DNA of 64,000 nt from Buxus sempervirens (Eukaryota > Streptophyta > Magnoliopsida > Buxales > Buxaceae). This document shows, in pieces, positions 1 through 64,000 of the stretch. A program made the position numbers and the translations under genes. The notes beneath the pieces were generated by a model. The model did no database searches, was not told where the DNA came from, and saw only the letters and a list, made by a program, of their open reading frames with translations. Within the stretch, counting starts at the first letter, position 1. Every line of letters starts with the position of its first letter. The stretch lies in contig OX387185.1 in assembly GCA_947561395.2 (NCBI GenBank), positions 19,184,366 to 19,248,365 on the forward strand, in the 5' to 3' direction.

Positions 1-56
1 CGAACCGGGTTCGGGTAGGGTGCCGGTTTGCACTTACCCGGGTTCATGGCGTTACA
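1..56 (+). repeat. Last 56 bp of TekA 5' LTR
   Basis: This stretch matches the end of the 3' LTR at 7107-7162 (CGAACCGGGTTCGGGTAGGG start, GTTACA end), with a few differences. The primer site follows after a 4-nt spacer. Confidence 0.92.
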
Positions 57-60
57 GAGA

Positions 61-72
61 TGGTATCAGAGC
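61..72 (+). other. Primer binding site, tRNA-iMet type
   Basis: TGGTATCAGAGC is the classic plant complement to the 3' end of initiator methionine tRNA. It lies 4 nt after the LTR end and would prime minus-strand DNA synthesis. Confidence 0.95.
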
Positions 73-180
73 AATGGTCCTAACCTTAGATTTGCCAGCT
101 TTAGGGGAATGGGATTGTGAGTATGCTAGATAGAACCCCTAGAATTATTGGATTCTAACAAGTGAATTTGTATTTTGCAG

Positions 181-1373
181 ATGGCTGGTAGAGGAAGACG
201 TGCTAGAGCTGATCCTATTGAGGAGGAGCAGCAGGATGTTCCACTACCTCCACCACCTCCAGGGGTGACGTATGGACTGTTGTTAGCAGCTTGGCAGAGC
301 TTCTTGCCAAGGAAAGGGAGGAGAGACTGAGCCAGCATGGCAATGGTGGAAATGGTGGCAATGGTCATGGAGATGAGCCTGTACATGAGAGGGCCATACA
401 TACGGCCAAGGATCTTGAGCAGTTCAGGAAATTGGATCCACCTATCTTCAGTGGACGTCCAAATCCTATGGAAGCTAAGAGATGGTTGATGCGAGTCGAG
501 TGGATTTTTGAGGCTATGGGATGCCCGATGGATCGGGGAGTGCGCTTGGCAGCATTCTTGTTTGAGGGAGAGGTAGTTCACTGGTGGACAGCCAGGAAGA
601 GGCAGGATCCACAGGCTACGTACATGACATGGGACAGATTCCGAGAGGTCTTCTATGACCAGTACTTTTCTGAGGAAGTCCGGCTCAAGAAGGAGCGGGA
701 ATTCATGGAGATTACTTAGGGAAGCCAGACAGTGACTCAGTACGAGGCTAGATTTGCAGCCTTGTCCCGATTTGTACCCCGCATGACACAGGATGAGAGG
801 AGGCTGACTTCACACTTTGAGCGGGGTCTGAAGCCTGAGATTAAGAGTATGCTGACAGTACTCTTGTGCACCGAACTGAAGGATGTGGTACGTAGAGCCA
901 CCAGAGCTGAGAGTGACTTAGAGGCTAGAGTGAGCCAGAGCAGAGCTAGACCACCCATGAGGCCAGTAGATCAGAGAGGTTTCCTTGGTGGAAACAAGAG
1001 ACCCAGAGACTGGACTAGGGCGGAGCCTACAGGACGACAGTATAGGCTAGCTCCGAAGATATGTGCCAGTTGTGGTAGATACCATGTACCTGGACCGTGT
1101 GTTGCAGCACCGGGCACCTGTTACAGATGCGGAAGGACAGGTCACAGAATCACGGATTGTCGGTTCTCTCCTAGTTATCAACCGTTAGCAGTGCCACGAC
1201 CAGCATTACCACAGCCAGAGACAGCGCCTGCTTTCCCATAGAGGCCACAGTTTCAGCAACTAGCTTAGAGAGCACCGGTTGGGCAGAAGCCCCAGGGTAG
1301 AGGACCAGTTCAGAGAGGAGGCCGGAGGCAGGCAGTACCTGCTCAGCAGCCGCAGCCAGCGAGAGTATATGCA
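181..1373 (+). pseudogene. gag: TekA gag (capsid/nucleocapsid), frameshifted with stops
   Basis: The likely start is the ATG at 181, just after a TTTGCAG stretch. The N-terminal frame breaks between about 265 and 290. The main capsid domain resumes in the frame used at 291 (LEQFRKLDPPIFSG motif, then the MEAKRWL region). A CCHC zinc knuckle of form CYRCGRTGHRITDC lies near 1120-1160 and would bind RNA. In-frame TAG codons sit at 717-719, 1239-1241 and 1266-1268; each falls where family members usually have glutamine, so CAG-to-TAG is likely. Gag forms the particle that packages element RNA. It reads into the protease in the same frame. It is certainly gag and certainly inactive. Confidence 0.9.
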
Positions 1374-4300
1374 ATGGATGCACATGAGGAGCGTGAGCTC
1401 GATCGTATGGAGGATATCGAGGTTGATCACGAGGCACTTGAGCTGGTTGGAGGTATTCTTTTCATCTGTGGTAGATCAGCATGTGTTCTGTTTGATTCTG
1501 GTGCTTCCCATTCATTTATATCACCTGCTTGTGCACGACGGATTAGTTTGTCACCCATTGAATTGGATATTGCATTGTCTGTGCACACACCTTTGGGAGA
1601 GTCTACTAGAGTGGAGTATATGTATAGAGACTGCATGATTAGATTGGGTAGATTGGAGTTGTCTGGCGATTTGATTGCCTTAGACATTGGAGGTTTTGAT
1701 GTGATATTGGGGATGGACTGGCTATGTAGACACCATGTGACATTGGATTGCTATGCAGGGACAGTGATAGTTAGAGGACTGGATCAAACCACTCATTGTT
1801 TCAAATGTGAGGGGTTGAAGTCACGGATTGGTCTGGTAGCATCTGTGATAGCAGAGGAGCTTAGGAGTGACACCCTTGTCATCTCCGATGTACCTGTAGT
1901 GCAGGAGTTTGCGGATGTGTTTCCAGAGGATTTACCTGGATTACCACCTGCTAGAGGAGTAGAGTTCAGGATCCAGTTGATGCCTGGTACGGCTCCAGTT
2001 TCAAAGCCACCCTATTGGCTTGCGAAACCAGAACAGAAGGAACTTAAGAAGCAGTTAGATGAGATTCAGGAAAAAGGTTTCATCAGACTGAGTACGTCAC
2101 CATGGGGCGCGCCAGTTCTATTTGTGTAGAAAAAGGATGGTAGTATGAGGATGTGCATTGATTATAGACAACTGAATCAAGTGACAGTGAAGAACAAGTA
2201 TCCGTTGCCTAGGATTGATGACCTGTTTGACAAGTTAGGAGGAGCATCTTGGTTCTCCAAGATAGACTTGAGGTCAGGATATCATCAGTTGAGAGTGGTA
2301 GAGGAGGACATAGAGAAGACAGTTTTTCATACACGCTACGGGCATTATGAGTTCTTGGTTATGCCTTTTGGGTTGACCAATGCCCCAGCTGTTTTTATGG
2401 ACCTCATGAACAGAATTTTTCATTTATACTTGGATAGCTTTGTAGTGGTGTTCATTGATGACATCCTAGTATACTCTAAGACCCGAGAAGCACATATAGG
2501 GCATTTGAAGGCAGTGTTGCACACTTTGAGAGACCACGGATTGTATGGGAAATTCAGCAAGTGTCAGTTTTGGCTAAGGCAGATTTCTTTCTTAGGTCAT
2601 GTTATCTTAGGAGAGGGTATATCTGTGGACCCTGAGAAGGTTAAGGCAGTGGCAGAATGGCCTAGACTTACTACAGTGATAGAGGTCAGGAGTTTCCTTG
2701 GTATGGCAGGTTACTATAGGAGATTCATTGCAGGATTTTCACGTATAGCTGCACCTTTGTCTAATCTAACCAAGAAGGCAGTGAAGTTCTAATGGGATGA
2801 GAAATGTGAGCAGAGTTTCCAGGAATTGAAGCAGAGATTGACTACTGCACCAGTTTTGATTGTGCCATCCATGGATGAGGCATTTGCAGTATATTGTGAT
2901 GCTTCTAGGATATGCTTGGGATGTGTATTGATGCAGCAGGGCAGAGTTATAGCGTATGCTTCGAGATTGTTGAGGCCGCATGAGAAGAACTACCCTACCC
3001 ACGATCTAGAGCTAGCAGCCATAGTCTTTGCACTGAAGCTATGGAGGCATTACCTTTATGGGGTAGAGTTTAAGATCTTTTCTGATCATAAGAGCTTGAG
3101 ATATCTATTTTCACAGAGAAACTTGAATATGAGGCAGCGAAGGTGGATGGATCTGCTAAAGGATTTCAAGTTCACTTTGCAATACCACCCTGGTAAAGCA
3201 AACGTAGTGGCGGATGCTTTGAGTAGAAAAAGTGCAGTTGATGATCAGGTAGCTACTTTAGAAGCTTTCATGATGAGCCAGTGTAGATTGGTTGATTCAG
3301 TTAGAGATTGGCAGGGAGAGTTTAGCATGCCACAGGATGGAGTGATCCAAGTTGCTCGTGTTCAGATTCAGCCAGATTTGGTTCAGTTGATTCAGGAGAA
3401 ACAATTGATTGACCCACAGTTGATTCCGACTAGTGAGATGATGAGTAGAGGATCTGAGGCAGCTGTAGATTTTTCAGATAGAGATGGGCTATTGAGATAT
3501 AGAGGCCGTATTTGTGTTCCAGCCGATGAGGAGATTAAGGAGAAAATATTGACAGAGGGTCATAGATCGAGGTATGTAGTTCACCCAGGAAGTACGAAGA
3601 TGTACAAGAATTTGAAAGAAATCTATTGGTGGTCAAGAATGAAGAGAGAGATTGCAGAGTATGTGGCAAAGTGTTTGATATGCCAGCAAGTGAAGGCTGA
3701 ACATCGGAAACCACCTGGTTTACTTCAGTCACTTCCTATTCCAGAATGGAAGTGGAAGCATGTGACTATGGATTTTGTATCTGGGTTACCATTGACAGCA
3801 AAGAAAGAAGATTCTATTTGGGTTGTCATGGATAGACTGACTAAGTCAGCACATTTCTTGCCTATGAGCACTATGCAGCTGTTGAAGTTTTTAACTAAGT
3901 TATATGTCAAGGAGATAGTGAGACTTCATGGAGTACCAGTTTCTATAGTGTCTGACAGAGATGCACGATTCACGGCACGCTTTTGGCTTGCATTTCAGGC
4001 AACTTTAGGAACTAAGCTTAATTTCAGCACTAGCTATCATCCTCAGACAAATGGACAGTCTGAGCGTACCATTCAGACGTTGGAAGACATGTTGAGATGT
4101 TGTGTTATGGATTGGGGAAGCAGTTGGAATCAGCACCTACCATTGGTGGAGTTTGTCTATAATAACAGCTATCAGGCAAGTATTCAGATGGCACCATTTG
4201 AGGCACTTTATGGCAGACCGTGTAGATCCCCAGTGTGCTGGGTGGAAGTTGGAGAAAGACAACTTATTGGGCCGCAGATTGTACAGGATAGCATTGAGAA

Positions 4301-4880
4301 GGTGAATTAGATTAGGCAGAATATGCTTACAGCCCAGAGTCGTCAGAAGAGCTATGCAGATACCAGAAGAAGAGACTTGCATTTTGAAGTTGGTGATTTG
4401 GTATTTCTGAAGATATCACCATCTCGTGGGATTAAGAGATTTGGAAAGAAAGGCAAGTTGGCTCCAAGATATATAGGTCCGTTTGAGATTAAGGGTATAG
4501 TGGGACCAGTAGCATACAGATTGGCTTTGCCTACACAGCTGGAAGGAGTTCATGACATGTTCCATGTTTCTATGTTGAGGAAGTACGTGCATGACCCTAC
4601 TCATATCATTCAGCATGAGCCGATAGTAGTGCGAGGGGACTTGACTTATGAGGAGCATCCAGTTGAGATTTTGGACAAGAAGGAGCAGGTTCTTTGTACT
4701 AAGGTGATTCCACTTGTGAAAGTAATTTGGCAAAATCACACAATGGAGGAAGCTACTTGCAAATTGGAATCGGAAATGCAGAGAAAGTATCCCAACCTAT
4801 TTCCAAAACCACAAGGTAAATTTCGAGGACGAAATTTTTCTTTTAGGAGGGGAGGATGTAAAACCCCGAATTTTCCTTAA
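1374..4880 (+). pseudogene. pol: TekA pol: protease, RT, RNase H, integrase, chromodomain (stops)
   Basis: One frame runs through with in-frame stops at 2127-2129 (TAG), 2790-2792 (TAA) and 4308-4310 (TAG). The protease motif LFDSGASHSFIS is near 1490. RT has FIDDILVYS near 2453. RNase H begins with VYCDAS near 2890 and keeps its DEDD residues. The integrase zinc finger (H..H..CLICQQ) is near 3580-3690. The catalytic core shows [15 protein letters not shown] and NGQSERT, so the D,D,E triad is intact. The GPF/Y-like module and [11 protein letters not shown] precede a chromodomain (YEEHPVEIL...LVKVIWQNH...EATCK), which in chromoviruses directs integration towards marked heterochromatin. Point mutations alone have killed it. 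The frame is the same as gag, as expected for a single gag-pol polyprotein. Confidence 0.92.
4845..4856 (+). other. TekA polypurine tract
   Basis: AGGAGGGGAGGA directly precedes the TGTAAAACC start of the 3' LTR and would prime plus-strand synthesis. It overlaps the end of the pol frame, which terminates inside the LTR. Confidence 0.9.
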
Positions 4881-7162
4881 ATAATAAATTAAATTAATAA
4901 ATAATATTATTGGGAGTTATAATTGATGGAAATAATTATTATTGTAGGGGATGATCTAATTAGTGGAGATCCAGAATTATACGCAGATCTGACCGTTCGA
5001 TCATGAGATATCGAGGTATGTATTCTGATTGGGCAGGGTGTATAGGGAAGTTATAGGTGAGATGCATGTGATCAAAGGGTATAAATACCTATTAAAATAA
5101 CCTGAACTTATACGTGTTACTATTTTCGCTCGTCACCTTCAGCCGCAAGCGGCAAACCAAACGACCGAAGGAGAAGAAGAAGAAGAGGAAGAAGGAAGGG
5201 TGCTGGGTTGAGTTCTTCATCGTCCAGGGATTTCCTTGCGCCTGTGAGGACTCTTGTTTGGAGAAGGAGAGGAACCAGCGTAGAAGAGGTAGGTGACACT
5301 GTTTTATTCGTTTGATTTGTATTTACATGTGTTTAATCGCAAAAGCATGTTTTTATGATATGTAATGATGTATATATTTTGATAATCATGTTATAAATAT
5401 GTTAGAATGAATTTAGACGAGAAAAATCATGTTTTGGAACTGATTCTGTTTGATTTTGAACGACCGCCGACCTCGACTGTGCTCGGCGATCTTAGGCGCT
5501 CGTTATAAATCGTAGACCGCCGTAGACCACTTGAAGACGTATCGTCGGCGATCTGATTTGAACTCTCGCCGACCACAAACCGCCGGGGCGATCCTGAGCG
5601 ATCCTAGGCGCTTTGTTCAGATTTTGCAGATTTTCGTAATTTCAAACCCTGATTCAATTCCAAACTATTTTTAGACAATTTTAATGATTAAATAAGATGT
5701 TTTAAGATCAAAATAAATTATCTAATTCCCTATTTTATAGAAAAATAAATTAGGAAGGTATTTAGGACATTAGTTGCCAAACTTTGAAAGAAATGGAGAA
5801 ACCTAGTTTTTGGAAAACCTAACTTGTATTTAATTACTAGAACATCTTCTAAATGACACTATAAACCAGAAAACTGTATATAGAGAATTCAGAACTCAGC
5901 TGACCGAATATTGAAGTAATTGACAGATTTAACCTTTATATGCCACTAGGCACCAACCCTTATAGAAATATTATATTTTAAGGAATTTTGGAGTCTAGTG
6001 GGCATAGCTGGTTATGGATCCATAGTTGTAGCTAGATAGCTGAGGGATATGTCATTTGGATTGAGTTACTCCTATATGCAACGCGCTTCCTTTGCAAGTT
6101 AGTTTGTCTGGGAAGGTCCTATGTCTGGAGGGACACCCCGGTGAGCCGCTGGTGATTCCCTGTACATGTGGATAAGCGACCATCTCTATGTATTGATTTT
6201 GGTACTACATGCTGGTGGTACATGCCAACTCTGATGGGTACGTGTGCAATAAGTCAGTGACTACAGCTCTTGTCTAAGCTGCGTTGCATGTGACTTGAGT
6301 ATCATTAGTAGCATTGCTCCTAAGTCTCACGGTGGTATAGCAATTGGTTGAGAATCATCTCAAAAGGTTTATCTATCTTTGTGAGTCGTACAATGACACT
6401 GAAATCACAACACTTGATATTATTATTGTATACATGCTGGAGGCATGTGATTGAGATATTGATCGGATGTGACTGCTTAGTGCATCCTAGCAAAGTGTGA
6501 ATTATGTTATTGATTTGGTTATTGGATTCTTATATTAAAACTTGCTGAAATTCATTTCTAGAACTGTTTATCAAACTGTTTTGTATTCATGAATGATATG
6601 AATGATTATACGAGCCTGATTAGTCGATATTGCTTAATCGTGCATGAACTGTTACTTTACTTATATTAACTGTTTAATCATGCATGTGTTACCTACTGGA
6701 ATATTCATATCTCACCCTACTTTTATTTCATTTTTCAGCTGATACGCGAGAGGGGGATCTTAGTGATTTCCAGGGAGAGATAGCTGAGTATACACCGGAA
6801 GATTACTATTTTCCGAATCTTGTTTGAGGTGGATGAATGATATAGACTTAGTACTTTTGATTAGATTATTATTATTCATTTGGATTTGATGTATTAGAGA
6901 GATGAGAGAGAGATAGTAACCAGTTTATTTTACCAGACTTTGATATTAATGATTGATGATCAAACTATATGTTTATTTGAAGATTTTAAACTATAAAGTG
7001 AATGGATTTTAATTCTTTGGTCTGGTATATTATTGATGATGTATTTGATATGGGCCAGTAACACCTTAGATTTGGTTGTTGAACTAAATTCGGGTTGTTA
7101 CAGTAGCGAACCGGGTTCGGGTAGGGTGCTGGTTTGCACTGACCCGGGTTCGGGGCGTTACA
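4857..7162 (+). repeat. TekA 3' LTR (about 2.3 kb)
   Basis: It starts TGTAAAACCCCGAATTTTCC and ends GGCGTTACA. The same family appears in inverse orientation as a solo LTR at 13383-15752, which confirms both ends. A TATA box is at 5080-5087. A CpG-dense block at 5461-5625, rich in CGATC and GCGC, lies in the transcribed part. The rest is AT-rich and non-coding. Confidence 0.93.
5080..5087 (+). promoter_or_regulatory. Putative TATA box of TekA LTR
   Basis: TATAAATA lies about 220 bp into the LTR, in a GGGTATAAATACC context, followed about 30 bp later by a likely transcription start region. This is the expected position for the U3/R border. Confidence 0.6.
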
Positions 7163-7862
7163 GATACCTCTCTGGTAATTGATAGTGAGGCTGCTGACTT
7201 CATCAAAATAATAAAAAAGAGTGAGTTCAATGTTGTTGATCAGTTGAACAAGGTCCCTGCCCAGATTTCAATACTGAGATTATTGCTGAATTCTGAAAAG
7301 CATAGGGACTCTCTATTAAGGGTACTTTAGGGTGCACATGTGCCTAAAAATATTGAACCAGACCAACTTGGTAGGATGGTTGGGCAAATTTTATCTCACA
7401 ATGTCATATCTTTTTCAGAGACTGAAATTAGCCCAGCAGGGTACCATCATGTTGATCCTTTGCACATAGCTGTGCTTTGTAAGGGTTGCATGATAGCCCG
7501 GGTTTAATAGATAACGGGTCGGCTTTGAATGTATGCCCATTAATAACATTTGTAAAGCTCGGTCTAGAGCAAAATAAAATCAAGCAAAATGGAAGAATCA
7601 TAAGAGCTTTTGATAGTTCTAACACACTCCCTAGGGGAGGTCGAACTGTCGGCCACTATTGGACCGTATATTTTCAATATCACATTCGAGATAATAGATA
7701 TACCGACGGCCTTCAACCTACTCCTAGGAAGGCCATTGATTCATACGGCTAGGGCCATACCATCAACCCTCCACCAAAGAGTGAAATACATTCAAGGGGA
7801 AAAGGTGATTACGGTCATAGCTGAGAATTTGGTTCCTCCCATCGTGTCCCCTGATATATCCC
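7163..7862 (+). pseudogene. TatA protease region (5' piece)
   Basis: The frame opens with a conserved Tat upstream segment (DFIKIIKKSEFNVVDQLNKV) and reaches the aspartic protease core with LIDNGSALNV and LLGRPLIH. Asp-Asn-Gly in place of Asp-Ser/Thr-Gly is usual in this lineage. Damage: a TAG at 7328-7330, a 1-nt loss near 7500, and another frameshift near 7620. The end of this piece is interrupted by TatB. If TatB and one copy of the ATCCC/ATCCT duplication are skipped, the frame runs on without a break into 24550. The left end is the TekA junction, so upstream gag sequence is missing. Confidence 0.87.
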
Positions 7863-8436
7863 TGTAGACACCCCAAAATTGCACGATTTTTGATAAATCA
7901 TGAAGGAGAGAAATATCTTATTGGAATTTTCAATTCTTAGCATTGGGTTTGAGATACTTAACCCATTTGAATCCGAAACCGTAAAGGAAAATGCCCAAAT
8001 TCAATCTTTTGTGCAAAGTCAAACTTTTTCCCGTTGAATTTTGTTGACTTTGGACCCCAGAAAATGAAATATTTTTTAAAGCAAGATTTCAAGATAATTT
8101 TTCCCGGTAATCAGGTTTTTAGCCATGTTATTGCACAAATAATTTTTTGAGATTTTAAATCCTGACGAATACCTTGGTTTTAACATGTTGAATCTTTTTA
8201 CCAAACCTGAAAAACCGGAATTTAGCCTAGAACTAAAAAGTTGACTTTTTATTCACTTGAAATTTGGGTCTGGAACTATTTTTAATGGATTCAAATGGGG
8301 GGGGGGGGGTATTTGCTTATTTACATGTAATATCTTAAGTAAATGGAGATTAAAAAATATGAGAACATTTACTTAAATGATATTACATGTAAATAAGTAT
8401 TGCCTGTGTTAAAATTCGGATAAAAGCTTCTTCTTT

Positions 8437-8544
8437 TTGTATCCAACAAATAATGTCGGATACAAAAGATGTTTATTGTATCCGACAGATAATGTCGGAT
8501 ACAAAGAGAATTGCTTGTATCCGACCTGATATATTGGATACAAG
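8437..8544 (+). promoter_or_regulatory. Three palindromes (TTGTATCCGACA type) upstream of TatB TATA box
   Basis: Palindrome 1 is 8437-8465 (12-bp arms, one mismatch, spacer AATAA). Palindrome 2 is 8476-8504 (12-bp perfect arms TTGTATCCGACA, spacer GATAA). Palindrome 3 is 8514-8544 (11-bp arms with one G-T pair). They lie about 165-270 bp upstream of the TATA box. The 3' LTR keeps only two decayed copies at about 22258-22328. They could be dimer binding sites or RNA hairpins. Confidence 0.75.
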
Positions 8545-8684
8545 CTTTTCGCTCAAAATTAGGGTTTTCCGAGAGTTTTCACTTTTTACCATCATATCCT
8601 TCATTAAAGGAATGGAAATCTCGGAAATAGCCTTAGGGTTAAGGTTGGTGGACTCTAGACATCATCTTGTGTCTACCATCATGC

Positions 8685-8715
8685 AAACCCTAACCCTAGC
8701 CTTTGCCTATAAATA
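8685..8715 (+). promoter_or_regulatory. Telo-box plus TATA box of TatB LTR
   Basis: AAACCCTAA (8685-8693) extends into a second CCCTA repeat and is followed 14 bp later by TATAAATA (8708-8715). The 3' LTR has the same pair: AAACCCTAACCCTAA at 22464-22478, TATAAATA at 22487-22494. A reverse-oriented telo-box (TTAGGGTTT, 8559-8567) lies upstream. Confidence 0.65.
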
Positions 8716-10769
8716 AGAGGCTCCTCCTTAAGCAAAGGGCCAAGAAGTTGGAGATTGAAGAGCTTCGAGTGAAGAATGGAACCGCTGCCGCATTGCTTCC
8801 AGACACCCAGGTAAGCCTAAACTCCTCTTTATTTTTCTGTCTTTACATTCTAGAGTTAGTTCTTTTCTTCTACCCTTCTGTAGAAGAAGGCCTACTCTAT
8901 GTATATGTAAACCCTTCCTCTACTCAAAGTACCTCAAGACTCCCCCTAGCCGTAAAACGTGAAGGCGGGATCTAGGGGAAACGAGACTGGGGATTGATCC
9001 TTAGTGCTAGAACCTTGTTGAATGGCCTTTTGATTCTATGAAAACCGTTTCATAATCAAAGTACCCCAAGATTATCTCGAAGAACCGTTAAATGGGGAGA
9101 GAGAACTAAGGGAAATGAGAATGGAACGGAACCCTAGGTTGTTTTAGAACCCCATTTGATTGATATGAATGCATAATATATGTTGTTATGTTGTTGAAGA
9201 TATGATTTTACACATACACACATAACACCTGTTTTTGTCGGAATCGGCTTATATTTTGGATTTATTGCATTCATTGTGATAGATATGGAATAAATAGCCC
9301 CAAACAATTCTGGGATATTTCTTAATGGTTTTCAACATGATTTCAATCAAGTATTGAAGACCTCTAGGTCTAACCTCTCGGTTTCGGGCATTTTCGCTCA
9401 ATTTTGGGGTTTTTGGCATATTCTTTCCAATCGGAGGGAATGGTGAGCCAAGCTTGTGCCCTATTTCTTCCTAGAGGTTCTTCCACTTTGTTTAAATGAT
9501 TTTGATTCATGTTGCACGGATCACACACACCTTACCACTGTTTTGAGTTGATTTTCTTTAATAAGGCTGAAACTGGACAAAAACTGTACCCCAACTTCGG
9601 ACACTCGTAACTTCATCGTCCAGATGAATTTTGGAGTGATTCTAGAGCCATGGGAAAGGTGAGGCTGTCTAGTTTATACCAGCAAAATTACATTAATTTT
9701 TATCAAGTGGATGTTTGACACCTCTCAGTTGAAGTTGATAGATCAATTCAGGCTAGATTGCCGAACCTATCACTTTGATTGAGCGCCATGTGTTCGTTTT
9801 AAGTCCGATTCGAGTGATTCTTGTTTCTGTGTTTTCCTTTGGAAGTCTAATTTTAAATCCAGTTGGTTTCATAATGTTTGACTCCATTTGTGCCGTGGAT
9901 AACAGATTTACTCAGAACTGCTCAACAACACGTTTTTGGGTAAATCTGTGATCTTCGGGGCCTGTTCGGGCGGTCACCCAGGGCACAGCCGAATGAATTT
10001 TTGTATGAGGCTAGTTTCATCTAAAATATGCCCATACATACTTCATTCACACCAAATTTTATGGATTTATATGGAGCCAATTTTTCTAAATTGTTTTCCA
10101 AACTTGCCCACTTGTCACTTTTAACTATCTCCACCAGCAGATTTCAAAAGAGAATAACTCCTAGGATTTTAACCGGAATTCATTAAAAATTTGCATGAGT
10201 ATTCTATTTATCATAATCTTTCAAATGGATTTGGTTTGATTCAATCTAAACTATATTTGAATGATTTCAAGACAAATGGCTCTATCTTTTACCGAATTTT
10301 CCGGATTTGACTCAATTTGGTTTTGTGCAATTTTTGCTTTTATTTCTATCTATTGGTGATATTCCAGAAACGATATTGAAATAAAAGAGGATCTGGAATT
10401 CATTTGGATTTCTCATGTGAAGGTATCACACATTTGTTTAATCCTTTCTCAAGGTTTTTGATTATTTTAGCAAGCTTTCTTATTTTTTTTAGCATGAACA
10501 ACACTTGGCAACCACCATGTGTGGGTGAATGGGGGGTGCCTAACACCTTCCCCCATTCATAATCTAATCCCCTTACCCATCTCTAGATTTGATTTTCAAG
10601 TAGAGTTATTTTTACTCTAGTATTTGCCTTTTAGCTCTTTTTGCTTACATTTAATCTTTTGGTGTCCATTCACAACCCAAAAATGGAATGGTGGCGACTC
10701 TCCCATTTTCGTTGAGCCCGTGTGTTGGCAGAGGGGAACCATCTCGGTGATTTTTCCATGTCTCACAAT

Positions 10770-10789
10770 TGGCAACTCTGCTGGGGACC
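10770..10789 (+). other. TatB primer binding site
   Basis: TGGCAACTCTGCTGGGGACC begins 2 nt after the LTR's terminal CA. It resembles the tRNA-Arg-type primer sites typical of Ogre/Tat elements. Confidence 0.8.
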
Positions 10790-11039
10790 TATGGATTTAA
10801 GCCATGTTTGGTGTTTTGTTCATGCTTTTTTCTTTATTTTTGAATACTTGCTATTTTTCCTACTTGTGCATAATGCATCTCAAATCTGATTTGTATGAAA
10901 ATTTTTTTTTTCACATGAATAAAAAAAAAAAAAACATGAATGTGTTGCTTGATTGTGTTTAGAAATATGTTTAGGGAAAAGCATATCATGTAATATGACT
11001 TTGCGGTATTTTGTGATAGCATGTGTTATTTCAGGTTTC

Positions 11040-11720
11040 CATACCATGAGCTGAACATAAAGAATTTTTCTGGAAATTTAGTTTAAATTTTGGGTATTCA
11101 AGCATGTTTCCCATGAACAATGCTTTCTTGTGCTTAATATTTTTTTATGCCATGCCTTCGATTTGAGGGTATAGGATGACATGATTTGAACATGAAAACA
11201 ATGAGCAAAAAAATTAGTAAATTCAGTAGCCATTTTGGGGGTTTTCAAGCATGTTTTCCTCAACAAAACACCTCTTGTACAATACATTTAGGTGCTGTAT
11301 TTTTAGGCTTTGATTTGGGCATAAAACAATGTAACTTGAGCACAAAAATGAAGAATACAAAACTTGGAAATTTAGTGCAGTTTTAGGCCTTGATTTGGGG
11401 TATAAATAATGCACTTTAAGCATGAAAATGAGAACCATAAAACCCAGAATTCAACAAAAATTTTAAGGAGTTTTCAAGCATATTTTCCCCGGTTAAAAGC
11501 TTCTTGTACACTGCCTAGTTGCTGTATTTTTTAGGCTTGCATTTGGATAGGAATAATACACTTTGAGCATGAGGAAAAAAGAGCATGAAATCTGGAAATT
11601 TATGGGATGTTTTGAGTTTTACAAACATCCTTTTCATGATCTAATGGTTGTTTGTGCAATATGATACCATGTTTGTATGCTACTTTTGGGTATGTAATAA
11701 TTGTGTACATATTTAATTGC
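11040..11720 (+). repeat. Degenerate tandem repeat, about 200-bp unit, TatB leader
   Basis: Three to four diverged units share the phrases TTTTCAAGCATGTTTTCC, CTTGTACAATA, GCTGTATTTTTAGGC and CTTGATTTGGG. No reading frame is shared between units. Apart from this repeat and the palindromes at 12602-12703, I see nothing in the leader from 10790 to 13034. Confidence 0.6.
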
Positions 11721-12601
11721 TTTGGCTACCATGCTTGCTTGTGTTTGCTTTCATTATAATGTCATATTGCCTTTGCTTGAAATGGTATGCATGGCTACGA
11801 AAAAGAGTGGCAAGGGGCTGGGACGTTGTGAATGCACCTTGAATTTCAAATGCACTTGAGCACTTTAAACTATTTGCACAGCCTACCCATTACCTATAGG
11901 AAGTTGAACCCGAATGTGTGTAGCTTGGCGCACCGAGGTCGTTACTTCGGAAAGCGAAAGTGAAAACATTTACATTAGAATTTGAGTCAATGATGTGATG
12001 ACAATGAGATCTATGATTCGATTCCGGGCATCACTAGACTTGAGTTCTAAGTTGCCAATTAAGCCAAAACCCAAAAACCATACGCTTGAAGGTGGAGAAA
12101 CACGTTTTCAGCTAAAAGTACATAATTACGTTTGGGGAATTTGGTGTAAATTTGGGAAGGCCGTTTGCATGTTTCACAGGCCAAGGTATAATATGAATAC
12201 CATATTGAAGGTAACACAAGGTGACAAGGTAAAGCCATGTTTTCTTTTTATTATCTTCATGAAAATTAAAAGCCATGGTGTCCATATGCTTGGGATGAAA
12301 TTTTTTTCCCAAAAATATTTGTAGCCTAAGGTTGGTGTAACCCATAGGAAGAGTCTCTAACTCTGCTTAGAAGTTATCCTACCCAAAGTCCATGCAAGAG
12401 GCAACCAAGTGTACAAAATCCAGGAATTGGTGTCTAATTGTCAAAGGGGCATGTACCCTCATGAGTTTGTGAATGTTTCCAAGTATGATGTCAAAGCCCA
12501 ATTTGGAGCAGGATTTAAAGACCAAGTCAAGGTGAACATCAAGTGTGAATGAAAATAACATGATCTGGTGAAAAAATGAGTCAAAAAGGGCCATTTCGGC
12601 A

Positions 12602-12703
12602 TTAACCGACAACTTAGGTCGGTTAAACAGAGTTTCCTTCTTATCCGACGTATTATATCGGTTACAAAGACTTATGCATGTATCCGATAATTTGTATCGG
12701 ATA
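12602..12703 (+). promoter_or_regulatory. Palindrome trio in TatB leader
   Basis: First: 12602-12626, 9-bp perfect arms TTAACCGAC around spacer AACTTAG. Second: about 12641-12665, weaker (TATCCGA / TCGGTTA). Third: 12681-12703, 9-bp perfect arms TATCCGATA around ATTTG. A trio with the same layout and an AACTCAG spacer occurs at 37661-37765 in another Tat LTR. The cores are related to the palindromes in TatB's own LTR. Confidence 0.7.
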
Positions 12704-13034
12704 AGATAAGACATAACCTTAGCCACAGCCCGAAAATTGGCAAATTGATTTTTCGGCCCAATTCTTTTGAAAATAAAATGCCTAAAGCACTGTAAATAAT
12801 CTGTGGGCACCCAAATAGGATTTGAAAAGATAATTCAAGTGAAAAAAAAATAAAAAATGAAAAAAAAAGCTCACTAAGGATTTAATCTAATTTTGGAACA
12901 CAAATCTACATTTTACCCTCAAGATTCATTAAGGCGAACTGAGGTGTCATATTTTTTTATACCAATTTAATTCAAACATGTTTCAATCAAGCTTTTGAAC
13001 TTGAAGACTGAGAAAATTCAGCAAAAAAAAAAAA

Positions 13035-13290
13035 CCTTTGGTTGGTTATTTTTTCCAATCAAATCAAAACATTTGTGGGACACTTGGAAGCCCTAGAATA
13101 TTCCAAGAAACCTTTGGTTGGTTATTTTTTCCAATCAACTCAAAACATTTGTGGGACACTTGGAAGCCCTAGAATATTCCAAGAAACCTTTGATTGGTTA
13201 TTTTTTCCAATCAAATCAAAACATTTGTGGGACACTGGGAAGCCCTAGAATATTCCAAAAAACCTTTGGTTGGTCTTTTTCGTACCAATC
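13035..13290 (+). repeat. 76-bp tandem repeat, about 3.4 units
   Basis: Units start at 13035, 13111, 13187 and 13263, an exact 76-bp period. Each holds two hairpins: TTGGTTGG/CCAATCAA type around a T-rich loop, and CTTGGAA/TTCCAAG around an 11-nt loop GCCCTAGAATA (for example 13083-13107). Open reading frames here are by-products of a T/A-rich repeat whose period is not a multiple of three. Confidence 0.9.
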
Positions 13291-13302
13291 AATTGAATTT
13301 TG

Positions 13303-16300
13303 TGGGCCATTTGAAAGCCTCTGAATTTCAAACATCAACCTATTTTGGGCCATCTATAAGCCTTTGAATTATAGACACATATTGTAACGCCCCGAACCCG
13401 GGTCAGTGCAAACCGGCACCCAACCCGAACCCGGTTCGCTACTGTAACAACCCGAATTTAGTTCAACAACCAAATCCGAGGTGTTACTGGCCCATATCAA
13501 TTACAACATCAATAACATACCAGACCAAAGAAATCAAAATCCAATCCATATATTAAACTATCAGAGTTGCGGAAACAAGTATGTGCGGAAGTGTAGATCA
13601 AAATCCTCAACTAAGCATAAAGCTTGACCATCAGTCAGTAATATCAAAGTCTGGTAAAATGAACTGGTTACTATCTCTCTCTCTTATCTCTCTCATACAT
13701 CAATCCAAATAAATGATAATAAACCAATCAAAAATGCTAAATCTATAACATCAATCCACCTCAGACAAGATCGGGATAATAATAATCCTCCGACGAATAC
13801 TCGGCTATCACTCCCTGGAAGTCTAAGAGATCCCCCTCTCGCGTATCAGCTGAAAAAATGGAATAGAAGTAGGGTGAGATACGAATATCTCAGTAGGTAA
13901 CACATGCATGACTAAACAGTTAATATAAGCAAAGTAACATTTCATGCACGATTAAGCAACATCGATAAATCAGGCTCGCATAATCATTTATACCATTCAT
14001 GAACACAAAACAGTTTGATAAACAGTTCTAGAAATGATTTTCAGCAAATTTTAATATAAGAACTCAATAGCCAAATCAGTAGCATAATCCATACATTGCC
14101 AGGATGTACTAAGCAGTCACATCCAACCAATATCCCAATCACATGCATCCCGCACGTGCACAATAATAATAATAATCATATCACGTGTGGTGTTTTCAGT
14201 GTCATTGTAGGACTCACAAAGATATATAAACCTTTTGAGATGATTCTCAACCAATCGCTATACCACCATGCGACTTAGGAGCGATGCTACTAATGATACT
14301 CAAGCCCCATGCAGCGCAGCTTAGACAAGAGCCGTAGTCACCGACTTATTGCACACGTACCCATCAGAGTTGGCATGTACCACCAGCATGCAGCACCAGA
14401 ATCAATACATGGAGATGGTCGCTTATCCACATGTACAGGGAATCACCAGCGGCTCACCGGGGTGTCCCTCCAGACATAGGACCTTCCCAGACAAACTAAC
14501 TTGCAAAGGAAGCGCGTTGCATATAGGAGTAACTCAACCCAAATGACATATCCCTCAGCTATCTAGCTACGACTATGGATCCATAACCAGCTATGCCTAC
14601 TAGACTCCAAAATTCCCTAAAGTATCATAATTCTATAAGGGTTGGTCCCTAGCGGCATATAATGGTTATATCTGTACATTTACTTCATTATTCAGTCATT
14701 CGAATTCTGAATTCTCTTTATAATGTCTTCTGATTTATAATGCCATTTAGAAGTGTTTAGATAATCAAATGGTAGTTAGGCTTTTCCAAAATCACATTTC
14801 TCATTTACCTTCAAACTTGGCAACTAATGTCCTAAATATCTCCCTAATTTGTTTTTCTGTAAAACAAGGAATTAGATAGTTTATTTTGGTCTTAAAAGAC
14901 CTTAGTTAATCATTAAAATTGTCTAAAAATAGTTTAGAGTTGAATTAGGTTCGAAATTATGAAAACTTGGAATTTCTGCTTAGAGCGCCTGGGATCGCTC
15001 AGGATCGCTCCGGGCGGTCTCCAGTCGGCGGTAGTACAAATTCGAGTGTCCACGGTCCGTCGTCCCGCGGTCCACGGCGTCCTAAATTTTATAACCAGCG
15101 CCTAAGATCGCCGATGAGCGCCGAGTACAATCGAGGTCGCCGGTCATACAAAATCGAGCAGAAACAGTTCTAAATCATGATTTTTCTCGTCTAAACTCAT
15201 TCTAATGTATTTCTAACATGCTTAGCTAACTAAATACAACATTACATATCATAGAAACATGCGTTTGCGATTAAACAGAGGTAAATCCAATTTTAAAACC
15301 AAAACGATGTCACCTACCTCTATACGCTGATTTCTCCTTCTCTATTCTGAACAATGGCGAACCTCTAGCACTGAGAAACTCTCTGGACGATGAACGCACG
15401 CCCAGCCCTTCCTTCTTCTTCTCCTTCTTCTCTTCTCTTGGTCGTTCAAACAGGTTTCGTCGCTTGCAGCTTCAATACGAGCGAGAATACAAGTATAAAA
15501 TTAGGTTATTTCTTTATACATATATATACCCCTTGATCCTATGCATCTCCCATGCAACTCTTCTATACACCTTGCCCAATTAGAATACATACCTCGATAT
15601 CTCACGATCGGACGGTCAGATCTGCATCTAATTCTGGATCTCCGCTAAGTTGATCACCCCCTACAATATTAAAATGTTTCTATCAATCATAACTCTCGGT
15701 AATATTATTTACTAATTTAATTTATTATTTAAGGAAAATTCGGGGTTTTACACATATCTTTTGGGCCGTCTAAAAGCCTCTGAATTTTAGACATAACCTT
15801 TTTGGGCCATTTGAAAGCCTCTGAATTTCAAACATCAACCTATTTTGGGCCGTCTATAAGCCTCTGAATTATAGACACATATCCTTTGGGCCATCTAAAA
15901 GCCTCTGAATTTTAGACACAACCTTTTTGGGCCATTTGAAAGCCTCTGAATTTCAAACATCAACCTATTTTGGGCCGTCTATAAGCCTCTGAATTATAGA
16001 CACATATCCTTTGGGTCGTCTAAAAGCCTCTGAATTTTAGACACAACCTTTTTGGGCCATTTGAAAGCCTCTGAATTTCAAACATCAAGCTATTTTGGGC
16101 CATCTAAAAGCCTCTAAATTTTAGACACAACCTTTTTGGGCCATTTGAAAGCCTCTGAATTTCAAACATCAACCTAGTTTGGGCCGTCTATAAGCCTCTG
16201 AATTATAGACACATATCCTTTGGGCTGTCTAAAAGCCTCTGAATTTTAGACACAACTTTTTTGGGCCGTCTATAAGCCTCTGAATTATAGACACGTATCC

Positions 16301-16460
16301 TTTGGGCCGTTTAAAAGCCTCTGAATTTTAGACATATCTCATTCTTTGGGACCTTTGGAAGCCCTAAAATATTTCAAGAACCCTTTGGTTGGTCTTTTTC
16401 GTACCAATCATTTTCATACCTTTTGAGACATGTTGGAAGCCCTAAAATATTCCAACAATT
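13303..16460 (+). repeat. Higher-order hairpin repeat array, about 43-bp units (split by a solo LTR)
   Basis: Sixteen units are readable: two before the solo LTR (13303-13382) and fourteen after it (15753-16345). Each has the form TTTGGGCC + arm + GCCTCTGAA + complementary arm. Three main arm versions alternate: TTTGAAA/TTTCAAA, TCTATAA/TTATAGA and GTCTAAAA/TTTTAGAC, mostly in that order, giving a higher-order period of about 130 bp. Two related units with an 11-nt loop end the array, the last being TGTTGGAA/TTCCAACA at 16431-16457. It lies between primer site and gag, the region where retroelement packaging signals are usually found. Not a CRISPR array. Confidence 0.9.
13383..15752 (-). mobile_element. 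Solo LTR of TekA family, antisense, inside TatB hairpin array
   Basis: It starts TGTAACGCCCCGAACCCGGG and ends GGGGTTTTACA, the reverse complement of the TekA LTR ends. Perfect 5-bp duplication CATAT at 13378-13382 and 15753-15757. Removing it rejoins a hairpin unit to its neighbour in phase. No internal region is left, so LTR-LTR recombination has removed the body. A CpG-rich block corresponding to 5461-5625 is at about 14975-15150. Confidence 0.95.
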
Positions 16461-16657
16461 CTTTTAGCTCAATTAAAAAAAAACACACAAAATATATATA
16501 TATATATATAAACCTATGTTCACCTACCTCACATATCTATATTTATGGGTGTATGAAATAAGTTATAAATTGGAGCTGACATGTTTCTTGGCTTTTCCTT
16601 CCCCAGGTACACTTACTTACAATCATTGCTCCCGTAACCAGATCGAAAGCCCGCACC

Positions 16658-18691
16658 ATGAATACTGAGGAGAATCAAGCTCAAGCCACCGTACCCGCAC
16701 AAGACTTTGCTTAGCTGCAAGAGCAAGTGGCCGGATTGGCCAAGATGCTAGGAGACCTACTGGCGGCTCAGGCCCAATAGGCCCAGGCCCAAAATCAAGC
16801 ATCAACTTCCCATCAAGCACCGCCACCTCAAGCCTACATTCCGCCTCCAGCTCAACCCATGCTTGAGCCCATTTCTGAACCTGTCCCTAAGCCTATTCTG
16901 ATCAGGGAAAACACTGTGGAATCTGAGAAAGAGATGGACAAGGAAAAAGCTAGGAAGGAGATGAAAAGGAAACTCCTACATAAGATAGAGAGGATTCAGG
17001 AAGAACTCAAGGAGGTGAAGGGGGGAAATAGTTATGGAGGCACCACCTTTGATGACCTGTGCATATACCCGGATGCATGCCTACCGGCCAAGTTCAAGTG
17101 CCCAGACTTTGATAAATATGATGGCACGGGCTGCCCAATGAGCCACTTGAAACTATACTGCGGGGCTTTGTGCCAGTTTGGCCAGGATGACGGCATACTG
17201 ATCCAACTCTTTCAAAGGAGTTTGACAGGATCGGCTCTGAGGTGGTTTGCCACCGTGGACCATGGCAGGATCAAGAGGTGGAAGGACCTGGCCGACACGT
17301 TTCTGGACCAGTATAAATTCAACTCGGAGATCGTGCCAGATCGGTACGACATGATGAGGATGAGTAAGGGAAGTGAGGAATCTGTAAAGCAGTATGCTAA
17401 GAGATGGAGAGAGGCTGCCTCCCAGGTCAGGCCGCCTATGTTGGAGCCTGAGATGATCTCGACGTTCGTAGGTACACTGGGGCAGCCCTTCTACAATCAC
17501 CTGGTGGGTCAGATCACCACCAATTTTGTTGCCTTGGTACAAGTGGCCGACCGGATTGAGGATGGGATCAAATCTGGCAAGATAATTGATTATTCCGCCA
17601 TGATCAATCAACAAGACTCCACTCATAACAAAGGAAATGGTAATGGAAAGAAAAAATCTGAGGAAAGGAGAGAAGCAGAAGTGAATATGGTGCAGCTTCC
17701 CAAGGGACCCGTTCAAATCAATGCCTATCCAGTTCCTTTGCTGCCTATCCAAATTAATGTCCCTTCTGCACAGCCTGTGAAGGAGGAAACAGATGTAAGG
17801 AAGAGAAGGGAGTTTTCAAAATTGCCTATGAGACCATCTGAACTTTTGCCTACCTTACTTCAAAAGGGTTATGTGACTTTGAGGTTGCCAAATCCTCATG
17901 TAAGCAAAGGGAAGGGTTATGATCCATTTGCAATCTGTGAGTGTCATATGAACACTCCAGGGCATACCACAGATTGTTCCTTGGCCCTAAAGCATGTAAT
18001 TCAGGATTTGCTGGATAATAACTCTTTATCATTCAATTCAGTCACACCCACTCCTCCTCCAACCAACAACAATGAGGCAGGCAGCTCAAATGCAATAGGG
18101 GCAATTTTCTCTGGAGAAAGAAGATTTGACCTTTCTCAACTTATTGCTCCTATAGGGTCAACTGTCTGGGTTTATTTTGAAAGGGAAGAAGAACAAGAAA
18201 ATATGATGGGTGGGGAAGAAAAAAAGAATGAAGAAGAAAAATGAAAAAAGGAGCCAAAAGAAGAAGAAACGGTGCAGATGACCATGACTACACTGCAAGA
18301 GCAATCAAGGCAAGGTGATGTGAAGATTGTTCTAGGGCAGAATATTCTACAAGAAGCCAGTACACACAATGGGGCAGAGTCTGTTGAGAAAGAAGGATGG
18401 CAGAGAAAGAATGGGGGTGTTTTCAAAGAAAAGAAAGAGGCAAAGGTTGAATTCATTTTGCCACACATTGGTTGGGCAGTCATCCAAGTTCCAGATCAAG
18501 TAACGTCACTTCTTCCAAGGGCTAAGCATGATGTCCTAAATATGAAAGGAATGGCTGATCAAAGAAAGGAATTCTTGCCTCAACCAGCAGAAGATGAAAA
18601 TTTTTGCAAAAATGGAAAAAAATCAACTTTTGCCTTTGAGAACAGGGGCAATTTTCGAATTCCCATGTTCTCTGAAAAGAAACCCCCATAA
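16658..18691 (+). pseudogene. gag: TatB gag fused to post-protease linker remnant
   Basis: The ATG at 16658 starts a frame with TAG codons at 16712-16714 and 16778-16780 (both in CAG positions) and a TGA at 18242-18244. An acidic/basic coiled-coil-like segment (16900-17010) precedes the Tat capsid core: DACLPAKFKCPDFDKYDGTG, SLTGSALRWFATVD, TFLDQYKFN, MSKGSEESVKQYAKRWRE. A CHMNTPGHTTDC motif lies near 17945. Beyond 18245 the same frame continues into sequence resembling the TatA linker (compare HIGWAVIQVPDQV here with FIDWAAIEVPDEV in TatA), so protease has been deleted in frame between them. Gag would form the particle; packaging would need a helper's enzymes. Confidence 0.88.
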
Positions 18692-21670
18692 AAAGGATGC
18701 ACATTTCCTAAGGACTCTAAGGAGCCTTGTTCTCAGGAAGTGATTTCAATAAAGGCTCTTTCAAAAAAAAATATTTCCTTTAAGATATTTGTAGAAAAAA
18801 AAAGATTTTCCCTTTAACATTTTTCAAAAATAAAAATAAAAAAGAAAAAAAAAGTTTTCAACAAGGTCCTATTTTACTTATGAGTCATATCTCCTATTGA
18901 ATTTCATTAAGTTGAATATGACTTCGACATTGGGCTCAATTTTTTAAGACCAAAATCGAAGAAAAAGACATTTTATATGAAAATTCAAATATTTTTCAGT
19001 GTCATGAGAAGAATATTTTGCAAAATTATGAAATGACCAATTTTATGGCCTTTGGAAACAAAGATGATCCACAGGCTTCAACAGAAAAGAAGATTTGAAG
19101 TTTCTTCATTAGAATACAGAAAGGATCACAACACTTTCTGATTCGTTCAAAGGGAAGTTGATGATATTGTTTGAAGAAATTTTGGGGCTTTGCACTTGAA
19201 AATATGGGAGAAAATTTGACCTTTTCATTGGAAATAGAATTGGGCATCATCTGATGGAAAGAATCCAAATTCATAAAATTGATCAAAAGGTGAAGAACTT
19301 GTTCATAACAGAGGTTCTATTTGAATAGGCTTTTATCTTGATAGAAGTTGATTAAAAAAACAAGAATAGAAAAAAAGGAAAGAAGGAAAAATCCTGAGCC
19401 AGTCATGTAGTGCAACTCTACCAAGTCTTAAAATTCAAACTTTTCTTAAAATGATAAGAGGCCTTTCTTTCTTATATCTCCAAAATTTTTTAAATCCCTA
19501 GTTAGACCCTTTGAGCTTGATAAATTTTTCCAAGTAACCTAAACTGAGAATTGTAACCCCACACTGGGGCAAATTTATTAAGGCAAAAAAAAAAAAAAAG
19601 GAATGAAGGGGCATTATTGAAGTTCAAAAGGGATTTTGAATATGTTTTATGAAAAGGGGGCAAAGAAATTAAAAAAAAAGAGAAAAAAAGGGAAGAAAGA
19701 AGAAAAAGAGATCATCAAATGCTATATCTTCAAAATTGTGAAGAGAAGAAATGAGAAAAGAAGTTCAATATTGGGGAATAAGCTTCAAATGAAGAAATCA
19801 AAGTAGAAGAAGAACTTCATTACTGGGGGCAATTTTGTATTCATTCCAAAGAAAAAAAAATGCCTTAAGAATTACAATTTCAGTGAACCCATTTGATCAT
19901 ATGGTATTTGAGCCTTTTATTCCTTTTCTTTCTAAACAAACACCAAGCCTTCATTTCGTCCCATTCATAAGTCCTCTTTGATTAAGAAATTTTGAATTAA
20001 GGCAGTTTTGACTACATAGTTGCTGGTGATGAAGGATTAAAAAAAAAGAAAAAGAAAAGAAAAAATGGAGAAAATGTAGTGAAAACCCGGAAGGGTGCTA
20101 CATGGCAAATAATCAGCTATCTACAAGAAGGAAATTGTTAAGGAGGAAAGTCCAGAATTGGCATAGATCTAGGTGAAGTCCTCATGTTGGTGGTTATTTT
20201 GAAATACAATCACTCTTCAAGTGATTTAGGAAAATTCTCTTTTCAAGACTGGAGCAACATACTCAGAACTATGATATGAAGCATCTGTGAACAAGTTGAT
20301 GACCATCAAAATTGCCATTAGGAAATTATTGCTGAAGTTGAAGTCATAAATTCTCATATCATGGATACAATGGAGAAACAATTGCTCTTCAATTGGATGA
20401 AGGAAAATGTCTTTCTAGACTGAGGCAAAATAGTCAGATTGAAAGAGTCGTCATATCTGGAGCATCAATTGACAAGCCGATGGTCATAGGAATGATTCTA
20501 AAGGTTCTGAAGGCTTATTTTGGTCTTTCTTCATTTTCTGAAATAATCTTCTCATTATTCAACTTGATTTTAATTCTTTTGGACTATATGCTAATAAGTG
20601 GTTGGATCATTTTTCAAAAAAATATATATAAAAACACAAAAAAGCAAAAATATATATTTTTGGCATATGATGAGCATCTATGTCTTTTCATAAAAACATT
20701 GGTTTTGCAAGCATTAGAGAATTCTAAGGCCACTAGCATAAAACATATTTTTTGATTTTCTCATTTGCATTCTTTTATTAGGGTTTCTTTTTGGCAAAGG
20801 TAAAAAAAAAAGGAGGAAAAAAAAGAAAAAAAAAGAGAAAAAGAAAAAAAAAGGGATTATCTCTGCTGAGAGGCAAGTACTTCTTCAAGCAACCAAAAAT
20901 CGGGGCATGCTCAGAGTCTTTCCCTCTGGGTTTTCATTGGAATAAATTACAGCATCTGGAGGAAGCAGTCAAGCCTTAGTCTTCGGATTTGAAAAAAAAA
21001 AGCTTCGAAGCAGTTCATGTTTTCTCCTTTAAACAAGGGTTTCCAATTCTGAAGAAGGATTTTACTGGGGCAGTAAGAAGGCATGAAGGGGAGATCATGA
21101 GTAATAAGGGTATAAGGTTAGATCAGCAGATCATGATCCATCAATCAAGAAGAGCCATTCACTCAGGCAGTTGAAAAGAATGAAGGCAGGTTATGGGTAG
21201 CAAGGGCACATACATCATTATTGAGAGAGCAAGAAGATGAAGAAGCAAAAGCAAGTTGCAGAATATTCAAGCACAGGTTTGGGCATCAAATGGCACCCAG
21301 GTATGTCAAATAAAAAAAATCAATCAAGAAAATTCAATAAAATATTTCCTTCCTTATTGTTAAGCTGTAAAGATGAAAAACATCAAAAGCAATTGAGTTT
21401 GCAGAGGTCAATTTTAAATCCACATTCTTCTCAAAATTTGTTTGTCTCAGATTTCTTTTCATAGCCACGAGAGCTAAAAGAAATCTGAGATAAGGAAGAG
21501 ATGCCACCCCGTCAGACTTTAAGCAGCAGGGGTTTCATTGGCTATCTTCAAATCCATGTTTTTTATCACTCATTTGTTTGATCAAAGCAAGTTCAATTAA
21601 TGGGGTGTCTTTCAAACGTGCAATTTTGAGTTGTGTCTATTGTTTGCTGTTCATTGTCTTACAACTCCAG
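18692..21670 (+). other. TatB pol-less 3' region
   Basis: The first about 300 bp still resemble the TatA segment before RT (shared phrases AAAGATTTTCCC and TATGACTTCGACATTGGGCTC). RT to integrase is missing. ACACTGGGGCAAATTTATT at about 19563 matches the TatA tail after integrase (CTTATACTGGGGCAAAAC). The remainder is A- and AAG-rich with poly-A tracts and no conserved frame. CATAGCCACGAG at about 21463 is shared with TatA at about 60100. Confidence 0.7.
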
Positions 21671-21671
21671 C

Positions 21672-21684
21672 AAAGAGGGGCAGT
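21672..21684 (+). other. TatB polypurine tract
   Basis: AAAGAGGGGCAGT directly precedes the TGTAGACACC start of the 3' LTR. TatA has AAAGAGGGGGCAGT in the same place. Confidence 0.85.
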
Positions 21685-24544
21685 TGTAGACACCCCAAAA
21701 TTGCACGATTTTTGATAAATCATGAAGGAGAGATATATCTAATTGGAATTTTCAATTCTTAGCATTGGATTTGAGATACTTAACCCATTTGAATCCAAAA
21801 CCGTAAAGGAAAAAGCCCGAATTTAATCTTTTGTGCAAAGTCCAACTTTTTCCGGTTGAGTTTTGTTGACTTTTGACCCCAGAAAATGAAATATTTGTTT
21901 AAGCAAGATTTCAATATAATTTTTCCCGGTAATCAGGTTTTTAGCCATGTTATTGCACAAAAGAATTTTTTGAGATTTTAAATCTTGACTAATACCTTGG
22001 TTTTAACATGTTGAATCATTTTACCAGACCTGAAAAACCGGAATTTAGCCTGGAACTGGAAAGTTGACTTTTTATTCACTTGAAATTTGGGTCTGGAACT
22101 ATTTTTAATGGATTCAAATTGGGGGGCGGGGTGTTTGCTTATTTACATGTAATATCTTAAGTAAATGGAGATTAAAAAATACGATGACATTTACTTAAAT
22201 GATATTACATCTAAATAAGTATTGTCTGTGTTAAAATTCGAATAAAAGCTTCTTTTTTTTGTATCTGACAGATAATGTCGGATACAAAGAGAATTGCTTG
22301 TATCAGACCTGATATGTCGAATACAAGCTTTTTGCTCAAAATTAGGGTTTTCGAAGAGTTTTCACTTTTTACCATCATATCATTAAAGGAATGGAAATCT
22401 CGGAAATAGCCTTAGGGTTAAGGTTGGTGGACTTTAGACATCATCTTGTATCTACCATCATGCAAACCCTAACCCTAACCTTTGCCTATAAATAGGACGC
22501 TCCTCCTTAAGCAAAGGGCCAAGAAGTTGGAGATTGAAGAGCTCCGAGTGAAGAAGGGAACCGCTGCCACATTGCTTCCAGACACCCAGGTAGCCTAAAC
22601 CCCTCTTTATTTTTCTGTCTTTACATTCTAGAGTTAGTTCTTTTCTTTTACCCTTCTGTAGAATAAGGCCTACTCTATGTGTATGTAAACCCTTCCTTTA
22701 CTCAAAGTACGTCAAGACTCCCCCTAGCTGTAAAATGTGAAGGCGGGATCTAAGGGAAACGAGACTGGGGATTGATCCTTAGTGCTAGAATCTTGTTGAA
22801 TGGCCTTTTGATTCTATGAAAACCGTTTCATAATCAAAGTACCCCAAGATTATCTCGAAGAACAGTTAAACGGGGAGAGAAAACTAAGGGAAACGAGAAT
22901 GGAACGGAACCCTAGGTTGTTTTAGAACCCCATATGATTGATATGAATGCATGCTATATGTTGTTATGTTGTTGAAGATATGATTTTACACATACACACA
23001 TAGCACCCGTTTTTATCGGAATCGGCTTATATTTCAGATTTATTGCATTCATTGTGATAGATCTGGAATAAATAGCCCCAAACAATTCTGGGATATTTCT
23101 TAATGGTTTTCAACATGATTTCAAGCAAGTATTGAAGACCTCTAGGTCTAACCTCTCGATTTCGGGCATTTTCACTCAATTTTGGGGTTTTTGGCATATT
23201 CTTTTCAATTGGAGGGAATGGTGAGCCAAGCTTGTGCCTTATTTCTTCCTAGAGGTTCTTCCACTTTGTTTAAATGATTTTGATTCATGTTGCACGGATC
23301 ACACACACCTTACCACTGTTTTGAGTTGATTTTCTTTAAAAAGACTGAAACTTGACAGCAGCTGTACCCCAACTTCGGACACTCGTAACTTCATCATCCA
23401 GATGAATTTTGGAGTGATTCCAGAGCCATTGGAAAGGTGAGGCTGTCTAGTTTATGCCAGAAAATTTTCATTAATGTTTATCAAGTGGATGTTTGACACC
23501 TCTTAGTCGAAGTTGATAGGTCAATTCAGGTCAGATTGCGGAACTTGTCACTTTGACTGAGCGCCATGTGTTCGTTTTAAGTCCGATTCGAGTGATTCTT
23601 GTCTCTGTGTTTTCCTTTGGAAGTCTAATTTCAAATCCAGTTGGTTTCATAATTGTTTGACTCCATTTGTGTTGTGGATAACAGATTTACTCAGAACTGC
23701 TCAACAACACGTTTCTGGGTAAATCTGTGATCTTCGGGGCCTGTTCGGGAGGTCACCCAAGGCACAGCCAAATGAATTTTTGTATCAAGCTAGTTTATCT
23801 GAAAGATAGCCATACAAATTTCATTCACACCAAATTTCATCGATTTATATAGAGCCGATTTTTCTAAATTATTTTCCAAACTTGCCCACTTGTCACTTTT
23901 AACTATATCCAGTAGCAGATTTCAAAAGAGAATAACTCCTAGGATTTTAACCAGAATTGATTAAAAATTTGCATGAGTCTTCTATTTATTATAATCTTTC
24001 AAATGGATTTGGTTTGATTCAATCTAAACTAGATTTGAATGATTTCAAGACAAATGGCTCTATCTTTTATCGAATTTTCCGGATTTGACTCAACTTGGTT
24101 TTGTGCAATTTTTGCTTTGAGTTCCATCTATTGGTGATATTCCAGAAGCGATATTGAAATAAAAGAGGATCTGGAATTCATTTGGATTTCTCATGTGAAG
24201 GTATCACACATTTGTTTAATCCTTTCTCAAGGTTTTTGATTATTTTAGCAAGCTTTCTTTTTTTTTTTAGCATGAACAACACTTGGCAACCACCATGTGT
24301 GGGTGAATGGGGGTGCCTAACACCTTCCCCCGTTCATAATCTAATCCCCTTACCCATCTCTGGATTTGATTTTCAAGTAGAGTTATTTTTACTCTAGTAT
24401 TTGCCTTTTAGCTCTTTTTGCTTACATTGAATCTTTTGGTGTCCATTCACACCCCAAAAATGGAATGGTGGCGACTCTCCCATTTTCGTTGAGCCCGTGT
24501 GTTGACGGAGGTGAACCATCTCGGTGATTTTTCCATGTCTCACA
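21685..24544 (+). repeat. TatB 3' LTR (2860 bp)
   Basis: It matches the 5' LTR end to end with scattered changes, the main length difference being the loss of one palindrome unit. It ends TCTCACA followed by the duplication ATCCT. Confidence 0.93.
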
Positions 24545-25340
24545 ATCCTAAATAAACATTGAGATGACTGCAGATAAGATTGCATTTCACTCTTTCCAAT
24601 TTGAAACTGTCAATTTTATACCTAGAGGGTATCAGGAAAAAGAAGAGAAAATGACTACTGCTAAGAGGATGGTAAAGAAAGTGATGAGAAAATATAATTT
24701 CCATCCAGGGAAAGGTCTAGGGATTAACCTGCAAGGAAGGTTGGAGCCAATAAAGGTTAAGAAGATTACCCCTAGAGCAGGATTGGGGTCTAAACCAAGA
24801 TGTTGGAAAAGACAGAAGCAGATTGAAGAAAAGAATGGAAAAAGAAAAAGTCACAAGAAATTCCCTCCTTTAAGGGAAACTTTTCCTAAGCTTTCTCATA
24901 TGATTCAACTGTCTCCTCTCCAGGATCAGTCCAAACCTCCATACCGTAACATCAACCCATTCCAGAAACCCTATATCTCAACCCTACAACCATATGTCCC
25001 AACTTCAACTTCCCAAGCATTGGGTGAGCTTGGGCCCCGGTCAGAGCAGAAGAGGGATTTTTCTAAGGATGTTGGAGCCTTCTTTGCCATGACTGAAGGC
25101 AAAAGAGAAGAAGGGGCATATGAGATACCCTTCATCGATTGGGCTGCAATAGAAGTTCCGGATGAAGTTATATCTGGGTCGAGCCTTACAGTAGAGGCAG
25201 GCGATGCAATTCACCCAGTAATGGTGGTCTCGGATGCGGATTCTGAGTTTGGGGCACATGCTTGTGTTATTACCCCTGCTCCAGAATTTTTTGTCTTAAA
25301 CAATTGGGAAGAAACTCCCTTACTTTTGAAGCTGCGTTTG
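24545..25340 (+). pseudogene. TatA protease end and G-patch-like linker (middle piece)
   Basis: This continues the 7163-7862 frame after TatB. The phrase KYNFHPGKGLGINLQGRLEP with later RAGLGSKP is the glycine-rich, G-patch-like segment found between protease and RT in Tat elements. Acidic and proline-rich linker follows (FIDWAAIEVPDEV, PEFFVLNNWEE). No stop codon interrupts this piece from 24564 to the junction at 25340, where a solo LTR is inserted; the frame continues at 28649 after one GTTTG copy is removed. Confidence 0.82.
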
Positions 25341-28300
25341 TGTAACGCCCCGGTTCCGGGTCCAATTTCCAAAACCCGAAGTATTATGGTAAGCAACAAA
25401 AGCAACTAAAATATGGAATAATTTAAAACTTTTTTCTAACTTTATAATCAGAGTAAAAGCGGAAACTTGAATTCAAAATCTCTTTATTAATCAACAATTA
25501 TAATATAAAAGGATTTCAATTATATGAGCAATCCTACATCTATATAGACTACCCAGCTACAACTATCCCACAACTTGACATCCTCACCAAGAGTACCTGA
25601 AAAATGGGAGAAACCGGAGTGAGAATAAATCTCAACAAGTAGCAAGGTGCATGCATGAAATCAGTCCATGTTTATATAAAATAAGTCATGAGGTGTACGA
25701 TTAAACCAACAACAACATCAACAAGGATAATTATAAAGTTTAAATCCAATCCCATTAATACTATCAAAACATATCTCAATAACGATACCGATAAAACATC
25801 GAATGGTCAATGTCATGACTATTGTTCGAATTGATTAATTGACATGCCAAGTAGACAATCCACACCTCCATGTACACAGTTCCGGCCTACTCAGAGTTTC
25901 GAACACTCTGAAATGACGGCCTACTCAGGGTTTTGTCATCCAATGCTGGCCTACTCAGGGTTTCGGTATTGACAACCAGGCCTATTCAGGGTTTCTGGCT
26001 GCTCTACACCGGTCGTGGCAACACACCAGGCTATGCAATTACATCAATAAACAATACCATCACATTACTAAGCTTAGACATGGATCCAGGACAAGCTAAA
26101 CCAAAACAGAAAACCATCGTATAATCTCAACTCTGACATCACAATAAATCAATATGTTCAACATCATGTATAACACAACACAGCTCACCACATGTCCCTC
26201 TGGACCAGAACAGTACCTCATGTACTTTCAGTATTTCCTCCAATCTCATAACATATGCTCATTGGTAATAAAACTCATTTACTCACACCAAGAGAAATCA
26301 TTACAATACATTTCAAAACTTTCCAACAAGTAAAACCAGGTTTAAATAAATTCTCAAACAAGTACAGCGTTTAAACAAAGAGAAAACTAAAATAGGAACT
26401 CCTAGTGTTAGGAACAAAACATCACCTATAGATAGCCCTAAAATTTACCTTGGAAGCTCCTAAGAATTTCCAGAATTTCCACTTAATATTCTCAGAGTAA
26501 TTGAATAGGTGATAATGTTTCTAAAGTCCTAAACAAGTTATTAGTTAAGTGCTTGAACACTCACAATCATCAAATCCAGCTTAGTTTGGTCAAAAATTCT
26601 CTTCGACAAGATATTGGACCATGCGTTGACCTCCAGCGCTAGGCGCAAGGTCGGCGGATAGGTCGTTGGTTAAAATAATTAAGTTGCGCTTACTTAAATC
26701 GGGTAAGCGCGAGGTAGGCGCGAACTAGGCGCACGCTACGCGCGAGATGGGCGGATAGAAAACAAGTCCGCGTGAGCTAGGGGTGCGATGAGCGCGAGCT
26801 CGGTGGATAGGGGAAAAATCCTTGCGCCGACTACCTGTAGTGGGCGCCAGTTAGCGCCAACTCGGCAGATACTACCCTGGATTTTCGACTCTGTTATTTC
26901 CAGATCTACACCACTGGCCGAACTTTTTCTCTCTGTAACAATTTCCTTAGTCTCCTAATATCTCCAAAAGACATTTAAAACACTTTTGAAATTATTCTAA
27001 CCACATTTTTATTTATCTCATTCAATCTTAGAGAAAACCCACACTCGGACTGTCTTCTTCCAGAAAACACATGCGTTCAGATTAAACTCACGAATCAATA
27101 CGAAAACCCAATTTTAAAACGATGCTACTCACATCTTGGTAATTAAAATTTAACTAGGGTTTCTTTCTAATTCAACCCACCCATGAACAACATTTTTCTT
27201 GATTCTTAAAAAGAGATTCAAATCACCAAATCGAAACTTTATAAACATCTAACTTTTCCAATGAAATCCAATTTAAGAACAAATACGATCAATCATAAAA
27301 AACACAATAAAATATGTAATTCCTCCAGTTTCAAGTGTTTGCTACTTGCCTTATTGATGAACCCAGATTTTTCAGAAATTCTTCTGTGTCCGTTTTTGGA
27401 GCTCGACCGGACCCCTCTAAACTTCTCAAATTTAGATCTCCATCGTTCAGTTTAAAGTCCTCCATGAGTGGAACAAAACACTAAACTTGCAGCCCATTTC
27501 AACGGTTGGATCTTTCTATCTCACCGTTCGAAGTTGGCTAGTCGGCCATCTCTGCAACTCCTTTTTCTTCCAAAATCTGATTTTCCACCAACTTCTGGGT
27601 TAATTCGAATCACCTAAGACTCATCCAAATCCAATCTCCACCGTTCCGATTAAATTATCTCAAGTATAGAGCATAACCTCCAAATTGCATGACAATCCAA
27701 CGACTAGATCTCCGGGGATCGTCGCTCAAAGTTTGCTGGTCGGACCTCTGCAACACCTCACTTTTTCCTTTCTTCCATCTCTTTTCTTTCTTCTCTTCTT
27801 TCCTTTATTCTTCTTCCAAGCCCAAGCACGAATTTTCCTCTTTTTCTTCCTTATTTTTGACTTGCTACAAACCTTAAACCTTTCCTAGACCTCTCCTTTT
27901 ATAAGCTCTCTTAATTAGAAATCCTACTAGGTTTAGAAGACCTTCTAAATAGACTTCTCACTCTTAATTGGAAACCTCCCCATCTTAATCCTCCTTCTAA
28001 TTCCTCTTTTAAGTATTATATATAAGAGAAGGATTTATTTTAATTTATTTTCGTGCTAATTAAATTTCTTATTTTAAAATATTACTAAAACACCCTAAAG
28101 CTACCTCTTATCCTCAAACTTAAGGCTCCTTATCAACCATAATCACCAATATACCCTTTTTCCTACTTTTAAGCAATAATTTGATATTTAAATCCAAACC
28201 TAACTCAAACTAAGTCTAGTTAAATATTTCAAGTCTAATAATTATTTATTTACTCAATATCTTAATTTGGCTAATTGGGAAATGACTAAAATACCCTTTC

Positions 28301-28643
28301 CTTGGAATTCCATACTTAACCTTTGAATCTTTTTCCAAAAATTCTCCTCTTTATTCTTCACATCAATCTTAACCATATAATATACTTGGATTAATACCTA
28401 TTTTCTCCAATCATTTATATTTAATTTCCTCTCCCAATTTATCCAAACCAACCTTGCTCTTTCCTATTTAAATGAAGCTACTATTTAAATTCCTAGTTAC
28501 TCAAAATTATTGTTTATTTATTTAGTTACTAATATCTCTTTGGATCATAATATTATTCTTCCAATACCTAAATTGAATTTTAACTTCTCAATATTTAGGC
28601 TTATTTAATTTACTTTATTTTAGGAAAAATCCGAGGTTTTACA
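25341..28643 (-). mobile_element. Solo LTR, second Tekay-like family, antisense (3303 bp)
   Basis: It starts TGTAACGCCCCGGTTCCGGG and ends GAGGTTTTACA, with perfect duplication GTTTG at 25336-25340 and 28644-28648. It shares layout and motifs (the GGCCTACTCAGGGTTTCG array, CpG-rich block at 26630-26880) with the solo LTRs at 34987-42947 and 35234-40564. There is no internal region and no gene. Confidence 0.95.
25879..26001 (-). repeat. Four-hairpin array with constant loop GCCTACTCAGGGTTT
   Basis: Hairpins at about 25879-25905 (GTTC.G/CGAAC), 25913-25939 (ATGACG/TGTCAT), 25941-25971 (CAATGCTG/CGGTATTG, eight pairs counting two G-T) and 25973-26001 (CAACCAG/CTGGCTG, six of seven). The loop barely changes while the arms differ between units but stay complementary. 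Confidence 0.75.
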
Positions 28644-31600
28644 GTTTGTTTGGCAAACAAACACGGCTTCCAAAAAAAAACTCAATTAGTGGAATTCCCT
28701 TTTCCTGAAGGTTTTAATGAGCCTTCATCTTCAGGAAAAGATTTTTTTGAAGGCTCTCAAAAAACAAAAAAAGATTTTCCCATTTTTTTTTAGAAAAGTT
28801 AAATTTTTCAAAAAGGTCCAAACCATTTATGAACCATATAAGCAAACGGAATTGGATCAGGTTGATTATGACTTCGACCTTGAGCTCGACTTTGACCTAA
28901 TGGGGGTTGAAGAAGACCCTCCAAAAGAAATCATATATCAATTGGAGCGTCATGAAAATGGTGTTCAACCTAATATTGAGGAGACCATCTCAATAAATCT
29001 AGGGACCGAAGATGACCCAAAAAATAGTGAGGATTGGAGCATGCCTATCTGAGGTGCAGTGTTATGAAATGTCACGGTTCTTGGTAGACTACAAAGATGT
29101 GTTCGCATGATCGTATTGAGATATGCCAGAATTGGACACTGACATGATTGTGCACAGGCTACCAATTCTACCAGAGGTTAAGCCAGTTAAGCAGAAATTG
29201 AGAAGGTTGAAACCTGAATGACATTGAAGGTCAAAGATGAAGTGGTCAAACAATTCCAAGCAGGATTTTTGGCAGTCTCCACATACCCTGAATGGCTCGC
29301 CAATATAGTGCCAGTACAAAAGAAGGATGGAAAGGTCAGAATGTGCGTAGACTACAGAGATCTGAATAAGGCAAGCCCAAAAGATGATTTTCCGCTTCCA
29401 CACATCAACATCTTGGTTGATAACACTGCTGTAAATAGCCTGTTCTCGTTCATGGACGGCTTCTCTGGGTACAATTAGATTAAGATGGCTAAGGAAGATC
29501 AAGAGAAAACAGCCTTCATTACACCTTGGGGTACTTTCCACTACACGGTCATGCCGTTTGGGCTTAAGAATGCTGGGGCAACCTATCAGTGGGCCATGAC
29601 AGCATTATTCCATGATATGATCCATAAGGAGATAGAGGTCTATGTGGATGATATGATGGCCAAATCATGTGAAGAAGAAGACCACTTAATCAACTTGAAG
29701 AAGGTGTTTGACAGACTCAGGAAATACAGTCTACGGCTTAACCCAGCAAAATGCGTTTTTGGGGCTACATCAGGGAAATTGCTGGGATTTATAGTGAGCA
29801 GAAGAGGAATTGAGATCGACCCAGCTAAAGCCAAGGCAATAATTGAAATGCCATCACCTAGAATAGAGAAGTAAGTTCGTGGTTTTCTTGTAAGGATCCA
29901 ATACATAAGCCGGTTCATAGCACAGCTCATTGCTATCTGTGAACCAATTTTCAAGCTTCTAAGAAAGAATAACCCGACGGTCTGGAATGATGATTGCCAA
30001 CAAGCCTTTGGTACAATAAAGGAATATTTATTGAATCCACCTGTGCTAGTGCCACCAACTCCAGGAAGACCACTGATTCTATAATTGTCAGTTTTGGAGA
30101 TGTCAATGGGGTGTGTCTTGGGGCAGCATGACGAGACAGGCAGAAAGGAAAGGGCGATTTACTATCTAAGTAAAAAGTTCACAGAATATGAAGCAAAGTA
30201 TTCCCCCTTGGAAAAGACCTGTTGTGCTTTAGTGTGGGCAACCCAGAGACTGAGGCATTATTTCCTTAGTCATTCCACATTATCAATATCCCGAATGGAT
30301 CCTTTGAAGTATCTATTTGAGAAACTAGCACTAACTAGTAAAACAGAAAAGTGGCAACTGTTGCTCTCCGAATTTGACCTCACATACATCACTCAGAAGG
30401 TGATTAAAGGTCAAGCCATTGCTAATCACCTAGCTGCACATCCTTTACCAGAATACCAACCTCTTAAGACAAATTTCCCTGATGAGGCAATACTATTTAC
30501 TGAAGAAGAGGAAAGTGAAAGCTCTTGGCAAATGTTCTTTAATGGGGCCACCAACATGAATGGAAATGGAATAGGGGCAGTTTTGGTCAAGCCGAATGGG
30601 TCACATATCCCAATTGCAGTGAAGTTGAGATTCCAATTCACAAACAATATTGCAGAGTATGAAGCATGCATAATTGGGTTGCAAGCCGCCTTAGACCATG
30701 AAGTGGAAGAACTTGACGTATACGGAGATTCGAGTCTTATCATCTTCCAAACAACTTTGGAATGGAAAACCAAGGATCACAAGTTGATCCCTTATCACCA
30801 GTATTTGGAAGAAATAAGCACCAAATTTACTCGAATTTCCTTCAACTATATGCCAAGGGCCAAGAATCAGTTCGCAGATGCTCTAGCAACCTTGGCTTCA
30901 ATGGTCAGCATGCCAGAAGGTGTAGATATTAAACCACTAGAAATTGAAGTCATAGATGAACCTGGTTATTGTCTTGTTCTAGAAGGAGCATCAGAAGAAG
31001 AAGTACCATGGTTTCAAGACATTAAAAATTTCTTGAACGATCGGAGTCTGCCAATAAATGTCACTTCTACTGAGAAAAGGACAATACAGAGATTAGCAGG
31101 ACAATTCCTACTAAGTGGTGGACAGTTGTACAAGAGATCACATAATGATATTCTACTCAGATGTGTTGCTAAGACTGAGTCAGAAAGATGAATTGAAACT
31201 GTACATGGAGGAGTCTGTGGGTCCCATATGAACGAGCATATGCTTGCCAAAAAAATTCTGTGATTGGGATACTACTGGTCGACGACGGAGCATGATTGCT
31301 ATACACATGTCAAAAGGTGTCATCTGTGCCAAGTATATGCTGATAACAAGAATGCACCTCCAAGTGAGTTGCGCAACATGACATCACCATGGCCTTTCTC
31401 TATGTGGGGCATCGACGTCATTGGAATGATCTCTCCAAAGGCATCGAATGGACACAAGTTTATACTTGTAGCAATCGATTATTTCACCAAGTGGGTAGAA
31501 GCAGCTTTGTATGCAAATATGACAAGTAGCCATGTTCTTAAGTTTTTGAAGCACAACATCATTTGTCGCTATGGTTTGCCAAGTGTCATAGTATCATACA

Positions 31601-32319
31601 ATGCTTCGAATATTAAGAACAAAGATATGAGGAAGATGTGTGAGCAGTTTCAGATTACCCATCACAAGTTAGCTCCGTACAGACCAAAGATGAATGGGGC
31701 AGTAGAAGCAACGAATAAGAATATAAAGAAAATCATTCAGAAGATGGTAGTGAGTTTCAGAGATTGACATGAAATGCTGCCGCTTGCTTTACATGCCTAC
31801 AGAATCTCAATCCGGACTTCTACTGGGGCAACCCCGTATTCCTTAGTCTATGGGATGGAAGCAGTTTTACCAGTGGAAATGGAAATCCCTTCACAGAGAG
31901 TGCTGATGGAAGCTGAAGTAGAAGAAGCTGAATGGATACAGTCAAGACATAATCAACTCAATTTGATAGAGGAAAAGCGTTTGAAATCGCTTTGTCATGG
32001 CCAATTGTATCAGAAGAGAATGGTCAGGGCTTACAATAAGAAGGTGAAGCCCAGAAATTTCCAAGAAGGAAATTTAGTATTAAAGAAAATCCTATCCTTT
32101 TTGGAAGACCCTCGTGCAAAATTCAAACCAAATTGGGAAGGGCCTTATGTTGTCAAAAAGGTCCTATCAGGGGGTGCTTTCATCTTAACAGAAATGGATG
32201 GGAAAGATTTTCCTGAACCAATTAACTTTGATGCAGTAAAGAGGTATTTCCTTGATTTAATATTACTAGGAAATTATCTGAGGCCATTTTTCTTTATTTC
32301 CCAAAATTTTAATCCCTAG
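28644..32319 (+). pseudogene. pol: TatA pol: RT, RNase H, archaeal-type RNase H, integrase (stops)
   Basis: Acidic linker and NLGTEDDPK precede RT. The RT core shows VPVQKKDGKVRMCVDYRDLN, MPFGLKNAGATYQ and YVDDMM near 29640. The first RNase H (30060-30400) is followed by a second, archaeal-type RNase H (30520-30900: NNIAEYEAC, VYGDSS, NQFADALATLAS). The integrase has an H-H-C-C finger (31205-31335) and core (GIDVIG; NGAVEATN). From 29218 onward one frame is broken only by stops at 29476, 29872, about 30082, 31189, 31261 and 31765. Two catalytic changes: the second integrase Asp is Tyr (SYNASN, near 31595), and the second RNase H begins FFNGA instead of FDGA. Homopolymer indels disturb the frame before 28900. 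Confidence 0.92.
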
Positions 32320-33241
32320 TCTAGTCAATTCGAGCCTGTTCGTCTTTTTGATAAACCTAAACTGGACTTACAGTCTTATACTGGGGCAAAACAAATTGGG
32401 GCAAAGCCAATTGGGGCAAAGATAAAAAAAAAAAAAGAAAGGAAGAAAAGAAGAGCAAAAAGCAAAGAATGGTGGCAAATGAAAGCCAAGTACAAAAGGA
32501 AAGAAAAGAATACACTTTGGGGAATGGGGTCAAATTCACCACGACTGTAAGTCCGGTTGACCTATTTTCACATTTGAAAAATCTTGAGCCTTTAATACCT
32601 TTTATTTCATAAACTGAGCTTAGCCTTTGTTTCGTCCTATTCTTAAGCCCTCGGTGATTTTAGTATATTCATTCAAATTTCAGAGTAAGATTGGTAATGA
32701 CGGAATGCAGAAGCCGGCCTTAGTGAAAACCGTAATTGGCGCTAGGGGCAATATTGGTAAAAGACACAAAAAAAAGAAAGAAGAATCAAAGGTTGAGTTG
32801 ATCATGTTGTCCAAGCTTGAAATCAGCACGAGTACTGAGACTGAGCAGAATAGCAGGGTCAATCATTGAGGAAAAGTCATTTGGGATGACTCTTAAGGTC
32901 CTAGGATAGACAAGATTTGATCTCGCCCTATTGCTTGGATCACCCATTTTCATTAATCAACCTGATTTTAATTCCTTTAATTATAAGTGATTAAGTGTTT
33001 TGGATCAAATTTCAAAAAAAATAAAAAAAAAATATACTTTGGCCAGTGATGATAAATCAAATACTTTTCATAAAACCTTTGTTTTTACAAGCATCTGAGA
33101 ATTCTGAGGCCAATAATATAAAACCTATTTTTGAACCAAATCCTTTGTCTTTCCACTATTGGAGTTTGTTTTTGTACAAACGTAAAGAAAAAAAAAGAAG
33201 AAAAAAATAAAAGAAGGAAAAAGAAAAAATGTAATAAAAAG
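32320..33241 (+). other. TatA tail after integrase
   Basis: Non-coding. It contains three close copies of TTGGGGCAAAG-like sequence (32385-32420), A-rich runs and no conserved frame. The ACTGGGGCAAA phrase is shared with TatB near 19565. Confidence 0.6.
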
Positions 33242-36200
33242 GAGCTAATCCCTAACTCCTAGCCGCTCCTCAAGCTCCCGAATCCGAGCCGCCTGAGTTG
33301 CAATGATCCCAGATGCTCCCTCTGCAGCTGGATTGCTCAAAAAAGATATGACTTCATCTGAAAGTGTCTGCCTGATCCTCATGTCCCTAAGACTAGCTAA
33401 AGCATCTTGATATTTCTTCCGCATCACTCGGACCTCAAAATGATGGGCCTGCCTTTGCTCCTTAAGTTGCTATTCCAGAGCAGTATGGTGTGACACTTGC
33501 TCCTCAAGTTGCTGGATCCTTATATCCGTAAGGCTAGCCAGGGAATCCTGATACCTCTGCCGCATCACTCGGACTTCAAAGCGATGAGCTTGTCTCTGTT
33601 CCTCAAGTTTCTTCTCCATAGCAATGCGGCAAGACACCTGCTCCTCAAGTTTCCTCTCCAGATCAACACCTCTTATCCTAAGTTCCTGGGCCTCTCGTAC
33701 CCATATGTGTTGAAGCCGCTTATGAGATGCTCTTTCAGACTCCAGGATGTCTTCATAAGTAGGTGGAAGAACTGCAGAAGGATCCTCTGGTACTAGGGCA
33801 TGACTCTGAACCTGCTCTCTGATCCAGAAAAGATAATCTTTCACATGTGACTTAGAGAAAACTGGGCCCTACAGAAAACGAGCATAGGACCACTCCTTCA
33901 TTAACCGAGCATTTAGCCCCATGGTGGCTAGTGTAAGTGACCCAAGGAAGTCCTTATATCCATCTGCGATCATAATCCCCTAGGTCACTACAAACTGTCG
34001 AAGAACCCTCAAAGGAAGATAGAGAACAGCAGATCTCAAGTCTACTAGAACCAGGAAGTTCCTATCTCTGAAGCTGATCACCGTCTCTGCATTGAGCTGA
34101 TAAGTGCCAGGCCATCTCACCTGATCATCTTGGAGAGTACCCAAGAAAGTGAAACAACCCTGCTTGCTGCCTTGGATGTTAGGACACCCTTGGTTGCTCA
34201 TCAAAACAATAACTTTCATTCTGGTAGAAAAACGGCAATCTATTATCTCAATCTAACTCAGGTGGTCAAGTAACCAAAGCTGTAGAAAGGGGAAGTATTT
34301 CAATTTAATTCCAATAAATTCAACTTCACAAGTAAGTTGTAAAAAAAAAAAGAACAAAAAGAAGGGATTTCACCTGTAGGAAAGGGGCACATGCAAGGAA
34401 ACGCTTCTTTTTCTTGAAATAACAGTTAGTTAAGGCTTGATATATCTCTTCCAAGATCATAGGGGCTAATCTCTCACATTCCCTAACCTGACAAACAACT
34501 GAGATGAGAGCCAAGTCAACCTGATCATCACCCCGTGGAAAGAGCAATTGGTTGACCACTATCAAAGTCAGGGCATTAAACTGGGCCTGCTTATTTTCAC
34601 CCCTTAGAAGCCTTTTAGTTCAAAATGTCTTGGATAGGGTCAACAGTGCATCAGATTCCCCTAGGCCCTTCTTCCCTATACCCAAAAAGGTGGATGCTTT
34701 TCCTTTTTGTAGCTAGGCTTAAGGGGCGGGTTCACCACTTTTTCAGAAAATCTTAGGCCAAGGATTGTTTCAATTTCCTCAATGGTAGGAGTCATCTCTT
34801 TGTCATCAAAGAGAAAAAGACTTAATTGAGGTTCCCAATGTCCAATCATGGCCTCAATGATTTCCCATTTAAAAGGGATTTTAGGGATGTGTAGGATATG
34901 ACCTAGGTGTATGGAATCCCAACGAATCTCCTCTTCAAGGATCATAGAGTTAACCCACCTATCATAGAAAGAGTCCACAACATTATTGTAATGCCCCGGA
35001 TCCGAGTTACATAGAGAAACCATAACTCATCTCCGGAGGTTAATAAATCACACAAGATCGCAATATCAGAGTGAAGGAAAAACATGAATACAACAATAAC
35101 TATAAAATCAGAGTACGCTAAAAACCCAAACTAAAATAAACTCACATGACTGAGCAACTACCCGCAGGAATCGTCCTCTCCAAGAGCAGCTGACAACAAA
35201 ACAAAACAATACGGAATGATATACGAATATCCTTGTAACGCCCCGGATCCGTGTTATTCAATAAAGATATAACACGTCTCACGGAGTGTTAGGTAAGGAT
35301 CTTAATCATTTGTGATCGCTGGATAATCACCTAAACTAAATCATATTAGAGTGCACAATCATACTTTATCTATGAATTCAATAGTCAAACTTAACTAAGA
35401 TTCAAATGGTTCAACCTCAATGTATTTTATTACACCTCAAAAATTCAATTAATTCAAAAGTTTAAATCAAAATAATCTACAGGTCTAAGGAATGTAATAT
35501 TAATCTTCCTCCCTATATGTCTCAGTCAGATCTACCCCAATAGTCGCCTCACCTCGAGTATCTGAAAAACAAAACAAAAACAAAAGAATGAGATACGAAT
35601 ATCTCAACGAGTAGCATATGCATGCAGAAAATAGTTAACACAGTTCAAATTATGCATCGATAAATAACCAGTACGATTAAGCAACCAATACAATCTCCAA
35701 GTTTAAAACCAAAACCAATAATTGTTTCCAATCACATTTCAAATCAATACTGACAACACATCGATTGGTCAATGTTATGACTATTGTTAAGTTGATAAAT
35801 TAAACATGCCATGTGTAAGCACCTTATTTTTGCACCTTTGGAAGTGCTGAAAATGAAAACCCTGGCAGAAAGACAAACCCTAAGGGGAGAAATGTTGAAT
35901 TTTTGATCAAGTGATAATTAGCCACCTTGCTCTATCTCAATGGATAGAGAATCCTGACACGATTCCAACGCAACTGAGTTTGCAGGAATCGGAGTCCGGA
36001 TGAAGGTTCTGTGGCCTGGTCAAACTTGAAGGGAGCCGAAAGTTGACTTTTTACTGAACCCCAAACTAGGTGCTTAGCCCTGTCCCATTGGATAGAGGAC
36101 TCCGATACGGTTCTAACTCAATTGAGTTTGCCTAAATCGGAGTCCGGATGAAGAAGATATGAGTAGTTGAAGTTCCCGAGTGGCAAAACCGGAAACTGCA

Positions 36201-36670
36201 CACGTGGCGCAGAAACTGCGCACGTGGCAGTTTACGTAGCAAAATATCTCAGGGACTAAATCTCAAATATCCAAAAATTCTCAAATATCTCAGGGACTAA
36301 ACCAAAATTCGTAGGGGGCAATCCGTAGATATCCAAAAGTGTCAAATCGGTCGAATCGATTAAATTGGTCAAGTCGAGGGGCAAATCTATAATTTTTTCG
36401 ATTTGTATCCGACCAAATATGTCGAATACACATACTTTTATGTATATTCGACACTATTCATCGGATACAAAGAGATCCGCCCGCGAGATTCGAGCCGATT
36501 CCCCGACAAATTCACGGCGGCATTTAATTTTCGAAATTATTATGTCTTGTATCCAACATTTTATGTTGGATACAAAGGAAGCTTAGTGTATCCGACATTA
36601 AATGCCGGATACAAAGGAAGTGTAGTGTATCCGACATTAAATTCCGGATACAAAGAGTTTGCTATAAAAA
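36201..36670 (+). promoter_or_regulatory. LTR promoter: G-boxes, five palindromes, TATA box
   Basis: CACGTGGC occurs twice (36201-36208, 36221-36228). Palindromes follow: 36404-36430 (TGTATCCGAC arms, one mismatch), one decayed near 36440-36472, 36547-36575 (12-bp perfect arms TTGTATCCAACA, spacer TTTTA), 36587-36613 and 36626-36652 (spacer TTAAA, one and two mismatches). TATAAAAA is at 36663-36670, so the palindromes run right up to the TATA box. Confidence 0.75.
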
Positions 36671-37660
36671 GGCAACAGCAACCCCATTTCGGGGGTTGGC
36701 TTCATTTTTGCTGTTTTCCCCCTTCTCCCCCACTACCCTTGGTCCGAAATTCCCTCCTTACCCTCTCCATCCTTCCCAAGCCTTCCAATCTCTAATCTAA
36801 CCTTGCTAGACCCCCCCCCCTCCATCCTCTTCATCTCCATTTCTAATACTTGGAGGAAGCTTGTGGAGACTTGGTTCATGGAGGAGGTGCTACTCCAACT
36901 GCTTCCCCCACTTTGAAGAGGCTCCACACATCTCAGGCCAGGGTTTTAACCCTAAGGTATTGTTCCTCACTAACCTTCATTTAACATATATGAAAATGGG
37001 AGCTTTTCACAAAGCTCTTTAAGTTTGTCTTCTTCCTTTTGCATGAGATCATTTCCTTGATGTTTTAAGCATATATTTGCTCTCATCTCACCACATGAAG
37101 ACCCCCGAGTAAGGAAGAGGTACATAGTTGGTTTTAAAGGGGAGAAGGTAAGATATTTTCTAGGGATTTTCGGCCACTAAGGCCACTGTTTTGGCATGTG
37201 TGTGTCTGTTTTAAGAGGAAGCATGTTTCCTCATGCTTAGTAATCCAATGTATCCCACCGTAATCCCCCCTTCTTCTCCCTTTCTTTAGATGTTATTAGA
37301 TTATGAGAATAGGTTGTTTGGTTTACTTTCCCGTGGAGGATTCTGGTTGATACATACTAATCCTTTTTTTTTAGTGATATTTGTGTGATCATGCATGTTA
37401 GGTTGCCTTTAGTGGCTGTGAACAACCGGAACAGAGGCACATGACCTCTGTTCCTTTTCTGGATTCTGCCCAAGAGAAAGATCAAAGGGGAAGCCCCCAC
37501 CTTCCTCCCTAGTTTGACTTGGGAAGCCCCAAAGAAGAGCCAAGTGGCTCTCACCTGAACCACTGTGGGCCCACACAGGGGCCCACACTATTGTCGAAAC
37601 ACCCAAGAAGCCTAAGAACCAATGCCCAGTGCAAAAAATCCAAAAACAAGGCTTCTGTAT

Positions 37661-37765
37661 GTTGATCCGGCAACTCAGGTCGGATCAACAGAGCCTTATT
37701 CATAGCCGGCCAAAGATGCCGGATACACTGAGCTATGTGTGTAACTGGCATCTCAAGCCGGCTAC
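37661..37765 (+). repeat. Second palindrome trio of the 35814-38830 LTR
   Basis: 37661-37689: GTTGATCC.. arms around AACTCAG. Next, about 37703-37725: TAGCCGGC/GCCGGATA. Third, 37741-37765: GTAACTGGC/GCCGGCTAC. The layout matches the TatB leader trio at 12602-12703, including the AACAGAG phrase after the first member. Confidence 0.7.
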
Positions 37766-38871
37766 ATTGCCAAAATGCCATTTTTGCTATTTTGTGATTT
37801 TGTGCTATTTTCTTGATGTGTTTGATCAATCCGAATGAACCAGAAGGGTTTCCGGGTCACCCGGAAACCCAAGATGGGCCATGGACCGACCCGATCCAAT
37901 TTGGTTTCCAGTGGGCCTTCCAACGGGGCCCACCAAGCCCGACAAACTTACTTTTTCTAAATCAAGATAATTTAACTGAACGAGTGGGCCACACCATTGG
38001 AGGCCCACCAAAGCCCAACTTGGGAAACATGATGCTTAGATTTAGGCATGGTTTGGCCGAGACCATGGGTAGGGCCTGTCGGGCCCACTAAGCCCATTGA
38101 ACCCAACAAACATTAGGGTTTCAAAACCCTAACTCATGAAGCCTTGGGTTTTCACGCCCAAGCCCAGGTAAAGGGCCCCGAGCCCAAAGCTTGGCCCATT
38201 TTGGCATGGATTAAGCAAGATACTCAACAAACTTGGCATCCATCATGGGGGCCCACCCAAGGGCCTGCAAGTCAATCCAGACTCACTTTTGCATGGAAAT
38301 CAAATTTAATCTCCATCTTGAAATTTAAATAAAATTGATTCATTGAACTAAAGCCCGAAGGGTCTCTTAGGCTAGACTGAGGCCCACTAGGGGGTATGTG
38401 GGCTTAACCAAGCCCACCAAGGAATCCGTGGGCCTTCCAACGGGGCTCGCCCAATCCGACTCACATCACTTTAAGCTAAGAAGATAAAATCAAATAAAGG
38501 GACCCAAACCACTTTGGCAGTCCCGCCAAACTTAACAAAATTGAATGCTGGAATAGGAATCGGGTGAGTGAGAGACCAAAGTTGATTCAAACCAGGGAAA
38601 CCTATGGGACCTGTCTTTTGACGGGGCGGACCGGGGTGTCTACGGACTTCCCCGGACCGTAACCGAGAACTTGCTTAGAATCTCAAGCCGTAGACCAAGC
38701 CTTAATAGAAAACTTAGGCACCCAGGTGTCTGCCTGCACCCCATCAGGCAGTGACGACTCCAAACAATCCCGAGGCACGCATCATCATTTTGCATACGCC
38801 TCGTCGTGCGACCGAAATTAGGTGCGCACACCAAGTAGACACTCCACACCTCCATGTACACAGTTCCAGCC

Positions 38872-38980
38872 TACTTAGGGTTTCGGAAACTCTAAAATGA
38901 CGGCCTACTCAGGGTTTCGTCATCCAATGCCGGCCTACTCCCCGGGTTTCGACATTGACAACCAAGCCTACTCAGGGTTT
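38872..38980 (-). repeat. Constant-loop hairpin array in the 35234-40564 LTR
   Basis: ATGACG/CGTCAT (38897-38923) is perfect. The CAATGCCG/CGACATTG pair starting at 38925 has one mismatch. The CAACCA/TGGTTG pair (about 38958-38986) shows both arms changed relative to the equivalent hairpin at 25973-26001. Confidence 0.72.
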
Positions 38981-41060
38981 CTGGTTGCTCTACACTAGTC
39001 GTGGCAACACACAAGGCCATGAAATTACAACAACCAACAATAACATTACATTACTAAGCTTAAGCATGGATCCAGGACAAGCTAAACCAAAACAGCAAAC
39101 CATCGTAAAATCACAACTCTGACATCACAATAGAACAATACGTTCAACATCATGTATAACTCAACCAGTTCACCACATGTCCCTCTGGACTAGAACAGTA
39201 CCTCATGTACTTTCCATATTTAATCAAAGCTCATAACACAAGACCAATTGATATAATCCATTTACTCACACCAAGAGAATCATTGTAAATACATTTAAGA
39301 ACTTTAATCAATGAAAACCCAGGTCAATCAATTCTCAATCAAGTACAAGTGTATAACAACAGAAATAATTCACGAACTCCTAGTGTTAGGTACAATAAGA
39401 TCACCTCCCGGTAGCCCTTAAAATTAACCTTGGAAACTCCTAAGGATTACCAGAAATCCCACTTAATAGTCACATTGTATTTTGAAACAGGCAAAAGAAT
39501 TTCTAAGGTTCTAAACAAGTCAATACCTAAGTGATTGAATCCTCAAAAGATCCCCTGTAACTTAATTCTGTCAAATATCATATTTCGGCAAAGTATAGGT
39601 GGTGGCGCTGAACTCTAGCGCTAGGCGCGAGGTCGGCGATAAGTCAATACTTAAACTACACGTCGCGCTTACCTAAAATAGACTAGGCGCGAGCTAGGCG
39701 CACGATAAGCGCGAGATTAACGCGAGCTTGGCATTAAGAACATACGCCCGGCGCAAGATAGGCTCGCGATGAGCGTGAGCTCGGCGGTAAGGAGAAATTG
39801 GTCTTGTGCCGACTCAAACCAGTTGGCGCTAGGTAGGCGCCAACCCGGCGGATGCTACCTCCGATTTTCAAGTCTCTGTTATTTCAAGATCTCCATGACT
39901 GACCGAAATTTTTCTGTCTGTAACAATTTTCATAGCCTCCTACTATCCCCTAGAAGACATTTAAACCAATTTTGAAATTAATCTAAACACATTTTTGTTT
40001 ATCTCTAACAATCCTAAAAAAACTCACGCTTGGACTGTCTTTTTCCAGAAATCATATGCATCAAGATCAAACTCACGAATCAAATCCAAAACCCAGTTTT
40101 AAAACGACGCTACTCACCTCTTGCACGCTTAAATCCCTGCAACAGCCACTACTTGAATCCGAAAACCCTCTGTCGATCGCCAACAGTCGTTCGTCTGCTT
40201 GCTATCGTCGCCCAGATGCTCTGATCGCAAGAGGAAAACCCTTCTGAAAACCTTTGATTCGAACACACCGATCGGCAGGACTCTCACAGTTCTTCTTCTC
40301 TCCCAAAGAAAAACCTAGATCAATCGTCGCAGCCGAAATCGCCTTCAGCAAAGGTATACGAGTATTTTCTAACCCTACAAATCTCTTTCCTTTAGGTATT
40401 TATACTTACCATACTAATATTGCCGCTTGACGAACTTTTGAAAACCCTTGATTTGGTGTGTGCTCGCCCACCGAAATTCCTACATATACACACAGCTCCT
40501 TAAGTTTATTTGTCCACATAAATAATAAATAAAAATAATTCTTAGAAAATATCGGGGTTTTACAATCCCAGTGTGCAGCGCATGCATGCACAAATACATT
40601 TAGTTCAATTCTAAGATATGTCATGGTTACAAAAGATATACAGTGATGATAACACATAAAATTCAATTAATCCGTCAACATCCCAACAATCCAATCAATA
40701 TAAACGCAGAAATCCATCATGTAACCCAAATTAATAACCTCGGTATTAAATCTCGAATACAACCCTGAAATCAAGTATAACTAGGTAACCATACATCGAT
40801 GAAATCATAATTTCAAATAACTCAGGTTTTTGAAATACTGGAGTGTTTATCATGGGCCATTGCGCACCAATAGAGTATTTTATCATGGGCTACTCCGCAC
40901 TAATAAACCAGTGAATAAAACATATCATGAGAAACAAAATCAAATACCAACATTGGTCAATGATATGTAGTTGCTTAAATTGGTTAATTGACATGCCAAG
41001 GCGACATCCACCCCTCCATGTACACAGTTCTGGCCTACTCACGTTTTTGGACACTCTAAA

Positions 41061-41151
41061 ATGACGGCCTACTCAGGGTTTCGTCATCCAATGCCGGCCT
41101 ACTCACCGGGTTTCGGCATTGACAACTAGGCCTACTCAGGGTTTCTGGCTG
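41061..41151 (-). repeat. Constant-loop hairpin array in the 34987-42947 LTR
   Basis: ATGACG/CGTCAT (41061-41087), CAATGCCG/CGGCATTG (41089-41121, eight perfect pairs) and CAACTAG/CTGGCTG (41123-41151), around GCCTACTCAGGGTTT-like loops. Confidence 0.75.
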
Positions 41152-41644
41152 CTCTACACCGACAATGGCAACACTCAAAGCCATGCAATTACACCAACAA
41201 AGCAAAAACATTTCATTACTAAGCTTAGACTGTGGATCCAGGACAAGCTAAACCAGTAGTAAATATAAAACTAGCAAATCAACCCAATGTGTTTTCCATC
41301 ATGTAAAACTGACATATAGATCAACATGTTCAAGTGCATAACATGGGTCACTCAGGACCAGCTTACTCCCTCATGGAGTCCTCATAGTAAATTCTTAAAT
41401 AATTTCCCAGAACAAAATAAGAGATGATTCTAAACCGGCCACCGATCTAAAACAATATTCAAGTAAATCATTCCTGAAGTGCACCGTGCATTCAAAGATG
41501 AACTAGCATAATAGTGTAGATGAATTTCAAATTTGACTTTTCAGAATTAAACACATTATGCAGAAACAATTACAGCGTCCAAACTTCGATTAAACATAAA
41601 TCAGCAAAACAACTCCTAGATTCACAATTTCGCTTTCATAGATT

Positions 41645-41787
41645 CACAGTAATTCTGGGTATATACGATTTGCAAAGTCAGTTTTGAACCATAGATTCTC
41701 AAATCGTATATACCCAGCGGATAAAACAAACCCAAAATTACTGTGTTAATGAGGTAAAACCATCAAATTCTGGGTATATACGATTTG
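41645..41787. repeat. Foldback with 18-bp perfect arms plus a third direct copy
   Basis: CTGGGTATATACGATTTG (41655-41672) faces its exact complement at 41700-41717. An outer pair CACAGTAATT/AATTACTGTG (41645-41654, 41736-41745) extends it. A further direct copy of the 18-mer is at 41770-41787. Confidence 0.85.
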
Positions 41788-43131
41788 CCACACTTAAAGT
41801 GAAAATTGGGTGGGTGCGCTGACCTTGGGTCCTTGGCGCCAGGTTGGGGGACCCAAATATTTACATGCGCCAAGCTGCCGCTGAGGGGAATAGGTTGGCG
41901 GCAGCTCCCCTGTTTCTCGATAATGATTTTTACTCGCTGTTAAGTCGATCTAGCTATGACTGACCAAAAAATAACCTTCCACAACAGTGAATGTATACTC
42001 CATACATCTCTAACATTTGTTTAAAACCACAACGAATTTAATTCTATTAGGATCATGCTTCGCACCCACAAAATCATTCGTAAAACAATATGCAGTTGAT
42101 AATAATACAATCAACCTCCACTCTCGTCTAAACTCATGCACTCGGTTCAATCAAACGGAGGAAAATCAGTGCTACTCACCTTATTCGAATACCCTCAAGT
42201 TCAGCAACTCCTAGGCTTCGACTGAGCATCAACGGCAGCGATTCTCACTCAAAAATCTCTACCACTCACCTCCGATCCCAAATCCTCCGCCCAAAAGTTC
42301 CAAATCTGATCTTTCGGTTCGAAACGATTGAGATCTAAAACCTGCTGCCACCAAAATCTTTGATAGAAGAAATCTACCACTTTCCTCTTGGCCACTCCAA
42401 CTCATAGCTCACATTCACCTTCTTCTTTCTTCTCGATCTGATTGAGCAACAGCCGCAACTCCTCCTCGACCCTTGCTTTCCTCCACTGTTTCATGAATCT
42501 CCCTTCACATTTGATCGGCCAAACCCCAATTCAACTCAACAAGGACCTATTTATAGGCCGATGGTCGTGCTCAAACGACTTAACTTATTCATGATCCCAT
42601 GTATACTCACCTACACCCTTTCTCTACAGGATCATCCTCTTAACCATTTGATTAAGAACTTGCCACTCCACCAAGGACCTATACTAGCATCTTACCTAAG
42701 AAAAATAATTTGGACATATTATTATTATTCAGCTAAGATTTATAACCATCACTTGCTTTAAATTAAATCCCTTCTCATTTAATTTCTAGATTGCCAAAAT
42801 TGGCCTTTTTAATAATTTCTCCTATTTTATTTAATTATTTTTCTCTAAATAATTCCCTTTTCTCTATTTCTAAGATTTTCCCTTAATTAAACTAATTAAC
42901 AACAAAATCTAATATTTTTAATGTTATTAAAAATTCGGGATTTTACAATTATACCTGGTGAGATTAGGAGGCTTTGATCTAATAGCTTGTCTTGCAGGAG
43001 GAGCTTCATCGGTAGAAGAGGACGGTGCAAAAGATGCCATGGAATCACCAAAGAAGTCAAGGGAAGATAAAAACGGAATGCCTAGGGTGTTTTTGAGCTA
43101 TTAAAAACGTTACAATGACGTTCCCCATGTG

Positions 43132-43293
43132 TTTATATAGAAAAATCGAAAACACAGTAAAAACCACATTTAAAATGCGGTCAAGCTGTGACCGCATAAC
43201 AAATACGGTCATGCTACGCCCGCATTTTCTATGCGGTCATTGCGTGCCCATATAGAAAATGCAATCACTGCCTGACCGCAATATAAATGTGGT
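43132..43293 (-). promoter_or_regulatory. Putative promoter of antisense gene 1: TATA box and GACCGCAT palindromes
   Basis: On the minus strand TATATAAA is at 43139-43132, about 92 bp before the ATG at 43040. Upstream of it (higher coordinates) are palindromes with 5-nt spacers: 43163-43181 (spacer TTAAA), 43189-43211 (TGACCGCAT/ATACGGTCA, spacer AACAA), 43220-43236 (CCGCAT/ATGCGG, spacer TTTCT) and 43275-43293 (decayed). The same arm sequence is in TatA's LTR (60473-60493). Confidence 0.68.
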
Positions 43294-44763
43294 TTTTCGG
43301 AAAAAATGCAAAAAAATGGGGAATTTCAATTTCAATGCTTTCCTAAGCTTCACCTGTCCCTGCTTAAACATATATCATGCAATAGAGGCAAGAAATAAAA
43401 GAGAAAAGAACATAAATGAAGAAAAATGAACCAAATCTCTTTTTAATATATGAATGAAAATTACATTGTTTTTATACAAGAATATACATGTGATATCCTA
43501 ATCTACTCTCCCTCTCCAGGTCCATCCCCACGGCCACGTCCTCTACCACGTCCACTGCCTCGAGATCGCCGGCGCCCAAAGACAAGTGGCACTAGACGAC
43601 GAGCGGTACTACCGGTCATCCTGCCCAAAATACATTGAACATTATACATCATACACAAAGTCACAAGTCTGGCAGTCGGATGATCAGGAGGAACGTACCC
43701 CGAGGTATCCACATCTCTTGCAAGCTCGGTGGCAGGCTCTGCACTCCCACTAGCCACAGACTCAGAGGCAGGAATAGACGCCTTAGGAGTATCGACATCA
43801 GGCCTCGGGTCTACCATGGGCTCAATAGGTGCCTCTTCAATCATAGAAGCATCCCCAGCAGGCTCCATATCGATATCCATCTCAGCGAGCACATTTGGAG
43901 CGGTCTTTGGTGCTGGGGCAGACTTTGGAATGTCCTCGGCAGTGGGAGCAGCGTCATATGTAGTTGCAACCTCTGTTGCTGGCACCTCTGTGAGCCATCG
44001 GGTATGTACCCTCTGGCATCGTAGATGTAGGGCTGAAATAGGGTATATACACCCTAGCAAAAAACTGCAAAAGAGGAAAAGACAAAGAAAGAATAGAGAA
44101 ATAGGTATTTTACCTGCAAGAAGGGCCAGAGGAATCTGCACCCAACTCTGGCCCCCCGGGAAGTAGGGAGGCCACTAATGGCTCGGCACAAGCCAGCCAA
44201 GATAGTGCCAAAAATAAGCAGACCCCAAGCATACCTCCTCGCCCGCGGCAGGTCCCTCCACAAGCTCAGGAAATGCGGGCAGATAGAGGTCGTATCCTCT
44301 GGGAAAAAGCAGGAGCCCATCATCAGAAGGAAGATGAAACGGAATGAAAAAGGAAAAGCTGCATGGCTGGCGGTGTAAGCACCTCATTTTTGCGCTCCCG
44401 GAAGTGCCAGGAATGCAAACCCTAGATAGAAAGTCAAACCCTAAGGGGTGAAAATTTGACTTTTTGATCAGGTGAGAATTGACCATCTTGCTCCATGTCA
44501 GTGAATAGAGGACTTCGATACGGTTCCAACGCAATTGAGTTTGCTCAAATCGGAGTCCAGATGAGGGACTACAAGCCGATCAAATTTGAGAATGAACCGA
44601 AAGTTGACTTTTTGCTGAACCCCGAGCTAGGTGTTTAGCCCAATCCCAATGGATAGAGGACTTCAATACGATTCCAACGTAATTGAGTTTGCTCAAATCG
44701 GAGTCCGGATGAAGAAGATATGAGCAGTCAAAGCTAGGGGCATTATTGGAATTTTAGTGATGC

Positions 44764-44859
44764 CACGTGTGCACAAGGAGTGCTCGCATGGGATGCCACG
44801 TGTGCACATGGGGGCTCCACATGGGATGCCACATGGACCCACTGCATGCTTCACACGTG
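44764..44859 (+). promoter_or_regulatory. Three CACGTG G-boxes in Tat-like LTR
   Basis: CACGTG at 44764-44769, 44797-44802 and 44854-44859, the first two within a direct repeat (GGATGCCACGTGTGCACA). The sister LTR has CACGTGGC twice at 36201-36228. The upstream palindromes of the sister copy are absent here. Confidence 0.6.
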
Positions 44860-44871
44860 TCATCTCCCACA

Positions 44872-45085
44872 AACCCTTCATCTTCCCATTAACCCTTTAT
44901 CTTCCCAACAAAAACCCTTCATCTTCCCATTAACCCTTTATTATCTTCCCAACAAAAACCCTTCATCTTCCCATTAACTCTTCATCTTCCCATTAATCCT
45001 TGAACTTCCCCATAAGACTCTTAACCTCCCAAAAAGACTCTTAACTTCCCCATAAGACTCTTGACTTCCCCATAAGACTTTGGCT
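44872..45085 (+). repeat. Pyrimidine-rich short repeats in Tat-like LTR
   Basis: Repeats of CCCTTCATCTTCCCATTAA and CCCATAAGACTCTTAACTT, in irregular order. Low complexity; no function suggested. Confidence 0.7.
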
Positions 45086-46117
45086 CTTCCCAAGACAACC
45101 ATCCATCTTCCAAGATTTAAAAGGAATTTTTCTCCAAGAAAAAAAGGGCTCCCATTCGAATTCTCCAACCCTCTCTCCCACTTCTCTTGACTTCAAGCTC
45201 TCCAATCTCCTCCATTCGAACACCTCCACTCCAGTTCCATTCTCTCTCCCACTTCTCTCCTCCATCTCTTCCATCTCCTAAGCTAATCCCACATCTCCAA
45301 CACTCTCAACCCTTCCTTAACACCCCCCAAACTCACCTTCAAGACTACTCTATCCATCTTTTCTGATATCCTTCTTGATCTCCATCACCTTGAAACTTGA
45401 AGGAGACCATGAGCTACTATTGGTGCTGGGGAAAGAGAAGCTCCAGCCACTTTGGTGCTTCAAGGGGGGCTCCATACACTCCAAGAAAGGACTAAGGACC
45501 CCAAGGTAAGGTTTCCCTTGGTGTCTTGTTTAACATATAGGAGAATGAGCTCATTTGGAACATGTTAGGTTACTTTAAACCTTGTATGATATTCTCTTCT
45601 TCTTCTTGAGTGTGCCTTTGTTTTCTTCCTCTTCCCTTCTTCTCATGTCACCATTAAAGTAGTAAAATCCCATGGTAAGGGGAGGTTTTCAACCAACTAA
45701 AAGGGAAGGTGAGAGGTTACTTTTCACATGTTTTAAAGGTCTCTTAGCTACGGTTTTTCTATTTGAATAAGGGAGTGTGTTCCCTTCTCTCTTCTCAGCT
45801 ATTGTACCCCCTTTAAACCCCCCATTATCCTTTCTTCTTAATGGCTTTTTTCTTTACATTAAGGTTTGCTGTTTTTTTTTGTGTTATGGGTGTTATAAAG
45901 CATGCTTGCTTGAGGTAAAACTCTCCACATGACTATCTTGAAACGCATGTTCCCCGTACCCCCTCCTTCCATGGTGTTCTCGGCTTTTACTTTGAGGTGA
46001 AATGCATAGTCTCTCTCCCCTCCCTAGGAACCTCTAATACACACCCACTTGAATCCCCATACCATGTTCCTTCTCCCCCTTCCTTTCTACTGTTTTGTGT
46101 ACCCCAAGCATGCCCCC

Positions 46118-46322
46118 TGTTGAGGATTCTCCAGAATCATCTCCTGATTCTTAGCAATCCTCCTCTCAATTACAGTTTACCTAAACTATAGTAACTGTTC
46201 CTTGATTGTAGAGATATTATTATTGTTTCCTTCTTACTGTAAAGCTATACGTGTAAACATCTCTCTATAAATAGAATACACGCTCCACCCCTAAAGGTGT
46301 GGTGGTTTCACAAACCTTATCA
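46118..46322 (+). repeat. Ale-like 5' LTR (205 bp)
   Basis: It starts TGTTGAGGATTCTCC and ends ACCTTATCA. A TATA box (TATAAATA) is at 46266-46273. It reads identical to the 3' LTR. Confidence 0.95.
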
Positions 46323-46334
46323 TGGTATCAGAGC
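46323..46334 (+). other. Ale-like primer binding site, tRNA-iMet type
   Basis: TGGTATCAGAGC directly abuts the LTR end with no spacer. Confidence 0.93.
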
Positions 46335-46390
46335 CTTTTCTGGATTGATCTCCATCTAGTTTTTTTTTTCGTTTTCCTCATCTCTCTTTC

Positions 46391-49300
46391 ATGGCCGACC
46401 TCCTCTCCTTCAATACCATGGTTCACATGGTCACCATAAAGTTGTCTTCTACCAACTATTTACTGTGGAAAAGCCAACTTGTCCCCCTTCTTGCTTGTCA
46501 AGATTTTCTTGGTTTTGTTGATGGGTCGTACCCCTCTCCACCTACCACCATCTCTGATGACTCTTGCATTGGTTCTTCCCTACCTAATCCAAAGTACTTG
46601 GAATGGAAAACCATTGACCAACGTATCCTTAGCCTTCTTCTCTCTTCTCTCTCTGAAGAAGCTATGGCTGCAGTTGTAGGCCTCACCACCTCCTATGATG
46701 TTTGGACTGCTCTTGAACGTGTCTTCAGTCATGGCTCCAAGATGCGTGAGCTTCGTCTCAAAGATGAATTGCAGTTAATGAAGAAAGGATCCAGAACTGT
46801 TGCTGAGTTTTCTAGAGATTTCAAAAAGCTTTGTGATCAGCTCATGACCATAGGCCGTCCAATGGATGATGTTGACAAATCCCATTGGTTTCTTCGTGGC
46901 CTTGGGACTGAATTTGCTGGGTTCTCATCCACTCAAATGGCACTCACACCGCTGCCCTCTTTCACTGATCTCGTGCCTTTGGCTGAAAGCTATGCACTAT
47001 TTCAAAAATCTCTTGAAGAAACCCCTCTGACTTCTGCTGCTTTTACAGCCACTCAGTCTTCATCTGGTCATGGTCGATCAACTCGATCAAATGGAAACCG
47101 ACAGACTCATGGTCGTTCAAATGGTTCTTCTTCTGGCCATTTCAACAAATCCACTAGTTTTGGTCGGTCTCGTCGTTCCTACACACCTCGTTGCCAAATC
47201 TGCAAAACTGAAGGTCACACTGCTGACAAGTGCCGGAATCGTTATGATTGTTCAGCACCTTCTGCTCAACTTGCCGAAGCATTTCAAAGTAGCTGCTCTC
47301 TCTCTAATGACCAGCTCTCTGATTGGTACCTTGATACTGGTGCCTCTGCTCATATGACATCAGACCTTCAATCTCTGGAATCTCCTAAACAATATGTTGG
47401 TAAGGACAGTGTTATTGTGGGCAATGGGGCCTCTTTACCCATCTCCCACACCGGTATTGTTCGTCTCTCTCCCGATCTTCATTTATGTGATGTGTTAGTT
47501 GTCCCTCGTCTTACTAAAAACCTTTTATCTATTAGCAAATTAACCTCTGATTTCCCATTTCATATCACTTTCACTGACTCTTCCTTTGCTATTTAGAACA
47601 AACTCACAAGAAAGGTGGTGGCAACCGGAAGATGTGATGGTGGGCTTTATGTACTGGATCGTGGCCTTTCTGCTTTCACTTCTATCCTCAATAACTCTGC
47701 TCTTAAGGCGTCATATGACTTATGGCATGCACGTCTTGGGCATGTAAACCCATCTATTATTTCCTTATTAAATAAAAAAGGCCAACTTTCTCTTACCTCT
47801 ATATTGCCTAATCCTTCTTTGTGTTCTACATGTCAACTTGCAAAGAGCCACAGGCTCCCGTTTTCTCCAACCAATGCTCGATCTGACACCATTTTGGGTC
47901 TTGTTCACTGCGACATTTGGGGTCCTGCACCCCTCAAGTCCACAACTGGTTGTTCTTATTATGTTTTATTCATAGATGATCATTCTCGTTTCACTTGGCT
48001 TTATCCTATGAAATTGAAATCTGATTTCTTTGATATTTTTCTTCAATTTCAAACATTTGTTGAAAACCAACTCTCTTGCAAGATTAAAATCTTTCAAAGT
48101 GATGGTGGTGCTGAATTTCGCAGCACTCGTTTTCAGTTTCAACTTCGTTCCTCTGGCATTCATCATCAAATGTCTTGCCCCTATACTCCAGCCCAAAATG
48201 GGCGTGCAGAACGCAAGCATCATCATGTGACTGAAATGGGTCTTGCCCTGTTATTTCACTCTCGGGTTCCTACTTGTTATTGGGTTGATGCTTTCAGTAC
48301 TGCGGCTTACATCATTAACCGGTTGCCCACACCACTTCTTGGAGGCATTTCACCTTTTGAACTTTTGCATGGTAAGGCCCCTCATTACATTGTTTTTCAT
48401 CCCTTTGGTTGTCGGGTTTATCCTTATTTACGTGACTATACTCCTAACAAATTCTCCCCACACAGTGCTCCCTGCATTTTTTTAGGATATAGTCCCTCCT
48501 ATAAAGGTTTCCGCTGTTTAGACCCGCTCACCTCAAAAATTTATGTTACTCACCATGCAAAATTTGATGAAACCCATTTTCCTCTCATGCCCTCTTCCCC
48601 AAGTCAACCCCTCACGTCCTTACAACTCTCTAGCTTTAGTGAGCCTACTACCAACCCTCAATCTAGCCCACCCAATCTGGTCCCACTGCCCTCAAACACT
48701 TTGTCCACCTCATGTTTGCATGGTTCCAGTCCATGTCGCCTATGCTCTCATCATTTTATTGAGCCCATGCAGGTTGCAGCAGATGGATCCAGCTTTGATG
48801 TTCCTAACTCCAGGCCTGCATCATTGCTGCCAGCCCAAAGCACCAGTGAAGCCCAACGTGCATGTGCAAGTATTGATCCAAGCCCACTGTCTTGCATTCC
48901 TTCTTCTGCAGGCCCTTATCTTACTGAAGCCCAGCATCCCATGCAGCCCAACGAGCTAACTTCATCTCATGCACCATTGCTTGTACCAGCTCAAGCCCAG
49001 CGTGCATTACCTTCTTCTAGTTCAGCCCATGCTCCAGCATCTTGTCAAGATCCATCTAATGGTGCCTCTACCACTCAGGCAAATCAGATTATTCCCTCTC
49101 ATCCAATGATTACCAGGGGTAAAGCCGGCATTTTCCGCTCACGTCACCCTGCCTATCTTAGTCAGCATTCCACTGGTCTCTTGCATGCTTTGCTCACTTC
49201 CTCTGAGCCTCGGGGGTTCAAATCTGCTGTGAAGCACCCCTCCTGGCTTGCTGCTATGGATGACGAAATTAAGGCTCTTCATGACAATCATACTTGGGAT

Positions 49301-50761
49301 CTTGTTCCACGTCCTTCAAATACAAATATTGTGGGTTCGAAATGGGTTTTCCACACAAAATATCTCTCTGATGGATCCATTGATCGTTTTAAAGCTCGTC
49401 TCGTCGCCAAAGGCTATACTCAGCTGCCTGGTCTTGATTACACAGACACTTTTAGCCCTGTTGTCAAGGCTTCCACTGTTCGTGTTGTCTTATCCCTTGC
49501 TGTTGCTCGTAGTTGGCCCCTACGTCAACTTGACGTCAAAAATGCCTTCCTTAACGGTATTTTACAAGAGAATGTGCACATGGAGCAGCCTCCTGGTTAT
49601 GTTGATCCCCGGTTTCCTAACCATGTCTGAAAACTCAAGAAAGCACTATATGGGTTAAAACAGGCCCCTCGTGCCTGGTTTCAGCGTTTCAGTTCCTTTT
49701 TACTGAAACTTGGTTTTTCTTGCAGTCGTGCTGACACCTCCTTGTTTGTTCTTCATCGTCAACAACACTTTATTTATCTTCTTTTATATGTTGACGATAT
49801 TATTCTCACAGGATCTGATTCATCACTTCTCAACAATTTTATTCGGCAACTTCATTCCGAGTTTGCAACAAAAGATTTGGGCTCTCTCAGTTACTTTCTT
49901 GGACTTGAAGCCACAACAACTCCGGGTTGTTTATTTCTTAGCCAAACCAAGTATGCACGTGATGTTCTAGCTCGTGCTCAGCTTTTGGATTGCAAGCCTG
50001 TCACCACCCCCATGGTCGTTGGACAGCATCTATCTTCCGAAGGCCCTTCCTTTGAAGATATTACTCTTTATCGTTCTCTTGTTGGTGCTCTTCAGTATCT
50101 AACTATCACTCGACCTGATCTTGCTCACTTAGTCAACTCAGTTAGCCAGTATTTTCAAGCAGTTAAGCGCATTTTGTGCTATGTCAAAGGCACTATTCAC
50201 TTTGGTCTTACTTTTACAGCCTCTCCTTCTCTCAGTATCACTGCTTACTCAGATGCTGACTGGGCCGGATGTCCTGATACTCGCCGCTCCACTTCAGGTT
50301 ACTCGATTTATCTTGGTGAAAATCTAGTTTCCTGGAGTACCAAGAAACAACCTACTGTTTCTCGATCCAGTTGTGAATCTGAGTATCGTGCTCTTGCTTC
50401 TACTGCTGCAGAGGTTCTTTGGTTACAGCATCTTCTTCGTGATCTGCATATCTCCACATCATCTTGTCCTCTTCTCCTTTGTGACAATCAAAGTGCTGTA
50501 TTCTTAAGTTCAAATCCGGTTTCTCATAAGCGCTCGAAGCATATTGACCTTGATTATCATTTTCTTCGGGAACTTGTAGTTGCTGGCACCATTCGTACAC
50601 AGCATGTACCCTCATCCTTGCAAATTGCTGATGTCTTCACCAAGAGTGTTTCTCGGTCTCTCTTTGTCTTCTTCAGATCCAAGCTTCGCGTTTGCTCTAA
50701 TCCCACGCTTAGCTTGCGGGGGGGTGTTGAGGATTCTCCAGAATCATCTCCTGATTCTTAG
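46391..50761 (+). pseudogene. gag-pol: Ale-like copia gag-pol, two in-frame stops
   Basis: One frame from ATG 46391 to TAG 50759-50761. Gag has a CCHC-like knuckle (CQICKTEGHTADKC, near 47195). Protease WYLDTGASAHMT is near 47330. Integrase has H-H-C-C (HARLGH ... CSTCQLAK), then [15 protein letters not shown] and NGRAERK. RT has YVDDIILTGSD near 49790. RNase H has SDADWAG, SCESEYRAL and KHIDLDYH. Domain order PR-INT-RT-RH is copia-type. The stops are TAG 47594-47596 (expected Gln) and TGA 49628-49630 (expected Trp in HVWKLKKALYGLKQ), both C-to-T type. About ten codons are missing in frame near 50145 (VSQYFQAVKRIL). The last 37 nt lie in the 3' LTR. All catalytic residues I checked are intact. 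Confidence 0.93.
50716..50724 (+). other. Ale-like polypurine tract
   Basis: GCGGGGGGG immediately before the 3' LTR, still inside the pol frame. Confidence 0.75.
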
Positions 50762-50929
50762 CAATCCTCCTCTCAATTACAGTTTACCTAAACTATAGTA
50801 ACTGTTCCTTGATTGTAGAGATATTATTATTGTTTCCTTCTTACTGTAAAGCTATACGTGTAAACATCTCTCTATAAATAGAATACACGCTCCACCCCTA
50901 AAGGTGTGGTGGTTTCACAAACCTTATCA
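50725..50929 (+). repeat. Ale-like 3' LTR (205 bp)
   Basis: Identical by eye to the 5' LTR. Confidence 0.95.
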
Positions 50930-51366
50930 ATCCCCCACTCTTTGTCACCACTTCCACACCATTCCGGCATGCTCCACCACCCCTCCAAGTATGCCATGTC
51001 CAGCACACATATGTACACGAATGTAGCATGCTGGGTTCTTACTTAATCACACATCCTTTGTATATGTACTTGATCACACACATACACTTACACTGTAGTT
51101 TAAGCATATCTAAAAAGTGTTTGTTATGTGATGTTTAGTTGCTGCTTCGTGATGTTAGATGATGTTTAGTTTGCTGTTTTGATGATTAGTTGCTGTTATG
51201 TGAGGTTTTAGTTAAGTGTTTGTTAAGTGGAATGCATGGCCTGGCTGCCAAGGGCTTGGGGCAAGGCCCCTAGCCTCCTTCCCCTCCCCTTGGTTCCAAA
51301 TACACTCGGAAATGGTCATGAGTGGGTTATTCCCCAATCCCCAGTATCACCTAGGGCCTAGGGGTA

Positions 51367-51429
51367 TCCGGCAACTAAGGCTGGATCACCTAGGGCCTAT
51401 GTGTATCCGGCAACTAAGGCCGGATACAC
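51367..51429 (+). repeat. Two palindromes with AACTAAG spacer in Tat-like LTR
   Basis: 51401-51429 has 11-bp perfect arms (GTGTATCCGGC) around AACTAAG. The copy at about 51365-51386 has one changed arm base. The position in the LTR corresponds to the trio at 37661-37765. Confidence 0.75.
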
Positions 51430-53133
51430 ACAGAGATATAATTTTTGTGTATTTTGATGTTTCTTGCCGAATTTTAGAGTGATTTGAACCGAATCAAATA
51501 AACCAACAGGGTTTCCAGGCCACCCGGAAACCCAATTTGGGACTTGGACCAATGTCCAACTCGGAATACTCGTGGGCCTTCCAACGGGGCCCACCAAGCC
51601 CAATAAACCCTAAAGCATGCAAAATAAACAAGCTAAGTAAAGTGAATTAATCGAACCAGATGGGCCAAGCCCAATGTGGCCCATCCGAAATTTGATACAT
51701 GGAATTGGTGTATTTAAATGCGTGGTTTGGCCAAGACCCCGGGCAAGGGCCTATCGGGCCCACCAAAGCCCACTAATCAACCCAAGTTAGGGTGTGAGCC
51801 CTACACTTCTAGAACTTAGGCTTTCAAGCCTAAAATTGGACTATGGGCCTCAAGCCCAATGACCAATCCACCTTGACAAACTTAAGTAAGATAAAAATCA
51901 AAGATACTTTGGCAACCATCATGGGGGCCCACCAAGGCCCGCAAACCAAGGCCGACCCACTTTTTGCATGAAAGCTACTTAACCCTGGAATTAAACCTTT
52001 AAGTAAAATCAACTAACTAAACCTAAACCCAAAGGGCCTCTTAGGCTTAGACAGAGGCCCACAGGGGACATGTGGGCTTAACCAAGCCCACCAGGGACAC
52101 TGTGGGCCTTCCAACGGGGCCCACCCAGTCAGACTCAGATCACCTAAATTAAGCAAAGATAAAATCAACTAAAGGGACCCACACCACTCAGGTGGTCCCG
52201 CCAAGACTTAACTAAAATACATGCTGGATTAGGAATCGGGTGAGAACCAAGTAGAAAGCTGACTCAAACCAGGGAACCCACGGGACCTGTCATCCGACGG
52301 GGTGGACTGGGGTGTCTACGGACTTCCCCCGACCACAATTGAGAATCGACTTAGAATCTCAAGCCACAGACCAGACTAATAGACAATACTAGGCACCCAG
52401 GTGTCCGCCTGCACCCCATCAGGCGGTGGTGACTCCGAATTACCCCGTGCCGCGTTTCCTACGCGCGTACAGGCGGCAATCTAGCCGAACCCTCTCTCCA
52501 GGAAGGTCTCTCTCAACCAGGTCAAAGACAATCTAGGTCTCCCCATATCCCAAGCCTCCGGGGGCACCACCTCATATCCAAGAAAGGCAGCAATCTCCGC
52601 ATCATCTGGCCTCACCATCACAGGGATAATATCTCCAGACATCCCGATCCCGGTGATGATAGTGAAATCAGACAGCCGAATCCCAATCTCTATATCTGGG
52701 AAATGAAAGCTCAGCGTCTCTAAGAAGAACCTCTTGAGCATCGCCGCAATAAGAGCTCGATCCAAATGCACGCCTGGGATGGTGATAAAGTGGCCAAAAC
52801 CAAACAAGCCCAGCTCCTGGCGGAAGGACGAACTACAGCCTCCAAGGGATCTAGTGAAGTGGCCCAACTCCCCCGATAGTGGGATAGAGGATACACCAAA
52901 GGCATATCCGCCCTAATACAGGCTGAGAGATGAGTCCTCAAGCCATGTAGTAGGTCGGTATCCCTAATCTGTGCTGTGATCGCCTCAGGGACCTCAACTC
53001 TAGTCTCTGACTCCTCGCCGCCTTGACCCCTACCATGGCCTCCACCACAGCCTCCATCTCTGCCTCTACCTCAGTGCTTGCCACGGCCCCTACCCCGGCC
53101 AGGAACCTCAACTACCGGCTAAGGAAACAAGTT

Positions 53134-53978
53134 TGTTAAGTTTATATTGGCATTTTATGACATGGAAGCATTTGATGATGTGGCATTTATTTTTAAATTG
53201 TATTTTTCAGGTTGTTATTTTCTGACCAGATATTTTGATGTGAAACTTTTGAAAAACTCGTAGGTTGTTTTTCTGATAAGATATTGGTTAACATCATTTA
53301 GTCTTATCTCTTTGAAGTTTGAATTAATTCTTATCTCTAAGTTAACAGAGATTTAAATTAATTCTGATTTCTCAGATATGATATGCATCTCTTTGATCTG
53401 ATAAATATTATCCAATTAAGAGATTATCTTTTCCAGATAAGAAATTTCGAATCTGGAAAAACAATTAAGAGAATATCTTATCTGTGCCTTATTAGTTGTA
53501 ACAGTGTTACAAAATTTAACAAATCTGTTGAGTGTTTTTCGGGTTATAAATATGAACGTGAGTTTGATAGTTAACTTAACTCTTTTGGACGTTCAAGAAC
53601 AGATTGATAAGGATTATTTTATGTTATCATTCTTCGGGAGAAGACAAATTGCATATTGAAGGGAGTTCAATCATGCATGCATAAGTCGAGGGGGAGCCTT
53701 GCTACACTCAGTAGATTGAAGGGAGTTCAATCTAGTTTAAAGTCGAGGGGAGCTCGCTGAACAAGATCCTAAAGAAGATTCTACACATTGGCAACAAATT
53801 CAAGAGGGAGTCTTTTACTTGTGTAAGACCACATTGGTGTATGTAATCGTTTTCATCTTTAGTGGATTGTTCATCATCTGGACGTGGTTCCGAGGATTAG
53901 GTTAATACCGAACCTCCTTAAAAATCTTCCTGTGTTCATGTTTTATTATATCTTAGCATGACACTAACAGATCTAACA
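53134..53978 (+). repeat. SIRE-like first LTR (845 bp)
   Basis: It starts TGTTAAGTTTATATTGGC and ends CACTAACAGATCTAACA. Complete compared with the other two copies. Confidence 0.93.
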
Positions 53979-53980
53979 TT

Positions 53981-53992
53981 TGGTATTGGAGC
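53981..53992 (+). other. SIRE-like primer binding site, tRNA-iMet type
   Basis: TGGTATTGGAGC, two differences from the common plant site, 2 nt after the LTR end. A second, nearly identical site is at 57165-57176. Confidence 0.85.
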
Positions 53993-54039
53993 GGGTCACT
54001 AATATTTTTTTTTGGTGAGATTTTGGGAAAAGATCTATT

Positions 54040-55847
54040 TTGCAGGAAATGGATGGTATGAAGGAAGGAGGCTCAGTTTCACGTCCACCACTCCTGGATG
54101 GAACAAATTATTCATACTGGAAAGCTAGAATGAAAGCTTTCATTAAAGATATTGATAAACGGGCTTGGTTGCATTCACAACCAGAGAGCAAGAACAACTT
54201 GCGGTTCACAAAGAGAAAATTGTAGTTTCTGATTCTAGCAGTGATGATGATGATGATTTGAGTACTGAAACCATTCAGGAAATGTACAAGAAAATGTATG
54301 AGAAGTGGATCTAGGTTTGTGAAATGAACAAATCCTTGGAAGCTCAAGTTGTCGAACTCCTTAAAGAAAAGGAGAGCTTGAAAAAGACTGCAATCAACCT
54401 TGAAGATCTTCTTGATAAAAAGGAGCAGAAAGTGCAGGACCTCAGAATTGAGTTAGAAAGAACTCAAAAGAATATTCAGATGCTGAACTCAAGTACTGGG
54501 AAACTCAATCATGTATTGTCTCTTGGAAAGGTTCATGGTGATCATCATGGAATTGGCTTTACGGGGGAGAACTCTTCCTCAAAAATGACCTTTGTGAGGT
54601 CTTCTTCAACATCAGAACCACACATGATGTTTGGTAAGAAAACTAAACCCTCATATCAGCCAAAGAAATTTGTTCCTATTTGTCATTTTTGTAGCTTGCC
54701 TGGCCATATTCGTCCTAGATGCTTCAAATACTTGAATGCTATTAGGAAAGGAATGAATGTTAACATTTCAGGAAGGCTATCCAAAAGGAATGAGTATCAA
54801 TCTGCTGGTATTAAAAAGGTTTGGGTAAGAAAGTCAAATCTCAAATGCTTTGTTCCTTATACTTCTTTGACTTGTGCTACTGACTCATGGTATTTTGATA
54901 GTGGCTATTCTAGGCATATGATAGGGAACAAAGACATTCTTGCAGATTATCAAAGTACTTTGTTAGGACAAGTTACTTTTGGTGATGGTGTCAAAGGACG
55001 AGTTCTTGGCAAAGGAAACTTAGATATAGAAGGATTTCCCAGGCTAAAGAACATACTACATGTGGAAGGACTAAAGGCCAACTTGATAAGCATTAGTCAA
55101 CTCTGTGATCAAAACTTGTTTGTTCGGTTCACAAAGAACAAATGCTTTGTTTTTTATGAAGCTGAAACATGTGTGCTGAACGGATACAGATCTCCTAATA
55201 ACTGTTATACCTTGTCATAACCACACACATGTCATAAAATTTCTGTAGATAAAACTGAATTATGGTATCAAAAGCTTGGGCATTTGAACTACAAAAATCT
55301 GATCAAGATTGTAAATACAGGTTTTGTTCGAGGAGTACCAAAGCTGGATCACAAACAACCTGGAATATGTGGATCATGTCAGATTGGTAAACAGCAGAAA
55401 TCTACTCATAAACCATTACAACAGATTTCTACAGCAAGGGTACTTGAGTTACTTCACATGCATCTTATGGGCCCAATGCAGTTAGCAAGTATATTAGGAA
55501 AAAGTATATCAGGTATGTTTGTTATACATCATCTCTTGAACCTAAAAGTGTTATAGAAGCCCTTCTTGATGTTTTCTGGAGTAATGCTCAAGGATTACAG
55601 TATTATACATGATAGTTTGACTATCTATTGTAATAATACTAGTGCTATTAATATTCCTAAGAATTCAGTTCAACACTCAAGAACTAAGCATATTGTCATT
55701 AGACACCATTTTATTAAAGAGGTAGTTGAAATCAGAACTGTTGTTCTAGAACATGTTTTAGCAGAAAATCATCATGCTTATATATTTAATAAAGCTCTTG
55801 ATGCAATAAAATTTGAATCCTTGAGGAAGACCTTAGGTTGTGCATGA
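54040..55847 (+). pseudogene. SIRE-like gag-pol remnant: gag, protease, partial integrase, RNase H end
   Basis: ATG at 54049 or the upstream in-frame TG start gives the copia gag N-terminus (RPPLLDGTNYSYWKARMKAF). Most of the gag core is then missing and the frame shifts near 54200. A coiled-coil segment (54330-54520), a CCHC knuckle (CHFCSLPGHIRPRC, near 54685) and protease with WYFDSGYSRHM (near 54890) follow. The start of integrase (LWYQKLGHLNYKNLI; CGSCQIGKQ, near 55265-55400) then jumps straight to the end of RNase H (CNNTSAINIPKNSVQHSRTK, HHFIKEV, near 55630). The integrase core and all of RT are deleted, so it could not make enzyme. Confidence 0.85.
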
Positions 55848-56745
55848 TGTAAATACTTAGAATAGGATCAGATTTCAGATTGACAATGTTTCATATTTTC
55901 GATAGTCGATTTTTAATTCTTTAATCTGAATATCTGAGTTTTGATATATATTGATCTTGATTTTCAAGCCAATCAACTAGTGCACAACAGCATATATTTT
56001 TCTAATCTGAATGTCTAAGTAGAGTACAACATGTGATTAGTACATTTTGAACAACATCTGGATTTGATCTTTGGTATAAAAAAAAAATTGTAAGTTCGGA
56101 AAAAGCTACCCGCACTTTGTGCGAAAGCTATCCTTGAGTAATCTGGGCCTATGTATCACAAATATGTAGAGGAAGATCTACCATGAGAAAAAAAAAAAAA
56201 AAGCTGCCTCAGTGTCAAAGTGAAAGCTACCGAAAAAAAAAAGACGAAGAAAAAGAAAAAGGGGGCCAATATTGAATTCTCATGTTTGTTTCACCATGTC
56301 CTGCTTTCCACTGTTGGAAATATCAAGAAGATCAGACACAAAAAGATTGTTGCTACTCACTCACACACTATTGGTTTCAATTTTTGCTCAGTATATCTCA
56401 ATGTCAGTATACTTCAGTTATAGTCTTAAATGTTGACTTTGGGAACTGAAGTATTGATTGTTCTGACATTATGATCTCATTTTTAGTGTGTTACAGTGTA
56501 TGCTTTGTTGTCTTCACTCTTGCACTTCATTCTTATTGAGCTTTATTTCTTGAGCAGGGTATTCATCTCAAATTTTGTCTATGTTTTTGTCTTGCTTTCG
56601 CATTTTGTGTGCCAAAATAAGGGGGAGAAAATAACAAACTGAACTGAACTAAACTGTTAACTGTTTTGTTTAGACAGTTTAAAAATTCTTCTTGTTTGTT
56701 CTTGTTTAAAAATTCTGCTTGTTTGTTCTTTTGTCAACAAATGCC
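55848..56745 (+). other. SIRE-like 3' internal region
   Basis: AT-rich, with poly-A tracts and no conserved frame. In SIRE-type elements this region is long and sometimes holds an envelope-like frame; none is visible here. Confidence 0.65.
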
Positions 56746-56757
56746 AAAGGGGGAGAT
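56746..56757 (+). other. SIRE-like polypurine tract
   Basis: AAAGGGGGAGAT directly before the second LTR. Confidence 0.85.
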
Positions 56758-57162
56758 TGTTATGTTTATATTGGCATTTGATGACATGGAAGCATTTGAT
56801 GATGTGGCATTTATTTTTAACTTGTATTTTTCAGGTTGTTATTTTCTGACCAGATATTTTGATGTGAAACTTTTGAAAAACTCGTAGGTTGCTTTTCTGA
56901 TAAGATATTGGTTAACATCATTTAGTCTTATCTCTTTGAAGTTTGAATTAATTCTTATCTCTAAGTTAACAGAGATTTAAATTAATTCTGATTTCTTAGA
57001 TATGATATGCATCTCTTTGATCTGATAAATATTATCCAATTAAGAGATTATCTTTTCCAGATAAGAAATTTCGAATCTGGAAAAACAGTTAAGAGAATAT
57101 CTTCATGTGTTCGTGTGTTCTTATTCGTAGAATAACTTAGTTTGACACTAACAGATCTAACA
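56758..57162 (+). repeat. SIRE-like second LTR, internal deletion (405 bp)
   Basis: It matches the first LTR at both ends but lacks about 440 bp. The break falls at ATATCTT/ATCTTCC-like sequence present at both edges of the missing segment, suggesting deletion at a short match. Confidence 0.88.
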
Positions 57163-57164
57163 AT

Positions 57165-57328
57165 TGGTATCGGAGCAGGTCACTAATTTTTTTTGGTGAG
57201 ATTTTGGGAAAAGATCTGTTTTGTAGGAAATGAATGGTATGAAGGAAGGAGGCTCAGTTTCACGTCCACCACTCCTGGATGGAACAAATTATTCATATTG
57301 GAAAGTTGGAATGAAAGCCATCATTAAA
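57165..57328 (+). other. Primer site and gag start between second and third LTR
   Basis: TGGTATCGGAGC (57165-57176), then an ATG at 57230 and the first about 30 codons of the same gag (MKEGGSVSRPPLLDGTNYSYW). The sequence breaks off into LTR sequence at 57329. Confidence 0.88.
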
Positions 57329-58084
57329 TGACCAGATATTTTGATGTGAAAATTTTGAAAAACTCGTAGGTTGTTTTTCTGATAAGATATTGGTTAACAT
57401 GATTTAGTCTTATCTCTTTGAAGTTTGAATTAATTCTTATCTCTAAGTTAACAGAGATTTAAATTAATTCTGATTTCTCAGATATGATATGCATCTCTTT
57501 GATCTGATAAATATTATCTAATTAAGAGATTATCTTTTCCAGATAAGAAATTTCAAATCTGGAAAAACAGTTAAGAGAATATCTTATCTGTGCCTTATCA
57601 GTTGTAACAGTGTTACAACATTTAACAAATCTGTTGAGTGTTTTTCGGGTTATAAATATGAACGTGAGTTTGATAGTTAACTTAACTCTTTTGGACGTTC
57701 AAGAACAGATTGATAAGGATTATTTTATGTCATCATTCTTCGGGAGAAGACAAATTGCATATTGAAGGGAGTTCAATCATGCATGCATAAGTCGAGGGGG
57801 AGCCTTGCTGCACTCAGTAGATTGAAGGGAGTTCAATCTAGTTTAAAGTCGAGGGGAGCTCGCTGAACAAGATCCTAAAGAAGATTCTACACATTGGCGA
57901 CAAATTCAAGAGGGAGTCTTTTACTTGTGTAAGACCACATTGGTGTATGTAATCGTTTTCATCTTTAGTGGATTGTTCATCATCTGGACGTGGTCCTGAG
58001 GATTAGGTTAATACCGAACCTCGTTAAAAATCTTCCTGTGTTCATGTGTTATTATATCTTAGCTTGACACTAACAGATCTAACA
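57329..58084 (+). repeat. SIRE-like third LTR, lacking its first 89 bp
   Basis: It begins at TGACCAGATATTTTG, equal to 53223 of the first LTR, and runs to the AACA end followed by the AAGTT duplication. Confidence 0.9.
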
Positions 58085-58321
58085 AAGTTGAAAGAGAAAA
58101 GATCAGGGTGATGAATTTTAAGAGAGAATTTGAATTTCAGAAGGGTTAGGGTATACCTCTGGGGTTGCCTCACGCGAACCCTCAGAAGGAAGATCTGGGA
58201 CATCAGAATCGGAGTCCCTCTCTGCTCTCGAAGAAGAGGCCACGTCAGCAGGATCCCTTCGAATCCTAGAAGAAGAGGGCTCATCTGCGGGATCCCTGGG
58301 AGTTGAACGAATACGAGCCAT

Positions 58322-60298
58322 CTGCGAACTCAAATAAGGGAGATGATTTATTATTTTCGTAATTTTTTTATTGCTTTTGTTTTGCATTTTAATGGAGTTT
58401 AATTGTTTGCAGGAATGCTTCAGAAGTTCCTGACCAAATCAGGAGTCAACTGAAGGTCTTTATTTTTCTGTTTTCAAAAATATATTTTGAGAAAATTTTA
58501 TTGTTTTAGTTGTCTTTGCTTTAACCAAGAAAATATATAAAAATTATATATAAGAAGTGCAGACCTCTTATATATTCTTTTTATATGATAAAGAAAAAAA
58601 AATGTGTTATTGATATGTCTTTTAAGATGCCTAATCGTATATTTTGCTTGGTTTCAGGACAATCAAGGCATACTCAAACTAGCACGAAGATGCAAATTCT
58701 GAAAATTATATGTTTTATGCCAAGATGCTTTAACATCAATTGAGTCAAGAATTGATTCATGCCAAGCCATATAAGTGTTCAAATCAAGTGAGTAAAATCC
58801 AAATCTGAACAAGCATGGCAGCACCGCAAGCCAAAAGCTAGGGTGGAGATAGCACAAGTAAAATAGTTGTAAATGCATTCAAGACCTAGAAATTTCAATA
58901 AAGACAAAGATGTTCCAGTAGTTCATGTCAAGGAAAGGCCAATGGAATAACATTCAAGAGCAGATTCAAAGGAAGAAATCATTGATGCTGTGAAACAAAT
59001 TAGGCAAAGCATGGTTCATGCATATTTTCGGTCTAGTACTGGCAGAAACAAAAATCAGAGTAATACAGGCAATGGGCATCAGCAAACAAGCAAATACAGA
59101 AAGTTTTGGATTCTAAATGCAAGCAGAAAATTTCCCAAATTTCAACTTGGTTCGGATTACTACTTGAGTGTGGAAACAGAAGTCAAAACAAGATACAAGC
59201 AAGGCAACAAGAAATTGCAAAGCAAAGGGGATTTCGGCCACTCAAGAATTAAGTTCCTTAAGTCAGATTCGGTGGCTCATAGAAATTGCAAAGCAAAGGG
59301 GATTTCGGCCACCCAAGAATTAACCATTTAAATGCATTCAATCAAGAGCAGTGAAATAGTACTGCAAAATTCATAAACACAGGTGAATCAAATCAGCCAA
59401 ATACAATTTTTCAAAAAAGCAAGGTTTGGGTCTGATCAAGAGCAGAAGCAAAACCAGTCAATCATGGAACTAAGGTGCTAAATTTCGGATGAAATAACTT
59501 GAAGAAAACATAACAGTTAGTAGCTGGAAAGAAGCGAGATTTCAAAGAGAGAAATCAAATCGTGCCTCACTGGAATGACAAAACACACTGAACAGCAAAA
59601 GCTCGCTGTCGTCGAAGGATGTTTGAATTGTCGGAGAGAAGGTCGTCGCCGGGAAAAGAAGTCAACACGGGAGATGCTCACCATCGTCAAAAGGTCGGGT
59701 GTCGCCGCAGAAGAATGAGAGTCACCGGAGAAGACGTGCGTCGTCGAGAGAAGCTTAAAGACTGGAAAAAGGTATGCGGTCGTATGGGTTTGAAGAAGAA
59801 CTGTAGAAACATGAGGTAAAATGAAGAGGGCCGGTCATGTCTGTTTTTAAGTCGAGCCCTAGAAAACCGCATTTAAAACACGGCGTCTAATGACCGAAAA
59901 GCTAATACGGTCATAGCGCGACCGTGTTTAAATTGCGGTCATCACCTGACTGCAGTACAAATGTGGGCAACCCAGAAAATTTCATTTTTCATGATTTTCT
60001 CCATACTTTTCAAGAGATTAATGTCCATATTAATTGTAAATTGCAAGAATTGTCACTTTATCCACTTTTGCTTTAAAATTTGTCTCAAATCTCACTTCAT
60101 AGCCACGAGTGCTCAGTGAGACTAGAGAGGAGAATTTGCCCCTTAAGGTTAGGTACTTTTCAGCAAATCCTCCACACAAATACTTCTTCCAAAATTTCCC
60201 TTTAAATCCTTGCAAATTGCAATTAGTTGGTCAAATCTCAAAAAGTGCAGTTTATGGGTCTTGTTGCTCTCTACTGGTAATTGGTTCCAATTACCAGC
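58322..60298. other. TatA region upstream of antisense gene 2
   Basis: No gene can be supported. A 45-bp direct repeat (AAATTGCAAAGCAAAGGGGA start) occurs at about 59211 and 59281. The end (CATAGCCACGAG at about 60100) is shared with the TatB 3' region. Plus-strand TTGCAG|G and GTTTCAG|G sites near 58411 and 58657 could be splice acceptors of a sense transcript. Confidence 0.5.
59866..59970 (-). promoter_or_regulatory. Decayed GACCGCAT palindromes upstream of antisense gene 2
   Basis: Cores: ACCGCAT + TTAAA + ACACGG (59866-59884), TGACCG/CGGTCA (59891-59913), GACCG..TTAAA..CGGTC (59920-59940). Weaker than those at 43163-43293, but the same arm word and 5-nt spacer. Confidence 0.55.
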
Positions 60299-60312
60299 AA
60301 AGAGGGGGCAGT
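60299..60312 (+). other. TatA polypurine tract
   Basis: AAAGAGGGGGCAGT directly before the TGTAGACACCCC start of the 3' LTR. Confidence 0.88.
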
Positions 60313-60472
60313 TGTAGACACCCCAAATTGCATTACAAGATGAGAAAATAATTTAAAATATGTAATTGGGATTTGAAACAGGTCAAAAAAGTGTAAAATT
60401 TGGTCAAACATGCAATGACTGCATTTTATCTACGGTTTGCTCGTGCCTGCAGTTGATATACGATCATGCCGT

Positions 60473-60493
60473 GACCGCATTATATATGCGGTC
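60473..60493 (+). promoter_or_regulatory. GACCGCAT palindrome in TatA LTR
   Basis: Perfect 8-bp arms GACCGCAT/ATGCGGTC around TATAT, about 200 bp upstream of the TATA box. Two decayed copies precede it (from about 60414). Confidence 0.72.
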
Positions 60494-60857
60494 GTGGGTT
60501 TTTTTTGAGCGAATTCGTCATTTTTTGATTTCTGAGCCTTATCTACACTGAAATCTCTCTCTAGGAGATTCGAATCCTCTTTCTTATCCTCTTTGGTTTA
60601 ATGGATTTACATTAACTCCTTTTTTGAAACTCAATTGGAACATTCTGGAACCTTATTTTGACAAACCCTGGACCAACCATGCCCCTGGATTTGCCTATAA
60701 ATAGAGGGCCTCTCCTCAAGCAAATGGCTGAGAATCTGAAGCTTGAAGAGCTCCAAGTGAAGAAGGAAACCCCTGCTTCTCTACTTTCTCAATCCAAGTA
60801 AGTCCCTTTTTTCTTTTATTTTCTGTTTTTAATTCTAGAGATAGTCTAATCTTCTCC

Positions 60858-61305
60858 ATTTCTGTAGAATAAGGCCTTCTTATGTTTGTATCTCCAAACC
60901 TGCCTCCAAGTACCTCAAGACTCCTCTCTAGCCGTAAAACATAAAGAGAGAGCTAGGGGAAAAGGGAACAGGTGGATTCTTAGAATAGAACCCTATAATC
61001 TGTTTTTTTCTTTTGTAGAATAAGGCCTACTTCTTGTTTGTATCCCCAAACCTATCTCCAAGTACCTCAAGACTCCTTTCTAGCCATAAAACGTGAAGAG
61101 AAAGCTAGGGGAAAGGGGAACAGGTGGATTCTTAGAATAGAACCCTATAATTTGTTCTTTTCTTTTTTTGTAAAATAAGACCATTTGATTGTGTTTGTAT
61201 CCCCAAACCTATCTCCAATTACCTCAAGACTCCTCTCTAGCCGTAAAACGTGAAGAGAGAGCTAGGGGAAAAGAGAACAGGTGGATCCGTAGGATAAGCC
61301 CATAT
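60858..61305 (+). repeat. Triplicated segment in TatA LTR, period 152-157 bp
   Basis: Three copies of the stretch from TGTAGAATAAGGCC to GAACAGGTGGAT; the CTAGCCGTAAAAC-type phrase falls at about 60929, 61081 and 61238. TatB LTRs have one copy of this stretch. Confidence 0.85.
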
Positions 61306-62253
61306 GTGCTGTAATTTGTGATATATGATTTCTTTTACTATTCTGTTCATGTTTTAAAAGTTTTATTTTGAATCTGGAGGAATCCTATGGATCCATACTG
61401 TTTATAGCATGAGATCCCCACTTCCTCCTACAGTTTTGGTTTTTCACACATATTGCACCTAGATCACTGTTTTCTTGATTTTGGTGATATTTGGCTAGGA
61501 TTCTGGATCTACCATGATCTATATGGTAGATCTGAAACCAAAAGCTTGAAAGTAACCTATAGGGTTTCATGATGTGATTTTGAAGATGTTTTAATCTTGG
61601 AGAGAGGATCCTATGGTTTAAACTCTCCCTTTTGATGTTTGTTTTTCATCAACATGGGTTGATTGGGGTTCTATCTCTCCACTAATGAGAGATCTGGATC
61701 AGAACTGTACCCTAAAGAACTTTACTCTTCAATATTTTAATCAAGAGATTTCAATATGGTTTTTCAACCTTTTAATGGTTTAGCCTAAAGCTAGTTTTTC
61801 AGGTTTCACTTTAGGAAGGTTTTCTTTGATTTTTATCTCAATTTTATTTCAATCATGAAACCCTTAGAATGGTGTAATCATATTGAAGGTTCTGAATTAA
61901 TGGGGCTATTCATATGAAAAACCGTACACTTTTGTCACTTTTATGATTTTTCCTTTATTAAGCAAGCTTTCTTTATTTTTAACATAAACAATACCTGGTA
62001 ACCACCTTGTGTGGATGAATAGGGGTGCCTAACACCTTCCCCTGTTCATAAACTAATCCCTTTACCCATCTCTGGTTGTTTTTTTGTTTTGTATTTTAAA
62101 ATAGAGTTATTTTTACTCTAATTTCTGTCTTTTTCATTTTGGTTTGATATTTTGGTGTTCATTCATACATAAACAGAATGGTGGCGACTCCTTGTTTTAA
62201 TTAATCCCGTGTGATGATTAAGAACTCATTAAATCTATTTTCCATGTTTTACA

Positions 62254-64000
62254 ACATCGTGATTACATCTCCCCCACAAGAGGTCTCATCTCAACCACAG
62301 GTGGTCACATATCTCCTTTATAGGATGCAATCACACATCTTGATTACATCTCCCCGACAAGAGGTCTCATCTCATCCGTAGGTGGTTACATATCTCCCTT
62401 ATGGGATGCAATCACATCTGGATTACATCTCCCCACAAGAGGTCTCATCTCATCCGTAGGTGGTCACATATCTCCCTTGTGGGATGCAATCACATCTAGA
62501 TTACATCTTCCCTACAAGAGGTCTCATCTCACCCGCAGGTGGTCACATATCTCCCTTGTGGAATGCAATCACATCTGGATTACATCTCCCCCACAAGAGG
62601 TCTCATCTCTCCAGCAGGAGGTATCAAATCTTATCCGCAAATGGTACGAATCTCATATAGCCATCATGGCATCCAATCCACCGTCCAAATTATATTTTTA
62701 GTATTCATAACAACATGATCCCAATCAGTCTATAATCCAAACCTTATACAAATGTTAGTTCATTAGTCTGTAGTCACAATAACTGGGTCTAATTATGGGA
62801 TAATTAAAGTATTAGATGACTCAAGGGATTAGAGGTAGTGGTGATGTCAATTGAAGTAACTTCAAGGTTATATAAAGTTATAAAGTAATTTAGAGATAAA
62901 GTTTAGGGGTAATAAGATATTTGCTATTTACTTACGTTTAGGGATAATATGGTTCTTGCTATTTATAAAGTAGTTCAGGTAAAATTTAGGGGTGGTGACA
63001 TAATATAATAAGGTATGTGTTATTTTAGTAGAGAAACTTATAGTAGACCAATTCAATTAACTAATTAGGCCTAAAGGTATATAGGGTCCTTTCTCCAATG
63101 TTTATAAGGTAGTTTCTGGTTTAAAGTTTTACCAGTGAAGCTTATTAGTCCAGGTACTTAAAATTTATCATACGTAGTTCAACAGGGCTGGGTTTCTAAT
63201 ATAAAGTCTCTATTTGTAGAAATCTGGTTGTTGATATATAAATTAATGTCTCTTAATTAATTAGTCTAATTTATAAAGGTTTATCTGCATTAAACTTAGA
63301 ATTTCTTATTTAAGATCAAGTTTAGGCAACTAATTACCTAAAATAATTCCCCATTTATTTTCTACCAAAACAGGGTATTTGATAATTTAATTTGACTTTA
63401 AAACATCTTATTCAATGTTAAAATTGATAAAAAAAAAATGGTTTGAATTTGAATCAGGAGTTAAAATATGTAAAATTGGGATTTTCTGTTTAAAGCGCTC
63501 AGGATCGCTCAAGGTCGCCTGGGTGGTCTAGGGTCAGTGGTAGTTCAAAACAGAGTGCCCACCTTTCGTCAGTAAGCGGTCTTGGGCGGTCTAAGTTTTT
63601 TAACGAGCACAGAGAAGTCGGCGGTCTCCCAAAAAAGTCCAAAAAGTGTTCCGAAATCCAATTTTTCCAAATCAAGGTGATTCTAATATACATATAAGGT
63701 GATTAACAAACTAAAGATATATAGATACATCATAAAAACATGCAAACGATTCGATCAATCTCAAGAACACAAAATGAACGTAAAAACTTGTGCTACCTAC
63801 CTCTGATCATGCGTTCTCATCTTCCTTCTCTAAACAGCAACACTCACACCTCTTCACGGTTGCAAGACAGGCCTTAGAACAAGGAGAAACTTGGTTCTCC
63901 CTCCCTCCTCCTTCTTCTTCTTCTTCTCTTCTTCTTCCTTGGTCGCTCTCGGTCATGGGTTCTCTCTTGCGGCTGATGAATACAAAGTAATACACGAATA
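62254..64000 (-). mobile_element. Antisense Tekay-like LTR hosting TatA (runs off window)
   Basis: The right part resembles the solo LTR at 13383-15752: the GCGCTCAGGATCGCTC and GGTCGGCGGT style CpG-rich block (63490-63640), then the CTTCTTCTTCTTCCTTGGTCG stretch near 63910-63945. The left end is the TatA junction, so this is the target into which TatA inserted. Neither LTR terminus is visible, so solo or full status is unknown. Confidence 0.7.
62261..62640. repeat. 79-bp tandem repeat, about five units
   Basis: Units begin at GATTACATC, positions 62261, 62342, 62421, 62499 and 62578. Each unit folds on itself: GATTACATC near the start faces GATGCAATC near the end, and CCACAAG faces CTTGTGG in several units. 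Confidence 0.85.

Follow-up and report, generated by a model that had tools for sequence, protein, structure and literature searches.

Tandem palindrome arrays at the LTR and antisense genes of an Ogre/Retand-like retrotransposon as putative binding sites of an element-encoded dimeric regulator

The host element and its antisense genes

The window, by which we mean the whole 64-kb stretch of DNA analysed, holds an element with gag, pol and LTRs, a giant plant LTR retrotransposon (Table 1). Specifically, its additional RNase H sits between RNase H and integrase, an order of pol domains in keeping with Ogre/Retand-type members of the Tat clade, for which this placement is described in the available text of PMC6317226. 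The name TatA, under which the element appeared in the original prediction, is without basis in the analysis. The 3′ LTR begins with TGTAGACACC after a purine-rich tract, and no 5′ LTR of the host element was identified within the window.

The antisense genes of the window are each broken up by insertions. The two had been predicted to encode plant mobile domain (PMD) proteins, which holds for gene 2 and fails for gene 1: the latter passes the cut-off for DUF7745 (E 6.5e-8) and shows a weak likeness to PMD (E 7e-4, below cut-off). In 9 of 10 gene-1 copies the start region passes straight into sequence matching window positions 34984-34986. Gene 2 matches the PMD profile PF10536 in the window at E 2.7e-8, just under the cut-off; the domain is also present in copies L045, L049 and L052, and L052 (E 2.1e-11) is the sole one of these four above the Pfam cut-off. 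Such an ORF is reported in 57% of Ogre elements and is typical of them rather than defining (Neumann 2019, PMC6317226). A protein search with the L052 PMD ORF scored 8000 candidates and kept none, and no PDB entry matched the PMD piece of the window copy. With respect to the insertions, the first copy of LTR-3, an LTR of another family, is a solo LTR because L039 shows the empty site, which also rules out that the two LTR-3 copies form one element around gene 1.

Table 1. Features of the window, in order of position
Feature	Position	Strand	Remarks
Nested element 1	7863..24546	+	LTRs 7863-10769 and 21685-24546
Second-class arrays in nested element 1 LTRs	8439-8541 (5′ LTR), 22261-22324		
Second-class array between nested element 1's 5′ LTR and gag	12602-12704		
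RNase H, additional RNase H and integrase region of host element	30085..32319	+	
RT_RNaseH, then RVT_3 (additional RNase H), of host element	30085-31191	+	domain matches
Integrase (rve) of host element	31264-31767	+	domain match
Remainder of gene 1	33248..35026	-	frame broken in window copy
Coiled-coil-like pieces of gene 1	33248-33868	-	
DUF7745 (PF24924) of gene 1	34679-35026	-	profile match
Solo LTR of other family (LTR-3), inserted	35814..38830	+	empty site in L039
Second-class arrays in solo LTR-3	36405-36468, 36549-36651, 37663-37765		
Gene-1 start (MASFAPSSSTDEAPPARQ...)	42948..43040	-	
Gene-1 TATA box TATATAAA	43132..43139	-	22 nt from gene-1 array
Gene-1 promoter array	43162..43294	-	5 units of 28 bp
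Gene-2 C-terminal stretch	43503..44141	-	similar ORFs in L043, L045, L046, L049, L052
Second LTR-3 copy	44373..52440	+	second-class array at 51364-51427
Copia-type element inside second LTR-3 copy	46118-50929		
Gene-2 PMD region (PF10536)	52484..53070	-	profile match
LTR element inserted in gene 2	53223..58084	+	repeats 53223-53978 and 57329-58084, 98% identical
Gene-2 first coding stretch (MARIRSTPRDPADEPSSS...)	58121..58438	-	also in L045, L049
Gene-2 array	59865..59968	-	4 decayed units, one 27-bp step
3′ LTR of host element	60313..62254	+	homology to other copies stops ~62253-62265
LTR U3 array	60417..60493	+	3 units of 28 bp
LTR TATA box CCTATAAATA	60694..60703	+	200 bp past LTR array

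Palindrome arrays in a rigid register

The palindromes predicted at the LTR and at both antisense genes are real, in that a search for GACCGCAT-N5-ATGCGGTC with up to three mismatches gave eight matches in the window, where 100 dinucleotide shuffles predict 0.07, and seven of the eight fall at these sites. Rather than single palindromes, they prove to be tandem arrays, in which a 21-bp palindrome and a 7-nt spacer repeat with a 28-bp period at all three sites. The last U3 unit of the LTR is the exact GACCGCAT-TATAT-ATGCGGTC at 60473-60493, and the gene-2 units are decayed, both as originally described. The minus-strand TATA box anticipated beside the gene-1 palindromes was likewise found, and its 22-nt distance from the array recurs in 9/9 gene-1 copies measured. 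A scan that allowed 120-260 bp to the TATA box found 22 LTR arrays, 20 of them at 187-210 bp; L041 and L058 have LTR arrays that it overlooked. At the gene-2 array the copies show no TATA box in common, which makes the promoter status of that array weaker.

Arrays of the 28-bp class were found across the genome. At least two units in 28-bp register were present at 20/20 loci fetched around exact palindromes, these loci having been picked for the exact palindrome and partner units being allowed up to 5 mismatches of 16, and strong palindromes 16-60 bp apart were separated by 28 or 56 bp in 293 of 315 pairs. Junctions of the form ATGCGGTC-N0-30-GACCGCAT numbered 110 (control, 0), with a spacer of exactly 7 nt at 49 of 50 places among the matches listed; the corresponding ATACGGGC-N0-30-GCCCGTAT junctions numbered 545 (control, 1), with 7 nt at 50/50 among the matches listed. 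A palindrome search of IMG/VR returned 14 contigs, all with isolated palindromes and none with an array; as relatives outside the genome these were set aside as chance matches.

In other elements the place of this class is taken by a second one, composed of TTGTATCCGACA palindromes with a 39-bp period. CCG-N11-CGG is common to both classes, and the periods differ by 11 bp, or about one helical turn. In the second class, the LTR and leader (5′ LTR to gag) types agree in 4/4 elements with both, the pairs having been chosen by eye, and the two array positions of LTR-3 agree in 9/9 copies having both. Antisense promoters showed no array of the second class, and the link between LTR and antisense genes is therefore drawn from the 28-bp class.

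Concerted change between subfamilies

Two element subfamilies differ in their half-site, which shifts from ATGCGGTC towards ATACGGGC at the same two positions in the LTR, gene-1 and, more weakly, gene-2 arrays. The tables cover eighteen elements that have one array or more, of which 9, 10 and 8 had the pairs used for correlations. Sixteen gene-1 copies were fetched, and L043, with two units recognised, was excluded from the tables; L055/56 supplied gene 1 alone, no array being found in L056; the LTR arrays of L047 and L052 are in opposite orientation and were left unpaired; and in L028 an LTR is present and no gene-2 array was recognised. The predicted covariation was observed between gene 1 and the LTR and between gene 2 and the LTR, and did not reach significance between the two antisense genes: for the G fraction at half-site position 9, r was 0.88 (n=9, permutation P 0.003), 0.79 (n=10, P 0.009) and 0.52 (n=8, P 0.10), respectively, where the P values overstate independence because the G-majority LTRs form one clade in the LTR tree (support 0.994). 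The GGTC/GGGC contrast is thus essentially one evolutionary switch. In terms of majority state, gene 1 equals the LTR in 8/9 elements and gene 2 does so in 9/10, with one tie; the gene-1 exception is L045, with mostly T in gene 1 and mostly G in its LTR and gene 2. The contrast is blurred by a pair of LTRs in which G equals T, one in L028 (at 886) within the G clade and one in L030 (at 3200) outside it; nor does position 9 behave as a clean two-state character across the genome, since mixed ATRCGGTC-N7-GCCCGYAT junctions number 932 against 621 pure GGGC.

With GGTC and GGGC groups defined from the arrays themselves and the intermediate L045 and L047 excluded, total variation at positions 5/9 was 0.54/0.74 in gene 1, 0.50/0.75 in the LTR and 0.35/0.42 in gene 2. 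All remaining half-site positions stayed at or below 0.33, and T4 and CGG6-8 were unchanged. Gene-2 arrays shift least, their position 5 hardly exceeding other positions. Groups taken instead from the LTR-flank tree, with L045 included, gave 0.56/0.49 for gene 1, 0.57/0.70 for the LTR and 0.32/0.46 for gene 2, with other positions at or below 0.35. The arrays were not copied from one another, because cores and spacers stay array-specific: across groups, an array matches its counterpart in core and spacer at an identity of 0.58 for gene 1, 0.56 for gene 2 and 0.64 for the LTR, compared with 0.43 for different arrays within one element.

A putative regulator, its rivals and known systems

The arrays, their period, their fixed TATA spacing, their abundance across the genome and their concerted change are direct observations. 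Our somewhat favoured interpretation, drawn from sequence, is that the arrays are putative DNA-binding sites of an element-encoded dimeric regulator. A single trans factor is very probably shared by the arrays, and as one dimeric regulator it would act on three promoters, those of the LTR and of both antisense genes. This regulator would differ between element subfamilies, which makes an element-encoded factor the most likely kind, since two subfamilies in one genome share host factors; we consider element encoding probable. The candidates would be the antisense products, DUF7745 from gene 1 and PMD from gene 2, and the chance that the factor is one of these seems to us evenly balanced. Bound to the arrays, it would act in trans to activate or un-silence the LTR and the gene that encodes it, and such action would reach deletion and solo-LTR relatives that have arrays and lack the genes; activation or un-silencing, as opposed to repression, is a tentative choice.

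The arrays might instead be bound by a transcription factor of the host, or by several host paralogues among which the subfamilies moved, with the antisense proteins acting otherwise. The palindrome with its nearly invariant CGG resembles a dimer site usable by a plant factor, no protein is tied to the palindrome here, and arrays persist in copies without antisense genes, such as solo LTR-3. Nonetheless, this explanation requires at least two or three host paralogues of identical CCG-N11-CGG geometry and must account for separate arrays in one element shifting together, and we regard it as unlikely. Less probable still is that the repeats are inert and owe their spread to duplication, template switching or gene conversion, such that agreement within an element reflects common descent. 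Recombination among LTRs was indeed seen, several joining an element-1-type U3 start to a window-LTR-type array and promoter, and the single G-majority clade accords with descent; however, cores and spacers remained particular to each array as the same two half-site positions changed in all of them, T4 and CGG show constraint, and the TATA spacing is fixed, behaviour not expected of inert repeats.

Whether or not a binding protein is involved, the concerted change could also represent escape, in an RdDM arms race, from host small RNAs that target the arrays in trans. Such escape has been proposed for VANDAL target regions in the available text of PMC10398659, and a CpG lies within the conserved CGG of every half-site, but escape alone predicts free divergence rather than a conserved CGG, a constant 28-bp period and two repeated substitutions, and is highly improbable. 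A role as RNA hairpins in the genomic RNA, for packaging or dimerisation, appears to us the most remote, even though the sense transcript should span all three arrays and inverted repeats are able to fold. In mixed arrays, agreement between the two halves of a unit is no better than between halves taken from separate units (88/142 vs 301/486 at position 9; 101/204 vs 418/679 at position 5), so there is no stem compensation, and the hairpin reading was rejected on this ground.

Among known systems, other Tat-clade elements likewise have antisense genes in the interval from pol to the 3′ LTR, their antisense ORFs including Grande gene23, RIRE2 and Retand TRP28. Gene23 is described as having its own promoter, a regulatory role has been suggested for antisense ORFs, and both the antisense genes and the variable tandem arrays of this clade are described as being of unknown function; in the available portions of these papers, no site shared by LTR and antisense promoter, and no covariation, is reported (PMC7264820, PMC11963269). 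The Retand product is mostly Transposase_28 (PF04195), whereas the element here has PMD and DUF7745, and Transposase_28 had no match at E ≤1 in 20 proteins representing pieces of the antisense ORFs. Our literature search found no paper joining DUF7745 to retrotransposons and none on anti-silencing by LTR retrotransposons.

The PMD proteins MAIN and MAIL1, with PP7L, are described as needed for expression of genes with motif-bearing promoters (PMC7156037, PMC9899485), and the motif mentioned in the original prediction does exist, as the DOWN motif, seen as CATGCAGTTT in the MORC1 promoter (PMC9899485). This instance is close to the half-site ATGCGGTT; against the half-site matrix it gives P ~0.004, a post hoc value from one promoter instance rather than the full motif matrix, and serves as a lead. 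In contrast to the arrays, the DOWN motif is not described as a palindromic array in the accessible parts of these papers (PMC7156037, PMC9899485), and the host proteins are PMD-C whereas Gypsy PMDs are PMD-A, the function of the domain being called unknown in what is available of PMC5418596. A possible though doubtful extension is that proteins of the PMD superfamily (PMD, DUF7745) are regulators that bind DNA as dimers and with sequence specificity, owe their origin or spread to Tat/Ogre elements and co-evolve with the arrays of each subfamily, driving antisense gene and LTR, with host MAIN/MAIL1 keeping ancestral ATGC(A/G)GTT half-site recognition. If true, this could explain how promoters are located by MAIN/MAIL1. 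The 28-bp site, the half-site alphabet and two natural specificity variants render both functions, of the antisense genes and of PMD, experimentally testable.

VANDALs, a close point of comparison, are MULE elements of Arabidopsis with an anti-silencing system in which the encoded protein binds the motif and DNA methylation is removed. Their VANC protein is described as recognising family-specific tandem motifs and acting in trans on other copies (Hosaka 2017, PMC5735166). The host here differs in being a Tat-clade LTR retrotransposon with palindromes in rigid 28- or 39-bp register, and the candidates differ in being DUF7745 and PMD, their binding and un-silencing being putative; DUF1985, the VANC domain, had no match in the same 20 proteins, which cover part of both genes. 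What the two systems share, as far as the available text on VANC goes, are short family-specific motifs, arranged in tandem in non-coding parts of the element, with targets that diverge between related families, and here too the tandem-repeat motif changes with the element family. If correct, our interpretation would add a second, independent element-encoded regulator co-evolving with tandem target motifs, in an LTR retrotransposon.

Antisense genes and palindrome arrays of the host element

The host element is a Tat-type LTR retrotransposon, and the order of its pol domains (RNase H, additional RNase H, integrase) follows that of Ogre/Retand elements within the Tat clade, as set out in the available text of PMC6317226, which also reports a plant mobile domain (PMD) in 57% of Ogre elements. 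Two minus-strand genes, both broken by insertions in the window copy, are located downstream of pol. Gene 2 runs leftwards from near the 3′ LTR to 43503, and its product is a PMD protein. Gene 1 starts at 43040, and in nine of ten copies compared (the exception is L046) position 42948 is joined directly to 34984-34986, so that this gene encodes a DUF7745 protein. Specifically, DUF7745 exceeds the Pfam cut-off in the window's gene-1 piece, falls under it in the short piece from locus L049, and was not reported for that from L043. The original prediction of PMD products for both antisense genes is thus upheld for gene 2 but not for gene 1, where PMD reaches only E 7e-4 in the window piece, under the cut-off. 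Across the window's own assembly, 4671 candidate DUF7745 gene-1 loci were found; of these, the best 150 were scored, and leaving out the window's own locus, the other 149 show 86-92% identity along the matched stretch. Most lack stops, with open frames of up to 607 aa, which suggests recent amplification.

With respect to promoter sequences, GACCGCAT-N5-ATGCGGTC with up to three mismatches has eight matches in the 64-kb window (0.07 expected), seven of which fall at the three sites where palindromes had been noted, namely the LTR and upstream of both antisense genes. These palindromes are indeed present, but they are arranged as arrays in a 28-bp register rather than as single palindromes, the unit at all three sites being a 21-bp palindrome plus a 7-nt spacer.

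Features of the host element and its insertions (window positions)
Feature	Position	Description
Gene-1 array	43162-43294	5 units
Gene-2 array	59865-59968	4 units, one step of 27 bp
LTR array	60417-60493	3 units
3′ LTR	starts 60313	preceded by a purine-rich tract
152-bp tandem units	60863-61286	downstream of the LTR TATA box
79-bp tandem units	62254-62622	immediately beyond the LTR end
Small LTR-flanked element	38831-41255	repeats of about 260 bp
Truncated copy of the small element	25804-27138	in the pol region
Copia-type element	46118-50929	inside an older LTR-3 copy; probably a recent insertion, as its 205-bp LTRs are 100% identical
Third array type	15759-16334	upstream of gag in element 1

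The position of the arrays is closely constrained at two of these promoters. The distance from TATATAAA to the nearest palindrome is exactly 22 nt in all nine gene-1 copies measured, and a scan for LTR arrays with 120-260 bp allowed before the TATA box yielded 22, all ending 164-221 bp upstream of it (187-210 bp in 20 cases). No TATA box is common to the gene-2 arrays of the nine copies viewed; TTAAAAA is common to four (window, L023, L046 and L064).

In the 676.5-Mb assembly, the TATAT-core palindrome (up to three mismatches) occurs at 1077+1121 sites, compared with one in the control. All 20 loci fetched around exact palindromes, which were chosen for the palindrome and not for an array, carry at least two units in the 28-bp register, and where two strong palindromes lie within 16-60 bp of each other (315 pairs), the distance is 28 bp in 182 pairs and 56 bp in 111. 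A free-spacer search for ATGCGGTC...GACCGCAT returned 110 sites (control 0), with a spacer of 7 nt at 49 of 50 places among the matches listed and a 7-nt spacer contained in the remaining one; its GGGC form returned 545 (control 1), with a spacer of 7 at 50 of 50 among the matches listed. Spacing this rigid suggests that the units of an array are occupied cooperatively. On one contig (C1), a GGGC pair lies 222-244 bp upstream of four of eight DUF7745 matches, among the matches listed for both. No arrays were found in viral contigs, where all 14 palindromes are isolated.

Parallel variation of half-sites within elements

Sixteen gene-1 copies besides the window (10 + 6), with varying extent of the 3′ region, were compared. 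Their arrays sort into a GGTC group (T at half-site position 9), a GGGC group (G at this position) and intermediates. For the fraction of G at position 9, the predicted co-variation of LTR and antisense palindromes is borne out for gene 1 (r 0.88, n 9, P 0.003) and gene 2 (r 0.79, n 10, P 0.009) against the LTR, while for gene 1 against gene 2 the correlation over eight elements is r 0.52 and not significant (P 0.10). For the fraction of A at position 5 the corresponding r values are 0.82 (P 0.004), 0.53 (P 0.06) and 0.64 (P 0.04). Since the G-majority LTRs of the tree fall in one clade, the GGTC/GGGC contrast is essentially one switch and these permutation P values are too small. The majority state at position 9 agrees between gene 1 and LTR in eight of nine cases (L045 is discordant) and between gene 2 and LTR in nine of ten (L063/64 is a tie).

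Between the two groups, positions 5 and 9 shift strongly, nearly equally in gene-1 and LTR arrays and less in gene 2, with T4 and CGG6-8 unchanged, although part of this shift arises by construction as the groups were defined from the arrays themselves. With groups taken from a tree of LTR flanks (window, L046 and L023 versus L045, L049, L054, L060, L062 and L024, plus gene-1/gene-2 partners), the shifts at positions 5/9 are 0.56/0.49 for gene 1, 0.57/0.70 for the LTR and 0.32/0.46 for gene 2, and the maxima at the remaining positions are 0.25, 0.35 and 0.29, respectively. Core and spacer letters stay array-specific (identity across groups 0.58 for gene 1, 0.56 for gene 2 and 0.64 for the LTR; 0.43 between different arrays of one element), which argues that the same substitutions arose in separate arrays and not through copying of a single one.

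Junctions of mixed half-sites number 932 genome-wide (478+454, control 0) and outnumber pure GGGC junctions (621), which speaks against position 9 being a clean two-state character across the genome. Among the first 100 listed of the 932 are 21 neighbouring pairs 8-15 kb apart, 18 of them on the same strand, as if a numerous LTR subfamily had arrays of this mixed type. Same-strand pairs are often about 9-10 kb apart among the matches listed.

A second array class with a 39-bp register

The LTRs of element 1, a nested element at 7863-24546, contain no GACCGCAT array and instead carry TTGTATCCGACA-N5-TGTCGGATACAA in a 39-bp register. Genome-wide, GTATCCGACA-N5-TGTCGGATAC with up to two mismatches occurs at 14,975 sites (control 0), and half-sites vary within this class (CCGACA and CCGG forms). 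CCG-N11-CGG is common to both classes, and the 11 bp by which one period exceeds the other correspond to roughly one helical turn; a regulator may keep its rotational phase across them. A third array type in element 1 consists of about 13 imperfect palindromes GTCTAAAA...TTTTAGAC in tandem, with a 41-42-bp period, and differs from both classes.

Class membership is consistent within the elements and LTR copies compared. LTR and leader (5′ LTR to gag) share their class in all four elements recognised with both (28-bp in L026 and L039; 39-bp in element 1 and L044). Among 14 copies of LTR-3, another family inserted in the host element, that have both end modules, nine carry arrays at both positions, two at one and three at none, and the class is identical in all nine with two arrays (28-bp in L024, L027, L029, L033, L036 and L038; 39-bp in the window, L026 and L050). 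LTRs at L026, L028, L030, L032, L035, L041 and L042 have a U3 start 88-95% identical to that of element 1 (window 7863-8408) but carry the 28-bp class; they look recombinant, since after this start they continue with the window LTR family's array and promoter. No second-class array was seen at any antisense promoter among the loci examined.

A candidate binding factor and its relation to known systems

Taken as binding sites, the palindromes would each accommodate a dimer. Judging from sequence, the binder is more likely, as originally suggested, to be element-encoded than host-encoded because subfamilies within one genome differ, and the antisense genes are candidates because their own promoters carry arrays. 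Solo LTR-3 copies, which lack antisense genes, still have arrays, which would fit a factor working in trans. Each half-site includes a CpG within its conserved CGG, where C-to-T and G-to-A are the commonest losses, so that methylation could matter here.

In terms of host counterparts, host PMDs belong to a different clade from those of Gypsy elements (PMC5418596, available text). The promoter motif of MAIN/MAIL1-dependent Arabidopsis genes, DOWN, has an instance, CATGCAGTTT, in the MORC1 promoter (PMC9899485, available text). In a post hoc comparison of this single instance with the half-site matrix, 0.4% of 10-mers, whether random or shuffled, reached its best fit. No description of arrays shared by LTR and antisense promoters was found in the open-access text consulted. 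By analogy with the VANC system, as described in the available portions of PMC5735166 and PMC10398659, the factor would activate or un-silence its targets.
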